A stretch of DNA of 64,000 bases from Clostridia bacterium (GTDB lineage: Bacteria; Bacillota; Clostridia; Christensenellales; Borkfalkiaceae). A program made the translations under genes and the position numbers. This document shows, piece by piece, positions 1 to 64,000 of the stretch (its first letter is position 1; the number at the start of each line of letters is the position of its first letter). Location of the stretch: contig JAFQEV010000020.1 in the NCBI GenBank assembly GCA_017398825.1, forward strand, positions 1 to 64,000, in the 5' to 3' direction. The notes under the pieces were generated by a model. The model did no database searches, was not told where the DNA came from, and saw only the letters and a list, made by a program, of their open reading frames with translations.

Positions 1-263
1 CATTATTGCATAATGCAATTACAGACCGAGGTTTTTCCCTTGACAACTTTAAGCGTTGTATCTCTGTCAGTAATTTTTCCGTGATCTGCGACATTGTGGC
101 AAACAACGGTGCGATTACCTTTGCTTATGAACCTATCTCCCGATGCCGTGACGACCTTGCCACCTTCTCTGTTGCAGATATGCAGATTAGTGGTGAGTTT
201 AATTTTGTGTATTGCAATGAACGGGTCGCAAGGGAGAAAATAAACTTGCTTTTATCCAGCTAG
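1..263 (+). CDS. LysR-family transcriptional regulator, C-terminal fragment (cut by window edge)
   Basis: The reading frame is open to the left edge, so only the last ~87 residues are seen and the start is outside the window. The segment around ISNFSVICDIVANNGAI followed by FAYEP matches the end of a LysR substrate-binding domain, where a ligand-dependent regulator reads its effector. The DNA-binding half is missing, so the target is unknown. Stop TAG at 261-263 is followed by a hairpin terminator. The call is by resemblance of the fragment only; another periplasmic-binding-fold protein is possible. Confidence 0.6.
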   Translation, partial: LLHNAITDRGFSLDNFKRCISVSNFSVICDIVANNGAITFAYEPISRCRDDLATFSVADMQISGEFNFVYCNERVAREKINLLLSS

Positions 264-304
264 GAGCTATTCTTCAAGACACAAACATTTAACATTTATA
301 AAAA

Positions 305-340
305 CAAAAAACGGATAGGAGTTTACCTATCCGTTTTTGA
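305..340. terminator. Bidirectional intrinsic terminator
   Basis: Inverted repeat ACGGATAGG / CCTATCCGT with A-run before and T-run after. It lies between the convergent ends of the LysR fragment and the DUF4965 gene and can serve both. Confidence 0.8.
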
Positions 341-370
341 TTTGTGTTATCTTGACAAAATAGATGCCAA

Positions 371-2302
371 TCAGTCAAGAAGATTGATAAATAATCCACC
401 GACTACGCTCCTGTTTCTGAAACCGCGGTAGTCTGCAGTGCTTGTGTAGTACCAATCGGTAAGGGGTACGCGGTCAAGAGTTTCATTTATCATGTTGACG
501 ATCGCTTCACAAACAGCATGGAAATACTTCTTGTCGTCCCATATGCAGGTTGACCACATAAGCCAGTCGATTTTTGTGTAATCCGAACGGCTGTCAAGAG
601 GGACACCGTAGCGGTTCATCTTGGACATATAGACCTTTATCTCGTTCTTCTTTACTTCATCGGAGAAAATATTGTATCCAAGCAGATTGTCCCAAACGAT
701 GTTATATTTGAGGCTCCACGTATCCGCGCCGTCAAAGGTCAGTCGGGTTCCCTCGTGGTCTGCCTTCGCGTCGATCTCCCACTGCTTTGCGTACTTCTTG
801 GCGATCTCCATATATGTTGTATCTCCCGAAAGCTCGGCATATGCCGCTATGCCGAGAATCGCCTTCAAGCTCAAATTACAGTTGCGCGCGAGATGACCCG
901 CGAAGTCGTCGGTGCAAAGCTGATTTTCAGGATCGTAACCGAACTCTACAAGATAGTCGACCCATTGCTTCATCAGTTCCTTGTTCTCATCAAACAAGGT
1001 CTGGTCTCCACCCGAATATTTCTTCACAGCCGCAAGGCAAAGAAACATATTTCCCGCTTCTTCAACAGGCATCTGTCCTACAAAGCTGATTTCTCCGAAA
1101 AATATGTTTCTTCTGTTTTCTCCACCGTTTAAGCGGAGATTCTGTACACCGTATACCTGACCGTTGCAAAGAGGATACTGCCCTACATCGTGAGGGGTAA
1201 AATCAAAGGTCCAGGCATCAGACTTTGCATACTTAATGATCGGACGAAGCATACCCTTTACAAGCTCGGGATTGTATTTAAGGAAGAGGGGAATTGAGGG
1301 GTACGTAACGTCAAGTGTAGCGATACAGCCGTTTGAGCCGTTCTCTTTAGAAAGGAATAGCAGGTTGCCCTCTGTATCCTTTACAAGCTTGTGAGCAGAA
1401 ATTGCCTGACGGTAAGCAAGGGAGGTAATGTTCTTATAGTTCTCTCCAAGCTTCTCTGTCTGCTCGGTGAGTTCAGCATCAAACTCGTCGCAAAGCTTCT
1501 TTATCTCGGTGTACTCGCGGATAGCTGCTTTGACCATTTCTCCAAAGCTTTTGAAATGCTCTGTGTAGCATTCGTCAAGCTGATTGCCAAAGTACTCAAT
1601 AGGCTTTATCTCGTCATAGGCTACAACGACAACACCCTTCGGCTCGTTTCTTACGGCAAAGAGAAATGCGCCGTCATCATATCCGTTATACGTAGCGTTT
1701 GTGGGAAGAATTTCTATTTCTCTATTTTCGCATATTCTGCCAACTCTTGCATTCCTGTCGCAGATGTGGAGATAACCCCAGTCGATCATATCGTTGTCCC
1801 CGGATTTGGAGAGTGGTGTCTGACAAGCATTACCGCAGCAAAGCGAAAAGTCGGTCTTCTTGATCTCAACTCGCTGGTTCTTATTATCAACACATGCGCG
1901 GGTGCTGATATCGAACATAAATCTCATATGCTTGTCGCACTTTTTCTCGATTTGGTATGCAATGTAGCTTACGGGGCGAGAAAGTATGTCAAGACGGTTG
2001 AGAAGAAGAGGCGTGGTAAAGGTAAGCTCAAGCTTTACCCACTCGTTTTCAAATTTGTATATAGAGCTTGTAGGAGTAATCTCCATGCTTCTCTGATAAA
2101 TACGTCTTTGGACAAGCCTGCCGTCTATGTCAAAGCCGCTTACAGAATGGAACTCATTGTCAACAAAAATACCTGCAACGATAGGACACGGTCTACCCGA
2201 CCAATGCTCTGTAGGAGATGCGTAAAGCGCATCGTTACACGACCAAATTGAGAAAAAAGGATCAACGGTAATCAGCGGAACTGCCGCAGGTCTGAATTTC
2301 AT
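371..2302 (-). CDS. DUF5127/DUF4965/DUF1793 protein (glutaminase A-like)
   Basis: Protein of 643 residues resembling the fungal/bacterial glutaminase-A family: an N-terminal beta-rich DUF5127-like part with the opening KFRPAAVPLITVDPFFSIWS, a central DUF4965 part (VTYPSIPLFLKYNPELVKG, then DVGQYP) and a C-terminal alpha-toroid (MPVEEAGNM, later DWYYTSTADYRGFRNRSVVGG). Start chosen at 2302 because GGAGG sits about 7 nt upstream on the minus strand; the frame runs on to a TTG at 2323 that includes that ribosome site. No signal peptide is seen, so it is probably cytosolic. Despite the family name, bacterial members beside sugar regulators may act on glycosides; the substrate cannot be told. It is divergent from an AraC regulator, which likely controls it. 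Confidence 0.75.
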   Translation of the reverse strand: MKFRPAAVPLITVDPFFSIWSCNDALYASPTEHWSGRPCPIVAGIFVDNEFHSVSGFDIDGRLVQRRIYQRSMEITPTSSIYKFENEWVKLELTFTTPLLLNRLDILSRPVSYIAYQIEKKCDKHMRFMFDISTRACVDNKNQRVEIKKTDFSLCCGNACQTPLSKSGDNDMIDWGYLHICDRNARVGRICENREIEILPTNATYNGYDDGAFLFAVRNEPKGVVVVAYDEIKPIEYFGNQLDECYTEHFKSFGEMVKAAIREYTEIKKLCDEFDAELTEQTEKLGENYKNITSLAYRQAISAHKLVKDTEGNLLFLSKENGSNGCIATLDVTYPSIPLFLKYNPELVKGMLRPIIKYAKSDAWTFDFTPHDVGQYPLCNGQVYGVQNLRLNGGENRRNIFFGEISFVGQMPVEEAGNMFLCLAAVKKYSGGDQTLFDENKELMKQWVDYLVEFGYDPENQLCTDDFAGHLARNCNLSLKAILGIAAYAELSGDTTYMEIAKKYAKQWEIDAKADHEGTRLTFDGADTWSLKYNIVWDNLLGYNIFSDEVKKNEIKVYMSKMNRYGVPLDSRSDYTKIDWLMWSTCIWDDKKYFHAVCEAIVNMINETLDRVPLTDWYYTSTADYRGFRNRSVVGGLFINLLD

Positions 2303-2400
2303 AAAAAAATCCTCCAAAAGCAATTGATTTTATTATATTATACTGCTATAATAACGATAACACAATCGAGAAAACAAGCGAAAAAATGAGGAAAACACGC

Positions 2401-3216
2401 ATGAAAGAAGAATTATACAGAATAAACCAAAAAAGTGAAACACAAGATCTTATAAGGTTTCATCTGTGTGGGACTACGTTCCCTGACAAAAGCTATAAGA
2501 TATATCGGCCATCCTCTCCGGTGTGGTGCATTGAATATGTAGAAGAGGGCTGCGGTACGATTCATATAAACGATGAAACCTTTTTCCCCGAAGCGGGCGA
2601 CAGTTATTTTCTTCATGCAGGCAAAAACCACTATTATTACTCAAATTGCGATGATCCGTGGAAAAAGCATTTCATAAATATTTCAGGAAGACTTGTTGAA
2701 AGTCTTATTGAGGGTTACGGATTGTCAGACACCGCCCATTTCATCGGACTTAATCTTGGAGGTGAGATCAAGCAAATCATAGAGATCGCAAAAAAAGGGA
2801 GAATGGATAATACGCCCGAATTGATCGTCATATTGAACGAGATATTTTTGAAAATGCACGTGAATATGAAAAAGGACGATGAGTCCTCAAGCATAGGCAT
2901 GGAAATGAAGGACTTTTTAAATACCCAGATCACCTCAAAATTTCATTTGGAGCTTTTGTGCAAGCACATTTCCAAATCAGAATCTCAAACTATACGGATA
3001 TTTAAAAAGTATTATGGAATCACGCCATACACCTATGTTTTGAATAAAAAAATCGACTTCGCAAAAAAGCTGTTTGTCGACACAAGCCTTTCGGTAAAAG
3101 AAATAGCCGCAAAGCTCTGTTTCTCGGATGAGTATTATTTTTCAAACATATTTAAAGAAAAGGTGGGCTGCTCTCCCTCGCAGTATAGAAAATCCAATGC
3201 GATGAATAAACCATAA
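2401..3216 (+). CDS. AraC-family transcriptional regulator (cupin + HTH)
   Basis: 271 residues. The N-terminal ~130 residues form a cupin-like ligand pocket (WCIEYVEEGCGTIHIN, FPEAGDSYFLHAGKNHYY). The last ~100 residues are two AraC helix-turn-helix motifs, the second ending in the family signature (VKEIAAKLCFSDEYYFSNIF, then KEKVGCSPSQYR). The start at 2401 is preferred over the in-frame ATG at 2386 because GAGG at 2388-2391 is correctly spaced from it. Divergent transcription from the DUF4965 gene with only ~98 bp between starts suggests direct control of that gene, probably as an activator responding to a sugar or glycoside. Confidence 0.88.
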   Translation: MKEELYRINQKSETQDLIRFHLCGTTFPDKSYKIYRPSSPVWCIEYVEEGCGTIHINDETFFPEAGDSYFLHAGKNHYYYSNCDDPWKKHFINISGRLVESLIEGYGLSDTAHFIGLNLGGEIKQIIEIAKKGRMDNTPELIVILNEIFLKMHVNMKKDDESSSIGMEMKDFLNTQITSKFHLELLCKHISKSESQTIRIFKKYYGITPYTYVLNKKIDFAKKLFVDTSLSVKEIAAKLCFSDEYYFSNIFKEKVGCSPSQYRKSNAMNKP

Positions 3217-3265
3217 AAATTACACATTCTTATAATACTTATAAATAGTTTACCACGCAAATGAT

Positions 3266-3320
3266 GTTGTGCCTAACGGCACAAATGAAAAAATCCAACT
3301 CTTCCGAGTTGGATTTTTTG
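3266..3320 (+). terminator. Tandem hairpins / terminator after AraC gene
   Basis: A small hairpin TTGTGCC / GGCACAA is followed by AATCCAACTC / GAGTTGGATT (about 3292-3314) and a run of T. The second is a good rho-independent terminator. Confidence 0.75.
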
Positions 3321-3416
3321 TATGTGTGGGACTAAATCTCGTTTTTAGGGTATGTGTGTGGGACAAAAAGTATTTTTTAGTTTTTGCCGATATTCCATAA
3401 ATAGAAATCGATTTTT

Positions 3417-3656
3417 TTATAATGTTCCTATCTTTAATTTTACACTACTCCACTCTTTACGGAAATCCATATCCTCATACGTTTGTGCTCTAATTAATAT
3501 AGGCTCTTTCCATAAGCGTAATTCAAAATCCCCTTTATCAATTTTTAATAAATTATCATTATCAAGTTGCTTTAATTCTGATATAAACGAAAATCCTTTT
3601 TTGCGTTTAAGTTCAGTCATTGTCAATTCTTGATATATCTTATCATATAACACCAT
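3417..3656 (-). CDS. Small hypothetical protein, 79 aa
   Basis: An ATG frame directly downstream of the GH2 gene on the same strand, 31 nt after its stop. The product is charged, without membrane segments (…MTELKRKKGFSFISELKQLD…, FELRLWKEPILIRAQTYED). No family is recognised and no good ribosome site is seen before the ATG. It may be the remnant of a longer gene or a genuine short cytosolic protein. Low confidence. Confidence 0.35.
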   Translation of the reverse strand: MVLYDKIYQELTMTELKRKKGFSFISELKQLDNDNLLKIDKGDFELRLWKEPILIRAQTYEDMDFRKEWSSVKLKIGTL

Positions 3657-3687
3657 TTATTGAAACGAGTACTTGTTTACATTATCA

Positions 3688-5343
3688 TTATTTTTGGGTG
3701 AAATGACGCTTCACAACCTCAAAGGCAAGCTTTTTGCGCCTGTATTCGTCAACGATGCCCTTGTTGTTCATTGCTTTGGGACGGCTGGAAAACCGGCTTT
3801 CGTCTACACGCACGTCGCAGAACTGCCAGATGAATACACCGGTAACATCATCGTTTGAAAGAACGGCGGTAAGCTGCTCGTCTAGTATTTGTGCTTGTCG
3901 CTCCTCGCTCCACTTGCAGACCGTTTCGCTGCGGTAGCCGTAAATTGCTCCTGCCCCTATTTCGCTGATTATAAAGGGTTTATTATTGCCATTGTGCTTT
4001 TCTGCGTAGTCAATAAGACTTGACACCGTCCTTTCCGGTGTGGAGAGATCCTTGAAATCATACCAGTTGGGATAGAGATTAGCCGAAACGATTTCTTCAA
4101 GATCAAAGCAAATATCACGGAAATGCTTGTTAGATGCAAAGGTTCTTGGACGGCTGCTGTCAAGCTCATAAATTCTGTCAAAGAGCGCTTTGTAGCAGGA
4201 TCTGCCGTACTCGGTATCGCTTGAGCATTCATTTAGTATTCCCCAACAGAATATGGAGGGGTGGTTATAGTGGCAGGCGATCATCTCATCTACGCATGCA
4301 AGGCTCTGGGGAAGGAAATTGGGGTTTTTCATTTGCTCCTCGCTGAGTCCTCTTGCGTGAGCCTCCTCCCATACCATAATTCCCATTTCGTCACAAAGAT
4401 CAAGGAAAAGCTCATCGTTTGGATAATGGCAGGTTCTGATGCTGTTTGCGCCTGCATCCTTGATAAGAGCAAGATCACGCATCATCGCCTGTAAAGGAAC
4501 GGAGCTGCCCAATGAGTTGAAGTCTTCGTGACGGTTGAAGCCGAGAAGACGCAGCGGCTCACCGTTCATAAGAAGCTTTTTGCCTTCCGATTTTATCTCG
4601 CGAAAGCCTACCCTGTCTATTAAATCGTCGATAACTACTCCTTCGCCATAAAGTTTTGCGCAAAGAGTATAAAGTTTGGGCTCATCCGTGGTATATGGAA
4701 TAATGCCATCAAAACTGAAATCGCCCAAAACCTTGACTCTCTCTCCCGAAGGAAGATGAACCTTACCGAGTGTATAGCTCTCACCGTTTATGGTAAAACG
4801 CAGCTCGTAGGTCGCATCACTCTTTGAGAGGCTCTTTATCTCTGCTTCGACAGAAGCAGACCAGCCGCTGCTTATTTTTTTGGGTGTAAAGTGTATGTAG
4901 TTTATAACGGCATCTGAAAGCTCCTCGATGATAAGAGGACGAATAATTCCGCCGTAGGTGTAATAATCGTTTTCCACGTGGAGCGCAGATGCTTCAGAAT
5001 AGGAGTTATCAACCTCTACTCTTACCTCATGCTCGCCGTACGGAAGTGAGAGGTCTGCATAGAACTCGGTGTATGCATTGTAATGCTCGCAAATAAAGTC
5101 TCCGTCAACGAAAAGCCTTGCTGTGTGGCTGACACCTTTAAACACAAGGCGGATATTACCACCGAAAGTGAATGCCTTTTTGTATTCTGCTTTACCCTTG
5201 TAGGCGGCAAGCGAGGGAATGGTTTCCCAGCAGGAAGGAACTGCAAGCTTACCCTTGTAGCTTTCTGTTTCAGTTCGGAAATCCCAAAGCCCCTCTGCCT
5301 CATGTATACGTCTTACATTGTGTGTGTTAAACAATCTATACAT
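3688..5343 (-). CDS. uidA-like: Glycoside hydrolase family 2, beta-glucuronidase-like
   Basis: 551 residues with the GH2 order: sugar-binding jelly roll (LAVPSCWETIP, YKKAFTF, LFVDGDF), immunoglobulin-like middle, and TIM-barrel (GFNRHEDFNSLG, GANSIRTCHYPND, WEEAHARG). The acid/base Glu is in GILNECSS and the nucleophile Glu in ISEIGAGA. Near the end is MNNKGI, giving the N-x-K pattern that in beta-glucuronidases contacts the glucuronate carboxylate; this favours glucuronidase over galactosidase. Length is slightly short of the ~600 usual for GUS. No signal peptide, so cytosolic, acting on imported glucuronides. Start at 5343 has GGAGG 7 nt upstream; the frame's first codon (TTG 5358) includes that site. 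Confidence 0.85.
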   Translation of the reverse strand: MYRLFNTHNVRRIHEAEGLWDFRTETESYKGKLAVPSCWETIPSLAAYKGKAEYKKAFTFGGNIRLVFKGVSHTARLFVDGDFICEHYNAYTEFYADLSLPYGEHEVRVEVDNSYSEASALHVENDYYTYGGIIRPLIIEELSDAVINYIHFTPKKISSGWSASVEAEIKSLSKSDATYELRFTINGESYTLGKVHLPSGERVKVLGDFSFDGIIPYTTDEPKLYTLCAKLYGEGVVIDDLIDRVGFREIKSEGKKLLMNGEPLRLLGFNRHEDFNSLGSSVPLQAMMRDLALIKDAGANSIRTCHYPNDELFLDLCDEMGIMVWEEAHARGLSEEQMKNPNFLPQSLACVDEMIACHYNHPSIFCWGILNECSSDTEYGRSCYKALFDRIYELDSSRPRTFASNKHFRDICFDLEEIVSANLYPNWYDFKDLSTPERTVSSLIDYAEKHNGNNKPFIISEIGAGAIYGYRSETVCKWSEERQAQILDEQLTAVLSNDDVTGVFIWQFCDVRVDESRFSSRPKAMNNKGIVDEYRRKKLAFEVVKRHFTQK

Positions 5344-5912
5344 AGGTTGCCTCCGCAAATAATTTATTTGATGCCGTTCACATTATACACCATTGTCAAG
5401 ACTTTTTCAATAAAAAATCAAATTGTATATCATAATTTTGTATTTTTTAAATATCAAATATCTGGACGATACTAACCCTTGAACGATTATCTATCCGCCA
5501 TTCTTGCCTTGCTGGGGCAGAGAGTGGCGGATTTTGCATTTATAAAAGGAAAAACGCCCTAAAAACCATCAAAATCAGTGGTTTTAGGGCTAAAAAGTAA
5601 AATTCCATAGCCGAAATTGTATCGACTATGGAATTGTTTTTGGTTGCGGGGTTTCTGCCCCTTGATAAGGGGAAAGCAAACTTTAGTTTGCGAGGGGTTA
5701 GCCGTCTCCGGCGAGGAAGGGATTTGCCCGACTAGTGTTTCTCTCTATTTTTCGACCTCCGGGTTATTTTGCCTTTGGCAAACGTACCGCAAGCGGATAC
5801 CGATCCCCTTTCGCCTATATGCTTTTAGGTTTAGTATAAACTATCTTTGGCGAAAGCGGGCTCATAGATACCAAAAGCCTTAAAGTTCAATCACACCCTA
5901 GCAATAAAAAAA
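5344..5912. other. 570-bp intergenic stretch with several hairpins, no convincing gene
   Basis: Contains an AT-rich promoter-like part next to the GH2 start, then three stem-loops: ATCCGCCA / TGGCGGAT (about 5489-5535), GCCCTAAAAACCA / TGGTTTTAGGGC (about 5551-5590), and AATTCCATAG / CTATGGAATT (about 5601-5634) followed by T5. An 88-codon frame at 5617-5883 has no family resemblance and overlaps the repeats. Parts resemble the neighbouring initiator tRNA (see separate entry). Confidence 0.6.
5641..5767. repeat. Fragments matching the adjacent initiator tRNA gene
   Basis: TGGTTGCGGGG at 5641-5651 is identical to the 3' end of the tRNA (5942-5952), and CGACCTCCGGGTTAT at 5753-5767 is identical to 5970-5984, in the same order and orientation but separated by about 101 bp rather than 17. 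This could be a broken second tRNA copy, an attachment-site remnant, or coincidence. Confidence 0.4.
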
Positions 5913-5941
5913 GAACAACCACACGGTTGTTCCTTTTTTTA
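5908..5941 (-). terminator. Terminator of the initiator tRNA gene
   Basis: GAACAACC / GGTTGTTC stem with flanking A- and T-runs, immediately downstream of the tRNA on the minus strand. Confidence 0.75.
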
Positions 5942-6019
<78 letters not shown>

Positions 6020-6035
6020 ATGACTTTGTGCGTTT

Positions 6036-6064
6036 ATAATACATAAATTATTCCACTTTGTCAA
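6036..6064 (-). promoter_or_regulatory. SigA-type promoter of tRNA-fMet
   Basis: On the minus strand TTGACA (6059-6064), 17-bp spacer, TATTAT (6036-6041), about 17 nt upstream of the tRNA 5' end. Confidence 0.85.
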
Positions 6065-6162
6065 GAGTTTTTTGCGCCTTTTGCAAAATTTGTTTCTCGT
6101 TATAAGTTGAATATGTTTTAATTTTATGCTATCATATTTAAAAATATACTCTGGAGCTAATT

Positions 6163-6936
6163 ATGAATATTGCAATTATTACAGGTGCATCCTCTGGAAT
6201 GGGAAGAGAATTCGTTATTCAAGCAGATAAGCGCTATGCGCTCGATGAGATTTGGGTTATCGCGCGCCGTGAAGATAGACTTAACGCACTCAAAACCGAA
6301 ACGAAAGCTAAAATCGTGCCTATTGCTCTCGATTTAACCGACGCTAAAAGCTTTGAAATAATCGCTCAAAAATTAAAAGAGGAAAACCCTGACGTAAAAC
6401 TCCTCGTTAACGCAAGCGGTTTTGGAAAAATGGCGGAATTTGTAAATTCCAACCCATCTCAAAACGCAGGCATGTGCGACCTTAACCTAAAAGCGCTCGT
6501 TTTAATGACGCAAACTGCTCTCCCCTATATAAAAGAGGGTGGCAAAATTATAGAGGTTGGCTCAATGAGCTCGTTTGAACCCGTTCCCCACCTCTCCGTT
6601 TACGCGGCGACAAAAGCAGGTGTTCTAAGTTTTACGCGCGCCCTTGCTCACGAGCTTAAACCTAAAAAAATCAAAGCGCTCTGCGTTTGCCCCTACTGGG
6701 TTAAAACGGAGTTTTTTGAGCGCGCAGGCGAAAAAGAACAGCTTAAGAAATTCGATATTTTATACGAGGCAAGCTACGTTGTTAAAGTTGCCTACAAAAC
6801 CATTGACAAAAAGAAAAAGAACTACGTTGTTCCCGGCAAATACGCCAAGCTTTTGCGCCTCGCAGCAAAATTGTTGCCACACAATTTTATGATGTGGGTT
6901 ATGGACAAAATGTTCAAGTTTGAAAAAAATGATTGA
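6163..6936 (+). CDS. Short-chain dehydrogenase/reductase (classical SDR)
   Basis: 257 residues. Cofactor-binding TGASSGMG near residues 7-14, NAG-like motif NASGFGKMA, catalytic Ser in GSMSS and YAATK giving the Tyr-x-x-x-Lys pair. A C-terminal stretch after residue 220 (LLRLAAKLLPHNFMMWVMD) is hydrophobic, as in SDRs that attach to membranes and act on lipid or long-chain substrates. NAD(P)-dependent oxidoreductase of unknown substrate. Good ribosome site (GGAG 7 nt before ATG). Its 3' end overlaps the tilS start by 8 nt, so the two are translationally coupled, although no functional link is known. Confidence 0.85.
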   Translation: MNIAIITGASSGMGREFVIQADKRYALDEIWVIARREDRLNALKTETKAKIVPIALDLTDAKSFEIIAQKLKEENPDVKLLVNASGFGKMAEFVNSNPSQNAGMCDLNLKALVLMTQTALPYIKEGGKIIEVGSMSSFEPVPHLSVYAATKAGVLSFTRALAHELKPKKIKALCVCPYWVKTEFFERAGEKEQLKKFDILYEASYVVKVAYKTIDKKKKNYVVPGKYAKLLRLAAKLLPHNFMMWVMDKMFKFEKND

Positions 6937-8209
6937 TAAAACACTACTAAAACACGGCGAAACGATAGCCGTTGCATTATCGGGAGGAAAGGATAGCGTT
7001 TGCCTCCTCCACCTCTTACTGTCGGTTAAAAACGAGCTTTCCCTAAGCGTTAAAGCCGTGCACGTAAACCACTCTATCCGCGGTGCTGAAAGCGATAGGG
7101 ACGAGGAGTTTGTTAAAAACCTATGCTCTACCCTCGGCGTTGAGTTAAAGGTTTTCACCGTGGACGCGCCCCTATACTCAAAGGAAAACAACCTCTCACT
7201 CGAACAGGGAGCAAGGCTACTTAGATACCGCGCGTTTAACGAATTAATAAGTGATAGCTACTGTGAAAAAATAGCAACCGCGCATCACAAAAACGATAAT
7301 TTCGAAACAGTTTTATTCAACCTTTTTAGAGGCTCTGGCATTAGCGGGCTTAGCGGAATTAAAAGCGTTAACAACTGTATTATCCGCCCTATAAGCCACC
7401 TTTCACGAGAAGATATCGAAAATTACGTTTTGAAAAACCGCTTGGGATACGTTGAGGATTCAACGAATAAAGATACCGTTTACACTCGCAATTTTATCCG
7501 CAAGGAAATAGTTCCAAAAATACTCGAGCGTTTCCCCGAGGCTTTGGATTCAGCTCACCGCCTTTCAAAAATTGCAAGCGAAGAAGATGAGTTTTTAAAC
7601 GAGCTTGCGCTCCAAGCCTTACAAGAAAAAGGGGATAAAATATACCTGTCTTTTTCAACTCCGAGCGTTTTGTTTAAGCGCGCAACAATTATAGCGTTTA
7701 AAAAGCTCGGGCTTAACAAAGACTATGAATACCAGCACGTTTTGCAGGTTGAAAACTTGAAAAACTCGCAAAGCGGAGCGTTTTTAACTCTCCCGAAAGG
7801 GATTTTTGCAACTAAAGAGTACGACTGCGTGATTTTCAGCACCGGTGAAACTAAAAAACAGGATGTTGAAATCCCCTTTTCAGAGGGAAAGCACTCCTTT
7901 TTGAACGAAACTTTAGAAATTTCAAGCGAAATTTTAGATAAGCCGTATCTATTGTTCGACGGTGATAAAATTCCAACGGGGTCAGTTATTAGAACAAGGC
8001 GCGACGGTGACGTTTTTACTAAATTTGGCGGTGGAACTAAAAAACTTAAAGACTATTTGATAGACAAAAAAATTCCACTATCCGAACGCGACACCCTACC
8101 TATCATCGCTAAAGGAAACGTTGTGTATCTCGTGTTTGGCGTTGAGATATCAGACCTTATAAGAGTTAGTGACAACACTATAAACAAACTAAAAGCAAAG
8201 ATTTTATAA
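6929..8209 (+). CDS. tilS: tRNA(Ile)-lysidine synthetase
   Basis: 426 residues from the ATG at 6929 (a TTG lies 9 nt upstream at 6920). N-terminal PP-loop ATPase motif SGGKDS (residues 18-23), then HVNHSIRGAESDRDE, ATAHHKNDNFET and FRGSGISGLSGI typical of TilS; the C-terminal domain (GSVIRTRRDGDVF, then LKDYLIDKKIPLSERD) is the TilS substrate domain. The enzyme converts C34 of the CAT-anticodon tRNA-Ile to lysidine so that it reads AUA. Full length for the family. Overlaps the end of the SDR gene; followed by a strong terminator. Confidence 0.96.
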   Translation: MIDKTLLKHGETIAVALSGGKDSVCLLHLLLSVKNELSLSVKAVHVNHSIRGAESDRDEEFVKNLCSTLGVELKVFTVDAPLYSKENNLSLEQGARLLRYRAFNELISDSYCEKIATAHHKNDNFETVLFNLFRGSGISGLSGIKSVNNCIIRPISHLSREDIENYVLKNRLGYVEDSTNKDTVYTRNFIRKEIVPKILERFPEALDSAHRLSKIASEEDEFLNELALQALQEKGDKIYLSFSTPSVLFKRATIIAFKKLGLNKDYEYQHVLQVENLKNSQSGAFLTLPKGIFATKEYDCVIFSTGETKKQDVEIPFSEGKHSFLNETLEISSEILDKPYLLFDGDKIPTGSVIRTRRDGDVFTKFGGGTKKLKDYLIDKKIPLSERDTLPIIAKGNVVYLVFGVEISDLIRVSDNTINKLKAKIL

Positions 8210-8212
8210 ACT

Positions 8213-8240
8213 TAAAAACCGACCTGTAGGTCGGTTTTTC
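8213..8240. terminator. Bidirectional terminator between tilS and the M20 peptidase gene
   Basis: AAAAACCGACC tgta GGTCGGTTTTT, symmetrical with A and T runs, between convergent genes. Confidence 0.9.
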
Positions 8241-9470
8241 TTATTTGGATAATTCTTTTATCGCGTCTTTATAAATATTAAAACACTTTTCAAGTTCAGT
8301 AATTTTTAACCGCTCGTTTGGAACGTGACACACCGCTCCGCCCTCAAACACAGGACCGAAAGCAACGCCCGTTTTTAACGCCCTTGCATAAGTTCCACCG
8401 CCGGTCACTTGAGAAACGGCTTTTTCGCCCGTGTGTTTTTCATACACCGCGTTAAGCGTTTTTACAAGCCACCCCTCCTTGTCGGCATACAGCGGTTTTT
8501 TGTGCTCTATCACCTCGAACTTGCCGATTTTTTCAAGCGCCTTATCTACCTCGCAAAGCTTGTAGTGAACGGGATAGCGAACGTCAACTTTAATCTCGAG
8601 GTTATCCCCATTTTTACAAATTACGTTTGGCGAAAAGGTTAAAACACCGCTTTCGTCAACAAATTTTTCAAACAGTCTACCGTTAAAAAGATATTCGTAA
8701 CATTGCTCGGAAAACAAACCCCTTTCTACCAGCGCGCCAAGCGCCTTTTTTATCGCGTTATCGCCAAGCTCGGGAGTAGAGCCGTGCGCGGAAACGCCCG
8801 AGAACTCTAAACGCTCGCCGTTTTTGAGCAATACGCTACATTTATCGCATACAACGTTTATCCTCTCTCCACCCTCAACTCTTTCAACCTCGTTAGAAAC
8901 GGGCAAGGAGTATTTTATATGATAAATTCCCTTTTCGGCGTAGATTACGGGAAAGTCACCGTCGGGCGAAAAGCCCATTTTTGGCATAACGGCAACCTCG
9001 TTATAATGGTCGATACACCCCCAACCGCTCTCCTCGTCACACCCGAAAATGAGTTTTATCTTTTTCGAGGGGATAAAACCCTCGTCTTTTAACTGTTTCA
9101 TTGCGAAAAGACAAATGGCGGCAGCCCCCTTATCGTCAACGACGCCCCTGCCGTACAAATACCCGTCTTTTTCAACAGCCGAATACGGCGGAACGTTCCA
9201 CAAAGCCTCGTCACCCTCGGGAACAACGTCTAAGTGGCATAAAACGGCAAGCCCGTCTTCATCTGCCCCGTCACCGAAGATTACTTCTCCTACGTAGTTA
9301 TCGTAGTTTTTCACCTCAAAACCAAGTGCCTTAGCGTCGCTAAGCGCTCGTTCGAGCATTAATTTATTGCCCAAGCCGAAGGGAGCGCCCTCGCGCGCCT
9401 CGGACTTTACGCTTTTAATCTTTATCCACTCTTTTAAATGAGTGATTGCATCGTTAAAATATAAGTTCAT
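8241..9470 (-). CDS. M20 family dipeptidase, PepV-like
   Basis: 409 residues, zinc di-metallopeptidase of the PepV/Sapep type. Metal ligands and catalytic residues are visible: H79 in CHLDVVP, the Asp pair in GRGVVDDKG (D111/D112), the Glu pair in CDEESG (E145/E146), Asp in FSPDGDFP, and the late His in GGAVCHVPNE. A lid domain follows residue ~180. Cytosolic; removes N-terminal residues from dipeptides and short peptides. The ATG at 9470 has no clear ribosome site. Divergent from the radC-like gene. Confidence 0.9.
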   Translation of the reverse strand: MNLYFNDAITHLKEWIKIKSVKSEAREGAPFGLGNKLMLERALSDAKALGFEVKNYDNYVGEVIFGDGADEDGLAVLCHLDVVPEGDEALWNVPPYSAVEKDGYLYGRGVVDDKGAAAICLFAMKQLKDEGFIPSKKIKLIFGCDEESGWGCIDHYNEVAVMPKMGFSPDGDFPVIYAEKGIYHIKYSLPVSNEVERVEGGERINVVCDKCSVLLKNGERLEFSGVSAHGSTPELGDNAIKKALGALVERGLFSEQCYEYLFNGRLFEKFVDESGVLTFSPNVICKNGDNLEIKVDVRYPVHYKLCEVDKALEKIGKFEVIEHKKPLYADKEGWLVKTLNAVYEKHTGEKAVSQVTGGGTYARALKTGVAFGPVFEGGAVCHVPNERLKITELEKCFNIYKDAIKELSK

Positions 9471-9570
9471 GATTTCATTATATACTATTTTTTATAAAAA
9501 TACATAGCATTATAGTTAACTTTTTGCCAAATTTGTGTTACAATAATAAAAATCTATCGTGGAGACGAGT

Positions 9571-10290
9571 ATGCCTACTAAAGAAAACGTGCACGCTGGC
9601 CATAGAGAGCGCTTGCGTGAGAAATTTAATACCGGCAAAGAACTCTTTAAGGAGCACGAGTTGTTAGAACTTTTGCTCGGCTACTCTATTGCAAGAAAAG
9701 ATACCAACGCTCTTGCCCACAATTTAATCTCAAGGTTTGGTTCTTTAAACGGCGTTCTTTCAGCTCCTACTGAACTTTTAAAGCAGGTTGACGGTGTTGG
9801 GGAAAGAACCGCAAGTTTAATCTCGCTCGTTGGATACGTTTCCACCCTTAACCAAAAAGAAAAGAAGGAAAAGACTAAGCTTAACAATATTGCAACTGTG
9901 AAAGAGCTCGCAATCGAATTGTTTAAGGGGCTTGACCACGAGGTTTTCTATATGTTTTACCTCGACCAGCAAAAGAGAATTTTAGGCTCTACCTTGCTTG
10001 ACGATGGAAATATAGAAAAGGTTGGGTTGGACTTTGATAAGTTTACCAAAAGCATATTAGTTTACAAGCCAAAGTCGGTAATAGTTTTGCACAATCACTT
10101 TGCAAAATACCCCTATCCCTCCGAGGCGGACGATCAGGCAACTGCTAAAATTTGCGCCTTTTTAAACTTTCATAAAGTATCGCTTTTCGACCACGTTATC
10201 GTTAGCGGTGAGGAAATTTACAGCTATTTCTACGACAACCGCTTGCAAAGCATAAAACAACACATCAAAGATAAATTATTTCAATTTTAA
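9571..10290 (+). CDS. radC: RadC family protein (JAB1/MPN domain)
   Basis: 239 residues from ATG 9571, which has GGAG 7 nt upstream (the frame is open from a GTG at 9559). N-terminal helix-hairpin-helix part (ELLELLLGYS, VDGVGERTASLI) and C-terminal metalloprotease-fold domain with the JAMM signature H-N-H-x7-S-x2-D (HNHFAKYPYPSEADD). Despite the historical name, a DNA-repair role is unproven for the family. Cytosolic. Ten nt before gltX on the same strand. Confidence 0.9.
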   Translation: MPTKENVHAGHRERLREKFNTGKELFKEHELLELLLGYSIARKDTNALAHNLISRFGSLNGVLSAPTELLKQVDGVGERTASLISLVGYVSTLNQKEKKEKTKLNNIATVKELAIELFKGLDHEVFYMFYLDQQKRILGSTLLDDGNIEKVGLDFDKFTKSILVYKPKSVIVLHNHFAKYPYPSEADDQATAKICAFLNFHKVSLFDHVIVSGEEIYSYFYDNRLQSIKQHIKDKLFQF

Positions 10291-10300
10291 GGAAGTTATT

Positions 10301-11734
10301 ATGGAAAAAGTTAGAACCAGATTTGCTCCCAGCCCAACGGGCTTTATGCACCTTGGTGGTCTTAGAACCGCCTTATACGCCTATTTGTTTGCAAAACATA
10401 ACGACGGTGACTTTATTTTGAGAATAGAGGATACCGACCGCGAAAGGTTTGTTGAGGGCGCGTTAGACGTAATATACTCTTCTCTTAAATGTTCGGGGCT
10501 TAACTATGACGAAGGTCCTGACGTTGGCGGTGACTACGGCCCGTATACTCAGAGCGAGAGAAAGGATATGTATCTTGACTACGCTAAAAAACTTATCGAC
10601 CTTGGCGGAGCGTATTACTGTTTTTGTTCAAAGGAAAGGCTCGAGAGTTTAACTGATGAAAACGGAAATAGAAAGTACGATAAGCATTGTTTAAAAATTT
10701 CTAAGGAAGAGGCAGAGAGAAGAATAGCTAACGGTGAAAGCTACGTTATTCGCCAAAACATTCCAACCGAGGGAACGAGCAGTTACGAGGATTTAATTTA
10801 CGGAACGATTGAGGTTGACTACTCTGACCTTGAGGATAATATTTTAATTAAGTCTGACGGAATGCCAACTTATAACTTTGCAAACGTTATAGACGATCAC
10901 CTTATGAAAATTTCCCACGTTATAAGGGGAACGGAATATCTCTCTTCTACTCCTAAGTACAACCTTATGTACGACGCGTTCGGCTGGAAGCGCCCGGTGT
11001 ATATCCACCTTCCAACCATTATGAAAGACGCAACGAGAAAGTTATCCAAGCGCTACGGTGACGCTAACTTTGACGATTTTATTTCAAAAGGTTATATCGA
11101 AGAGGCGATTATAAACTACGTTGCACTTTTAGGCTGGTGCCCGAAGAACAACGCTGAAAAAATGACCGTTCCTGAAATGGTGGAGCTTTTCGACCTTACG
11201 GGAATTTCCAAATCTCCCTCGATTTTTGACGAGGTTAAGCTTAGATGGCTCAACTCCGAATATTTAAAGGCGATGGATGATGAAGAGTTTTTAAAGCGCG
11301 CAACTCCTTTCTTTGAAAAGAGCGAGGTTTTTAAGCTTTACGACGTTAGAAAGATTGCCAAGATTATAAAGTCGAGAATAGAAATTTTATCGGATATTCC
11401 CGAAAAAGTTTTCTTCCTCGTTTCTCGCCCCGATTTTAACGAGGCGTTATACGAAAACAAAAAGCAAAAGACGGATAGTCAATTAGCAAAACAAATACTC
11501 CCCTCCGTTTTAACAACCCTTGAACAAACCCCCTCGTTTACTAACGACGAGTTGTTCGCAACTTTATCCGCAAAAGCCGAGGAGTTAGGCATCAAATCTC
11601 GCCAGCTCTTCTACGTTTTAAGAATTGCTTTAACAGGCTTAGAGGTTACCCCCGGTGGCGCAACGGAAATACTTGATATTCTCGGAAAAGAAGAGAGTAT
11701 AAAGCGCTTAAAAACGGCGATAGAATTATTATAA
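10301..11734 (+). CDS. gltX: Glutamyl-tRNA synthetase
   Basis: 477 residues, class I synthetase. HIGH-type motif in RFAPSPTGFMHLGG at the N-terminus and KMSKS-type motif as KLSKRYGD, followed by the alpha-helical anticodon-binding domain. Charges tRNA-Glu (and possibly tRNA-Gln for the transamidation route). Ribosome site AAGGAAG 6 nt upstream. Probably co-transcribed with radC; ends at a strong terminator. Confidence 0.97.
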   Translation: MEKVRTRFAPSPTGFMHLGGLRTALYAYLFAKHNDGDFILRIEDTDRERFVEGALDVIYSSLKCSGLNYDEGPDVGGDYGPYTQSERKDMYLDYAKKLIDLGGAYYCFCSKERLESLTDENGNRKYDKHCLKISKEEAERRIANGESYVIRQNIPTEGTSSYEDLIYGTIEVDYSDLEDNILIKSDGMPTYNFANVIDDHLMKISHVIRGTEYLSSTPKYNLMYDAFGWKRPVYIHLPTIMKDATRKLSKRYGDANFDDFISKGYIEEAIINYVALLGWCPKNNAEKMTVPEMVELFDLTGISKSPSIFDEVKLRWLNSEYLKAMDDEEFLKRATPFFEKSEVFKLYDVRKIAKIIKSRIEILSDIPEKVFFLVSRPDFNEALYENKKQKTDSQLAKQILPSVLTTLEQTPSFTNDELFATLSAKAEELGIKSRQLFYVLRIALTGLEVTPGGATEILDILGKEESIKRLKTAIELL

Positions 11735-11736
11735 AC

Positions 11737-11773
11737 CACATTAAAAACCGCCCATAAGGGCGGTTTTTTTATA
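11737..11773. terminator. Terminator, copy 1 of a 37-bp direct repeat
   Basis: ACCGCCC ataa GGGCGGT stem with A5 before and T7 after, between convergent gltX and the zinc-ribbon gene. The 37-bp stretch is identical to 13014-13050. Confidence 0.9.
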
Positions 11774-12677
11774 CTAATATATTTTCTTTTGGAAGGTCTG
11801 GGTCTTTTAAAATCCTTTTTATTATTCTCTTTTGATTTATCGTAGTTCTTACTTTAAATACAATAAAATCTATAAAACACTCTAAACCTATAATTAACCA
11901 AAATCCAACCTCAGCAGCAAACATTATCCAGCCATCGTTTTTATATACAATTTTACCGATTGTTTCAAATGTTTTTTCTGATAAAACGGAAATTTCTCCA
12001 CTCATTTGAATTTCCCATATTAATAAATAAACAAAAGCTCTTACAAAAATATCCCAAATCGTCGCTATAGTTAATTGATATAAAACGTACAAAACTAACA
12101 TCGTGATTTTGTTTTTAGGATAATACAACGCATCTATAACTTCTTCAATCTCTTCTTCATTTAAATAAATTTTATCAATATTTGCAATGCCGTGTTTTGT
12201 AACTTTTATAACCTTTAAAAATTCCTTTTTAAAAAAACTATTTTCGTTTATATGTTTTTGAATTTTTATTATTCGTATTTTTTTAAACAACCCCTCTAAC
12301 GTTCTAAATAGAGTTGTGGTAATAAACGTTACTATAGTTATTATTAAAGCAAATTTGAAAAACCCTTCTGATAACTCCTTATTTATAAAACCATCGATTA
12401 CAATAAAATATATTATAACCGCGTAAAATAATACTATTGAAACTATTTTTGAAATTTTAAATATTGTAATAAATGGGTTTTTTGTCTTTTCTATAATAGC
12501 GTCAAACGCTTTAAATACATCTCTTTTTCTTTGCTCTTCGGCACTAATTTCGCTTACTGGCTCTTCCACAGCCTCTATATTTTTTTCTTCTTCTTTTATC
12601 TCATAACCACAATATACACAACTATTAGCAGTTGATGAAATTTTTTTGCCACATTTTGGACATTTTACCATAGCCAT
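11769..12677 (-). CDS. Zinc-ribbon membrane protein of unknown function
   Basis: 302 residues. An N-terminal zinc ribbon with two CxxC knuckles (MVKCPKCGKK, CVYCGYE) is followed by an acidic linker and about four hydrophobic segments (around residues 68-92, 93-115, 195-225 and 255-285), so the body is membrane embedded. Start 12677 has AAGGAGT 6 nt upstream. It is divergent from a small HTH regulator and the pair is bracketed by identical terminators, which suggests the regulator controls it. No function can be assigned; zinc-ribbon membrane proteins of this kind are common in Firmicutes. Confidence 0.75.
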   Translation of the reverse strand: MAMVKCPKCGKKISSTANSCVYCGYEIKEEEKNIEAVEEPVSEISAEEQRKRDVFKAFDAIIEKTKNPFITIFKISKIVSIVLFYAVIIYFIVIDGFINKELSEGFFKFALIITIVTFITTTLFRTLEGLFKKIRIIKIQKHINENSFFKKEFLKVIKVTKHGIANIDKIYLNEEEIEEVIDALYYPKNKITMLVLYVLYQLTIATIWDIFVRAFVYLLIWEIQMSGEISVLSEKTFETIGKIVYKNDGWIMFAAEVGFWLIIGLECFIDFIVFKVRTTINQKRIIKRILKDPDLPKENILV

Positions 12678-12715
12678 AATCTTACTCCTTTATCTTTTGG
12701 TAGATATATTATAAA

Positions 12716-12760
12716 TCGCATAATATACGATTGTTAAGTATAAAATCAACTATTGTGCGA
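12716..12760. promoter_or_regulatory. Candidate operator between the divergent pair
   Basis: TCGCATAAT at 12716-12724 faces ATTGTGCGA at 12752-12760 as an inverted repeat (8 of 9 matching), in the gap between the zinc-ribbon gene and the HTH gene. A likely binding site for the HTH protein. Confidence 0.45.
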
Positions 12761-12788
12761 TAATTTAATATATAAAGGAGTGTTTGAT

Positions 12789-13001
12789 TTGGAGTTAAAA
12801 GATATTCAAATAAGATTGAGAGAAGTAATTAAAAACTCTACTCTTTCTCAAAAGGAAATCGCTTTGAAAATAGGCGTTTCTGCTCAAACGGTTTCTAAGT
12901 ATATGAAAAACGATATTTTTCCTGCATTAGATACGTTGGCAAAACTATGCCACGTTTTAGACGTTTCTTCTGATTATATATTAGGTATTTCAGATTATTA
13001 A
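12789..13001 (+). CDS. Small XRE-type HTH regulator
   Basis: 70 residues from TTG 12789, chosen because AAGGAG at 12775-12780 is 8 nt upstream; the frame itself opens earlier. It is almost entirely a Cro/CI helix-turn-helix (LSQKEIALKIGVSAQTVSKYM, then LDTLAKLCHVLDVSSDYILG). Without a ligand domain it probably acts as a simple repressor of itself and the divergent zinc-ribbon membrane gene through the inverted repeat between them. Confidence 0.8.
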   Translation: MELKDIQIRLREVIKNSTLSQKEIALKIGVSAQTVSKYMKNDIFPALDTLAKLCHVLDVSSDYILGISDY

Positions 13002-13013
13002 AATCATCTACAA

Positions 13014-13050
13014 CACATTAAAAACCGCCCATAAGGGCGGTTTTTTTATA
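13014..13050. terminator. Terminator, copy 2 of the 37-bp direct repeat
   Basis: Same sequence as 11737-11773, here between the convergent HTH and SLOG genes. Confidence 0.9.
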
Positions 13051-13507
13051 AATATATTATGTTTTTTCCTTTCTTTTTTGCATAGTTTACGGCGTTTTTC
13101 GTTCCGCCTATATTTGCATACATATAAGCAACTACTATTGAGGAGTTATCTACCATGTATGCGTTTCTTTTTTGCATGCATCCATCGTAATACTCTTCGG
13201 ATAAACAAACCACTTTGTCAGCATTATCTATCGCGTTTTTATATTGTTCTTTTTGCTTTAAGTTAAAAAACTTATCCTGTTCTTTACAAGGCACGCAAGC
13301 AATGATATCAATATTTTTAGAGCGTTTTGTTAAAAGAACTTCAAAAGCTTTTAAATCAAAACCTATAGCCATTCCAACGAGAAAGGTTTTATAGCCGTTT
13401 TCAATGAGTTTATCTATAATTTCAGATAGCCTTTGCTCGTTAAAATCTCTCTTTAAAACTCTGTGGCCGGTAAAACAACAAGTTGTCAAAACGTCAAAAT
13501 CAGTCAC
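13046..13507 (-). CDS. SLOG-family protein (DUF1273/YpsA-like)
   Basis: 153 residues with the Rossmann-like fold of the SLOG superfamily: CCFTGHR at the N-terminus, GMAIGFDLKAFE in the middle, ACVPCKEQ, and VCLSEEYYDGCMQKRNAYMVD before the C-terminal strand. Such proteins bind nucleotide-type ligands; the role of this branch is unknown. Its start overlaps the stop of rsmG by 4 nt (ATGA type), so the two are one transcription unit on the minus strand. Confidence 0.8.
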   Translation of the reverse strand: MTDFDVLTTCCFTGHRVLKRDFNEQRLSEIIDKLIENGYKTFLVGMAIGFDLKAFEVLLTKRSKNIDIIACVPCKEQDKFFNLKQKEQYKNAIDNADKVVCLSEEYYDGCMQKRNAYMVDNSSIVVAYMYANIGGTKNAVNYAKKKGKNIIYL

Positions 13508-14187
13508 AGCGGTTTACTCCTTTCTTTTCCGTTTCCGCGGGGGTACGCAGGCGGAGTATTTTTTACTTTTTCAATAACGTAGATAACTCTTTCACCCTCG
13601 CCACAAGAAAGTTCATAAGTATGTTCACTTTCTAACTTTCCACCTAATAAAAAAATTGCGTTGCGAGCGTTAGCGAGCTCGGCGTTCGGGCTTTTATAAG
13701 CTATAAATTTTCCACCTATTTTTATAAGGGGAAGAGTGTATTCGCAAAGGGTGTTTAAGCTGGCAACGGCTCTTGCGGTAACGTAATCGAAACTCTCTCT
13801 AAAAAATTTATCTTTACCAAGGTCTTCCGCGCGTTTATTTAATACTTTTGCGTTGAGATTAAGCTCGTTTATTACAAACTTTAAAAACTCACATTTTTTT
13901 CCTACCGATTCTACTAAGGTAAAGTTTAAATCTTCTCTTACAATCATTAAAGGAATAGATGGAAAACCTCCACCACTACCTATTTCAACAACGCTTTTTC
14001 CTTTTTCAAAAAACTCAGCGCCACGTAAACTATCCTCGAAATGTTTTATCTCTATATCTCTATCCTCTTTAATAGAAGTTAAGTTAAATTTTTTATTCCA
14101 TTCTTTTAATAAATTTAGAAATTTAACTAATTTTTCTTCCTCTAAAGAGTTTTTTATTAAATTTTTACTTTTCAAATACTCAAACAT
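13504..14187 (-). CDS. rsmG: 16S rRNA (guanine527-N7)-methyltransferase
   Basis: 227 residues from ATG 14187 (a TTG start at 14205 is possible). SAM-binding motif VVEIGSGGGFPSIPL, then LVESVGKKCEFL, and VTARAVASLNTL characteristic of RsmG/GidB. The N-terminal EWNKKFNLTSI is also diagnostic. Methylates N7 of G527 in 16S rRNA. Usually placed beside mnmE/mnmG near the origin; here it is alone, pointing away from dnaN across a 338-bp AT-rich gap. Confidence 0.95.
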   Translation of the reverse strand: MFEYLKSKNLIKNSLEEEKLVKFLNLLKEWNKKFNLTSIKEDRDIEIKHFEDSLRGAEFFEKGKSVVEIGSGGGFPSIPLMIVREDLNFTLVESVGKKCEFLKFVINELNLNAKVLNKRAEDLGKDKFFRESFDYVTARAVASLNTLCEYTLPLIKIGGKFIAYKSPNAELANARNAIFLLGGKLESEHTYELSCGEGERVIYVIEKVKNTPPAYPRGNGKERSKPL

Positions 14188-14205
14188 ACGTTTATTGTAA
14201 CACAA

Positions 14206-14542
14206 ATTTATAAACTTTTCAATTTTTTATAAACGTTATTTTTTCAACATTGTTTATAACTTTGTTTATAATTTAAATTTTTAATTTAACTTTCAAAAAA
14301 TCGTTGATTTTTGTAGTATTATTATATATAATATATATGTTAATTATATAAGAGCGCCTGTTTATAAATTTTAAATCTTTCAATATAAAACAAAGTTTAT
14401 CAACTTTTTATTAACTTTCAGTTTTTTTTAAAATTTCTTTATTTTATAAGGTTTTTTTAATTTTTAAATTTTTTTATAAACATATTAACGTTGCTTACTA
14501 TTACTACTATTTTATATCTAAAATAAAGGAGATAATAATCAT
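14206..14542. other. oriC: Candidate chromosomal origin (oriC), AT-rich gap between rsmG and dnaN
   Basis: Very AT-rich, no gene. It holds four copies of TGTTTATAA or its complement TTATAAACA (14251-14259, 14263-14271, 14360-14368, complement at 14474-14482), each one mismatch from the DnaA-box consensus TTATNCACA, plus relatives at 14208, 14227 and 14398 (TTATCAACT). Position beside dnaN, divergent flanking genes and parS sites 8 kb away support an origin. dnaA itself is absent. Promoters for rsmG and dnaN must also lie here. Confidence 0.6.
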
Positions 14543-15643
14543 ATGAAATTCGTTGTAAACGGAAACAATTTAAGCGAGGCTGTTGCAAAGGTTGTTAAAG
14601 CGGTATCAAGTAAAACTACTAACCCTATTTTAGAGGGTATTAAACTCTCTGTTAAGGGGGACGAGCTTACTTTAATTGCCACCGATACGGAAATTTCTAT
14701 TGAAAAAACTATTATTTCCTCAACCTTTACAGAAGGTGAAACGGTAGTTCCTGGTAAAACGTTTGCTGAATTTGTTAAAAAGATAGAAGATGAAGATGAA
14801 ATTGAATTTACCCTTTTAGGAAACGAGCTTAAAATTAATTACGGCTCGAGCGAAGGTTTTATTCAAACTTTCAACGCTGAAGAATTTCCTATTATAAATA
14901 AAGATATAAAAGAAAAGTATTTTTCAATTAAGCAAAAAGATTTTAAAGAGCTTATTTTAAAGTCAAGCTTTGCTTGCTCGCAGGACGAGGCTAGGCCTTT
15001 ACTTAAAGGCTGTTTATTAGAGATTGACGGTGATGAGATATCTTCCGTTGCCCTCGATGGTTTTAGGCTTGCACTTTATAGAAAAAAAATCATTGAAAAG
15101 AGTGAAAATTTCAAAATTATAGTAAATTCAAGAACTTTAAACGAAATTGTAAGAATTCTTGAAAATGATGAGGACGTTGTTTCCATTATCGTTCAGAAAA
15201 ACGTTTTAATGTGCGAAGTTAACGGCACGGTTTTAATTTCAAGGCTTTTAGAGGGTGATTATATTGATTATAGAAATATAATTAAAGATGATTACTTAAC
15301 TTTAGTAAAAGTTAATAAAAATCAGCTTTTAACAGCTATTGAAAGAGCGTCCGTTTTAACAACTGACGTAAAAAAGATTGTAAAGTTTGATATTAAAGAA
15401 AATTACATGACTGTTTCTTCCTCGAGCGAGGTTGGTAAAATGAACGAAAACGTTCTTATTAACCTTGAAGGTAAGGATTTAACTATATCTTTTAACGCTA
15501 AATTTATAATAGATAGCATTAAAGCTATTGACGATGAGTTTGTAAACCTTTATTTTAACAATAAAATCAATCCTTGCGTAATAAAGCCCTATTCCGGCAA
15601 TGATTATTTATATCTTATAGTTCCTTTGAGAATAAACGCGTAA
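14543..15643 (+). CDS. dnaN: DNA polymerase III beta sliding clamp
   Basis: 366 residues in three clamp domains; starts MKFVVNGNNLSEAVAKVV and ends YLYLIVPLRINA as in other clamps. Forms the dimeric ring that tethers the replicase. AGGAG lies 11 nt before the ATG. Normally the second gene after dnaA; here dnaA is not upstream and the gene is preceded directly by the AT-rich candidate origin. The usual rpmH-rnpA set follows in the same direction. Confidence 0.97.
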   Translation: MKFVVNGNNLSEAVAKVVKAVSSKTTNPILEGIKLSVKGDELTLIATDTEISIEKTIISSTFTEGETVVPGKTFAEFVKKIEDEDEIEFTLLGNELKINYGSSEGFIQTFNAEEFPIINKDIKEKYFSIKQKDFKELILKSSFACSQDEARPLLKGCLLEIDGDEISSVALDGFRLALYRKKIIEKSENFKIIVNSRTLNEIVRILENDEDVVSIIVQKNVLMCEVNGTVLISRLLEGDYIDYRNIIKDDYLTLVKVNKNQLLTAIERASVLTTDVKKIVKFDIKENYMTVSSSSEVGKMNENVLINLEGKDLTISFNAKFIIDSIKAIDDEFVNLYFNNKINPCVIKPYSGNDYLYLIVPLRINA

Positions 15644-15648
15644 AAGGT

Positions 15649-15677
15649 TTGACAAAAAGGAAAATAAAAAGTATAAT
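15649..15677 (+). promoter_or_regulatory. Strong SigA promoter of rpmH
   Basis: TTGACA (15649-15654), 17-bp spacer, TATAAT (15672-15677): a perfect consensus promoter beginning 6 nt after the dnaN stop. Confidence 0.92.
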
Positions 15678-15716
15678 CTTTAAGCACGAAAAAAAACTTA
15701 TAGGAGTTTAACAAAT

Positions 15717-15851
15717 ATGAAAAGAACTTATCAACCTAAAAAAAGACAGAGAAGTAAAGTACACGGCTTTAGAAAAAGAATGGCATCTAAAAATGGTAGA
15801 AACGTTTTAAAGAGAAGAAGAGTGAAAGGTCGTCATAAACTTTCCGCATAA
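15717..15851 (+). CDS. rpmH: 50S ribosomal protein L34
   Basis: 44 codons beginning [18 protein letters not shown] and ending GRHKLSA; the highly basic sequence is unmistakable L34. Ribosome site AGGAG 9 nt upstream. First gene of the rpmH-rnpA-yidD-yidC-khpB cluster, driven by a consensus promoter. Confidence 0.98.
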
Positions 15852-15860
15852 TTTTTAATT

Positions 15861-16184
15861 TTGGAAACGAGACTTAAAAAACAAAAAGATTTTGACGCTG
15901 TTTTTAATAAAGGAGAGAGAGTATATACTCGTTCTTTAACTCTTTTATATTTAAAAAGTAAAGAGTTTAAGTTTGGTATAAGTCTATCTAAAAAGCACGG
16001 CAAAGCCCATTTAAGAAACCGCATTAAGCGAATTATTAGGGCTGGAGTACGTGAAGTTATTAAAGACGGCGTTAATCCATATTATATAGTCGTTTTACCC
16101 AAGGTAAGAGAGGTTTATAATTTTCACGAATTAAAAAATGATATTTTATACTCTCTTAAAAAAGGAAAAGTGTTAAGTGATTAA
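15861..16184 (+). CDS. rnpA: Ribonuclease P protein component
   Basis: 107 residues from a TTG start. Contains the RNR signature in AHLRNRIKRIIRAG and the early aromatic pocket (KKQKDFDAVFNKGERV). Basic protein that binds the catalytic RNase P RNA for 5' processing of tRNAs. Starts 9 nt after rpmH; overlaps yidD by 8 nt. Confidence 0.96.
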   Translation: METRLKKQKDFDAVFNKGERVYTRSLTLLYLKSKEFKFGISLSKKHGKAHLRNRIKRIIRAGVREVIKDGVNPYYIVVLPKVREVYNFHELKNDILYSLKKGKVLSD

Positions 16185-16419
16185 GAAAGTTTTAACTGCG
16201 TTTATAAAATTTTACCGTAAAAGGTTAACGCACGTTTTAAAATCTAATTGCATCTTTACCCCAACTTGCTCTGAATACGCGCTCGAGGCGTTGCAAAAAA
16301 GGAACGTTTTTGTAGCAATCGGGCTTATTATTTGGAGAATTTTAAGGTGTAATCACTTTTCTGCAGGCGGTTACGATCCTGTTCCCGATAGTAAAAAGCA
16401 AAAAAAATGGATAATATAA
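16177..16419 (+). CDS. yidD: Membrane protein insertion efficiency factor
   Basis: 80 residues from GTG 16177. Contains CIFTPTCSEYALEAL and RILRCNHFSAGGYDPVP, the YidD signature with its three conserved Cys. Small amphipathic protein at the inner face of the membrane that aids YidC. Overlaps rnpA. Confidence 0.96.
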   Translation: MIKKVLTAFIKFYRKRLTHVLKSNCIFTPTCSEYALEALQKRNVFVAIGLIIWRILRCNHFSAGGYDPVPDSKKQKKWII

Positions 16420-16476
16420 TAAAAAATTTTTAACTGTTTATAAGTAGTTAAAAATCTTTTAAATTTTAAGGAAATT

Positions 16477-17736
16477 ATGGAAGTATTAAACATTTTATCT
16501 CAAACGTTTATCAACGTTTACGATACGAATATTCAAAACGTTGAACTAACGGGTTTAACAAAGCTCGTTGCAAACGTTATTGAGTTGTTTTCTTTTGGTG
16601 GATATATTGCGGTAGGTATATTGTTATTTTCTTTACTTTTGAAAATTATACCCCTCCCCTTAGATATTTACTCAAGAGTTGCAAATAAGAAAAACGCTTT
16701 GCGTATGGAGCGCATGCGCCCCGAGCTTGAAAAATTACAAAAGCAGTATGCAAACAATAAAGAACTTTATCAAAAAAAGATGATGGCTCTTTATAAAAAG
16801 GAAGGATATTCTACTTTTGCCGCATGCTTGCCAACGATTTTCACTCTCGTGTTCTTTATTTTAGTTATTTCCGCTTTTAACCAGTACTCAACGTACGCTA
16901 AGGTTGACGTGTTTAATGAAATGGCTATATCTTATAGCGATAGTATTAGATATAACAAGAACGTTAACGTTTACGAATGCACTTTTGATGAAAATGGAAA
17001 AATCGTTGAACCCAACGTTGAAACCGCTCAACCTATTTTAAAAACTGAAATAAAGAAAGATAAATATCATTTATATAGATATTATACGGATGAAACACTT
17101 GTAAAAAGTATAGAAGAAACCGCGCAAGACGCTGCAGCCGATAAATATTTCGAGCTTTCCGAGCGCCAAAAGTTTTTATGGGTTAAAAATATTTGGATAG
17201 AGGATTTACCTTGGAAAAAGGCGTTTGTTTCCGGTGACTCTTACAAAACTATCTTTACTTATTCTAAAGGTTGTTCGTGTAAAACCAACACTATCGAATC
17301 TTCGATTAACGGCGAACTTGTATATGATAAGCTTACAGGTTCTCCCAAGCTTAATGACGTTAAAAAAGCACCTAACGGCTATTTGATATTAGTATTGCTT
17401 TCAATCGGCAGTATGATAATATCTCAGCTTGTTATGAACAAATCTCAAAAAGCTCAACTCGAACTCCAGTCGGTAGATCAAACTGCAGCTCAAACTAATA
17501 AAATGATGCAATGGATGATGCCTATTATGTTTGGTGTTTTCTCCTTTATGTATACTGCATCGTTCTCAATCTATCTCGTTGTTAGTACTTTCTTTAGTAT
17601 GTTCTCAACAATGCTTATCAACAAAATTGTTGAAAAGAGGTTTATAAAAGCCGTTCAGCGCGAAGAGGAAGAAAAGTACAATAAGAGATACGCTCATTTA
17701 AAAAGAAATAAAAACGACAATAAAAACGACAAATAA
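16477..17736 (+). CDS. yidC: YidC/Oxa1 membrane protein insertase with enlarged outer loop
   Basis: 419 residues. Membrane segments near 41-60, 112-136, 303-322, 345-365 and 370-392; the cytosolic hairpin between the first two (RMERMRPELEKLQKQY) and KKMMALYKKEGYSTFAACLP are typical Oxa1 features. No lipoprotein signal is seen, unlike Bacillus SpoIIIJ. Between segments 2 and 3 there is an unusually long hydrophilic outer region of about 165 residues, with a CSC pair (KGCSCKTN), where Firmicute homologues have a short loop. Ribosome site AAGGA before ATG. Confidence 0.93.
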   Translation: MEVLNILSQTFINVYDTNIQNVELTGLTKLVANVIELFSFGGYIAVGILLFSLLLKIIPLPLDIYSRVANKKNALRMERMRPELEKLQKQYANNKELYQKKMMALYKKEGYSTFAACLPTIFTLVFFILVISAFNQYSTYAKVDVFNEMAISYSDSIRYNKNVNVYECTFDENGKIVEPNVETAQPILKTEIKKDKYHLYRYYTDETLVKSIEETAQDAAADKYFELSERQKFLWVKNIWIEDLPWKKAFVSGDSYKTIFTYSKGCSCKTNTIESSINGELVYDKLTGSPKLNDVKKAPNGYLILVLLSIGSMIISQLVMNKSQKAQLELQSVDQTAAQTNKMMQWMMPIMFGVFSFMYTASFSIYLVVSTFFSMFSTMLINKIVEKRFIKAVQREEEEKYNKRYAHLKRNKNDNKNDK

Positions 17737-17748
17737 GAAGGTATTATA

Positions 17749-18546
17749 ATGGCTATTTTTAACGGAAAGACGGTTGAAGAGGCAATAAAAGCCGGTCTTC
17801 AAGCCTTATCTATCGAAGAAAATCAAGCTGTGATTACCGTTTTAGAAGAGGCTCAAAAGGGCTTTTTAGGAATAGGTGGTCACGATGCAAAGGTTGAAAT
17901 AAAAATTAAGGAAAACGACGGTGAGCGCGCTGCAAATTTTTTAAACGGAATATTTGACGTTTTAAAAATTCCTGCAACCACCAACATTGTTGAAAACGGA
18001 GATAAAATCGTTATCGACGTAGTTACTACTTCCCCAACCGAAATCATCGGTTACAGAGGCGAGGTTTTAGACGCACTCCAAACTTTAGCCGGTGCAACCG
18101 CAAACATCGGGAACGACGAGTATAAGAAAGTTGTTGTAAACTGCGAAAACTATCGTGAAAAGAGAGAGGAAACTTTAAAGGTTTTAGCTCAAAGAGTGGC
18201 TGATAAGGCGGTTAAGTACGGTAGAAAGTTCTCACTTGAACCTATGAACCCGTTTGAAAGAAAGATTATTCACTCGGCATTAACAGATGACAGCAGAGTA
18301 AAAACGGAATCTCAAGGCGCTGAGCCGAACCGCTACGTTGTTGTAGTTCCTGAAAATTATAAAGAGGGAACTGAAATCGAGGTTTACGGCAAGCAAAAAA
18401 ACCCCACTAACGATAGAAAGTCTAAGGGAGATAGGCGTGACCGCCAAGGTAGGCGTGATCGCAAAGAGAAAAGTGACGTTATAAAGCTTGAAAAGAAAAC
18501 TATCGGCTACGGCACTTTCCTTGGAAACAGTTTAAAAGAAGATTAA
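17749..18546 (+). CDS. khpB: RNA-binding protein KhpB/Jag (Jag_N, KH, R3H)
   Basis: 265 residues: Jag N-terminal domain (residues 1-50, GKTVEEAIKAGLQAL, EEAQKGFLGIGG), KH domain (ca. 80-145, IIGYRGEVLDALQ) and R3H (ca. 150-215, KFSLEPMNPFERKIIHSALTDD). A charged C-terminal tail rich in Arg, Lys and Asp follows. Binds RNA with KhpA; linked to cell elongation and division in streptococci. 12 nt after yidC; ends at a hairpin terminator. mnmE and mnmG, usually next, are absent. Confidence 0.93.
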   Translation: MAIFNGKTVEEAIKAGLQALSIEENQAVITVLEEAQKGFLGIGGHDAKVEIKIKENDGERAANFLNGIFDVLKIPATTNIVENGDKIVIDVVTTSPTEIIGYRGEVLDALQTLAGATANIGNDEYKKVVVNCENYREKREETLKVLAQRVADKAVKYGRKFSLEPMNPFERKIIHSALTDDSRVKTESQGAEPNRYVVVVPENYKEGTEIEVYGKQKNPTNDRKSKGDRRDRQGRRDRKEKSDVIKLEKKTIGYGTFLGNSLKED

Positions 18547-18595
18547 CAACTTTAAATTGATTAAAGCTTTAATTTTTATATAAGACTACAATAAA

Positions 18596-18623
18596 AGCGA
18601 GCCTTATGGCTCGCTGTTTTTTT
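18596..18623 (+). terminator. Terminator after khpB
   Basis: AGCGAGCC ttat GGCTCGCT followed by a T run. The ATG inside its loop (18606) opens the MATE frame but is not a credible start. Confidence 0.85.
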
Positions 18624-18632
18624 ATCATTATT

Positions 18633-19985
18633 ATGCAAGCTATTAAAAAACACGAAGTCAATATGACTACTGCCCCTATTTTTAAGGGTTTACTCAAAAT
18701 AGCCATTCCTATTATGGTAATGAACGTTTTGCAATCGATTTTCAACTTTATCGACCAAACGATGCTTGGGCATTTCGTTGGTGACGTCGGTGTTGGGTCG
18801 GTAGGAGCGTGTTCAACGCTTATAACGCTCATAACAGGGCTCTTAATCGGTATTGCAACGGGTTCTAACGTTATAGTTGCCCGCCATATCGCAAAAGGCG
18901 ATAGTGAAAGGGTTGAAAAAGCGATAGGCACGTCAATTATATTTTCCATCGTTGGCGGAATAGTTTTAATGTTGATAGGGCTTGTATTTGCAAGAACCTT
19001 TCTAACGTGGATGAACACCCCTGCTAACCGCATGGAAGGAGCTGTGATTTATTTCAGGCTTTACTTTTTAGGTTGCCCTATCTTACTTTTATATAACTTC
19101 TGCGCGTCAATTTTGCGTTCGGCAGGTGATAGTAAAAGACCGATGTATTTTTTAACGCTCGGCGGTATCGTAAAAATATTAGTAAACTTCTTATTTTTAA
19201 AATTCACAAACTTTACCGTCCAAGGCGTTGCGATAGCTACCATCGTTTCGTGGGCGATTGCAGGCGGACTTTGCTTTTTCGTTTTATTAAAAGGAAAAGG
19301 TACGGTAAAATTTAAATGGTCAAGGTTTAGGTTTTACGGTGAAGAGTTAAAAGCCATATTACATATAGGTATTCCAACGGGCATACAAAGCGCAACGTTC
19401 GCCTTTGCAAACGTTATGATAGCATCAACGGTAAACAAATTTGGCGACCACGCAACCGACGGCGTTTCCATTGCAAACACTTTTGACGGTATCATTTACC
19501 AAATCGCCTATGCTCCAAGCTTGGCAGTAATGCCGTTTATTTCTCAAAACGTTAGCGTAAACAATGCAAAAAGAGTTAAGGAAACACTTTATAAAGGTTG
19601 TTTAATAACGATTATGTTTGCTGTAATCGCAGGTTCGCTATCGGCGATTTTCTCGGAGCAACTTTCCTCGCTTATGTCTCAAACGCCAGAAGTTATAGCG
19701 TACTCAAAGCAAAAGATGATAATAATTTCTTCTACCTACGTTTTATGTGGCTTGCAAGACGTTTTCGCCGCATCGCTCCGCGGTCTTGGAAAACCCGTTA
19801 TCCCAACCGTTTCTTCCCTTATATTCTTGTTTGTGTTAAGGTTTGTTTGGGTGTATGCGTTCTTCCCACTATGCCCCAACCTCACCTTCTTATACTTGAG
19901 TTGGCCGATAGGCTGGGTGCTTAATATTGTAGCGCTCGCCCCTGCTTTTATATATTTTTTCAAAAAACTAAAAGCTAACAAATAA
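18633..19985 (+). CDS. MATE family efflux transporter
   Basis: About 450 residues with 12 hydrophobic segments and family features (IPIMVMNVLQSIFNFIDQTMLGHFVG, RSAGDSKRPMYFL, GIPTGIQSATFAFAN). Exports organic cations or drugs with Na+ or H+ coupling. The start is uncertain: ATG 18633 or 18663, because the upstream ATG 18606 lies in the preceding terminator. Related to but distinct from the tandem MATE pair at 50.9-53.8 kb. Confidence 0.9.
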   Translation: MQAIKKHEVNMTTAPIFKGLLKIAIPIMVMNVLQSIFNFIDQTMLGHFVGDVGVGSVGACSTLITLITGLLIGIATGSNVIVARHIAKGDSERVEKAIGTSIIFSIVGGIVLMLIGLVFARTFLTWMNTPANRMEGAVIYFRLYFLGCPILLLYNFCASILRSAGDSKRPMYFLTLGGIVKILVNFLFLKFTNFTVQGVAIATIVSWAIAGGLCFFVLLKGKGTVKFKWSRFRFYGEELKAILHIGIPTGIQSATFAFANVMIASTVNKFGDHATDGVSIANTFDGIIYQIAYAPSLAVMPFISQNVSVNNAKRVKETLYKGCLITIMFAVIAGSLSAIFSEQLSSLMSQTPEVIAYSKQKMIIISSTYVLCGLQDVFAASLRGLGKPVIPTVSSLIFLFVLRFVWVYAFFPLCPNLTFLYLSWPIGWVLNIVALAPAFIYFFKKLKANK

Positions 19986-19986
19986 T

Positions 19987-20016
19987 ATAAAAACCGCCCA
20001 ACAGGGCGGTTTTAGT
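19987..20016. terminator. Bidirectional terminator
   Basis: AAAACCGCCC aaca GGGCGGTTTT between convergent MATE and SDR genes; same stem family as the terminators at 11.74 and 13.02 kb. Confidence 0.85.
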
Positions 20017-20035
20017 TTGTTATTTAGTAGTTTTA

Positions 20036-20800
20036 TTATAACGTTGCGCCAAAGTCAGAAACGATAACTTGACCGGTTATTGCGCGAGATTCATCGCTTG
20101 CCAAGAACAATAATATATTAGCAACGTCAATCGGCATACAAGGGGTTACAGATAAGTTCATATGCTTATTCATTTGCCCCATCATGTTCGGGTCTAAAGA
20201 TTTTGGGTCAGTTGTCATAGTCATAGGAGTAACTATTGTAGATGGATTTACTGAGTTACATCTAATACCCGTTCCCGTAAATCTAAGTGCGGTGTGTTTG
20301 GTAAGGCCGATTACCGCCGCTTTACTCGTAACGTAAGATGCTCCACCCGTTCCGAAAGCACCCGCAACGGAGTCAAGGTTAATTATAGAACCTTTGTTTT
20401 GCTTAATCATCTCTTTAACTACCGCTCTCGTGCAGTATAAACATCCTTTAGTGTTGATGCCAAGAACGTACTCTAAATCTTCGTCAGTACAAGTGTCAAT
20501 AGGTTTTAAACCAGCCTCTAAAACGCCGGCATTATTAACTAAAACGTCAATCTTGCCAAACGCGCCAACGGTCTTTTTAACCATCTCCTCAACGCTTTCA
20601 ACCTTAGATACGTCACAGGGGATAGCAAGTACGCTACCGCCGTTTTCCTTAATCTTGTTTGCAACCTCTTCAAGCTTGTCAACCCTTCTTGCAGTTATTA
20701 CAACCGTTGCACCCTCTTTTGCAAAGAGTTCGGCAGTAGCTGCGCCAACGCCTGAATTACCACCTGTTATAATTGCAACCTTTCCGTCAAGTCTTCCCAT
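20036..20800 (-). CDS. SDR oxidoreductase, FabG/glucose-dehydrogenase type
   Basis: 254 residues. TGGNSGVGAA cofactor loop, NNAGVLEAG, catalytic Ser (NLDSVAGAF), YVTSK Tyr/Lys pair, and a typical end (LFLASDESRAITGQVIVSDFGATL). Start at 20800 has GAGGT 6 nt upstream; the frame is open 20 codons further. NAD(P)-dependent alcohol/ketone interconversion, substrate unknown. Not in a fatty-acid gene context, so FabG proper is unlikely. Confidence 0.88.
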   Translation of the reverse strand: MGRLDGKVAIITGGNSGVGAATAELFAKEGATVVITARRVDKLEEVANKIKENGGSVLAIPCDVSKVESVEEMVKKTVGAFGKIDVLVNNAGVLEAGLKPIDTCTDEDLEYVLGINTKGCLYCTRAVVKEMIKQNKGSIINLDSVAGAFGTGGASYVTSKAAVIGLTKHTALRFTGTGIRCNSVNPSTIVTPMTMTTDPKSLDPNMMGQMNKHMNLSVTPCMPIDVANILLFLASDESRAITGQVIVSDFGATL

Positions 20801-20921
20801 AATTTTACCTCGTATAATATATTTTTTAAAGCTTAAACTTCTTATAGTTTTATTATACAACTAATAGTTTAAAAGGTCAATATCAATTTATAAATTTATT
20901 AAAAACAAACCTATAAGGCGA

Positions 20922-21446
20922 TTATATACTATCAAAAACTAAACTCAATCCGTTTACTATATCGTTTGCCATTGCCTCTACAAGCGACAGCCTTATTCCG
21001 CTATATAGTTTGTTATAACCCTCGCTTTTTCCGCACACAACGCCTATGATTGAAACGTTTGATATAAGAGGTAAATCTTTATTGACCGCAAGCCCCGGCT
21101 TTATACCCGTGTTTGAAATTTTTACTTGCCCAACGTCTTCTTTATTCCCAACAGCCGCGTCTACAACTATAGTTTTTGAGCGCGGGTGAAGTAGTTTTAT
21201 TTTCTCGTATATTGTTTTAACCTCTTTTGCCGTTATCGGATAATCGAGAGTTCCGTAAACGTAAGCTTTCCCGTTTAATCGCTTTAAAAGCCTACTCCCA
21301 ACGAGTGGGCCTAAGCTATCCCCGATTATAAGGTCTGAGCCAACGCATACTATAACGGGAACTTCCGACGAGTAAAGTTCTTTTACGCATTTTGCAATTT
21401 CTAACGAATTATCTCTCTTTATAGAATTAAAAACAAACTGTATCAT
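20922..21446 (-). CDS. yyaC: YyaC family spore-associated protein (DUF1256)
   Basis: 174 residues with the DUF1256 pattern: VIVCVGSDLIIGDSLGPLVG, YVYGTLDYPITAKEV, VVDAAVGNKEDVGQV, and GVVCGKSEGYN. The fold is that of germination/hydrogenase-maturation peptidases. In Bacillus yyaC lies near parB and is linked to sporulation; here it is likewise in the parABS neighbourhood. It hints at sporulation ancestry but does not prove sporulation. Confidence 0.9.
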   Translation of the reverse strand: MIQFVFNSIKRDNSLEIAKCVKELYSSEVPVIVCVGSDLIIGDSLGPLVGSRLLKRLNGKAYVYGTLDYPITAKEVKTIYEKIKLLHPRSKTIVVDAAVGNKEDVGQVKISNTGIKPGLAVNKDLPLISNVSIIGVVCGKSEGYNKLYSGIRLSLVEAMANDIVNGLSLVFDSI

Positions 21447-21519
21447 ATATTTATTTTTGACAAACGTTTACCTTTTTAAAATAAGGGCAAAAATATTTTT
21501 AACTAAAAGTCGCTTGATG

Positions 21520-21548
21520 TTGACACTGTGATTTTTATGTGATAAAAT
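21520..21548 (+). promoter_or_regulatory. SigA-type promoter of the cvpA-like gene
   Basis: TTGACA (21520-21525), 17 bp, TAAAAT (21543-21548), about 50 bp before the ribosome site AGGAG of the following gene. Confidence 0.8.
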
Positions 21549-21604
21549 AAATTTACTAAAAATTCAATATTATATAAGCATAAATGCTTAAATAGGAGAA
21601 AACA

Positions 21605-22327
21605 ATGTTTAACTTACTTGCATCAGTTGTTTCGCTTGGTAGTTTAAACGTTGCCTTAATCGACCTTATTATGCTCGGAGTATTGCTTTTAGCTTTACTT
21701 TTTGGTGCAATGAGAGGTTTCTTAGGGCAAATTCTCTCCCTCCTTGGTGGCTTGGCTGCGTTATTGCTTGCAATATTCCTTTGTAAGCACCTTGCAGGAT
21801 TTATTATGGAAAAAGTTCCTGCAATCACAAACGCCGTTTCAGGCACGGTTAATAAAATCTTCGGCATTGAAGAGATTGTTGCAACCGGTGGCAAGGAAGA
21901 GATAATTAAAACCTTGCAAACAACTAAAATTCCGTCGTTCTTACACTCAATCGTAGCAAACGCAATCGTTGAATCGGGCGCAGCAACTAAGCTTTCAATG
22001 GTGCTTACCGAGTGGGCACTCACAGCAATAAGCTTTGTAGCAATATTTATAGTTGCCCTTATAGTATTCTTAATTGTTAAAAGGTTTTTCAAAGCCATCG
22101 CTAAACTTAAAGGCGTGGGCGCTGTAAACAAAATACTCGGCGCTATATTGATGGCGGCAAAAGCCCTCTTATTATCGGTAATTGTTATTATGGTAATGAG
22201 CTTGTTTATGGATATGAACAGCTTGTTAACTCCGACTCTTGATAACGGAGAGCAGGTAAACTCCGTATTCAACGGCTTAATTACTAAGATAATGGAAGCA
22301 AACTTTATCCAAAACTTATTAACCTGA
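21605..22327 (+). CDS. CvpA family membrane protein
   Basis: 240 residues with four or five hydrophobic segments (ca. 17-37, 40-62, 135-158, 180-205). The opening LNVALIDLIMLGVLLLALLFGAM followed by RGFLGQILSLLGG matches the colicin-V-production (CvpA) family. Role in Firmicutes is unclear, linked to envelope homeostasis. Followed by a terminator and the parS region. Confidence 0.82.
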   Translation: MFNLLASVVSLGSLNVALIDLIMLGVLLLALLFGAMRGFLGQILSLLGGLAALLLAIFLCKHLAGFIMEKVPAITNAVSGTVNKIFGIEEIVATGGKEEIIKTLQTTKIPSFLHSIVANAIVESGAATKLSMVLTEWALTAISFVAIFIVALIVFLIVKRFFKAIAKLKGVGAVNKILGAILMAAKALLLSVIVIMVMSLFMDMNSLLTPTLDNGEQVNSVFNGLITKIMEANFIQNLLT

Positions 22328-22334
22328 CAAAATG

Positions 22335-22364
22335 AACTCACCGCTTTTACGTGGTGAGTTTTTT
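22335..22364 (+). terminator. Terminator after the cvpA-like gene
   Basis: AACTCACC / GGTGAGTT stem followed by T4. Confidence 0.8.
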
Positions 22365-22554
22365 ATTGCAGTTTTTTAAAAAATATAGCAAAAACACCAT
22401 AAAACACAAGATATTGTGGTCAAATTTGATTTAACAACAAAAATTTGAAAAGCGCGTAAATATATTGTTTTGCGCGAAAACCTATTAAAAAGGACGCAAA
22501 AACCAAAAATTCACATAAAATTATCGGTGCTCACAACCGTTTTAGCGTACAAAA

Positions 22555-22570
22555 TGTTTCACGTGAAACA
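22555..22570. promoter_or_regulatory. parS: parS site, perfect consensus
   Basis: TGTTTCACGTGAAACA, the exact 16-bp palindrome bound by ParB/Spo0J. ParB spreads from such sites to organise the origin; parA-parB lie 2.8 kb downstream. Confidence 0.97.
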
Positions 22571-22701
22571 TTAATTTTTTAGCAAAAAATTTTACAGTGG
22601 ACAAAGGGCAAACTGAAAGAATTTATAAAGTTTTCAAAATCTCAAAAATTACGATAAAATCGGCAATTTTGCGTTTTTTACACACTGAAAAACACCCCAA
22701 A

Positions 22702-22717
22702 AGTTTCACGTGAAACC
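22702..22717. promoter_or_regulatory. parS: parS site, variant outer bases
   Basis: AGTTTCACGTGAAACC: the inner 14 bp are the exact palindrome, both outermost bases differ. 147 bp from the first site. Confidence 0.9.
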
Positions 22718-23229
22718 TTTTTTAAAATGAAACTTATTGCGTTTGTTTTTTTCTTGTGACGGTAGGTGACTTTTTGTGGTAAAATGCAATCAAAACTGTA
22801 AATTCGAGCTTTGTTATTTTGTTGAATATATAGTGTTATTTGTGCGTGCAAATCATTATTATATATTTGGGCGAGCGTGGCACTTTTTATTAATTGTATT
22901 GCGGGAACTTTTTATTGCTTTTTTGTGTATAGTGAATATGTTAGGGTCTTGGGCTTTGGCAGTAAGTTAACTATATAAGGAGAGTTTTGCCTTGTGTTTA
23001 ACGTAAAGTATAATTTACGCCTCTAAATTTTCTTCTGGTACGCCGTTTGATTAAATTTAAACTTTCATACTATAGTGCCTTTCTTTTGTGAAAAATATTT
23101 TCATATTTTTTTGTTTTTAGCGCAAGTTTATTTAAAATGCGCCTATATGTAAATTTAATAATTTTTGGTAAAATGTGCCTTATATTTATATATTCTTTGT
23201 GAATTATACATAATATTTAGGTGAAACCG

Positions 23230-23258
23230 TTGAAATTTTAAACGCGTTGTGTTAAAAT
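23230..23258 (+). promoter_or_regulatory. Promoter of ftsH
   Basis: TTGAAA (23230-23235), 17 bp, TAAAAT (23253-23258), 60 bp before the ATG. Confidence 0.7.
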
Positions 23259-23317
23259 ATGAAAAGATTAAAATTTAATTATAACTCGCTTTTAGGCGGT
23301 ATTTTTAAGGAGATTAA

Positions 23318-25372
23318 ATGAAAAAGAAGAGTTACAAACTGTGGATAATACTTGCGCTTGTTTTAATTTTGGGCGCAATAGGTGTTTTCTTTCTCATCAA
23401 CAAACTCTCGATAGTTGACCTTGAAACGTCAGAGTTTTTAAAAGCTGCAAACGTTCAAGTGGTTGACGGTGAGGTTAAATACGACGAGAGTTTTTCAGGC
23501 GATTACGATGAGATTAAGATGATCGTTGTTGACGATTATAATTTGACTGGCTACATTTTAGTTGGCGATAGCTATGTTGAAAGGTACACTACGAGTTACG
23601 GTCGCGGTTCTGAAAGCGCGTACTTTGGCGATAAGGTGCTTGACGTTTTATCTCAAAACGGCGTAGTTGTCGATTATTCCGATCCTAACGCTGGATCCTT
23701 CTGGTCGTCGCTACTCATGCCGGTGCTTATTGTGGTTGCGGGTATAATTTTAATAACCGTTATGTCACGCCAGGTAAACGGCACTAACAAGTCGGCGCTC
23801 GATTTCGGCAAGACAAAGGCGAGGGTTAGCCAAAACTTAAAGGTTAGATTTACCGACGTTGCAGGTGCTGAAGAAGAAAAACAAGAGCTCCAAGAAATCG
23901 TTGATTTCTTGAAAAACCCCAAAAAGTTCTCCGACCTTGGCGCGCGTATTCCCAAGGGCGTGTTATTAGTAGGCCCTCCGGGAACGGGTAAAACCCTCTT
24001 TGCAAAAGCGGTAGCGGGCGAGGCGAACGTGCCTTTCTTCTCCATTTCCGGCTCGGATTTCGTTGAGATGTTCGTAGGTGTTGGCGCATCGAGAGTTAGA
24101 GATTTGTTTGCAACGGCTAAAAAGAGCCAGCCCTGTATCGTGTTCATTGACGAGATTGACGCGGTAGGTCGTCACCGTGGCGCAGGTCTTGGCGGTGGCA
24201 ACGACGAGAGAGAGCAAACGCTCAACCAACTCTTAGTTCAAATGGACGGCTTTGACGCAAACGAGGGAATTATCATAATGGCGGCTACCAACCGTGCCGA
24301 TATTTTAGACCCCGCGCTTTTGCGCCCAGGTAGATTTGACCGTCAAATTTACGTAAATATTCCCGACGTTCGCGGGCGTGAGGCAATTTTAAAAGTCCAC
24401 GCACGTAATAAACCTTTAGCTCCCGACGTTAACTTTAAGGTAGTTGCAAGAATTACCTCGGGCTTTTCGGGTGCTGACCTTGCTAACCTTTTAAACGAGG
24501 CGGCAATTTTAGCTGCGAGAGCGGATAGAAAGTTTATTACCAACGTTGACTTATACGAGGCGATAAACAAGGTTGTAATCGGCCCTCAGAAAAAGAGCAG
24601 GGTTGTTACCGAATCGGATAAGAGAATTACAGCGTATCACGAGGCAGGTCACGCAATCTTAGCAAGGTTGCTCCCCGGCTGTGACCCCGTTCAAGAAGTT
24701 TCTATCATTCCAAGAGGTATGGCTGCAGGCTACACGATGACGAGACCTGACGATGATAGCAATCACATCGAAAAGAGCAAGCTTTTAGACGATATTGCAA
24801 TGACGCTCGGCGGTAGAGTTGCAGAAGAGCTCATTATTAAAGATATTTCCGCAGGCGCATCTAACGATATTAGCGTTATAACCCAGCGTGCGAGAAAGAT
24901 GGTTACCGAGTGGGGTATGTCCGATAGGATAGGTCCGGTTAACTACGGTGGCGGTGACCAAGTGTTTATCGGCAAGGATATGCAAACTCGAGCAACGTAT
25001 TCTGAAGAACTTGCAAAGGTTATCGACGAAGAAGTTGAAAAGATTATTAAAGACGCTCACGAAAAGGCGAGAAAGCTCCTTAAGGAGAACAAGTCTAAGC
25101 TTGACAATATGGCAAGGCTCTTAATCGAGAGAGAAACCATTTATCAAGAAGAGGTCGATATGATTATGGAGGGTAAGTCCGCCGTTGAAATAATGAAAAT
25201 TATGGAGGGTAGAGACGGGCTTGACAAGAGCAACCCCTTTAGAAAAGTAGACCCCTCTTTAGCAACCGAGATAAAAGAGGCTGAAAAGAAAGAGGAAGAA
25301 AAGGCTGAAGAGATAGAGCAATCTGACGCTCAAGAGAGCAACACGGAAGAAAAACCCGAAAATAACGAATAA
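23318..25372 (+). CDS. ftsH: ATP-dependent zinc metalloprotease FtsH
   Basis: 684 residues. Membrane segments near 8-27 and 131-150 flank a ~100-residue outer domain; then AAA+ ATPase with Walker A GPPGTGKT (219-226), Walker [12 protein letters not shown] region ([20 protein letters not shown]), and zinc protease motif HEAGH. The tail is Glu/Lys-rich. Membrane-anchored hexamer degrading misassembled membrane proteins and regulators. Often beside tilS-hpt; here tilS is 16 kb away. 11 nt before parA, so ftsH-parA-parB may be one transcript. Confidence 0.97.
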
Positions 25373-25383
25373 GGGGAGATTTT

Positions 25384-26175
25384 ATGGGCAAGATAATATC
25401 CTTTTCCAACCAAAAGGGCGGTGTTGGTAAAACTACCACGTGCGTAAACTTATCGGCAACCCTTGCAAAGTACGGTAAAAAGGTACTCATTATTGATATG
25501 GACCCACAGGGCAACGCCACTACGGGTCTCGGCTTTAACAAGAGCGCTATAAAGAACTCGGTGTATAACGTTTTAATCGATGAAAAGAGTGTAAAAGACG
25601 TTATTATTCCCACCAAGATAGACCGCTTAGATATCCTACCTGCCGGCATTGACTTGGCAGGTGCGGAAGTCGAGCTCGTGTACATAAAAAACAGGGAAAA
25701 GCGCTTGCAAGAAGAGCTTAAAAAGGTGGAAAAGTACTACGATTACATTACGATAGACTGTCCGCCGTCGCTCGGGCTTTTAACGATAAATGCGTTGACT
25801 GCGTCGGATAGCATTATTATTCCTATTCAATGCGAATACTTTGCCTTGGAAGGTTTATCTCAACTAATGAATACGATAAAACTCGTTAAAAAGCACCTTA
25901 ACAAAAAACTTGAAATCGAGGGTGTTTCCCTCACTATGTACGACGGCAGGGCGATAGTTTCCCGTCAGATAGCGGAAGAGATAAGAAAGTTCTTTGAGAA
26001 AAAGGTATTCAAGACGGTAGTTCCGAGAAACATAAGGGTGTCCGAAGCGCCCAGCCACGGCGTACCCGTAATGCTCCACGACCCCAAGTGCTCGGGCGCA
26101 AGGGCGTACGACGAGCTCACCAAGGAATTTTTAGCAAAAGAAGAAAAAGAAAAAGGAGAAAGAGAAGATGGCTAA
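25384..26175 (+). CDS. parA: Chromosome partitioning ATPase ParA/Soj
   Basis: 263 residues. Deviant Walker A KGGVGKTT at residues 11-18, DMDPQGNATTGLG, and DCPPSLGLLTINAL are diagnostic. ATP-dependent, DNA-binding sandwich dimer whose gradient moves ParB-parS complexes. RBS GGGGAG. Overlaps the parB start by 8 nt. Confidence 0.97.
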   Translation: MGKIISFSNQKGGVGKTTTCVNLSATLAKYGKKVLIIDMDPQGNATTGLGFNKSAIKNSVYNVLIDEKSVKDVIIPTKIDRLDILPAGIDLAGAEVELVYIKNREKRLQEELKKVEKYYDYITIDCPPSLGLLTINALTASDSIIIPIQCEYFALEGLSQLMNTIKLVKKHLNKKLEIEGVSLTMYDGRAIVSRQIAEEIRKFFEKKVFKTVVPRNIRVSEAPSHGVPVMLHDPKCSGARAYDELTKEFLAKEEKEKGEREDG

Positions 26176-34537: not shown

Positions 34538-35740
34538 TTCGTGTGAAATTTTAAATATAGCTTTGAGCGAGAGCATCCACTCTACGATTACCTCGGGATT
34601 TTCTGGGCGGATACGATAAATTTCCACCCCGTCTTGAACGTCGAAATGCTTTCCGGGAACGGAGGGGAGAGCGGGGAAGTTTTGTGCGAAAATCACCCTG
34701 TGGAAATCTTGACCACAAACCTTTCCGTCCATCGTAATATTCTCGGTATCAAGCGTGATTTCGGCTTTTCCAACGCTTTCAAACTTGTGTTTTTTATCGT
34801 TGATTTTTAAAACCTCTGCGCGAGTTTTAAGTTGGTAGTTTTTATCAGCTTTAACCTTTTCGTAAACGCTCTTTTCAACAAACCTGTGCCAGTCGCTCAC
34901 CAGCGAGTAGATAAGAGGCTTTTCTCCATTTTGATGGAGTATTCCATAGCAGTCGCTCTTAACCGAATAACCGCACTTAGAGCAGGTTAAAACGTTTGAA
35001 CTTTCGCACTTGATAGAATATTCCTCGTTGCAATGCGGGCATTTGTAAACGACGTTTTCAAGCCCCTCAACGTTATCGCCGTGCTTGTACTTAACCATAT
35101 CTACGAGGTTGTTTTTATAAGCGTCGAAATAAAGGTGCGCGTCGATTAACCTAACGGCGTCCTCAAGCGAAAGGGCGCTAAACTCCTCGCTCGTTGCGAG
35201 CTTGTAAATCTCGATTGTAGACCTTCCCTTTCTAAATACGTGAGACCACTTTGGCTTGCACAAATAAGTTCCGCGTATTTTAGCAACGTAAACGTCCGCC
35301 CCGAACCACTTGAGAGTTTTGGCGGTGGCAGAGGGCGTCGGGGTAGACCACCCTCCCTCGGGCATAATGCCTGCGGGGAATAATACGAGAGTTTTACCAT
35401 CGTCGAGCACGGCTTTCATCTTACGCATATCGCTGGGAACTGTTTGAAATTGATTTTTTGCGATAACGCCGAAATTTTCAATTTGCTTGCAAATGGGGTT
35501 AGTTCTTATCATTGCGCTACTCGTTACCATGTGCGCAGGGCCTTTTACCGAATGGATAAGCGCCATAAAATCAAAAAAAGACTCGTGATTGCAAATGATA
35601 ACCTTTTTGCGCCCGTCCTTTTTTATCTCGTTTTTAACAACCTTTAAGCGCAGGCGGAATTTTGAAAACCACCACGAGCCAACCTTGCCAACAACGTATG
35701 CAAAAGGGCGTATTTTATTGTAAATGAGTTGCTTTTTCAT
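34535..35740 (-). CDS. 1-acyl-glycerol-phosphate acyltransferase (PlsC-like) with C-terminal zinc ribbon
   Basis: 401 residues from ATG 35740. The N-terminal ~220 residues are a PlsC domain: NHESFFD (the NHxxxxD catalytic motif) and FPAGIMPEGG (substrate motif). Residues ~235-275 carry a zinc ribbon (YKCPHCNEEY … LTCSKCGYSVKSD), followed by a ~130-residue beta-rich tail. A hydrophobic stretch near the N-terminus suggests peripheral membrane location. Likely acylates a lysophospholipid; the ribbon-plus-tail extension is unusual and may set substrate or partner. Ribosome site weak. Confidence 0.8.
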   Translation of the reverse strand: MKKQLIYNKIRPFAYVVGKVGSWWFSKFRLRLKVVKNEIKKDGRKKVIICNHESFFDFMALIHSVKGPAHMVTSSAMIRTNPICKQIENFGVIAKNQFQTVPSDMRKMKAVLDDGKTLVLFPAGIMPEGGWSTPTPSATAKTLKWFGADVYVAKIRGTYLCKPKWSHVFRKGRSTIEIYKLATSEEFSALSLEDAVRLIDAHLYFDAYKNNLVDMVKYKHGDNVEGLENVVYKCPHCNEEYSIKCESSNVLTCSKCGYSVKSDCYGILHQNGEKPLIYSLVSDWHRFVEKSVYEKVKADKNYQLKTRAEVLKINDKKHKFESVGKAEITLDTENITMDGKVCGQDFHRVIFAQNFPALPSVPGKHFDVQDGVEIYRIRPENPEVIVEWMLSLKAIFKISHE

Positions 35741-35983
35741 AGCTCGAGTATACAAAACTTTTCATTTTAAGTCAAACGATATGTTTAGTTTATACCCAAA
35801 TTTACTAATTTTTAGCACTCGCAAAGCAAATGAAAATAAAACGCGCTAAAAAATAATGTAAAAAAATTTGTTTTTTTATATGAAAACGCTATGCTATATT
35901 TAATTTTTATGTTATAATAAACGTGCACGTAGCGGAAAAGGGCGAATTCTACGCTCAAAATCCGCTTTTGATTTTGTAAAACA

Positions 35984-36001
35984 TTGTTAATTTTTTAACA
36001 A
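35984..36001. promoter_or_regulatory. Rex operator, perfect palindrome
   Basis: TTGTTAATTTTTTAACAA matches the Rex consensus TTGTTAA-N4-TTAACAA exactly. It sits 20 bp before the start codon of the malate/lactate dehydrogenase gene, downstream of a TATAAT (35913-35918). rex is in this window. Confidence 0.88.
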
Positions 36002-36021
36002 ATAAAGAAAGAGAGGACAGT

Positions 36022-36969
36022 ATGAAGAGAAAAATCACAATTATCGGTGCAGGCGCGGTAGGTTCGTCAATCGGTTATCTTTTAGTGGCGCAGGGAACTG
36101 CATCTGAGGTAGTGTTTATTGACGTTAATAACGAGAAGGCTCTCGGCGAGGCGATGGATATTTATCAGGCAACCCCGTTTTTAAATCCCGCTATCGTTAG
36201 GGCAGGCGGTTATGAAGACGCTAAGGGTTCGGATATCGTTATAATCACTTCCGGTGTTGCGAGAAAGCCTGGTCAAACGAGAATTGACCTTGCTCAAATC
36301 AACGTAAACATCATAAAGAGCATTGCTCCTCAAATCTCGGCGGTTTGCCCCGATTCGTTATACATTATCGTAGCTAATCCCGTTGACGTATTGACTTATG
36401 CGTTCCACAAGGCGACCAACATTCCTGCAAACAGGATTATCGGTTCAGGCACGAGCTTGGATACTGCAAGGCTTAGAACTCGCCTTTCTGAAATTTACAA
36501 GGTATCTCCCATGCAGGTAGATGCGGACGTTTTGGGCGAGCATGGCGACACGTCGTTCGTTCCCTGGTCTAAGGTAAAAATCGCAGGCGTTAATATCGAC
36601 GAGTATGCAGACGTTATCACTAATCCCGAGTTAAAGGTGGAGCCTTACGATAAAGAGGAAGTTGCCGAGTACATTAGAAAGTCCGGCGGAATTATCATTT
36701 CGAGAAAGGGTGCAACTTACAACGGCGTTGCCGCAGCGGTTGCTTACATTTGCAAGTGCTTATATTCGGGCGTTGATACCGTAGTTTGCGTATCCGTTTT
36801 AATGAAGGGCGAATACGGAATTGAAGACGTTTGCATTTCTATTCCCGCAGTTTTGGGTACGAGCGGTATAAAGACCACTCTCACTCCCACCTTGACTAAG
36901 GAAGAAACTGAAAAGCTCGTAGCATCTGCTAACGCTATGAAAGCGGTTATCAATCAAGTAGAAGTTTAA
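36022..36969 (+). CDS. mdh/ldh: L-malate/L-lactate dehydrogenase family protein
   Basis: 315 residues. NAD-binding GAGAVGSSIGYL, catalytic Arg loop ARKPGQTRIDL, NPVDVLTY, and active-site His in GEHGDTSFVPWS. At the specificity site (Gln102 in Bacillus LDH, within NQKPG) it has Arg, as malate dehydrogenases do; but RKGATYNG keeps the LDH-like Thr near position 246. Family certain, substrate not. The neighbouring fumarase and fumarate reductase favour oxaloacetate/malate; the Rex site fits either fermentation role. RBS GAGAGGA. Possibly co-transcribed with fumC across a repeat-filled 515-bp gap. Confidence 0.85.
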   Translation: MKRKITIIGAGAVGSSIGYLLVAQGTASEVVFIDVNNEKALGEAMDIYQATPFLNPAIVRAGGYEDAKGSDIVIITSGVARKPGQTRIDLAQINVNIIKSIAPQISAVCPDSLYIIVANPVDVLTYAFHKATNIPANRIIGSGTSLDTARLRTRLSEIYKVSPMQVDADVLGEHGDTSFVPWSKVKIAGVNIDEYADVITNPELKVEPYDKEEVAEYIRKSGGIIISRKGATYNGVAAAVAYICKCLYSGVDTVVCVSVLMKGEYGIEDVCISIPAVLGTSGIKTTLTPTLTKEETEKLVASANAMKAVINQVEV

Positions 36970-37110
36970 TCCGTTATAAACGTCGCAACACTGCGTTTCT
37001 ACTTAGCCGATAGACTTCGTTGACCAACAAGGTCTAACTTAGCCTATCGTCTTCGTGAGCCTTGTCTTGCTCGTTTCTAACGTCTTAAACTAATGGCGTT
37101 ACTGCAAAGC
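36967..37110. repeat. Stop-codon-abutting repeat element, copy A1
   Basis: Begins at the mdh/ldh stop codon (TAATCCGTTATAAACG). Core hairpin CGATAG … GACC aacaa GGTC … CTATCG (37008-37049), then TCTTCGTGAGCCTTG and TTTCTAACGTCTTAAACT. Related elements follow frdA, glyA and the second nagB-like gene. Confidence 0.8.
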
Positions 37111-37111
37111 C

Positions 37112-37201
37112 GTTGCATTTACGATGACCAAAAAGGTCTATCGTAATCGCCCCGTCTTTGCGAGCCTCGCCTAACTCGTTTCTAACGTCTTAAACTGATG
37201 G
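37112..37201. repeat. 90-bp direct repeat, copy A2
   Basis: Identical base for base to 37262-37351. Contains hairpin TTTACGATGACC / GGTCTATCGTAA and the TCTAACGTCTTAAACT tail. Member of the same element family; closest to the copy after glyA. Confidence 0.92.
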
Positions 37202-37261
37202 TGTTGAGCAAGATAGATGAGCGTTTCTAACGTCTTAAACTAATGGCGTTGAAACAAGGGT

Positions 37262-37351
37262 GTTGCATTTACGATGACCAAAAAGGTCTATCGTAATCGC
37301 CCCGTCTTTGCGAGCCTCGCCTAACTCGTTTCTAACGTCTTAAACTGATGG
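37262..37351. repeat. 90-bp direct repeat, copy A3
   Basis: Second identical copy, 150 bp from the first. An extra partial tail (TTTCTAACGTCTTAAACT) lies between them at about 37223-37241. Confidence 0.92.
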
Positions 37352-37406
37352 CGTTGAAACAAGGCTTTGGCGTTCATTTACGTTTAACGTTAGCGATCGA
37401 AAGAGC

Positions 37407-37470
37407 GTTTACACAGTAAACATATCACGCGACGATGGTCGCATATAACTGCAAACTTTGTTTGCATACC
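37407..37470. repeat. Mini-hairpin array 1 (three hairpins, ATAT(A/C)AC linkers)
   Basis: GTTTAC-aca-GTAAAC, ATATCAC, GCGAC-gatg-GTCGC, ATATAACT, GCAAAC-ttt-GTTTGC, ATACC. Each stem differs but pairs perfectly; linkers are constant. Ends 2 nt before the fumC ribosome site, so it would sit in the fumC leader RNA. Confidence 0.88.
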
Positions 37471-37484
37471 ACAAGGAGTTAATT

Positions 37485-38849
37485 ATGGAATACCGTATTG
37501 AAAAAGATACTATGGGCGAAATGCAAGTGCCTGCCGATAGGTACTGGGCTGCTCAAACTCAAAGAAGTTATCAAAATTTCCGCATAGGCGGAGAGGTTAT
37601 GCCTCGTGAAATCACTCACGCTTTCGGCATACTCAAAAAGGCGGCTGCTTACGCTAACAACCGCCTCGGCAAGATTGACAATGAAAAACTCACCGCAATC
37701 TCTCAGGCGTGTGACGAGGTTATCTCGGGTAGCTTGAACGACCATTTCCCTTTGGTTGTTTGGCAGACTGGCTCGGGTACTCAGTCCAACATGAACGCCA
37801 ACGAAGTTATCGCTAACCGCGGAAACGAGATTGCAGGCAAAAAACTCCTTCACCCCAACGACGATATAAATAAGAGCCAGTCGAGCAACGATACTTTCCC
37901 AACGGCTATGCACATTGCTGCGGTTATCGCTATCGAGGATAAGCTTTTCCCTGAAATCGACGCGTTGATTGATGTATTCAAGCGTTTAGAAAAGGAAAAC
38001 GAGGGTATCGTTAAGAGTGGTAGAACTCACCTTCAAGACGCTGTGCCCGTAAGTTTTTCTCAAGAGATAAGCGGTTGGAGAAACATGCTTGAAAAGAGTA
38101 GGGCAATGCTTGAGCTTTCTCTTCCCGGTCTTAAAGAGCTTGCGCTCGGTGGTACTGCGGTAGGTACGGGCTTGAACGCTCCCAAGGGCTTTGACGTAGC
38201 GGTTGCCGAAGAGGTTTCTAATCTTACGGGCAAGACTTTCGTTACGGCAGGCAATAAGTTCCACGCACTCACCGCTAAAGACGAAATCGTGTTTGCACAC
38301 GGCGCGCTCAAGGCGCTCGCTGCGGACCTTATGAAGATTGCAAACGACGTTAGATGGTTATCGAGCGGTCCTCGTTGCGGTCTTGGTGAAATATTTATTC
38401 CCGAAAACGAACCCGGCTCGTCCATAATGCCGGGCAAGGTTAACCCAACTCAATGCGAGTCTTTAACGATGGTTGCAGTTCAAGTAATGGGTAACGACGC
38501 TGCAGTTGGATTTGCCGCATCTCAAGGCAATTTCGAGCTCAACGTATTCATGCCCGTTATCATCTACAACTTCTTGCAATCGGCAAGGCTTTTGGCAGAC
38601 GGCATTCGCTCGTTCAACAAGAACTGTGCGTCTGGCATAAGGGCAAATGCAGAGAAGATGAAGTTCAACCTTTACAATTCGCTTATGCTCGTTACGGCGC
38701 TCAACCCCTACATCGGTTACGAGAACGCCGCTAAAACGGCTAAGCTTGCTCACAAGGAAAACATCAGCTTAAAGGAGGCTTGCGTTTCGCTCGGTTTCCT
38801 CTCCGCTGAAGAATTTGACAAGGTGTTCAAACCTGAACAGATGGTGTAA
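37485..38849 (+). CDS. fumC: Class II fumarate hydratase
   Basis: 454 residues from ATG 37485 with AAGGAG 7 nt upstream (frame open from 37458). FumC signatures: TGSGTQSNMNANEVI, KSQSSNDTFPTAMH, GRTHLQDAVPV and the superfamily loop GSSIMPGKVNPTQCE. Interconverts malate and fumarate without an iron-sulfur cluster. Two nt before hdrB, so first gene of the Hdr-Flx-fumarate reductase operon, where it would supply fumarate. Confidence 0.97.
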   Translation: MEYRIEKDTMGEMQVPADRYWAAQTQRSYQNFRIGGEVMPREITHAFGILKKAAAYANNRLGKIDNEKLTAISQACDEVISGSLNDHFPLVVWQTGSGTQSNMNANEVIANRGNEIAGKKLLHPNDDINKSQSSNDTFPTAMHIAAVIAIEDKLFPEIDALIDVFKRLEKENEGIVKSGRTHLQDAVPVSFSQEISGWRNMLEKSRAMLELSLPGLKELALGGTAVGTGLNAPKGFDVAVAEEVSNLTGKTFVTAGNKFHALTAKDEIVFAHGALKALAADLMKIANDVRWLSSGPRCGLGEIFIPENEPGSSIMPGKVNPTQCESLTMVAVQVMGNDAAVGFAASQGNFELNVFMPVIIYNFLQSARLLADGIRSFNKNCASGIRANAEKMKFNLYNSLMLVTALNPYIGYENAAKTAKLAHKENISLKEACVSLGFLSAEEFDKVFKPEQMV

Positions 38850-38851
38850 TT

Positions 38852-39634
38852 ATGAAATTTTCTTATTATCCGGGTTGTACCCTTAAAACTAAAGCAAAGC
38901 AATTAGACTTATATGGAAGAAAGTGCCTTGAAAAATTAGGCGTTGATTTCGAAGAGATTAAAGAGTGGCAATGCTGTGGCGCGGTTTACCCCGTTTCTAA
39001 GGACGAGGTTGCAACTAAGCTTTCCGCAGTTAGAACTCTCGCAAACGCAAAGGCTGAGGGTGGAAAACTCCTCACTTTATGCTCGGCTTGCCATCACGTT
39101 TTAAAAAGAGTTAACGACGATATGAAAAACGACGATAATATTCGCCTTAAGGCAAACAACTACCTCGCTCTCGACGAGGAGTACGCCGGCGAGACTGACG
39201 TTATTCACTATCTCGAACTCTTGAGGGACTACGTTGGTTTTGATAAAATCAAGGCGGCGGTAGTTAACCCCCTCAAAAATCAAAAGATAGGCGCATACTA
39301 CGGCTGTTTGCTCCTTCGCCCGTCTGAAACGTTGGCGTTTGACAATCCTGAAAATCCGAAGATTATCGAAGATTTCATCACGGCAATCGGCGCAACGCCC
39401 GTAACGTACGCATTTAGGAACGAGTGCTGTGGAGCATACGTTTCAACTACCAGCAAGGACTTAGCGGTTAAGAAGAGCACCAAGGTTACCGATTCTGCTA
39501 AAAACGCAGGCGCTGAAAAGCTCGTTACCGCGTGCCCCCTTTGTATGTATAACCTTACCGAAAACGGCAATGGAGAAGTTCCCGTATATTACTTTACCGA
39601 ACTTCTTGCCGAGGCTCTCGGAGTAAAGGAGTAA
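38852..39634 (+). CDS. hdrB: HdrB-like subunit (two CCG domains)
   Basis: 260 residues with two complete cysteine-rich CCG motifs: C9, C41-C42, C77, C80, and C152, C192-C193, C228, C231. In methanogen heterodisulfide reductase these hold two non-cubane [4Fe-4S] clusters where disulfide is reduced. Cytosolic. Here the final acceptor is uncertain: it may hand electrons to the downstream fumarate reductase or to an unknown disulfide. In the methanogen thiol:fumarate reductase a similar CCG part is fused to the FrdB-like subunit. Two nt after fumC. Confidence 0.93.
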   Translation: MKFSYYPGCTLKTKAKQLDLYGRKCLEKLGVDFEEIKEWQCCGAVYPVSKDEVATKLSAVRTLANAKAEGGKLLTLCSACHHVLKRVNDDMKNDDNIRLKANNYLALDEEYAGETDVIHYLELLRDYVGFDKIKAAVVNPLKNQKIGAYYGCLLLRPSETLAFDNPENPKIIEDFITAIGATPVTYAFRNECCGAYVSTTSKDLAVKKSTKVTDSAKNAGAEKLVTACPLCMYNLTENGNGEVPVYYFTELLAEALGVKE

Positions 39635-39637
39635 GAT

Positions 39638-40024
39638 ATGGATAGAAAAGAACAGGCAAAGCTTATCAAAGAAAGAAGTGGAACTGACGTTAGAAAGTGT
39701 ATGAAATGCGGTAAGTGCTCGGGTAGATGCCCAGCGTATGCCGAAATGGATATCAAGCCCCATCAGTTCGTATCATATATAGAAAAGGGCGAAGTTGAAA
39801 AGCTCCTCGAGAGCAAGTCCTTATATACCTGCCTTAGCTGTTTTGCATGCGTAGAGAGATGTCCCCGTGGCGTAGCTCCTGCAAACGTGATAGAGGCAGT
39901 TCGCCAAGAGGTTGTAAGAGCTCAGGGCGGAAACAAGGTTCAGGCGGAAAAAATCCCCGAAACTATCAACGAGGCAATTCCCCAACAACTTCTCGTAAGT
40001 ATGTTTAGAAAATTCAACAAGTAA
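39638..40024 (+). CDS. hdrC: HdrC-like iron-sulfur subunit
   Basis: 128 residues with two [4Fe-4S] motifs, CMKCGKCSGRCP and CLSCFACVERCP, flanking a helical linker: the HdrC pattern. Shuttles electrons between HdrA and HdrB. AAGGAG ribosome site; 3 nt after hdrB. Confidence 0.94.
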   Translation: MDRKEQAKLIKERSGTDVRKCMKCGKCSGRCPAYAEMDIKPHQFVSYIEKGEVEKLLESKSLYTCLSCFACVERCPRGVAPANVIEAVRQEVVRAQGGNKVQAEKIPETINEAIPQQLLVSMFRKFNK

Positions 40025-40035
40025 GGGAGTATATA

Positions 40036-42027
40036 ATGCAAAAGATTGGTGTATTTGTGTGTTGGTGCGGTAGTAATATCGCGGCAACCGTAGACGTAAA
40101 GAAAGTTGCGGACGTATTGAGGTTAGAGCCCGGCGTAGTTATTTCCGAAACGTATCAATATATGTGTTCTGAAAACGGCCAAGCGCTCATTCGCAACGCT
40201 ATCAAAGAAAACGGCTTAACGGGTATCGTAGTATGCTCGTGTTCTCCGAGAATGCACGAGGCAACGTTTAGAAAGACTGCCGAGAGTGCAGGGCTCAATC
40301 CCTACATGGTAGAAATCGCGAATATTCGTGAACAATGTTCTTGGATACACAAGGATATGGACGAGGCTACCGAAAAGGCTATAGTTCTCGGCAGAAGTGC
40401 TATCGCAAAACTTAAGCTCAACGCTCCGCTCACCTCGGGTGAAAGCGCAGTAGTTAAAAGAGCACTCGTTATCGGCGGTGGTATTGCAGGTATTCAGTCG
40501 GCTCTCGATATTGCAGAGGCAGGCTACGAGGTAGATATCGTAGAAAGCTCCGCAACTATCGGTGGTAACATGGCAAAGCTCGATAAGACTTTCCCAACTC
40601 TTGACTGTGCTGCTTGTATCTTAACACCCAAGATGGTTGACTGTGCTCAAAACGAGAATATCGACATCATGACCTTTAGTGAAATCGAAAGCGTTAAAGG
40701 TTTCGTTGGTAACTTTAAGGTTCAAATTAGAAGAAAGGCGCGTTTCGTTGACGAGAAGAAATGTACGGGTTGTGGCGTATGTATGCAAAAGTGCCCGTCC
40801 AAAAAGGGTAAAAACGAATTCAACATGGGTCTTAACAACCGCCCGGCAATCTACATTCCGTTTGCTCAGGCTATTCCCAACGTTGCAATTATCGACCCCG
40901 AGCAATGCTTAAAGCTCAAAAACGGCAAGTGCGGTCTTTGCGCAATGCAATGTCAGGTAAACGCAATCGACTACACTCAGAAAGACGAGATTATCGAGAG
41001 GGAATACGGTGCAATCGTAGTTGCAACCGGGTACAAGCCCATCTCGCTTGAAAACTTTAACGAATACGGCTACGATACTTATAAAGACGTAGTGACCTCG
41101 TTAGAGCTTGAAAGACTTATGAACGCGGCAGGTCCTTCGGACGGTCACTTAGTTCGTCCCTCCGACCACAAAGAGCCCAAGGTTATCACCTTTATTCAAT
41201 GCGTAGGCTCGAGAGACACCTCGGGTTGCGGTAAACCCTACTGCAGTAAGATTTGCTGTATGTACACTGCAAAGCACGCAATGCTCATTCGCGAAAAATA
41301 TCCCGATACTGAAGTTCACGTATTCTATATCGACGTGAGAACTCCTGGTAAGAACTATGACGAGTTCTTCCGTAGAGCAGTAGAGCAGTACGGCGTTGAC
41401 TACATAAAGGGCATGGTAGGCAAGGTGTACGAGGAAAACGGCAAGCTTATGGTTCAAGGTTCAGACCTTATCAACAACGAGCAAGTAGTAATTCCCTCAG
41501 ACCTCGTAGTACTTGCTGCGGCAATCGAGCCTAACCCCTCGGTTAGAAAGATTGCAACTATGGTAACTGCAAGTATTGACACTAATAACTTCTTAACCGA
41601 GGCTCACGCAAAGCTCCGCCCCGTAGAAAGCCCCACGGCAGGCATATTCTTATCGGGCGTTTGCCAAGGACCTAAGGATATTCCCGAAACGGTTTCTCAG
41701 GCAAGTGCTTGTGCGGCAAAGGTTGTAGGTTTATTATCTAAAGACAAGCTTAAGTGCAACGCTTGCGTTGCCCACAGCGACGAAACGCTTTGTACGGGTT
41801 GTTCGGTATGTGCGAACGTTTGCCCCTACGGCGCAATCACTTACGTTGACAAGGAATTCAGAATCGGCGGTGGCAAGACCGAAACGAGAAGAGTTGCATC
41901 GGTTAACGAGGCGGTATGTCAGGGTTGCGGTGCTTGTACCGTTACTTGTCCTTCTGGCGCTATGGACCTCAAGGGCTTTAGCAACAAACAGATTATGGCG
42001 GAGGTAGACGCGATATGCAAGAGATGA
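40036..42027 (+). CDS. hdrA: HdrA-like flavoprotein (candidate electron-bifurcating subunit)
   Basis: 663 residues, the full HdrA plan: N-terminal iron-sulfur domain (VCWCGSNIAATVDV, CSCSPRMHE), FAD-binding GGGIAGIQSALDIAEAGY, inserted ferredoxin motifs (CTGCGVCMQKCP, CGLCAMQC), CIQ-type thioredoxin-reductase-like core, and C-terminal 2x[4Fe-4S] (CTGCSVCANVCP, CQGCGACTVTCP). In methanogens the HdrA FAD bifurcates electrons between ferredoxin and heterodisulfide. Cytosolic core of the complex here. Overlaps flxD by 13 nt. Confidence 0.95.
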   Translation: MQKIGVFVCWCGSNIAATVDVKKVADVLRLEPGVVISETYQYMCSENGQALIRNAIKENGLTGIVVCSCSPRMHEATFRKTAESAGLNPYMVEIANIREQCSWIHKDMDEATEKAIVLGRSAIAKLKLNAPLTSGESAVVKRALVIGGGIAGIQSALDIAEAGYEVDIVESSATIGGNMAKLDKTFPTLDCAACILTPKMVDCAQNENIDIMTFSEIESVKGFVGNFKVQIRRKARFVDEKKCTGCGVCMQKCPSKKGKNEFNMGLNNRPAIYIPFAQAIPNVAIIDPEQCLKLKNGKCGLCAMQCQVNAIDYTQKDEIIEREYGAIVVATGYKPISLENFNEYGYDTYKDVVTSLELERLMNAAGPSDGHLVRPSDHKEPKVITFIQCVGSRDTSGCGKPYCSKICCMYTAKHAMLIREKYPDTEVHVFYIDVRTPGKNYDEFFRRAVEQYGVDYIKGMVGKVYEENGKLMVQGSDLINNEQVVIPSDLVVLAAAIEPNPSVRKIATMVTASIDTNNFLTEAHAKLRPVESPTAGIFLSGVCQGPKDIPETVSQASACAAKVVGLLSKDKLKCNACVAHSDETLCTGCSVCANVCPYGAITYVDKEFRIGGGKTETRRVASVNEAVCQGCGACTVTCPSGAMDLKGFSNKQIMAEVDAICKR

Positions 42028-42455
42028 ATAACGAAAAAAGACCTTTAATCGTTGCGTTCTGCTGTAACTGGTGCAGTTACGCAGGTGCGGACCTTGCAGG
42101 TTCTTCGAGGCTTTCCTATCCTGCTGACGTAAAGATTATAAGAGTTCCCTGTTCGTGCAGGGTTAATCCTATGTTTATATTAAAGGCTTTCCAAAGGGGA
42201 GCGGACGGCGTAATCATTTGCGGTTGTCACCCCGGCGACTGCCACTATACTACTGGTAACTACTATGCAAGAAGAAGAATGAGTTTACTTTTCAGTATGC
42301 TCGATTATCTCGGCATTGAGAGAGAAAGAACGCGCGTTGAGTGGGTATCCGCTGCAGAGGGCGCAAAGTTCTCCGCCGTTATGAACGATTTTGCAAGCAA
42401 GGTTGCCGCTCTCGGTGAAAACAAGAGGTTGGAGGATTTGAGATGCAAAGAATAG
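42015..42455 (+). CDS. flxD: MvhD/FlxD-like [2Fe-2S] electron-transfer subunit
   Basis: 146 residues with the MvhD pattern: FCCNWCSYAGADLAG, VPCSCRVNP, ICGCHPGDCHY. In Hdr complexes it links HdrA to the electron-input module (hydrogenase, formate dehydrogenase or FlxABC). Start at 42015 or 42024. Overlaps hdrA and flxC, so translationally coupled on both sides. Confidence 0.93.
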   Translation: MQEMNNEKRPLIVAFCCNWCSYAGADLAGSSRLSYPADVKIIRVPCSCRVNPMFILKAFQRGADGVIICGCHPGDCHYTTGNYYARRRMSLLFSMLDYLGIERERTRVEWVSAAEGAKFSAVMNDFASKVAALGENKRLEDLRCKE

Positions 42456-43405
42456 AAACTGCTATGATTGAAAAGGCAAAAGCACTCTTAAGTTCTGGCG
42501 AGGTTACTCGCGTTCTCGGCTGGAAGAAGGGCGAGCTCGGCTATGACGTTGAGCCTTGCGTATTCAAGAGCGAGGAAAGCTTAAAAGATTTTTGCTATAA
42601 CGTATTCTGTGGCGCAAACCTTTCAAAATATCTCGTTGAAGAGAGCAAGAAAGAGGGCAAGATTTTAGTATTCTTAAAGCCCTGTGATAGCTACAGTTTT
42701 AACCAGCTCATTAAAGAGCACAGAATAAATAAAGAAAACGTTTACACCGTCGGCGTAGAGTGTCAAGGAAAGGTTGACCCCTACAAGCTTAAGGAAAACG
42801 GAATTGAAATGGTAGATAGCGCCGTTGAAACGGTTGATACCGTTACGGTAAAAGGCAAGGAATTCAAGAAGGAAGAGATAATACTCGGCAAGTGCTTAAC
42901 TTGCACTAAAAAGCCCTTATCTTATGACGATATCATTTCGTTCAACGAAAAGCGCGAGCCGGTATTAGACCGCTTTGAAACCGTTAAAAAGTTAGAGGCT
43001 ATGACGGCTGACGAAAGATACGCTTTCTGGAAAGACCAGCTTTCTAACTGTATCCGTTGTAACGCGTGCAGAAACGTGTGCCCCGCTTGTACTTGTACAA
43101 AGTGTGTGTTCGATAACGATAACTCTGGCATTGCAAGCAAGGCAAACAGCGATAGCTTTGAAGAGAAGTTATTCCACATTATAAGAGCCTTCCACGTAGC
43201 AGGTCGTTGTACCGACTGTGGCGAGTGCTCGAGAGTTTGCCCTCAGCACATTCCCCTTCACCTTTTAAACAGAAAGTTTATCAGTGATATCGATAGGCTT
43301 TACGGTGAATATCAAGCTGGTGAGGATACCGATTCCAAAGGTCCTCTTACCAACTACACTACGGGTGACGTTGACCCGAGCGACGTTTTCGGAGGTAATA
43401 ACTGA
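42443..43405 (+). CDS. flxC: FlxC-like iron-sulfur protein (FrhB/FdhB-type)
   Basis: 320 residues. The N-terminal part resembles coenzyme F420-reducing hydrogenase/formate dehydrogenase beta-like proteins (VFLKPCDSYSFNQLIKEH, LGKCLTC); the C-terminal part has two [4Fe-4S] motifs, CIRCNACRNVCP and CTDCGECSRVCP. It fits the third iron-sulfur subunit of the FlxABCD input module. GGAGG ribosome site; overlaps flxB by the ATGA pattern. Confidence 0.85.
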   Translation: MQRIETAMIEKAKALLSSGEVTRVLGWKKGELGYDVEPCVFKSEESLKDFCYNVFCGANLSKYLVEESKKEGKILVFLKPCDSYSFNQLIKEHRINKENVYTVGVECQGKVDPYKLKENGIEMVDSAVETVDTVTVKGKEFKKEEIILGKCLTCTKKPLSYDDIISFNEKREPVLDRFETVKKLEAMTADERYAFWKDQLSNCIRCNACRNVCPACTCTKCVFDNDNSGIASKANSDSFEEKLFHIIRAFHVAGRCTDCGECSRVCPQHIPLHLLNRKFISDIDRLYGEYQAGEDTDSKGPLTNYTTGDVDPSDVFGGNN

Positions 43406-44430
43406 TGAAAAAGATTGCTTATAAAAATTTAGACTTATTATATAAGGAAATAGCAGGCGCTCAAGAGCTTTATCTTCCCGTAAAGGTTGCTAAAGCCACC
43501 AACTTTAAAAAGTATGAGGACGGCGTTGAGGTAGATATCAAATCTCTCCAAACCGTAAAGTCTGCAAAAGATTTATTCTTCCCCCAAAGCGAAGATATGA
43601 TGGAGTTCAAAACTTCGGGTAAAAACATCGAGATTATCGATGCGAGAAAGACCCCCGCTCCCTTCGTTTTATTCGGCGTTCGCGGTTGTGACCTTAAGAG
43701 CTTTGAAATTTTAGATAGAGTTTTCCTCGCTGAGCCCGTTGACACTATGTACAAGGCAAAGAGGGAGGCTGTAACCGTTGTAACTCTTGCTTGTAACAAC
43801 CCTGAAAGCTCGTGCTTTTGTAAAGTATTCGGCGTAGACGCGTCTAATCCTAAGGGTGACGTTCAAGCGACTATCGTAGGCGACGAGATGTTCTTCGAGC
43901 CTCTTACCGAAAAGGGTAGAGCGCTCCTTGACAGCCTTAAGTGCCTTGAAGACGGTGACGCTACTGCCGTTGAGGGAGAAAAGAAGGCGATTGCCGAAAA
44001 AATTGACGCGTTGCCCTTTGTAAACCTCGATCTTTCTGAGTTCAAGGGCGAAAACCTTATGAAACTCTTTGATAGACCGGAGTGGGAAGACTTGTCAAAG
44101 GCGTGCCTCGGCTGTGGTACTTGTACCTTTGTTTGCCCGACTTGTCAATGTTTTGATATAAGAGATTTCCAAACTAACGCAGGCGTTAAGAGATTTAGGT
44201 GCTGGGACTCGTGCATGTATTCAGAGTTTACCAAGATGGCTGCTGAAAACCCGAGAAAGAACCAGATGCAAAGATATCGCCAAAGATTTATGCACAAGCT
44301 TTGCTACTTCCCCTCTAATAACGACGGTGAGTACGGTTGTGTAGGTTGCGGAAGATGCGTTAAGAAATGCCCGCAATCGTTAAATATCGTAAAAGTAATT
44401 AAAAAACTCGGAGGTAAAAACAATGACTAA
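43405..44430 (+). CDS. flxB: FlxB-like 4Fe-4S protein (sulfhydrogenase beta/AsrA-type)
   Basis: 341 residues: an N-terminal domain (FVLFGVRGCDLKSFEILDRVF, then SCFCKVFGVDAS) and two C-terminal [4Fe-4S] motifs (CLGCGTCTFVCPTCQC, CVGCGRCVKKCP), as in sulfhydrogenase beta and anaerobic sulfite reductase A subunits. Works with FlxA to carry electrons from NAD(P)H. Overlaps flxA by 8 nt. Confidence 0.9.
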   Translation: MKKIAYKNLDLLYKEIAGAQELYLPVKVAKATNFKKYEDGVEVDIKSLQTVKSAKDLFFPQSEDMMEFKTSGKNIEIIDARKTPAPFVLFGVRGCDLKSFEILDRVFLAEPVDTMYKAKREAVTVVTLACNNPESSCFCKVFGVDASNPKGDVQATIVGDEMFFEPLTEKGRALLDSLKCLEDGDATAVEGEKKAIAEKIDALPFVNLDLSEFKGENLMKLFDRPEWEDLSKACLGCGTCTFVCPTCQCFDIRDFQTNAGVKRFRCWDSCMYSEFTKMAAENPRKNQMQRYRQRFMHKLCYFPSNNDGEYGCVGCGRCVKKCPQSLNIVKVIKKLGGKNND

Positions 44431-45250
44431 TGAAGCGCTTATTCCCGTAATCGGCGTCATTACGGATATCAGGAAAGACACCCCCGACGTTAAGACCTTT
44501 AGAGTAGTTACTCCCGACGGCAAGAAGGCTTTCGAGCACATGCCCGGTCAATGCGCAATGCTTTCAATCCCCGGTATCGGCGAGGCGATGTTCTCGATAA
44601 CCTCTTCTCCAACGAACACCGAGTTTATGGAGTTTTCCATTAAAAAATGCGGTTGCGTAACCTCTTGGTTGCACGCTTGCGAAGTAGGTCAACAGGTAAC
44701 TATCCGCGGACCTTACGGCAACGGTTTCCCCGTTACTAAAGATTTCAAGGGCAAGAACCTTCTCTTTATCGCAGGTGGTATAGGTTTAGCACCTCTTCGT
44801 TCGGTTATCAACTACGTTAGGGCGAACAGGGCTGACTACGGCACGGTAGATATCGTTTACGGCTCTCGTTCGATGGACGACCTCGTTGACTTTAAGGAAA
44901 TCGAGGAGGAGTGGAAAAACGAAAAAGACTTTAACGTTTACTTGACGATTGACCGTCCTCAAGAGGGCTGGAACGGCCACGTAGGCTTTGTTCCTGCATA
45001 CGTTAAAGAGGTAAATATCCCAACTGATAGAACGGCTGTTCTTTGCGGTCCGCCGATAATGATTAAGTTCACTCTTCAAGCTCTTTTAGAGCTTGGCTTT
45101 GAGAAAACTCAAGTGTTCACCACTTTAGAGTTTAGAATGAAATGCGGTATCGGTAAATGCGGTCGCTGCAACGTTGGCGATAAATACATTTGTAAAGACG
45201 GTCCTGTATTCCGTATGGACCAACTCGAAGAACTTCCTTCGGAATATTAA
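44423..45250 (+). CDS. flxA: FlxA-like FAD/NAD(P)H-binding subunit
   Basis: 275 residues of the ferredoxin-reductase/PyrK type: FAD part (FEHMPGQCAMLSIPGIGEAMFSI), NAD(P)-binding IAGGIGLAPLRSVINY, CGPPIMIKFT, and a C-terminal [2Fe-2S] site CGIGKCGRCNVGDKYIC. Entry point for NADH (or NADPH) electrons into the Flx-Hdr complex. In Desulfovibrio, FlxABCD-HdrABC is assigned as NADH dehydrogenase/heterodisulfide-type reductase. Confidence 0.92.
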   Translation: MTNEALIPVIGVITDIRKDTPDVKTFRVVTPDGKKAFEHMPGQCAMLSIPGIGEAMFSITSSPTNTEFMEFSIKKCGCVTSWLHACEVGQQVTIRGPYGNGFPVTKDFKGKNLLFIAGGIGLAPLRSVINYVRANRADYGTVDIVYGSRSMDDLVDFKEIEEEWKNEKDFNVYLTIDRPQEGWNGHVGFVPAYVKEVNIPTDRTAVLCGPPIMIKFTLQALLELGFEKTQVFTTLEFRMKCGIGKCGRCNVGDKYICKDGPVFRMDQLEELPSEY

Positions 45251-45273
45251 TTAGGACAATGGAGAAAACGAAT

Positions 45274-45948
45274 ATGGAAAAAATGGTAAACGTTTACTTT
45301 TTCGGTAAAAAATACGAAGTTCCTGCAAGCCTCACCATTATGAAGGCTATGGAATATGCAGGATATCAGCTCGTTCGCGGTTGCGGTTGCCGTAACGGTT
45401 TCTGCGGTGCGTGCGCAACGCTTTACAGAATTCACGGTAAAACCGAACTTAAAACCTGCCTTGCTTGTCAGCAACAGGTAGAAGAGGGTATGTACGTAGC
45501 AACTCTTCCCTTCTTCCCCCTCGTAAAACAGGTTTACGATATTCAAAAGGTTAAACCCACCGAGCAAATTATGATGCAGTTATATCCTGAAATTTACAGC
45601 TGTATCGGCTGTAACGCATGTTCTAAGGCGTGCCCTCAGGAACTTAAGACTATGCAGTACATCGCATACGCTCAACGCGGTGAATACGAAAAGTGTGCTG
45701 AAGAGTCCTTTGACTGTATTATGTGCGGTCTTTGCTCGTCGAGATGCCCTGCAGGTATTTCTCATCCTCAGGTTGCTATCCTTGCAAGAAGACTTTACGG
45801 CAAATACATCGCTCCCGAGTGCAAGCACCTTTTAGACAGGGTTGCCGAGATTAACGAAGGCAAGCACGACGACAGCGTGAACGAAATTATGAACAAACCT
45901 CTCGAAGAGCAAAAAGCGCTCTACAACACGAGAGATATTGAAAAGTAA
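45274..45948 (+). CDS. frdB: Fumarate reductase iron-sulfur subunit, soluble type
   Basis: 224 residues from ATG 45274, which has GGAG 9 nt upstream (alternative ATG 45259). N-terminal [2Fe-2S] domain with C37, C39, C44, C47, C62; then [4Fe-4S] motif C110-x2-C-x2-C-x3-C120P and a second full cubane motif C148-x2-C-x2-C-x3-C158P. E. coli FrdB has a [3Fe-4S] site at the latter; here a fourth Cys makes it cubane, as in thiol:fumarate reductase TfrB or HdrC. No quinone-anchor gene nearby. Confidence 0.88.
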   Translation: MEKMVNVYFFGKKYEVPASLTIMKAMEYAGYQLVRGCGCRNGFCGACATLYRIHGKTELKTCLACQQQVEEGMYVATLPFFPLVKQVYDIQKVKPTEQIMMQLYPEIYSCIGCNACSKACPQELKTMQYIAYAQRGEYEKCAEESFDCIMCGLCSSRCPAGISHPQVAILARRLYGKYIAPECKHLLDRVAEINEGKHDDSVNEIMNKPLEEQKALYNTRDIEK

Positions 45949-45963
45949 TAGGGAGGAACGGAT

Positions 45964-47571
45964 ATGTATTCTTATACTCAAGAACAACTCGATTCAATCA
46001 AAAAGGTAGAGGCTACGAGAGCGGAAAGACTTAAAAACCTCCACGCAAGAATGACCGCTGAAGAAAAGGACGCGGTTTTACATGAGTTCCACCCCGACTA
46101 CATCGAGGGCGCGTACGAAACCTTAAAAGTTGGCCCTAACAAAGGCGATAAGGTTTTACACGAGCTTGCAGACCTTTTGCAAGGCAAGTCTCGTTTAGAC
46201 GCGAAGAAGATTGACCTCAAAAACCCCGATTACGACGTTGACGTTTTAGTTATCGGCGGTGGCGGTGCGGGTTCTTCCGCAGCAATTACCGCTCACGGCA
46301 ACGGCGCAAACGTTATGATTGTTACCAAGCTTAGAATAGGCGACGCTAACTCTATGATGGCGGAGGGCGGTATTCAAGCGGCTGATAAGCCCAACGATAG
46401 CCCCGCTCAGCACTATCTCGATGCGTTTGGTGGCGGTCACTTTGCAGCAAAGCCCTGCTTACTTGAAAAGCTCGTTAAAGAGGCTCCCGACGCTATTCGT
46501 TGGCTTTCCGACCTCGGCGTTATGTTCGATAAGCAAGCAGACGGCGAGATGGTAACCACTCACGGCGGTGGTACGTCGAGAAAGAGAATGCACGCTTGTA
46601 AAGACTACTCGGGCGCAGAGATTATGAGAACTCTTCGTGACGAGGTTTTAAACAGGGGTATTCCCGTTGTTGACTTTACCGCTGCAATCGAAATTATTAA
46701 AGACAGTGAAGGCAAAGCTGCCGGTGCAGTTTTACAAAACATGGAAACGGGCGAAATCTTAGTTGCCAAAGCAAAAACCGTTATTATCGCAACGGGTGGT
46801 GCAGGCAGACTTCACTATCAAGGTTTCCCGACTTCTAACCACTACGGCGCAACGGCTGACGGTTTAGTTCTTGCATATCGTGCAGGTGCAAAGCTTTTAT
46901 ACGCTGATACTTTGCAGTATCACCCGACCGGCGCTGCAGAGCCCACTCAAATTTACGGCGCGCTCGTTACCGAGAAAGTTCGTTCGCTCGGCGCTCAGCT
47001 CGTAAATAAAAACGGTGAGGCTTTCGTATACTCGCTCGAAACGCGTGACGTTACTGCATCTACTATCATTAGAGAATGTAAAGGTCGCGGAAACGGCGTT
47101 AAGACGACTGACGGTGAGGGCGTATGGCTCGATACCCCGATGATTGATATTATCGGCGGTGAGGGCACTATCGAAAAGCGTATTCCCGCAATGATGAGAA
47201 TGTTCGGCAAATACGGTATCGATATTAGAAAAGACCCCATCTTAATTTACCCCACGCTTCACTATCAAAACGGCGGTATCGATATCGATGCTGACGGTCA
47301 GACCACCATGGTTGAAAACTTATACGTAGCAGGCGAGGCTGTTGGAGGTATCCACGGTAGAAATCGTCTTATGGGTAACTCTTTACTTGATATTATCGTA
47401 TTTGGTAGAAACGCTGGTAAGTACGCAAGTGAAAAGTGCAAGAACGTAAAAGTTGGCAAGCTCACCTTATCACACGTTAAAGATTTCAACAACGAGTTAA
47501 AGGCAGCTGGCGTAAATACCGGTAAGGTATCCCCGCAACTTCTTCCTTCTTATAAAAGAGGAGATATGTAA
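45964..47571 (+). CDS. frdA: Fumarate reductase flavoprotein subunit, soluble type
   Basis: 535 residues. FAD motif VIGGGGAGSSAAI (96-108); active-site set of the fumarate reductase/succinate dehydrogenase family all present: H320 (HPTG), T336-E337, R361 (TRDV), H433 (HYQNGG), R468 (NRLMGNS). The His that covalently binds FAD in E. coli FrdA is replaced by N129, so FAD should be non-covalent, as in soluble enzymes. No signal peptide. L-aspartate oxidase is the main alternative, but the FrdB-like partner and fumarase context argue against it. GGGAGGA ribosome site. Confidence 0.88.
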   Translation: MYSYTQEQLDSIKKVEATRAERLKNLHARMTAEEKDAVLHEFHPDYIEGAYETLKVGPNKGDKVLHELADLLQGKSRLDAKKIDLKNPDYDVDVLVIGGGGAGSSAAITAHGNGANVMIVTKLRIGDANSMMAEGGIQAADKPNDSPAQHYLDAFGGGHFAAKPCLLEKLVKEAPDAIRWLSDLGVMFDKQADGEMVTTHGGGTSRKRMHACKDYSGAEIMRTLRDEVLNRGIPVVDFTAAIEIIKDSEGKAAGAVLQNMETGEILVAKAKTVIIATGGAGRLHYQGFPTSNHYGATADGLVLAYRAGAKLLYADTLQYHPTGAAEPTQIYGALVTEKVRSLGAQLVNKNGEAFVYSLETRDVTASTIIRECKGRGNGVKTTDGEGVWLDTPMIDIIGGEGTIEKRIPAMMRMFGKYGIDIRKDPILIYPTLHYQNGGIDIDADGQTTMVENLYVAGEAVGGIHGRNRLMGNSLLDIIVFGRNAGKYASEKCKNVKVGKLTLSHVKDFNNELKAAGVNTGKVSPQLLPSYKRGDM

Positions 47572-47573
47572 TT

Positions 47574-47700
47574 TAATCCACTATTTCGGGCATTATGCTT
47601 CGTTTCTACTTAGCCACTAGACTTTGATGACCAACGAGGTCTATCTCAGCCTAGCGTCTTCGTGAGCCTTGCCTAACGCCCAAACTAGTGTCTTAAATTA
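47574..47700. repeat. Stop-codon-abutting repeat element, copy B
   Basis: Starts 2 nt after the frdA stop codon. Shares with A1 and D: CGTTTCTACTTAGCC, TAGACTT, TGACCAACgAGGTCTA, CAGCCTAGCGTCTTCGTGAG, CCTTGCCTAA and GTGTCTTAAA-type tail. Confidence 0.8.
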
Positions 47701-47769
47701 ATTTGTTATTTCGGGCGTTATGTGTTTCGAGCGTTAAGGATTTATTCTATATGAAAAGCCAACCACAAC

Positions 47770-47858
47770 GCTACCAAAGGTAGCATATAACGTAACCGTA
47801 GGTTATATATAACGCGAACGGTAGTTCGCATATAACGTTGGCACAGCCAACATATAAC
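47770..47858. repeat. Mini-hairpin array 2 (four hairpins, ATATAAC linkers)
   Basis: GCTACC-aaa-GGTAGC, ATATAAC, TAACC-gta-GGTTA, TATATAAC, GCGAAC-ggta-GTTCGC, ATATAAC, GTTGGC-aca-GCCAAC, ATATAAC. Four different but perfectly paired stems, one constant linker. A further hairpin AGCGTTCG / CGAACGCT follows at about 47878-47903. Lies between frdA and the transporter gene. Confidence 0.9.
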
Positions 47859-47938
47859 TCAAACCTTTTATAATAATAGCGTTCGACAAAAATGCCGAAC
47901 GCTAAAATAATGTAGTTTATAGGAGTTTTTATTTAAAC

Positions 47939-49339
47939 ATGGAAAATCAAAACAAAAAAAGCCTTAAATGGCTTTGGATATCTATCGCTATCGTGGTAGT
48001 TGCCGCTCTTGTTGCTTGGTGTGTATACAATGCAGTAAAAGATGGGGATATAACGACGGCAATCGAGATTAAGTCAACCCCCGTATTATTTATCTTGATT
48101 TTTGTAATTTGTGCTTTAGGTTACCTCCTCGGTGGTGTTACCATTAAGGGCGTTAACTTAGGAACTGCAGGCGTATTCTTAGTAGCGATACTCTTTGGTT
48201 TCTTATGCACGCTTGACTTTGGCAACGTTCCTATTTTAGGCTCGTTCCACGTTACACACGAAAGCTCTATCGTTTCTACGATGGGTGGACCTATTCAAAA
48301 TTTAGGTCTTATAATGTTCGTTGGCTCAGTTGGCCTTATTGCAGGACCTAATTTCTTCAAGAACCTTAAAAAGAACTTTAAAACTTATATCGTACTTGGA
48401 GCGATAATTATTTTATCGTCTACTACAGTTGCAGTTATATTCTCGGTGATTTTCAATTATGGTTCTGGTTTCTGGGCTGGAATACTCTCCGGAGCGCTTA
48501 CTACTACCCCCGGTTTTTCAGCAGCACAAGAAGCGGTGCTTTCTGAACTTCAATCTATGCCTGAATATGCTGGAATGGCTGTGGAGAAATTAAGAGAACT
48601 TCCCGAGTATGCAATCATTTCCGTAGGTCACGCAATTGCTTATCCCTTTGGCGTAGTAGGCGTTGTTTTATTCGTTCAACTTATGCCTAAGTTCTTAAAG
48701 ACTGATATGGAAAAGGAAAGAGAGCTTTTAAAGATCGGCGCTGAAGAAGAGGTTAAAAACTATGCAGGCTTATTCGAGGTTGAGCCCTTTGGTCTTGTTC
48801 CCATCGCGCTTACAGTAGTAACAGGTCTTTTATTAGGCGCTATTAAAATTCCGTTGTTCGAGGGCTCGGCGTTCAGTTTAGGAACAACGGGTGGCGTACT
48901 CATTATGGGCTTAGTTTTAGGTCACTTTGGCAAAATCGGAAAACTTTCTCTCCAAGTACCCGAAAGCACTTTAAAGCTCTTAAGAGAATTCGGCTTAATG
49001 TTATTCCTCTTAGGCGCTGGTTTTGATGGAGGCGTAAAACTCGTATCTTCTCTTAGTGGTGCTGACGGAGCTGGTAAAATCATTTGGGGTTTTGTTGGCG
49101 GTGCTTGTATGACTATCGCTCCGATGCTTGTTGGTTTCTTCCTTGCAAAATTCGCTATGAAGATGCCTCTTCTCAACACCCTCGGCTCAATTACCGGCGG
49201 TATGACTTCTACCCCCGCGCTTGGAACTTTAATCAACACCGCAAAGACTGAGGACGTTGCGTCCGCTTACGCATCTACCTATCCTATCGCGTTAGTATTA
49301 GTAGTGTTGGCTTGCCAGTTAATGATTACCTTTATATAA
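47939..49339 (+). CDS. Aspartate:alanine exchanger-family transporter (possible succinate exporter)
   Basis: 466 residues, about 10-11 membrane segments in two repeated halves, typical of the AAE family (GGPIQNLGLIMFVGSVGLIAGPNFF, ALTTTPGFSAAQEA; second half LREFGLMLFLLGAGFDGG, GSITGGMTSTPALGTL). The central soluble part is short, with no TrkA-C domains recognised. The family includes the AspT exchanger and Corynebacterium SucE, a succinate exporter. Next to fumarase and fumarate reductase genes, succinate or other C4-dicarboxylate transport is the best inference. AGGAG lies about 15 nt before ATG. Confidence 0.85.
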   Translation: MENQNKKSLKWLWISIAIVVVAALVAWCVYNAVKDGDITTAIEIKSTPVLFILIFVICALGYLLGGVTIKGVNLGTAGVFLVAILFGFLCTLDFGNVPILGSFHVTHESSIVSTMGGPIQNLGLIMFVGSVGLIAGPNFFKNLKKNFKTYIVLGAIIILSSTTVAVIFSVIFNYGSGFWAGILSGALTTTPGFSAAQEAVLSELQSMPEYAGMAVEKLRELPEYAIISVGHAIAYPFGVVGVVLFVQLMPKFLKTDMEKERELLKIGAEEEVKNYAGLFEVEPFGLVPIALTVVTGLLLGAIKIPLFEGSAFSLGTTGGVLIMGLVLGHFGKIGKLSLQVPESTLKLLREFGLMLFLLGAGFDGGVKLVSSLSGADGAGKIIWGFVGGACMTIAPMLVGFFLAKFAMKMPLLNTLGSITGGMTSTPALGTLINTAKTEDVASAYASTYPIALVLVVLACQLMITFI

Positions 49340-49349
49340 ACAAAAACCA

Positions 49350-49382
49350 AAAAGTGTGCTTGAACTAAGCACACTTTTTAAA
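49350..49382 (+). terminator. Terminator after the transporter gene
   Basis: AAAGTGTGCTT gaact AAGCACACTTT followed by T. Confidence 0.88.
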
Positions 49383-49407
49383 TTTATTTAAAAAAGTTGT
49401 TTTTCCT

Positions 49408-49436
49408 TTGACAAGGCTTTAAAATTAAAGTATACT
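49408..49436 (+). promoter_or_regulatory. Strong SigA promoter of glyA
   Basis: TTGACA (49408-49413), 17 bp, TATACT (49431-49436), 34 bp before the start codon. Confidence 0.9.
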
Positions 49437-49469
49437 TAATTCAATATTAAAATTACGAGGGTAGTATTT

Positions 49470-50708
49470 ATGTTTTTTGACAAACTTAAAAGCTTGGACA
49501 ATGAGGTTTTCGTATCCATTGATAGAGAACTTAAACGCCAACAGCAAAACATCGAACTTATAGCATCTGAAAATATAGTTAGCGAGGCAGTTCTTCTCGC
49601 TGCGGGCACGGTGCTTACCAACAAGTATGCCGAGGGTTATCCCGGAAAGCGTTACTACGGCGGTTGCGTTTACGTTGACGAGGTGGAGGAAATTGCAAGA
49701 GAACGCGCTAAAAAGCTCTTTGGCGCTGAACACGCTAACGTTCAGCCTCACAGCGGAGCAAACGCAAACCTTGCGGTATTTTTCGCACTCTTAAATCCCG
49801 GCGATACAGTACTTTCCTTATCCCTTGCAAACGGTGGTCACTTATCTCACGGCTCGCCCGTTAACATCTCGGGTAAATATTTCAACATCGTTCCCTACGA
49901 GGTAAGTTTAGATAAACAAGTTCTCGATTACGATAAAATTAGAGAACTTGCCATCGCTCACAAGCCTAAGCTCATCTTAGCAGGAGCGAGCGCATATCCT
50001 CGTTCGATTGACTTTAAAAAGTTTAGAGAAATTGCAGACGAGGTTGGGGCGTATTTAATGGTAGACATGGCGCACATTGCAGGTCTTGTTGCCGCAGGCG
50101 TTCACGAAAGCCCCGTTCCGTATGCGGACGTTGTTACTACTACCACCCACAAGACCTTACGCGGTCCTCGTGGCGGTATGATACTTTGCAAAGAGCAGTA
50201 CGCAAAAGCTATTGATAAAGCGGTATTCCCCGGTACTCAGGGCGGTCCGCTCATGCATATAATAGCGGCAAAGGCAGTTGCGCTTGGCGAGGCGTTAAAG
50301 CCTGAATTTAAAGAATATCAAATTCAAGTTGCCAAAAACGCGAAAGCACTTGCAGGCGCGCTCGTTAAAAAAGGTTTCAAGCTCGTTTCTGGCGGAACGG
50401 ATAATCACCTTATGCTCGTTGACCTTATCGACGCTGGCATTACCGGTAAAGAGCTTGAAAAGCGTTTAGACGAGGTGCATATCACCTTAAACAAGAACGC
50501 AATCCCGAACGACCCTCAAAGCCCGTTTATAACGAGTGGCGTGAGAATAGGAACTCCTGCCGTTACCTCGCGTGGCTTTAAAGAAAAAGAAATGGAAATG
50601 ATTGCAGACTTTATCTACGACGTTACCTTTAACTTTGAAGAGAAAAAGGAAGAGGTTAAGGCTAAAGTTATTGAACTTTGCGAGAGATTTCCTATCTATG
50701 AAGATTAA
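49470..50708 (+). CDS. glyA: Serine hydroxymethyltransferase
   Basis: 412 residues, PLP fold type [39 protein letters not shown], and the PLP-Lys motif [13 protein letters not shown]. Interconverts serine and glycine with tetrahydrofolate. Ribosome site GAGGG; own consensus promoter. Followed directly by a repeat element at its stop codon. Confidence 0.97.
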
Positions 50709-50822
50709 GCCGTTATAAACTTCGTTATGCATCGTTACTGCCAAGCCGTTGCATTTACGATGACCGATAAGGTCTATCGTAATCGCCCCGTCTTGTCGAG
50801 CCTTGTCTAACTCGTTTCTAAC
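50706..50822. repeat. Stop-codon-abutting repeat element, copy C
   Basis: Starts at the glyA stop (TAAGCCGTTATAAAC). Shares CCGTTGCATTTACGATGACC, AAGGTCTATCGTAATCGCC and CTAACTCGTTTCTAAC with the 90-bp repeats after mdh/ldh, with a few differences. Confidence 0.85.
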
Positions 50823-50856
50823 TTAAAATTTGTAGATTAATAACTAAACACACCAT

Positions 50857-50889
50857 TTAACGATAAGAAACGGCGTTTCTTATCGTTAA
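50857..50889. terminator. Perfect 15-bp hairpin
   Basis: TTAACGATAAGAAAC ggc GTTTCTTATCGTTAA, directly before the next gene; no strong T tail, so terminator or leader structure. Confidence 0.6.
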
Positions 50890-50925
50890 TTTATGCTTAA
50901 AACAGCAAAATGGAGAAAAATTTTT

Positions 50926-52326
50926 ATGAACAGTCGCGCTAGAAGGATTAAACTTCGCGGATATATGAAAGGAAGAATAGAAAAGGACTTTACTCAAGGT
51001 CCATTACTTAGGCAAATGATTATATTTGCTCTTCCTTTAATCTTTACCAACATTTTACAAATATTATTCAACACCGCTGACGTTATAATTCTTGGCATAT
51101 TAGTCGACAACACGTCAGTTGCCGCCGTTGGTTCAACGGGTTCGCTTATAAACCTTATAACGTCGCTTTTTATAGGCTTATCAGTAGGCGTCAACGTGCT
51201 CTCTTCTAAATATCTTGGCGAACACAACGAAGAAGGCGTTCAAAAAACTATCGGAATGAGCATACTTTTAAGCCTTATTTTCGGTGTTGTTTTAATGGCT
51301 ATAGGCTGGTTTGGCGCGAGGTTTTTCCTTGAGCTTATGAAGAGCGACCCTGCCGTTATCGACCTTTCTGCAAGATACGTTCAAGTTTACTTTTTAGGAA
51401 TTCCGCTCGTTATTCTTTATAACTTCTTATCGGCGATAATGAGGGCGGCGGGAGATAGTAAAAGACCGCTTATCTACCTTTTAATAGGCGGTGTTGCAAA
51501 CGTAGGGCTCAACGTGTTTTTCATAACCGTTTTAAAAATGACGGTAGAGGGCGTTGCCATTGCAACAGTCGTATCTCAAGGAATATCGGCGTTGCTTTGC
51601 TTAATTCAATTATTAAGGGCAAAAGGCGTAGTAAGATTAAAGTTTAAATACGTAAGATTTTATAAAAAAGAACTTTTAGAAATTATTAAAATAGGCGTTC
51701 CCTCTGGAATTCAAGGCTCACTCTTTTCGCTTTCCAACGTATTCATTCAAAAGACCATTAATCTTTGCGGAGAAACGGCAATGTCCGGCTCGGCGTACGC
51801 AGTTCAAATCGAGGGGTACGTTTACGTTGCAATGAACGCGGTATCCGTAGCAATTATGAGTTTCATTAGCCAAAACTACGGCGCTAAAAAGTTTGACCGC
51901 ATATTCAAAACGATAATCTACGGCTTAATCATAACCTCGGTTTTAGGTCTTGTTTTAGGTGTGGCGGGCACGCTACTTTGTAAACCTATCGTAATGGCGA
52001 TATCAGGCGACGCGCAAGTTGTTAAGTATTCGTTTGATAGAATTTTACTCGTTTGCCTCCCGTATTTTATATGCGGTATTATGGAAATTTTCTCTTATAC
52101 TATGCGTGCGCTTGGAAAGAGCACAACGAGTATGATTATATGCCTTTTAGGTTCGTGCGTTTTAAGAATTATTTGGGTAAACGTAATGTTTGCGTTTATT
52201 AAAAGTTACACTTTGATTTTCGTTTCCTATCCTGCAACGTGGATAATAACGTCGCTCGCGCTGTTTATAGTGTTAGTTCCCATGCTCAAAAAGTTAAAAT
52301 CTCAACATCAAGCGCAAGTTGAGTAA
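50926..52326 (+). CDS. MATE family efflux transporter
   Basis: 466 residues from ATG 50926 (GGAG 10 nt upstream; frame open from 50893, alternative ATG 50965). Twelve hydrophobic segments with MATE features (FTQGPLLRQMIIFALPLIFTN, FNTADVIILG, MRAAGDSKRPLIYLLIGG, GVPSGIQGSLFSLSNVFIQ). Cation-coupled export of drugs or metabolites. First of a tandem pair of close paralogues with no other gene between. Confidence 0.9.
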   Translation: MNSRARRIKLRGYMKGRIEKDFTQGPLLRQMIIFALPLIFTNILQILFNTADVIILGILVDNTSVAAVGSTGSLINLITSLFIGLSVGVNVLSSKYLGEHNEEGVQKTIGMSILLSLIFGVVLMAIGWFGARFFLELMKSDPAVIDLSARYVQVYFLGIPLVILYNFLSAIMRAAGDSKRPLIYLLIGGVANVGLNVFFITVLKMTVEGVAIATVVSQGISALLCLIQLLRAKGVVRLKFKYVRFYKKELLEIIKIGVPSGIQGSLFSLSNVFIQKTINLCGETAMSGSAYAVQIEGYVYVAMNAVSVAIMSFISQNYGAKKFDRIFKTIIYGLIITSVLGLVLGVAGTLLCKPIVMAISGDAQVVKYSFDRILLVCLPYFICGIMEIFSYTMRALGKSTTSMIICLLGSCVLRIIWVNVMFAFIKSYTLIFVSYPATWIITSLALFIVLVPMLKKLKSQHQAQVE

Positions 52327-52367
52327 ATTTATATGGAAATATAAACAACAAGTGATATAATATAGTT

Positions 52368-53795
52368 ATGGGGATAAACAATCACGCGCACAAAATATCC
52401 GCGCAACACAAATATCGAAAGGGGAAAATCGAGCAAGATTTCACGAGAGGCAATCTTTTTAGGCAAATAGTTTTATTTTCTCTCCCGATAATACTTACTA
52501 ACGTCTTGCAACTTATATTTAATACTGCGGATATTGCCGTCCTCGGCGCGATAAGCGCAGCTGGTGATAACGCGGTTGCTGCGGTAGGTGCAACTACACC
52601 GCTCGTAAATTTACTGACCATGCTTTTCGTAGGCGTGTCGATAGGCGTTAATATAGTCGTATCTAAAAAACTTGGCGAAAAAGAGGACGAGGCTGTTAAA
52701 AAACTCGTTGGAATGAGTGTTCCTTTGAGTGTAGCTATCGGCTTGTTCCTCGTTATCGTTGGATGGACTTTAGCTCGCCCTCTCCTTATTTTAATGAACT
52801 GTAAAGATGACGTTTTGGAGTATGCGGTAAAATATTTGCAAATTTATTTTACGGGTATGCCACTCGTTATGCTATACAACTTCTTTTCGGCAATACTCAG
52901 GGCGGCGGGAGATAGTAAAAGACCGCTCATCTATCTCATAGTAGGTGGCGTTCTCAATATCGGCTTTAACTTATTCTTCGTTTTAGCATGTGGTATGGAC
53001 GTTGAAGGCGTTGCAATTGCAACCGTAATATCCCAAGCCGTTGCGGCTGTGCTTTGCATTATCCGTTTATTAAAAGCAAACGGCGTGGTAAAACTTAAGT
53101 TTAGGTATTTTAGGTTTTACAAAAAAGAACTTTTAGAAGTTATTAAAATAGGTGTTCCATCGGGCATACAGTCTTCGCTGTTCGCATTAGCGAATGTATT
53201 TATTCAATCGACGGTTAATCTTTTTGGCGAAAAGGCGATAGCGGGCGCGTCATACTCTTCACAAATAGAAAACTACGTAAACACCGCAATGACTGGGGTT
53301 GCAACCGCAATAACTACAATAGTTAGCCAAAACTATGGAGCTAAGAATTTTGCGCGAATTATAAAAGCGATAACTTACGCCGTCGTTATAAATCTAGTTA
53401 TGGGTGTAGTTTTAGGCTTTGGTGCTTTACTTATGCTTAAAACGGTTGTAGGCTTTATAACGAGTGACGTGGAAGTTATAGACTACGCATATAGAAGGTT
53501 TATCGGCATAGGCATGTTCTATGCCCTCTGCGGAATTATGAACGTTTTTAGTTATACGCTGAGGGGTTTGGGTAAAAGTTTTACCGCTATGATAATAGCT
53601 ATTTTTACCGCAACGATATTTAGGATAGTTTGGCTTAACGTTATGTACAAATTAACGGGCAATTTTACAGTTATTTACACGGCGTTCCCAGTTTCATGGG
53701 CGTTGTCAATTATAGCGTACTTGTGTGTTTTAGTTCCGTATATAAAGAAGGTCAAACGCGAATTAGGGGGAATAAATGATGAAAGAGTTAATTAA
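52368..53795 (+). CDS. MATE family efflux transporter, tandem paralogue
   Basis: 475 residues, very similar to the preceding MATE protein throughout (RKGKIEQDFTRGNLFRQIV, LRAAGDSKRPLIYLIVGG, GVPSGIQSSLFALANVFIQ). Start ATG 52368 lacks a clear ribosome site. Its 3' end overlaps the SIS-domain gene by 20 nt, so they are coupled. Tandem duplication within the lineage is likely; the two may also act on different substrates. Confidence 0.9.
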   Translation: MGINNHAHKISAQHKYRKGKIEQDFTRGNLFRQIVLFSLPIILTNVLQLIFNTADIAVLGAISAAGDNAVAAVGATTPLVNLLTMLFVGVSIGVNIVVSKKLGEKEDEAVKKLVGMSVPLSVAIGLFLVIVGWTLARPLLILMNCKDDVLEYAVKYLQIYFTGMPLVMLYNFFSAILRAAGDSKRPLIYLIVGGVLNIGFNLFFVLACGMDVEGVAIATVISQAVAAVLCIIRLLKANGVVKLKFRYFRFYKKELLEVIKIGVPSGIQSSLFALANVFIQSTVNLFGEKAIAGASYSSQIENYVNTAMTGVATAITTIVSQNYGAKNFARIIKAITYAVVINLVMGVVLGFGALLMLKTVVGFITSDVEVIDYAYRRFIGIGMFYALCGIMNVFSYTLRGLGKSFTAMIIAIFTATIFRIVWLNVMYKLTGNFTVIYTAFPVSWALSIIAYLCVLVPYIKKVKRELGGINDERVN

Positions 53796-54399
53796 AAGAT
53801 ATGAAAAGTTAAACTCTAACGCAGTTCAAATAGAAAGCGCTGTTGAAACGATTATCAACAGTTATAAAAACGGCGGTAAGCTTTTAATCTGTGGTAACGG
53901 AGGTAGCTCGGCAGACGGCGAGCACATCGTTGGCGAACTCATGAAAGGCTTTTTGAAAAAGAGACCTTTAAGTGAACAAAAGCGCCAAGAAATGCTTAAA
54001 AATTATCCCGTTGACGAAGAAGTGTTATCTAAATTACAAGTTGGCTTGCCTGCAATTTCTCTCCCCTCTATCGTTGGCTTAAATTCCGCGTTTTGCAACG
54101 ACGTTGAGCCAGAACTTATCTATGCGCAAGGCGTTTTAGCTTTAGCTAAACAGGGGGACGTTTTGATTGCGATTTCCACCTCTGGAAATTCCAAAAACGT
54201 AGTTCAAGCCGTAAAGGTTGCCAAAGCTTTAGGCGTTACCGTTATCTCGCTCACGGGTGAGAGCGGAGGAGCGCTCAAATGCTTATCCGACGTGTTGATT
54301 GCCGTTCCCGAAACGGAAACGTATAAAGTTCAAGAACTCCACCTTCCTGTATATCACTATATTTGTGCGAAAGTTGAAGAACATTTTTTCAAAGCATAA
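53776..54399 (+). CDS. SIS-domain isomerase, GmhA-like
   Basis: 207 residues of the phosphoheptose-isomerase type: CGNGGSSADGEHIVGEL, ISTSGNSKNVVQAV, and a C-terminal VQELHLPVYHYICAKVEEHF with the metal/active-site HLPVYH. GmhA converts sedoheptulose-7-phosphate to heptose-7-phosphate; the rest of a heptose pathway is not in this window, so a related sugar-phosphate isomerase is possible. Start 53776 or 53779; G-rich ribosome site inside the upstream gene. Confidence 0.85.
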   Translation: MMKELIKRYEKLNSNAVQIESAVETIINSYKNGGKLLICGNGGSSADGEHIVGELMKGFLKKRPLSEQKRQEMLKNYPVDEEVLSKLQVGLPAISLPSIVGLNSAFCNDVEPELIYAQGVLALAKQGDVLIAISTSGNSKNVVQAVKVAKALGVTVISLTGESGGALKCLSDVLIAVPETETYKVQELHLPVYHYICAKVEEHFFKA

Positions 54400-54401
54400 A
54401 A

Positions 54402-54433
54402 AAAAGAGGTTCATTTCGAACCTCTTTTTAATT
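54402..54433. terminator. Bidirectional terminator
   Basis: AAAAGAGGTTC atttc GAACCTCTTTT with A and T flanks between convergent genes. Confidence 0.9.
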
Positions 54434-54436
54434 TAC

Positions 54437-55525
54437 TTAAAAACCTAACTTTTTGATTTTTGCCTGCATTTTATCCGCATCTTCCTTAGAAAGAACGCCC
54501 GTTTGCATAGTGTAAGTTACGCTTTCGCCCTTTTTAAGATAGCGCTGTTGGTTGTTTCTTTGGCAGTAGAGCTTGCCGAGGTGCTCGCTCGTTGCGGGGA
54601 GTACCATACCTAAAGCGTCCTCATCGTCAGTTCTCGATATCCATCTCGTACCGTAGGGAAGTTCAGACGGGCGGTGAATAACGTAAGTGGCAGTTCCGTC
54701 GGGATTAACTTGCATGGTGTAAGCGTTTCCGTCCTCGTCCGCCTCGTATTTTGCGCACATAACGATTTCGGGGTGGTAAGATTGATTTTCACCGCCTATC
54801 GTATCCATAAGATAGGGGTTTTCATCGAGCATATTAAGGTATGCGTTAGTCTTGTCGCCAGCCTCTTTGTTCCAGTAGTTTTCGGGAACTTCGTGATTGA
54901 TTTTAATTTGCTTTCTGTCTGCCGTGTAGCAAAGCTTAGCGCCGTTAACGGGGCGGTGATTGATGTGGCAGAGGTAGTAATATTCGAGCGGAACGTCCTT
55001 ATTGTTGGTAAAGGTAACCTTAACGTCTAAGTAGGTAGCGTCATCGTAAAGTTTTACGAGCGGGATAAACTTGTAGTTGAGTTCAAAGCACGCTTTGTGA
55101 GTATAAACGCCTGAAACGCCGATATACTCGCCCTTTTCATCTTTGCCCGTAACTACGAATACGGAATTGTACTTAGCGATGGGGAGTTCGCCGTGGGGAA
55201 GGTGAGTATCCTCAGCGGTGGGGTTGCCCATAGCCGTTAAACCGCAATGCATTAAAAAGCAACCGTAGCTTTCGCCGTAAACTTGTTTGCATTGAACGGG
55301 TTCGTCGTAAATTGATTTCATTCTAAGGTCTTTGCCGTTAAACACCGCGCTCCACACCATTTGCCCCATATACGGAAGAACGGTTGCGTAGCCTTTGGAG
55401 TTTTTAATCTTGATAGATTTAACGCCCGTAGAATAGGTAAAAATGCTTGCGGAAAGGTTGCCGAAAGAAACGACCTCGGTTTCCTTTTCCGTCCATAAAT
55501 TTTCGTACAAATAAGTTTTAGTCAT
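54437..55525 (-). CDS. DUF4432 protein (aldose epimerase-like fold)
   Basis: 362 residues, beta-sandwich of the galactose-mutarotase superfamily by pattern: YMGQMVWSAVFNGKDLRM, GCFLMHCGLTAMGNPTAEDTHLPHGELP, YLCHINHRPVNGAKL, HRPSELPYGTRW, GMVLPATSEHLG. Conserved His residues sit in LPHGELP and CHINHRP. Cytosolic; probably acts on a sugar or sugar phosphate, substrate unknown. AAGGAG ribosome site on the minus strand. Confidence 0.82.
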   Translation of the reverse strand: MTKTYLYENLWTEKETEVVSFGNLSASIFTYSTGVKSIKIKNSKGYATVLPYMGQMVWSAVFNGKDLRMKSIYDEPVQCKQVYGESYGCFLMHCGLTAMGNPTAEDTHLPHGELPIAKYNSVFVVTGKDEKGEYIGVSGVYTHKACFELNYKFIPLVKLYDDATYLDVKVTFTNNKDVPLEYYYLCHINHRPVNGAKLCYTADRKQIKINHEVPENYWNKEAGDKTNAYLNMLDENPYLMDTIGGENQSYHPEIVMCAKYEADEDGNAYTMQVNPDGTATYVIHRPSELPYGTRWISRTDDEDALGMVLPATSEHLGKLYCQRNNQQRYLKKGESVTYTMQTGVLSKEDADKMQAKIKKLGF

Positions 55526-55747
55526 AAAAAATTCTCCTTAAATTTTGACTATATAAGTATACCACGTTGACACTCAAAAATCAATATGGTATAATAATTT
55601 AAAGGTCCTTTTTTTGCATTTTTAGGGCTTTTTATCCCTTTTTTCTAAAATCAAAATTGTGCTTTTGTGTAACAAATCGGTTGTTTTATTTCTTTTTTAT
55701 GTAAGATTTTTTTGGTATAATATACCTAAACAAACCGAATAGATATA

Positions 55748-55838
55748 TTAAACGCCAAGGGGTTTACCCGTAGGGGAAGTGTGGCGCAAATCCACCGCAA
55801 CAGTCATTGCCGTAACAGTCGGAATACCTACCGTTTAA
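55748..55838 (+). promoter_or_regulatory. Cobalamin riboswitch (compact type)
   Basis: P1 is closed by TTAAACG (55748-55754) and CGTTTAA (55832-55838). Inside are the conserved blocks AGGGGAAGTG, GGCGCAAATCCACCGCAACAGTCA (read as pieces) and CAGTCGGAATACCTACC. About 91 nt, short for a classical B12 switch and nearer to the compact class II. Located upstream of a DUF4430 lipoprotein and an ECF S component; a TATAAT (55716-55721 region) lies upstream. Confidence 0.85.
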
Positions 55839-55873
55839 CGAATTAGTCTTATCGTTTTTGGGCAAGGGAGAGC

Positions 55874-55907
55874 GAGAGATAGCCAGGTTTTTGGCGTTCT
55901 CTCTTTT
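55874..55907 (+). terminator. Riboswitch expression platform, terminator-like hairpin
   Basis: GAGAG-ATA-GCC aggttttt GGC-GTT-CTCTC followed by T4, 36 nt after the aptamer and 25 nt before the lipoprotein ATG. Confidence 0.55.
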
Positions 55908-55932
55908 CTAATTATAGAAAGGAGATTTTTTT

Positions 55933-56328
55933 ATGAAAAAATTATTGTCGTTATTGCTTATTGTCGTTTCCGCACTATGCTTGTTTACCGCGTGTAAAAA
56001 ACAACCGATAGTTATAAATGAAAGAAGTACTTTCGTTGTAATAAACTGCCAAACGGATAACGAAAATTTATCCCTTGCAAGCTATATGGACGGGCTTGAC
56101 GATATTTTTGTTATAGAAAACGGCATGGTTGTATCAATTAACGGAATTGAAAACCCTGCCGACTGGTCTTATTGTTGGATGCTATACACCGATGATGCTG
56201 AGTTTTCTAACACGGCTTGGGGTACGCTAGAGTACGAGGGTAAAATTTATGGTTCTGCAACTGTTGGAGCGGAAAGCCTTATCATAAAAAACGGCTGTAC
56301 TTATATTTGGGTTTATCAGGAGTTTTAA
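55933..56328 (+). CDS. DUF4430 lipoprotein, probable cobalamin binder
   Basis: 131 residues. Lipoprotein signal with lipobox LFTAC (Cys21). The body resembles DUF4430, related to the C-terminal domain of transcobalamin/intrinsic factor (VVSINGIENPADWSYCWMLYTDD, YGSATVGAESLIIKNGCTYIWVY). Anchored outside the membrane, it could capture B12 or a corrinoid for the ECF S component encoded next; both are behind a cobalamin riboswitch. Stop and next start overlap (TAATG). Confidence 0.82.
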   Translation: MKKLLSLLLIVVSALCLFTACKKQPIVINERSTFVVINCQTDNENLSLASYMDGLDDIFVIENGMVVSINGIENPADWSYCWMLYTDDAEFSNTAWGTLEYEGKIYGSATVGAESLIIKNGCTYIWVYQEF

Positions 56329-56846
56329 TGAAAACCGCTAAAGAAATTGCAATTTTAAGCGTGTTCACAGCGCTACTTATAGGTGGACAGTTCGTTCTGA
56401 GCGCAATATCGGGCGTGGAGGTAGTAACCGTTTTAGCGGTGAGCTTTTTCTATTGCTTTGGAGTGGTGCGAGGGGCTATCGTAGCAACGGCTTTTTCATT
56501 AATTAGATGTTTTTTGTTCGGGTTTTTCCCAAACGTTATAATACTTTACTTAATTTATTACAATCTTCTCGCCGTCGTATTCGGGCTAATCGGGGTCGCG
56601 TTCGATAGGAAAATTACCGTTAAAAAAATGGTTGTAATTGTTGTCGTAGCCGTTCTAATGACCGCGCTGTTTACTTTGCTTGATAACCTTGTAACGCCCC
56701 TTTTTTACGGTTTTACCAAAACTGCTAAAAAGGCGTATTTTATAGCGTCGCTCACAACAATGTTACCGCAAATTATTTGCGCTACGGCAACCGTTTCCCT
56801 CCTCTTTTATCCCTTATATAGAATATATAAAAGCATAAAAATATAA
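56328..56846 (+). CDS. ECF transporter S component, probable cobalamin specificity
   Basis: 172 residues from ATG 56328 (AGGAG 5 nt upstream; frame open from 56307). Six hydrophobic segments and N-terminal KTAKEIAILSVFTALLIGGQF typical of S components, with VVRGAIVATAFSLIRCFLFGFFPN. Needs the shared EcfA-A'-T module, not in this window. Riboswitch and lipoprotein context point to vitamin B12 (CbrT-type), not from the sequence itself. Confidence 0.85.
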   Translation: MKTAKEIAILSVFTALLIGGQFVLSAISGVEVVTVLAVSFFYCFGVVRGAIVATAFSLIRCFLFGFFPNVIILYLIYYNLLAVVFGLIGVAFDRKITVKKMVVIVVVAVLMTALFTLLDNLVTPLFYGFTKTAKKAYFIASLTTMLPQIICATATVSLLFYPLYRIYKSIKI

Positions 56847-56875
56847 CTTCGCAGAAAAGCGAAGTTATTTTTTTA
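56846..56875. terminator. Bidirectional terminator
   Basis: TAACTTCGC agaaaa GCGAAGTTA with T7, between convergent genes. Confidence 0.88.
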
Positions 56876-57656
56876 TTTCTGATGGGAGTTTACCCATTGT
56901 CTTTTTGAACGTTCTTGTAAAATACGATAGGTCTGAAAACCCACACTCAATCGACGCTTGCTTGATTGAATAGCCGTTGATAATTAGCGCTCTTGCGCTT
57001 TGGCATTTTAAGAGGTTTAGGTAAGATATTAAAGTGTAGCCCGTAACTTCTTTAAAGGCGTGGCTTAAATAACTCTTGCTAAAAGCAAGCTCCGTAGCAA
57101 TCTCATCAACCGAGATTTTGCGTTTAAAGTTTGAGTTTAAATAATCGAGAGTGTCTTTTATCATCGCCGTCCTCTTATCTTCTTTGACGGCTAAAGTTTC
57201 CTCGTTTGTTGAAAATTCCCTGTTTAAAAGAACGGAGAATTCTATTATTTTCCCCGTGATAAACGGTGTTGAAAACTTATCCCCTTTCTCGTTTTCAGCT
57301 ATAATTTCATCAAAGATTTCACACGCTTTTTCCGAACGAATTAGAGGGAAAAACGACGTGTGTTCACCATAGAGGGAGTTGTTTTTTAGAAACTCGTCGT
57401 TCACGATTAATATATAATAGTCGAGCGGGGAGGAAATTATTTTACTTGAATGAAGAACGCTCGAGTTTACCGCCACGATTTCACCTTTTTTAGCGTGGAC
57501 GGGTTTTCCGTTTAAAGAAATCTCCAGCTCACCGTCTAAAAGATACATAAATTCAACGGCATTGTGAAAGTGAAGCCTAGACTTGATGTTATATCGCGTC
57601 AACGAAAAGTTTTTATTTTTTGAAAAATGAAGTGTTGAATGCTGATATCCTATCAT
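56865..57656 (-). CDS. AraC-family transcriptional regulator
   Basis: 263 residues. Cupin-like N-terminus (LHFHNAVEFMYLLDGELEISLNG, KKGEIVAVNSSVLHSS) and two HTH motifs at the C-terminus (ISVDEIATELAFSKSYLSHAF, IKQASIECGFSDLSYFTRTFKKTMG). Divergent from two NagB-like genes with 169 bp between starts, so it probably controls them in response to a sugar derivative. Confidence 0.9.
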   Translation of the reverse strand: MIGYQHSTLHFSKNKNFSLTRYNIKSRLHFHNAVEFMYLLDGELEISLNGKPVHAKKGEIVAVNSSVLHSSKIISSPLDYYILIVNDEFLKNNSLYGEHTSFFPLIRSEKACEIFDEIIAENEKGDKFSTPFITGKIIEFSVLLNREFSTNEETLAVKEDKRTAMIKDTLDYLNSNFKRKISVDEIATELAFSKSYLSHAFKEVTGYTLISYLNLLKCQSARALIINGYSIKQASIECGFSDLSYFTRTFKKTMGKLPSEIKK

Positions 57657-57825
57657 GTTCTAATAATACTGCCGACAGTAAGAAAAGTCAATAATTTCTT
57701 AAGTTTTAGTGCAAAATGTGAAAATTTATAGCACGAAAGTACCAAAGAAAAGTGTTATAATTTATGGTGATAATTAGAAAGATTTGTTATAATAAAAATA
57801 CAGTAAAAAAGCAAGGAGAAAATTT

Positions 57826-58809
57826 ATGGCGTTTTATTCCAGTTTTAAGTTTGCTCCGGGCGAATGGTTTCCGTTCAAGGATAGAGAGTTTATCGATAAT
57901 ATCGTGAACGAGGACGTTAACGCTCGTCAGGGCAAAAATTTTGAAAACCCCGATTTTGAACTCAAGGTTGTGTTTGACGTGCACAACTACTTTGCCATCG
58001 ACCTTATGCAGAGAATAAGGCTTTCCGATGTAAACAACGAAAAGCTCGTAGTTATTCTTCCAACTCCCGAGAACGCAACGTACATAAGCTTAGCTGAGGC
58101 GATCAATAGCTTAAAAATCAGCTGTCGCAACGTTCACGTATTCTTCCTTAACGAATACGCAAACGAAAAGGGAGAGGTTGCACCTTGGCAAAGCCCGTAC
58201 AGCAAGAGCGGTCAATTTATGAACAATTTCTATAACAGGCTTGACGACGGTTTGAAAATGCCCATTGAAAATATTCATTTTTGGACGAGTGAGAACGTTG
58301 AAAGCTATTCTAACGAGATTGAAAAGCTCGGTGGGGCAGACGTTTGCTACACCTACATTTCTTGGGCAGGCGGTTTAGGCGTTATCGACGTTGAAACATT
58401 CAAGGCGTCTTCCATCGACGAGCTCAAGGGTATGACCTCTCGCCTCGTTACTCCCGCGCTTGAAACTATCGCGCAAGACTCTCTTCGCGGAATGTTCGGT
58501 TTTTCAGGCGATATCTCGAGCGTTCCTCCTAAAGCCGTAACGGTAGGACCTAAGGACTTGCTTTCGGCTAAAGAGTGGATAGACTTAGAGTATTTAGTAG
58601 GCTGTGCAGGCACGGGCACTCACCAAAAATTCCCCATAAGGCTTGCCTTGTTTGGACCTTTGTGCCCCGAGAACCCCGCCTCGCTTATGAGGCTTAGCAA
58701 GGGCACTTGCTACGTTTGCCCCGAGGTTGCCGAAATGCCTTCCAGCGCTCCCGATTTTGTTGACCTTATTCCCGCGCTTGAAAAAATAGCTCAAAAGGAG
58801 GGTAAATAA
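57826..58809 (+). CDS. NagB-like protein with altered active site
   Basis: 327 residues, glucosamine-6-phosphate deaminase/isomerase fold, paralogue of the next gene (VVFDVHNYFAIDLMQRI, RNVHVFFLNEYANEKGEVAPW). The NagB catalytic Asp in MDEY is Asn here (LNEY), and the GxDGHIAFNEP loop reads SWAGGLGVIDV, without the active-site His. It may be a structural partner of the second paralogue or have a new activity. Long insertion-free C-terminus with GTGTHQKFPIRLALFGP. RBS AAGGAG; 2 nt before the next gene. Confidence 0.78.
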   Translation: MAFYSSFKFAPGEWFPFKDREFIDNIVNEDVNARQGKNFENPDFELKVVFDVHNYFAIDLMQRIRLSDVNNEKLVVILPTPENATYISLAEAINSLKISCRNVHVFFLNEYANEKGEVAPWQSPYSKSGQFMNNFYNRLDDGLKMPIENIHFWTSENVESYSNEIEKLGGADVCYTYISWAGGLGVIDVETFKASSIDELKGMTSRLVTPALETIAQDSLRGMFGFSGDISSVPPKAVTVGPKDLLSAKEWIDLEYLVGCAGTGTHQKFPIRLALFGPLCPENPASLMRLSKGTCYVCPEVAEMPSSAPDFVDLIPALEKIAQKEGK

Positions 58810-58811
58810 TT

Positions 58812-59741
58812 ATGGATAGAACCTTATTTGACTTTAACGTTAGCGAGTGGTGGCCGGTTAAAGATAAAGCCGTTTTAGAGCGTTGCCGTTCAATCAAGCG
58901 CGAAGAAATGGAATTTACCAACGAAAACGGCTACACTATAAAAGTCGTTCCGCACCCGTCGAGCGCGGTTGCTTGCGAACTTTTTAACCGCATTTATAAG
59001 TCGGACGTTGAGGATAAAAAGACGGTTATCGTTTTCCCTAACTCTTGGAGAAACATTTACACTTCCGTTGCCGAGATGTGTAATAAATTTAACGTTTCCG
59101 CTCGTAATATTCACGCTTTCTGTATGGACGAGTATGCCGATGAGCACGGCAACGTTGCCCCCATCTCTTGGTATCGTTCTTTAGGCGGTCACTTTATGAG
59201 CGAGTTCTACATGAAGTTTAGAGAGGACTTGCGCCCCGCGCTCAAGCAAATGCACTATTACACCAACGAAAATATCGGCTGTTATTCGGATATGATAGCA
59301 GAAGAGGGTAACGGTGGTGCAGACCTTATTTTATCGGCTACCGGCTGGATAGGCCACACGGCGTTTATCGACCCTTTGACTAAAAAGTTCAAAGCCGATA
59401 CCTTAGAGGAATTTTTGAACATAAAGGCTGGTTTTGTTGACAATCACCGTTTAACTACCGCTCAAAACTCTGGTGGTGCAACTGCGCTTTGGCACACGGC
59501 GTCTTATTCCGTATCAATCGGTCCGTGGGACGTTATGCACGCACGCGACCATTTAGAGCGCCACGATTTAGAAAGCCTCGGTGGGTATTCCGCTTGGGAG
59601 CGCATGATATCTCGTTTGCAACTTTACGGTCCCGTTTGCAAAGAAGTACCTGCAAGTATTTATCAACTCACCAAGGGAACGATTTACGTGAGTGAAGATA
59701 CGGCACGTCCTATCGAGCCCTCCTTCCTCAAAGATTTTTAA
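58812..59741 (+). CDS. NagB-like sugar-phosphate isomerase/deaminase
   Basis: 309 residues. Keeps the catalytic Asp (CMDEYADEHGNVAP) and His (ATGWIGHTAFIDP) of the NagB family, though the DGH loop reads IGH. Related to the 6-phosphogluconolactonase/glucosamine-6-phosphate deaminase superfamily. Probably acts on an amino-sugar phosphate under the divergent AraC regulator, possibly as a heteromer with the preceding paralogue. Followed by a repeat element that begins at its stop codon. Confidence 0.82.
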   Translation: MDRTLFDFNVSEWWPVKDKAVLERCRSIKREEMEFTNENGYTIKVVPHPSSAVACELFNRIYKSDVEDKKTVIVFPNSWRNIYTSVAEMCNKFNVSARNIHAFCMDEYADEHGNVAPISWYRSLGGHFMSEFYMKFREDLRPALKQMHYYTNENIGCYSDMIAEEGNGGADLILSATGWIGHTAFIDPLTKKFKADTLEEFLNIKAGFVDNHRLTTAQNSGGATALWHTASYSVSIGPWDVMHARDHLERHDLESLGGYSAWERMISRLQLYGPVCKEVPASIYQLTKGTIYVSEDTARPIEPSFLKDF

Positions 59742-59870
59742 GCCGTTATTTACGGCATTATGCGTCGTTTCTGCTTAGTCAATAGACTTCGGTGACCACC
59801 AAGGTCAACCTCAGCCTATTGACTTCGCGAGCCTCGCCTAATACCGCAACTAACGTCTTAAATACCGCTT
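59739..59870. repeat. Stop-codon-abutting repeat element, copy D
   Basis: Begins at the stop codon (TAAGCCGTTATTTACGG). Shares CGTTTCTGCTTAGTCAATAG, ACTTCGGTGACCaccaAGGTCA, CAGCCTATTGACTTCGCGAG and CTAACGTCTTAAA with A1 and B. Base changes in the stem (CAATAG / CTATTG here, CGATAG / CTATCG in A1) preserve pairing. Confidence 0.82.
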
Positions 59871-59921
59871 TGTATAAGCCTATTATTGCAACTAACGAAT
59901 TAACAAAAGATTTATAAAACT

Positions 59922-59957
59922 AAAAAACGCTTGGAAAGTTTGTCCAAGCGTTTTTTA
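59922..59957. terminator. Terminator of the XRE gene
   Basis: AAAAACGCTTGGA / TCCAAGCGTTTTT stem; can serve both strands. Confidence 0.88.
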
Positions 59958-60287
59958 ATCTCTTTCAATAAGAGCAATTAATAGTTTGTTTAAAACCTTT
60001 TTATCCTTATCTTCCAGTTTTCTATATGCATAAAGTAAAAATTTTTCATCTTCAGTTAAAGTTGATTCCGAGTTGTCAGTTAAGATATAACCAAGCTCGT
60101 TTTCTCGCCCTACTAAATAGTCGAGAGAGCAGTTAAAAACGTCAGCAAGCTTTATAAGCGTTTCAATGGGAGGTATTGCGTAGCCCGTTTCATACGCCCA
60201 AATTGACTTGTTTGTAACCCCTATCTTATCCGCAAGTTCTTTTTGCGTTAAATTGTTTTCTACTCTAAGCTCTTTTATTGTATCCAT
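59955..60287 (-). CDS. XRE-family HTH transcriptional regulator
   Basis: 110 residues. Cro/CI HTH at residues ~4-58 (LRVENNLTQKELADKIGVTNKSI, LIKLADVFNCSLDYLVG), then a short helical tail (EDEKFLLYAYRKLEDKDKKVLNKLL) probably for dimerisation. Divergent from the peptide/BspA operon, with palindromes between them; likely represses that operon and itself. Confidence 0.9.
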   Translation of the reverse strand: MDTIKELRVENNLTQKELADKIGVTNKSIWAYETGYAIPPIETLIKLADVFNCSLDYLVGRENELGYILTDNSESTLTEDEKFLLYAYRKLEDKDKKVLNKLLIALIERD

Positions 60288-60321
60288 ACTTATTCCCCCT
60301 TAGAATAGTTTACCTCCTGTT

Positions 60322-60388
60322 AGATTAAAATACTTGACAGTCTAAGATAAATAGAGATATAATTATACAAAATCTAATTATATTAGAT
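60322..60388 (+). promoter_or_regulatory. Promoter and palindromic operators of the peptide-BspA operon
   Basis: TTGACA (60334-60339), 18 bp, TATAAT (60358-60363). A perfect palindrome ATCTAATTATATTAGAT (60372-60388) lies at the expected transcription start, and TTAGA … TCTAA halves (about 60320-60345) bracket the -35 box. Good candidates for the XRE protein. Confidence 0.75.
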
Positions 60389-60403
60389 ATTGTGGAGAAA
60401 CTT

Positions 60404-60535
60404 ATGAAGAAAAAATACTTAACACCGTCAATTGAAGTGGTTTCGTATAACTTTGTTGACGTGGTAACAACTTCCACCGTTCAAGACTACGCTCACGTAA
60501 AAGATAGTTGGCTTGACGAGGGTTGGCTTAACTGA
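60404..60535 (+). CDS. Short peptide, 43 aa, upstream of the BspA-type gene
   Basis: ATG 60404 with GGAG 9 nt upstream; ends TGA 60533-60535, inside the ribosome site of the next gene. Sequence starts MKKKYLTPSIEVVSYNFVD, has VVTTST, and ends in an acidic, Trp-rich tail (DSWLDEGWLN). The K-Y-x-x-P-x-I-E-V start followed by DVVTTS recalls small conserved peptides common in gut anaerobes. No hydrophobic signal; function unknown, perhaps a peptide precursor or leader. Under the palindromic promoter facing the XRE gene. Confidence 0.7.
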   Translation: MKKKYLTPSIEVVSYNFVDVVTTSTVQDYAHVKDSWLDEGWLN

Positions 60536-60544
60536 GGTATGATT

Positions 60545-63142
60545 ATGAAAGTTATTAAAAGAAATGCAATTATCGTTTTTTTAGTAGCCCTTTTTACTTT
60601 TCTTGCGTTAGGCGTTCTAACATTAACTAGCAAAGGCGCAAAGGCGGAAGAGTTAAGCGGTTTTTCTGTTTCAGAATACGCCACAGTTGAAACGGATAGC
60701 AACGGGGATAAACTCTTAAAGTTTAAAACAACCGTTGGAAGTGATTTTTTAAGTGATAGCTCTTCTTCAGTTTATTCGTTTGGAACGATTATATATCCTA
60801 CCGCTAACGGCGATATAGATAATAGTAAAACGCCGTTTGAAAACAAAGAGGCGCTTGACGGCGTTAATATTATAGCAACGAGTTCTGGTAAGATAACCGA
60901 GGGCTTTACTTATAATGCAAGCATTTTATTTGATAAAGAAACGCTTACCTCTTGGGTTTTATCTAAAAAACCAGAACTTGAGGGTGATGAAGAAGGGTTA
61001 GCGACCGCGCTTTCAAAGGTTTATGAAAACCTTTACGCTAAAAACTTTACTGCAGTATCTTACGCAGTAACCGATAACGGCGTTATTTATTCGAGCAATC
61101 AATCAACTTCGGCGACCTCAAGTCTTGAATATTCAACCGAAGGCGTTGTTTATTTTCTTTATAAAGATTACGCTGTTGTTGCGGCTTACTTTGGAAAAAG
61201 TAAAGATATTGTAATTGCAAGCCAATATAAGGGATATCCAGTAACGACAATCAGTGAAAGTTTTTGCGGGCTTCAAGATGAAGTTTCGTCGATTGGAAGT
61301 TTAACAATACCAAGCAGTGTTACTACTATAGAGCGGGGTGCTTTTGGTCTTATTGAGTCGATAGAAAAAGTAAATTATATGGGAACGGTCGACCAATGGG
61401 CTCAAATAGATTTTGGTGACAAGTTTTCAAACCCGCTATATTACACTGAAACTAAAAATCTTTATATAAACGACGTATTAGTAACGGAGGTTAACCTTAC
61501 TTCAGCAACAAAAATGTCTATTTACGCGTTTTATGACTGTGACTCAATCACGAGTGTTGCGATAGGTGGAGGTATAACGAGTATAGGTGATGACGCGTTT
61601 AATGGCTGTGATTCAATTACGGATGTTATGATAGGTGATAGTGTAACGAGTATAGGAGATGGTGCGTTCCAAAGGTGTTATCGGCTCACTACTGTAACTT
61701 TTGGGGAAAATAGTCAATTAACGAGTATAGGAGATGGTGCATTCTATAATTGTGCTTCACTCGCGAAGTTAATTATTCCTGAGAGAGTAACTAGCATAGG
61801 AAAATATGCGTTTGAATATTGCTTTTCACTTACGAGTATAATCATACCGGATAGTGTAGTAAGCATAGGAAAAAGAGCGCTCAATAAGTGTGATTCACTT
61901 GCGGATATAGAGGTTGGCAATAACAACAATATATATAAATCCGTGGGTGGGAGTTTATATAGCAAAGAGGGGTTTACTTTAATCCAATACGCTTTAGGCA
62001 GAATGGATAGCAGTTTTACAATTCCCGACGGTGTATCTAATATAGCAGTTGGAGCGTTCGCTTATAGCGAGTTCCTTACGAGTGTTACGATAGGAAACGA
62101 TGTAAAAAGCATAGAGAAAGAAGCATTCTATAATTGCAGTTCGCTTGTTACGGTAGCGTTTGAAGATAATAGCCAATTAACAAGTATAGGTGATTATGCG
62201 TTCTCCGATTGCAGTAAACTTGCGAGTATAGAAATACCGAGTGGCGTAACCAGTATAGACAACTATGCGTTCTGTGAATGCAGTTCACTTGCTGCGGTAG
62301 CGTTTGAAGATAATAGCCAATTAACAAGTATAGGTGATTATGCGTTCGAACTTTGTAGTTTACTTACAAGCATAGAAATACCGAGCAGCGTAATCAGTAT
62401 AGGTGATAGTGCGTTTGAATATTGCAGTTCACTTATGAGCATAGACATACCAAATAGCGTAACAAGTATAGGTTATGAGGCGTTTAATAATTGCCGTTCA
62501 CTCAAGTATAACGTAAAAGATAATCTTGAGTATTTAGGCAATAGTGAAAATCTTTATTTATATTTAGCAGATACAACTTCAATCTATATAACAAGTGCGA
62601 CCATTGATAATAATTGTAGATTTATAGGTGATTGGGCGTTCTATGGTTGCGATTCACTTACGAGCATAGAAATACCAAATAGTGTAACAAGTATAGGCTC
62701 TGAGGTGTTCGCTTATTGTGATTCACTTGCTTATAACGTAAAAGATAATCTTAAATATTTGGGCAACAGCGTAAATCCTTATTTGTATTTAGTGGATATA
62801 ACTTCAACTGATATTACAAGTGTCACTATTGATGATAATTGTAGATTTATAGGCTGGAAGGCTTTCTATAATTGCTATTCACTTGAAAGTATAAAAATAC
62901 CCGATAGCGTAGTAAGTATAAGTTCCTATGCATTCTATAATTGCTCGTCACTTACAAGCATCACAATACCTGACGGCGTAAAGAGTATAGGTTATGAGGC
63001 GTTCCGTTACTGCGGTTCACTTGAAACAATAGAATTTGAAGGAACTGTTGCTCAATGGAACGAAATAGAAAAAAGTTATACTTGGAACGATGGCGTTCCG
63101 GCAACGAAGGTTATTTGCTCGGACGGAGAAGTTGAGTTATAA
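60545..63142 (+). CDS. BspA-type leucine-rich-repeat surface protein
   Basis: 865 residues from ATG 60545 (TGAGG 7 nt upstream; another ATG at 60539). Signal peptide at residues ~1-32 (IIVFLVALFTFLALGVLTL, then AKA-E). After a ~190-residue N-terminal domain come about 17 LRR_5 repeats of the form SVTSIGxxAFxxCxSLxxIxIP, ending with a repeat carrying VAQWNEIE. No LPXTG or membrane tail is seen, so anchoring is unclear. Such proteins mediate adhesion or interaction with host or food particles. Part of an operon with the peptide gene and the following secreted protein. Confidence 0.9.
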   Translation: MKVIKRNAIIVFLVALFTFLALGVLTLTSKGAKAEELSGFSVSEYATVETDSNGDKLLKFKTTVGSDFLSDSSSSVYSFGTIIYPTANGDIDNSKTPFENKEALDGVNIIATSSGKITEGFTYNASILFDKETLTSWVLSKKPELEGDEEGLATALSKVYENLYAKNFTAVSYAVTDNGVIYSSNQSTSATSSLEYSTEGVVYFLYKDYAVVAAYFGKSKDIVIASQYKGYPVTTISESFCGLQDEVSSIGSLTIPSSVTTIERGAFGLIESIEKVNYMGTVDQWAQIDFGDKFSNPLYYTETKNLYINDVLVTEVNLTSATKMSIYAFYDCDSITSVAIGGGITSIGDDAFNGCDSITDVMIGDSVTSIGDGAFQRCYRLTTVTFGENSQLTSIGDGAFYNCASLAKLIIPERVTSIGKYAFEYCFSLTSIIIPDSVVSIGKRALNKCDSLADIEVGNNNNIYKSVGGSLYSKEGFTLIQYALGRMDSSFTIPDGVSNIAVGAFAYSEFLTSVTIGNDVKSIEKEAFYNCSSLVTVAFEDNSQLTSIGDYAFSDCSKLASIEIPSGVTSIDNYAFCECSSLAAVAFEDNSQLTSIGDYAFELCSLLTSIEIPSSVISIGDSAFEYCSSLMSIDIPNSVTSIGYEAFNNCRSLKYNVKDNLEYLGNSENLYLYLADTTSIYITSATIDNNCRFIGDWAFYGCDSLTSIEIPNSVTSIGSEVFAYCDSLAYNVKDNLKYLGNSVNPYLYLVDITSTDITSVTIDDNCRFIGWKAFYNCYSLESIKIPDSVVSISSYAFYNCSSLTSITIPDGVKSIGYEAFRYCGSLETIEFEGTVAQWNEIEKSYTWNDGVPATKVICSDGEVEL

Positions 63143-63160
63143 AAACGAAAGGAGAGATTT

Positions 63161-64000
63161 ATGAAAAAAAGAGCAGTTGCAACGCTCGTTTGCTTAATTA
63201 TGATTGCCGTTGCGTGCTTTATGGCGCTTGACTTTGATAAAGTCAAAGCGGGTAAAGGCGTAGGAAAGAGCGCATCTATCGAAACGCTCGACGAGGTTGG
63301 CGAATTGTTAGCGTACGTGGACGCGCCGAGCCAAAATTTTGAAAGCGCTACGATTGAACTCAATATCGTTTCATCTATGCTTAGTAGAGCCACGCTTCGA
63401 AACACTTACGGTAGCGGTCACGGTGGTGGTTTAAACGAAGAAGAATATCCTCAATATAGCGAATCTACAGTCAAAGACGGCAAACTCACGCTTTGCTATA
63501 CTAAAAATAGCAAGTATTATCATTTTTTAGGAAAATTAGACGAAGTTACCGAATTAGATATTGAGATATATATCGACCTTAAAGGTACTTTTATTAGGTT
63601 TAACTCTTTAAGTGGCGATATGAGTTCTAGTTTTGGTGAAATCGGCGAGGCGCTATTTAATAAATGGATTGTACTTCCTAGTTATAGTCAGGTTTTTAGT
63701 TCTTACGTCAGTCAAGTTAAAGCGGTTTTAAATCAAATGAGAAGCCTTGGAAATTTAATGGTGATAGGCGAACTTGATTTTAGAAAATCAATGGGCAAGT
63801 ATTCGCTTGACGAGGATAACGCGATTGAATTTTATAAAAAGAGCTTTGGTCGTTTAGTTAACGTGAATAGGCTGAAAGACAGTGATTTTAGAAAGGCTAA
63901 ATGCACCTTGGATATAAAAAACGACAATCAAATATTAGGTGAAATGCAGTGCGTAACTAAAATGGAACTTAAAGACCAAATATCGGACTACAAAGTATAC
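63161..64000 (+). CDS. Secreted protein of unknown function (cut by window edge)
   Basis: ATG 63161 with GGAG 7 nt upstream, 18 nt after the BspA-type stop; 280 codons open to the right edge. N-terminal signal-like segment (KKRAVATLVCLIMIAVACFMAL). The rest is soluble and polar (TLDEVGELLAYVDAPSQNFES, LGKLDEVTELDIEIYIDLKG, FRKSMGKYSLDEDNAIEFYK). No family is recognised. Operon position suggests a partner of the LRR surface protein. Confidence 0.75.
   Translation, partial: MKKRAVATLVCLIMIAVACFMALDFDKVKAGKGVGKSASIETLDEVGELLAYVDAPSQNFESATIELNIVSSMLSRATLRNTYGSGHGGGLNEEEYPQYSESTVKDGKLTLCYTKNSKYYHFLGKLDEVTELDIEIYIDLKGTFIRFNSLSGDMSSSFGEIGEALFNKWIVLPSYSQVFSSYVSQVKAVLNQMRSLGNLMVIGELDFRKSMGKYSLDEDNAIEFYKKSFGRLVNVNRLKDSDFRKAKCTLDIKNDNQILGEMQCVTKMELKDQISDYKVY

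Follow-up and report, generated by a model that had tools for sequence, protein, structure and literature searches.

A soluble Flx-Hdr-FrdAB operon of Clostridia predicted to link fumarate reduction to NADH and ferredoxin

The nine genes hdrB-hdrC-hdrA-flxD-flxC-flxB-flxA-frdB-frdA are situated on the + strand at positions 38852-47571 of the window (the whole 64,000-nucleotide stretch of DNA that was analysed). Judged from their sequences, the encoded proteins probably form a soluble HdrABC-FlxABCD-FrdAB complex that acts as an NADH-driven, ferredoxin-linked bifurcating fumarate reductase with neither membrane nor quinone. If so, the case would extend to many Clostridia: the operon is carried by 54 of the 391 genomes sampled from the window's class, its own genome included, and these bacteria would make succinate with an enzyme that needs neither quinone nor membrane and would turn spare NADH into reduced ferredoxin. 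Hdr-type electron bifurcation would gain fumarate as an acceptor, and the balance of succinate, H2 and reducing power would be altered in models of rumen and gut fermentation.

Organization of the operon

The order and contiguity of the nine genes, as given in the first-pass annotation, were confirmed by an ORF check, the intergenic spacing being -13 to +15 bases. A hydropathy scan found no transmembrane-type windows in any of the nine proteins, in agreement with the earlier statement that a membrane subunit is lacking. Genes were assigned to domains and families using Pfam and NCBIfam, and all seven FlxABCD-HdrABC subunits were recognized in the single gene run, as had been claimed. A membrane quinol:fumarate reductase is rejected on account of the missing anchor and of the missing quinone-synthesis protein UbiA, which was found in 0 of 9 genomes searched (control 14/14) and is missing in 6/6 of the own-genus genomes searched.

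The unit exceeds the nine genes. A perfect Rex-type site, a malate dehydrogenase (MDH) gene and a fumarase gene precede hdrB, and a permease gene follows frdA. There are no Rfam matches within positions 35000-50000.

The Hdr and Flx subunits

The HdrA protein (hdrA, 40036-42027), an FAD-containing subunit of the electron-bifurcating type, aligns with methanogen HdrA (5odc_A) at an E-value of 1.5e-198; its FAD motif is kept, its main cluster cysteines align, and both C-terminal ferredoxin motifs are retained. It is followed by flxD of the MvhD/FlpD type (42015-42455; PF02662, E 1.6e-55), by flxC, a Pfam-recognized Fe-S protein named from its position in the gene run (42443-43405), and by flxB, a HydB/AsrA-like Fe-S subunit (43405-44430). 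The input subunit encoded by flxA (44423-45250), which is HydG/AsrB/PyrK-like, has the domains of a PyrK/AsrB-type NAD(P)H-FAD-[2Fe-2S] protein. These domains, together with the HdrA and HdrB motifs, bear out the earlier reading of an NADH input module joined to an Hdr module. NADH, presumably rather than NADPH, is thus the likely electron donor via Flx-Hdr, and ferredoxin the likely low-potential acceptor of a predicted bifurcation.

In the proposed mechanism FlxA would oxidize NADH, and electrons would pass through FlxB, FlxC and FlxD to the flavin of HdrA, where they would be split. The high-potential branch would run from HdrA through HdrC, HdrB and FrdB to FrdA, reducing fumarate to succinate, while the low-potential branch would leave HdrA on ferredoxin. 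The net reaction would be 2 NADH + fumarate + Fd(ox) -> 2 NAD+ + succinate + Fd(red). Ferredoxin potentials range from -420 to -500 mV. Combined with the potentials of fumarate (+33 mV) and NADH (-320 mV) given in PMC5861303, this range yields by arithmetic a reaction energy of about -49 to -33 kJ/mol.

Rnf was absent in 9/9 own-genus genomes searched and NiFe hydrogenase in 6/6. A search of the window's own genome found no RnfD-family protein, NiFe hydrogenase or single-chain PFOR; its only hydrogenase is of the monomeric group-B [FeFe] type. The outlet for ferredoxin is therefore uncertain, and the "energy-saving" benefit is unclear. The genome does encode ferredoxin-type oxoacid oxidoreductases, a VOR-like set adjoining ilvE and an acyl-CoA ligase, and IorAB adjoining a PaaK-like ligase. 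Among 61 relatives, Rnf is rarer with the operon (6/22) than without it (25/39), and a general coupling to Rnf is unsupported. The trend is the same for citrate synthase (6/22 with, 20/39 without), and both lower frequencies may reflect genome reduction.

A non-bifurcating soluble NADH:fumarate reductase, with Hdr-Flx a mere wire and ferredoxin not reduced, would agree with the failure to find Rnf and NiFe hydrogenase in the genus, and the strongly downhill step from NADH to fumarate makes coupling unnecessary. This arrangement is nevertheless unlikely. A plain wire would hardly need HdrA, which keeps the FAD motif, main cluster cysteines and both ferredoxin motifs of bifurcating HdrA; apart from those cut by contig ends, the copies sampled in the class are all full length and 55-98% identical.

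FrdB, HdrB and HdrC

The HdrB protein (hdrB, 38852-39634) consists of CCG domains with two complete motifs, C9, C41, C42, C77, C80 and C152, C192, C193, C228, C231, the cysteines of which we take to be cluster ligands. Its best NCBIfam model, SdhE of 8-methylmenaquinol:fumarate reductase, scores 144.9 bits and is level with methanogen HdrB at 144.5 bits, both scores being below cut-off. The match to SdhE indicates that a CCG subunit of the HdrB type is known beside fumarate reductases. HdrC (hdrC, 39638-40024) is a Fer4 protein with a [4Fe-4S] dicluster.

FrdB (frdB, 45259-45948) combines a [2Fe-2S] domain with an HdrC-like [4Fe-4S] dicluster. It has two complete CxxCxxCxxxCP motifs as in HdrC, unlike the sequence of E. 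coli FrdB, which contains a 3Fe-4S cluster. By motif, the [2Fe-2S] cysteines are C44, C49, C52 and C70, and those of the dicluster are C115, 118, 121, 125 and C153, 156, 159, 163. All are invariant in 26 sequences, with the exception of C52, which is conserved in at least 90%. The monomer model of FrdB is poor (pLDDT 58.9). Two FrdB copies, in genomes G121 and G414, have one in-frame stop each.

FrdB lacks a CCG domain. Among 54 class-wide FrdB matches (open frames of 225-290 amino acids), examined for a gene fusion that would speak for an FrdB-HdrB contact, none is fused. A physical contact of FrdB with HdrB/C is predicted. A two-step route, in which Flx-Hdr would reduce a protein or small-molecule disulfide and FrdAB would use the thiol as in methanogen thiol:fumarate reductase, draws on the two intact CCG motifs of HdrB, which would permit disulfide chemistry. 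The NCBIfam TfrB model is also matched by FrdB, HdrC and HdrB, one after the other along its length (18-94, 129-220 and 411-487), weakly, at 31-45 bits against a cut-off of 385. Since FrdB, with neither a CCG domain nor a fusion, would have to meet HdrB in any case, the direct wire is simpler and the thiol route is improbable.

Returning to the bifurcating complex, a more tentative extension is that the HdrC-like dicluster of FrdB docks onto HdrB in a soluble supercomplex, so that fumarate takes over from the heterodisulfide as high-potential acceptor, and that in this genus, with no Rnf, NiFe hydrogenase or single-chain PFOR found, the complex may be a main source of reduced ferredoxin. The ferredoxin would then be spent not on ion pumping but on H2 and, through the VOR-like enzyme and IorAB, on ferredoxin-dependent reductive carboxylations that turn branched-chain and aryl acids into amino acids.

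Neighbouring genes and direction of the reaction

The class II fumarase gene fumC (37485-38849, + strand; NCBIfam TIGR00979, 744 bits, cut-off 664.75) ends 2 bp upstream of hdrB. Its ORF is open from 37458, and the ATG at 37485 is preceded by the Shine-Dalgarno-like AAGGAG. In 54 distinct loci the fumarase is of class II in 41, of class I in 9 and undetected in 4, and the two classes never occur together; the fumarases at the locus are exchangeable. In L150, the most diverged of the loci, the Fe-S dehydratase next to the operon is of the TtdAB (tartrate dehydratase) type and not plainly a fumarase, and L150 was excluded from this count.

The probable malate dehydrogenase (36022-36969, + strand) is of the LDH-like type and carries the NCBIfam label L-LDH. 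Its Arg81 aligns with a Gln of Lactobacillus LDH, and the equivalent residue is Arg in 47/47 aligned homologues from these loci, a replacement which we take to confer malate specificity. Of the 52 distinct loci whose flanks are long enough, 39 have an MDH-type gene upstream of hdrB. Downstream, the gene at 47939-49339 (+ strand; PF06826) encodes an Asp-Al_Ex family permease that may export succinate, and such a permease gene comes no more than 1.2 kb after frdA at 56 of the 77 distinct loci with sufficient flank. The genes would thus describe a cytosolic route from oxaloacetate through malate (MDH) and fumarate (FumC) to succinate, which the permease would export.

The Rex-type operator TTGTTAANNNNTTAACAA (35984-36001, no strand assigned) matches the Clostridia-type consensus without a mismatch, and the start codon of mdh follows after 20 bp; perfect sites are expected by chance at 0.025 per 64 kb (40 Markov-1 simulations). 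The probable regulator, the Rex redox-sensing repressor, is encoded at 30126-30749 (+ strand; NCBIfam NF003990, 249.8 bits, cut-off 233), not adjacent to the operon, with a one-mismatch Rex-type site directly upstream at 30093-30110. A second one-mismatch site lies at 28936, before another gene. With up to three mismatches allowed, the window has 18 sites against 13.7 expected, showing no excess. Over 73 loci, sites with at most one mismatch number 7 (in 7 loci) in the 51 kb made up of the 300 bp in front of mdh, fumC or hdrB, and 3 in the 1.3 Mb elsewhere; these three precede an operon gene by 303, 304 and 569 bases. Such sites are thus enriched at the operon but in a minority of loci, and with 7 of 73 loci Rex control as a universal rule is unsupported. 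In its own genus the operon is probably derepressed through Rex at high NADH.

Bifurcating enzymes are reversible in principle, and the genome has ferredoxin-type oxoacid oxidoreductases that suit reverse operation, namely confurcation, in which reduced ferredoxin would drive the oxidation of succinate. This direction is very improbable: the neighbours make up a reductive branch from oxaloacetate, often closed by a permease that resembles an exporter, a Rex-type operator is in keeping with the disposal of NADH, and the Pseudoclostridium thermosuccinogenes counterpart produces succinate, according to PMC7282089. For the preferred NADH-driven fumarate reductase we infer the physical complex, the reaction direction, succinate transport and Rex regulation.

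FrdA

FrdA (frdA, 45964-47571), a soluble fumarate reductase flavoprotein with an FAD_binding_2 domain, conserves all six catalytic residues of E. coli FrdA (H233, T245, E246, R288, H356, R391), and this His/Thr/Glu/Arg/His/Arg set is invariant in alignments of 20 and 26 FrdA sequences, the window's included. The protein is atypical in having an N-terminal extension of about 90 residues, in that Pfam, searched at E 0.001, does not recognize Succ_DH_flav_C in it, and in having N129 at the position of the covalent-FAD residue His45. The best NCBIfam model is TfrA (332.5 bits, under the equivalog cut-off of 718). The predicted structure (pLDDT 74.3, pTM 0.81) matches fumarate reductases, SdhA, flavocytochrome c3, NadB, urocanate reductase and others, the first ~70 residues being barely covered.

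An L-aspartate oxidase, or an enzyme for another unsaturated acid, is scarcely credible: FrdA is 31% identical to E. coli NadB against 33% to E. coli FrdA, most catalytic residues are common to both, and aspartate-oxidase models of NCBIfam score high, yet below cut-off, but NadA is absent from the genome (control 12/14), the position of NadB E121, to which we ascribe a role in aspartate oxidase, is H200, and exchangeable fumarases stand at the locus, so that the aspartate oxidase reading is rejected. There is no second FrdA/NadB-like match in the genome. With the catalytic residues kept, a fumarase of class II or I at the locus and NadA absent, fumarate is almost certainly the substrate predicted by the sequence. 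The earlier proposal of fumarate as high-potential acceptor is thereby strengthened, and the aspartate substrate it had named as a possible refutation finds no support in NadA or in the residue at position 200.

Distribution and gene linkage

The first-pass annotation had made its reading depend on FrdAB and Hdr-Flx staying together in relatives, and they do. All nine genes occur together in 73/73 distinct related loci with enough flank (76/76 before removal of 3 duplicates). As the set is kept in every such locus, it is not a product of chance. FrdB and FlxA adjoin FrdA in 22/22 near-relative loci. An independent search, used to assess co-occurrence in the 61 relatives, found HdrA in 24 genomes, 22 with this FrdA and two (G002, G022) in which hdrA runs off the contig end. 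In L150 the genes are rearranged, with frdBA first, and the set is complete. Carriers include the one- and two-contig genomes G132, G208, G239 and G420; together with the strict linkage, this makes the mechanism testable. The host genus occurs in animal guts.

Comparison with known systems

The FlxABCD-HdrABC complex of Desulfovibrio vulgaris has the same seven subunits, but only the window's set is joined to FrdAB. The Desulfovibrio complex is tied to DsrC and, in 2015 work by Ramos, is said to be tied to ethanol metabolism. Pyruvate fermentation by Desulfovibrio alaskensis G20 reportedly involves fumarate reduction, Hdr-Flox and Rnf (work by Meyer from 2014); the likeness is that fumarate reduction and Hdr-Flox are reportedly active together. 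In methanogen TfrAB the HdrB-type CCG domain is fused into TfrB, whereas in the window it is a separate subunit, and the window adds the Flx-Hdr NADH input and the N-terminal extension of FrdA.

Clusters of tfrAB-flxABCD-hdrABC-korABCD, for which a shared complex was proposed, are described in PMC6315080 for tubeworm symbionts and Thioflavicoccus mobilis. In these sulfur-oxidizing Gammaproteobacteria the fumarate reductase genes are interspersed with Flx-Hdr genes, as in the window, but the setting is reverse TCA autotrophy and 2-oxoglutarate:ferredoxin oxidoreductase is included.

The earlier statement that no system of this make-up had been described does not hold. The P. thermosuccinogenes "succinate operon" (CDQ83_RS03365-RS03315), with ferredoxin-linked fumarate reduction proposed, is already in print, and PMC7282089 cites a 2019 preprint (doi 10.20944/preprints201912.0288.v1) for the bifurcating-fumarate-reductase hypothesis. 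That operon comprises a fumarase, Flx-Hdr, two frd genes and a putative succinate transporter, in the order found in the window, the Flx-Hdr tags RS03360-30 corresponding to seven genes at the usual step of five. The likeness drawn here is one of gene content, order and proposed mechanism; the P. thermosuccinogenes locus is not among the 80 kept of 589. In PMC7282089, 85% H2 nearly stopped succinate formation, a result taken there to agree with fumarate reduction linked to ferredoxin. The redox data are mixed, however: when Na2S was used to lower the redox potential of the culture, the effect was opposite to that of H2, and up-regulation of the operon at CO2 limitation did not reach significance for every subunit. 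The literature searched yielded neither a biochemical test of the 2019-2020 proposal nor biochemical proof of ferredoxin reduction by such a complex.

P. thermosuccinogenes is thermophilic and possesses Rnf, Ech and PFOR; in the window's genome, by contrast, none of RnfD-family protein, NiFe hydrogenase and single-chain PFOR was found. The window operon is a further, widespread case of a proposal published for another Clostridia species. New with respect to P. thermosuccinogenes are the genome in which Rnf, NiFe hydrogenase and single-chain PFOR were not found, the distribution, the exchangeable fumarases and the unusual architecture of FrdA and FrdB.

Organization of the operon

The nine genes hdrB-hdrC-hdrA-flxD-flxC-flxB-flxA-frdB-frdA (38852-47571) are all present on the forward strand, with intergenic gaps of -13 to +15 bases, and the family names assigned to their products in the first-pass annotation match those found here. 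The reported lack of a membrane subunit was also borne out: a hydropathy scan gave no membrane-type window in any of the nine proteins, but did give one in the permease encoded downstream (47939-49339). The unit is larger than the nine-gene interval originally described. A class II fumarase gene (TIGR00979, above cut-off), likely starting at 37485, ends 2 bp before hdrB. The dehydrogenase encoded at 36022 carries the NCBIfam label L-LDH. However, its Arg81 aligns with a Gln of a Lactobacillus LDH, and all 47 aligned homologues from loci of this operon have Arg here. Arg instead of Gln presumably marks malate dehydrogenase, and on this reading the enzyme is probably a malate dehydrogenase. Of 52 distinct loci with sufficient flank, 39 have an mdh-type gene upstream of hdrB, and the Asp-Al_Ex permease gene found 3' of frdA in the window has the same place at 56 of 77 such loci. 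We take the succinate exporters (SucE1) to be members of this permease family.

The gap between mdh and fumC contains two 136-nt direct repeats (37072-37357; 94% identical, spacing 150 nt) inside a 488-bp stretch. An 18-nt core, of which this stretch has four copies, is absent from the rest of the window. Other genes of the window encode an 867-aa BspA-type leucine-rich-repeat protein (60539-63142), two neighbouring MATE efflux proteins (50893-52326 and 52368-53795) and a third MatE protein (18606-19985).

Conservation of the gene linkage

FrdA was searched against 61 genomes, the window's own and 60 relatives. The matches split clearly in two: in 22 genomes, including the source, the match spans almost all of FrdA at 73-100% identity, and every other match is at 36% identity or less. 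FrdB and FlxA are encoded directly upstream of FrdA in all 22. A separate HdrA search found 24 of the 61 genomes, namely the same 22 and two more (G002 and G022), in which frdA is not visible because hdrA is cut by the end of its contig (9000 and 3147 bases long, respectively). Among the 22, G008 and G055 also have a cut hdrA, with frdA on a separate contig; the other 20 have both genes on one contig.

Class-wide, FrdB was found in 54 of 391 genomes (the source among them), which represent 36 of 223 genera; the matches listed leave a gap from E 3.7e-81 to the 1e-30 limit. A named-collection scan confirmed at least 589 relatives among the 592 pattern matches listed. Most titles of the best 80 of these at least 589 name Clostridia, Oscillospiraceae or Ruminococcus MAGs, ruminant or chicken gut being the origin of many. 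Three of the 80 are near relatives of the window's genus (sheep colon, yak colon, water buffalo caecum), and one record each is titled Treponema and Bacteroidaceae, perhaps misbinned.

Linkage was assessed in these 80 together with 19 larger regions from the class-wide FrdB carriers, picked for spread and contig size, a gene being counted if it gave a same-strand tblastn match. All nine genes are present in 76 of 76 loci with sufficient flank, or 73 of 73 once three duplicates are removed, so that the joining of frdAB to hdrABC-flxABCD, seen in the window, extends to relatives. These loci, gathered via FrdA or FrdB, speak for Frd going with Hdr-Flx; the converse is shown by the HdrA search, within the 61 genomes only. 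The gene order differs at a single locus, L150, where frdB-frdA come first and adjoin hdrB, with no gene missing.

L150 holds the most diverged operon. Its neighbours (L150 415-2121 and 11168-15157) encode a succinate CoA-transferase that scores above cut-off, an Fe-S dehydratase of the TtdAB type, for tartrate or fumarate, and a protein resembling aldehyde:ferredoxin oxidoreductase, the last well below cut-off. In the otherwise similar locus L017 (G047:C46), the FrdA copy has one in-frame TAG stop, which may reflect either a sequencing error or gene decay.

Subunit architecture

The architecture of FrdA is unusual. The Pfam FAD_binding_2 domain (93-474) is preceded by about 90 largely conserved residues, and there is no Pfam match to Succ_DH_flav_C. 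The predicted model of FrdA (pTM 0.81) is most similar to fumarate reductases and flavocytochrome c3, which are tied, the top matches having a VIA-align Z of about 28 over 379-422 residues with an rmsd of 3.9-5.0. FrdB consists of a [2Fe-2S] domain and an HdrC-like dicluster. The NCBIfam TfrB model is matched weakly and piecewise, by FrdB at 18-94, HdrC at 129-220 and HdrB at 411-487 (31-45 bits; cut-off 385), and given these successive partial matches FrdB and HdrB look like a split form of the TfrB of thiol:fumarate reductase. HdrB itself scores best against the NCBIfam model for SdhE, a subunit of 8-methylmenaquinol:fumarate reductase, with a practically equal score for methanogen HdrB. This match and the split-TfrB likeness are hints of a possible FrdB-HdrB contact. 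HdrA aligns along its length to methanogen HdrA, and the cysteines that we take to be the ligands of the main iron-sulfur clusters line up in the two proteins.

Substrate of FrdA

In an alignment of the window FrdA with its E. coli counterpart and with E. coli NadB, the E. coli FrdA residues H233, T245, E246, R288, H356 and R391 corresponded to H320, T336, E337, R361, H433 and R468. These six catalytic residues are invariant in sets of 20 and 26 sequences, the window included in each. They are also present in NadB and thus do not tell FrdA from NadB. NadB E121, presumably the amino-group residue of aspartate oxidase, is not conserved in the window FrdA. In the source genome NadA has no match (control 12/14), and a search at E 1e-10 gave no FrdA/NadB-like gene besides frdA itself. 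At 54 distinct loci with sufficient flank, the fumarase is class II (sharing 50% identity or more with that of the window) in 41, class I in 9, neither in 4 and both in none; the counts before deduplication were 42, 11, 4 and 0 at 57 loci. The class I matches share 55-83% identity with the alpha subunit encoded at locus L151, which NCBIfam identifies as fumarate hydratase, above cut-off. This swapping of two unrelated fumarases is the strongest clue to fumarate as substrate, and with the lack of NadA and of E121 it argues against aspartate. The His that binds FAD covalently in E. coli FrdA is Asn in the window; judged by this replacement, the FAD should be non-covalent.

Proposed electron path

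We are largely confident that the operon encodes an NADH-linked fumarate reductase, and it is probably a bifurcating one. Electrons from NADH would enter at FlxA and pass via FlxB/C/D to HdrA, from which one branch would lead through HdrC/HdrB/FrdB/FrdA to fumarate and the other to ferredoxin. The step from NADH-linked to bifurcating draws on homology to HdrA and on physiological data published for one species, which are in part mixed. The potential range used for ferredoxin is general background. With this range, and with +33 mV for fumarate and -320 mV for NADH as given in an extract of PMC5861303, the coupled reaction is computed to be downhill by about 33-49 kJ/mol.

RnfD-family proteins and citrate synthase gave no match in nine of nine genomes of the genus, and neither NiFe hydrogenase nor UbiA (control 14/14) was found in nine relatives, six of them of the genus. 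Single absences are weak because the source MAG is 92% complete; repetition across the genus helps. In the source genome there is one [FeFe] hydrogenase, of the monomeric group-B type, and PF01558 matches twice. One of these matches belongs to a VorB-type set, with its alpha subunit above cut-off, that adjoins ilvE and an acyl-CoA ligase resembling MbcS but scoring below cut-off (whole region L169 4072-10990). The other belongs to IorAB, which scores above cut-off and adjoins a PaaK-like ligase that does not (whole region L170 3653-7250). Among the PF01558 matches, no frame of single-chain-PFOR size was found in six genomes of the genus, whereas each of three genomes from other families has a single one. 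Such ferredoxin-dependent oxoacid enzymes beside CoA ligases suggest that ferredoxin is put to reductive carboxylation, as if branched-chain and aryl acids were converted to amino acids by the VOR-like/ilvE and IorAB sets.

Regulation

A perfect Rex-type operator (35984-36001) is situated 20 bp before mdh. The window also contains a rex gene (30126-30749), preceded by a one-mismatch site (30093-30110), and another one-mismatch site at 28936. Simulation gave an expectation per 64 kb of 0.025 perfect and 0.175 one-mismatch sites; when up to three mismatches are allowed, the 18 sites of the window are no clear excess over the 13.7 expected. Across 73 loci, close matches are overrepresented in front of mdh, fumC or hdrB, though only a minority, 7 loci, have them there. 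The putative sites before rex and mdh suggest that the succinate operon may be under NADH-responsive control in this genus.

Relation to known systems

To the knowledge of the first-pass annotation, no system of this make-up had been described; this has to be corrected. An extract of PMC7282089 describes a "succinate operon" of Pseudoclostridium thermosuccinogenes and assumes that its fumarate reductase is tied to the reduction of ferredoxin, with reference to Ramos 2015 and to a preprint of 2019 (Koendjbiharie and van Kranenburg). A Tfr-Flx-Hdr-Kor complex was proposed for Gammaproteobacteria in the part of PMC6315080 consulted. No demonstrated bifurcating fumarate reductase was found in the open-licence literature searched, so the window operon is a new, tightly linked and widespread case of a type of enzyme that has been proposed and, within this search, not proven. 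The gene content of the P. thermosuccinogenes operon, a fumarase, Flx-Hdr genes, a fumarate reductase and a putative succinate transporter, is also that found in the window.
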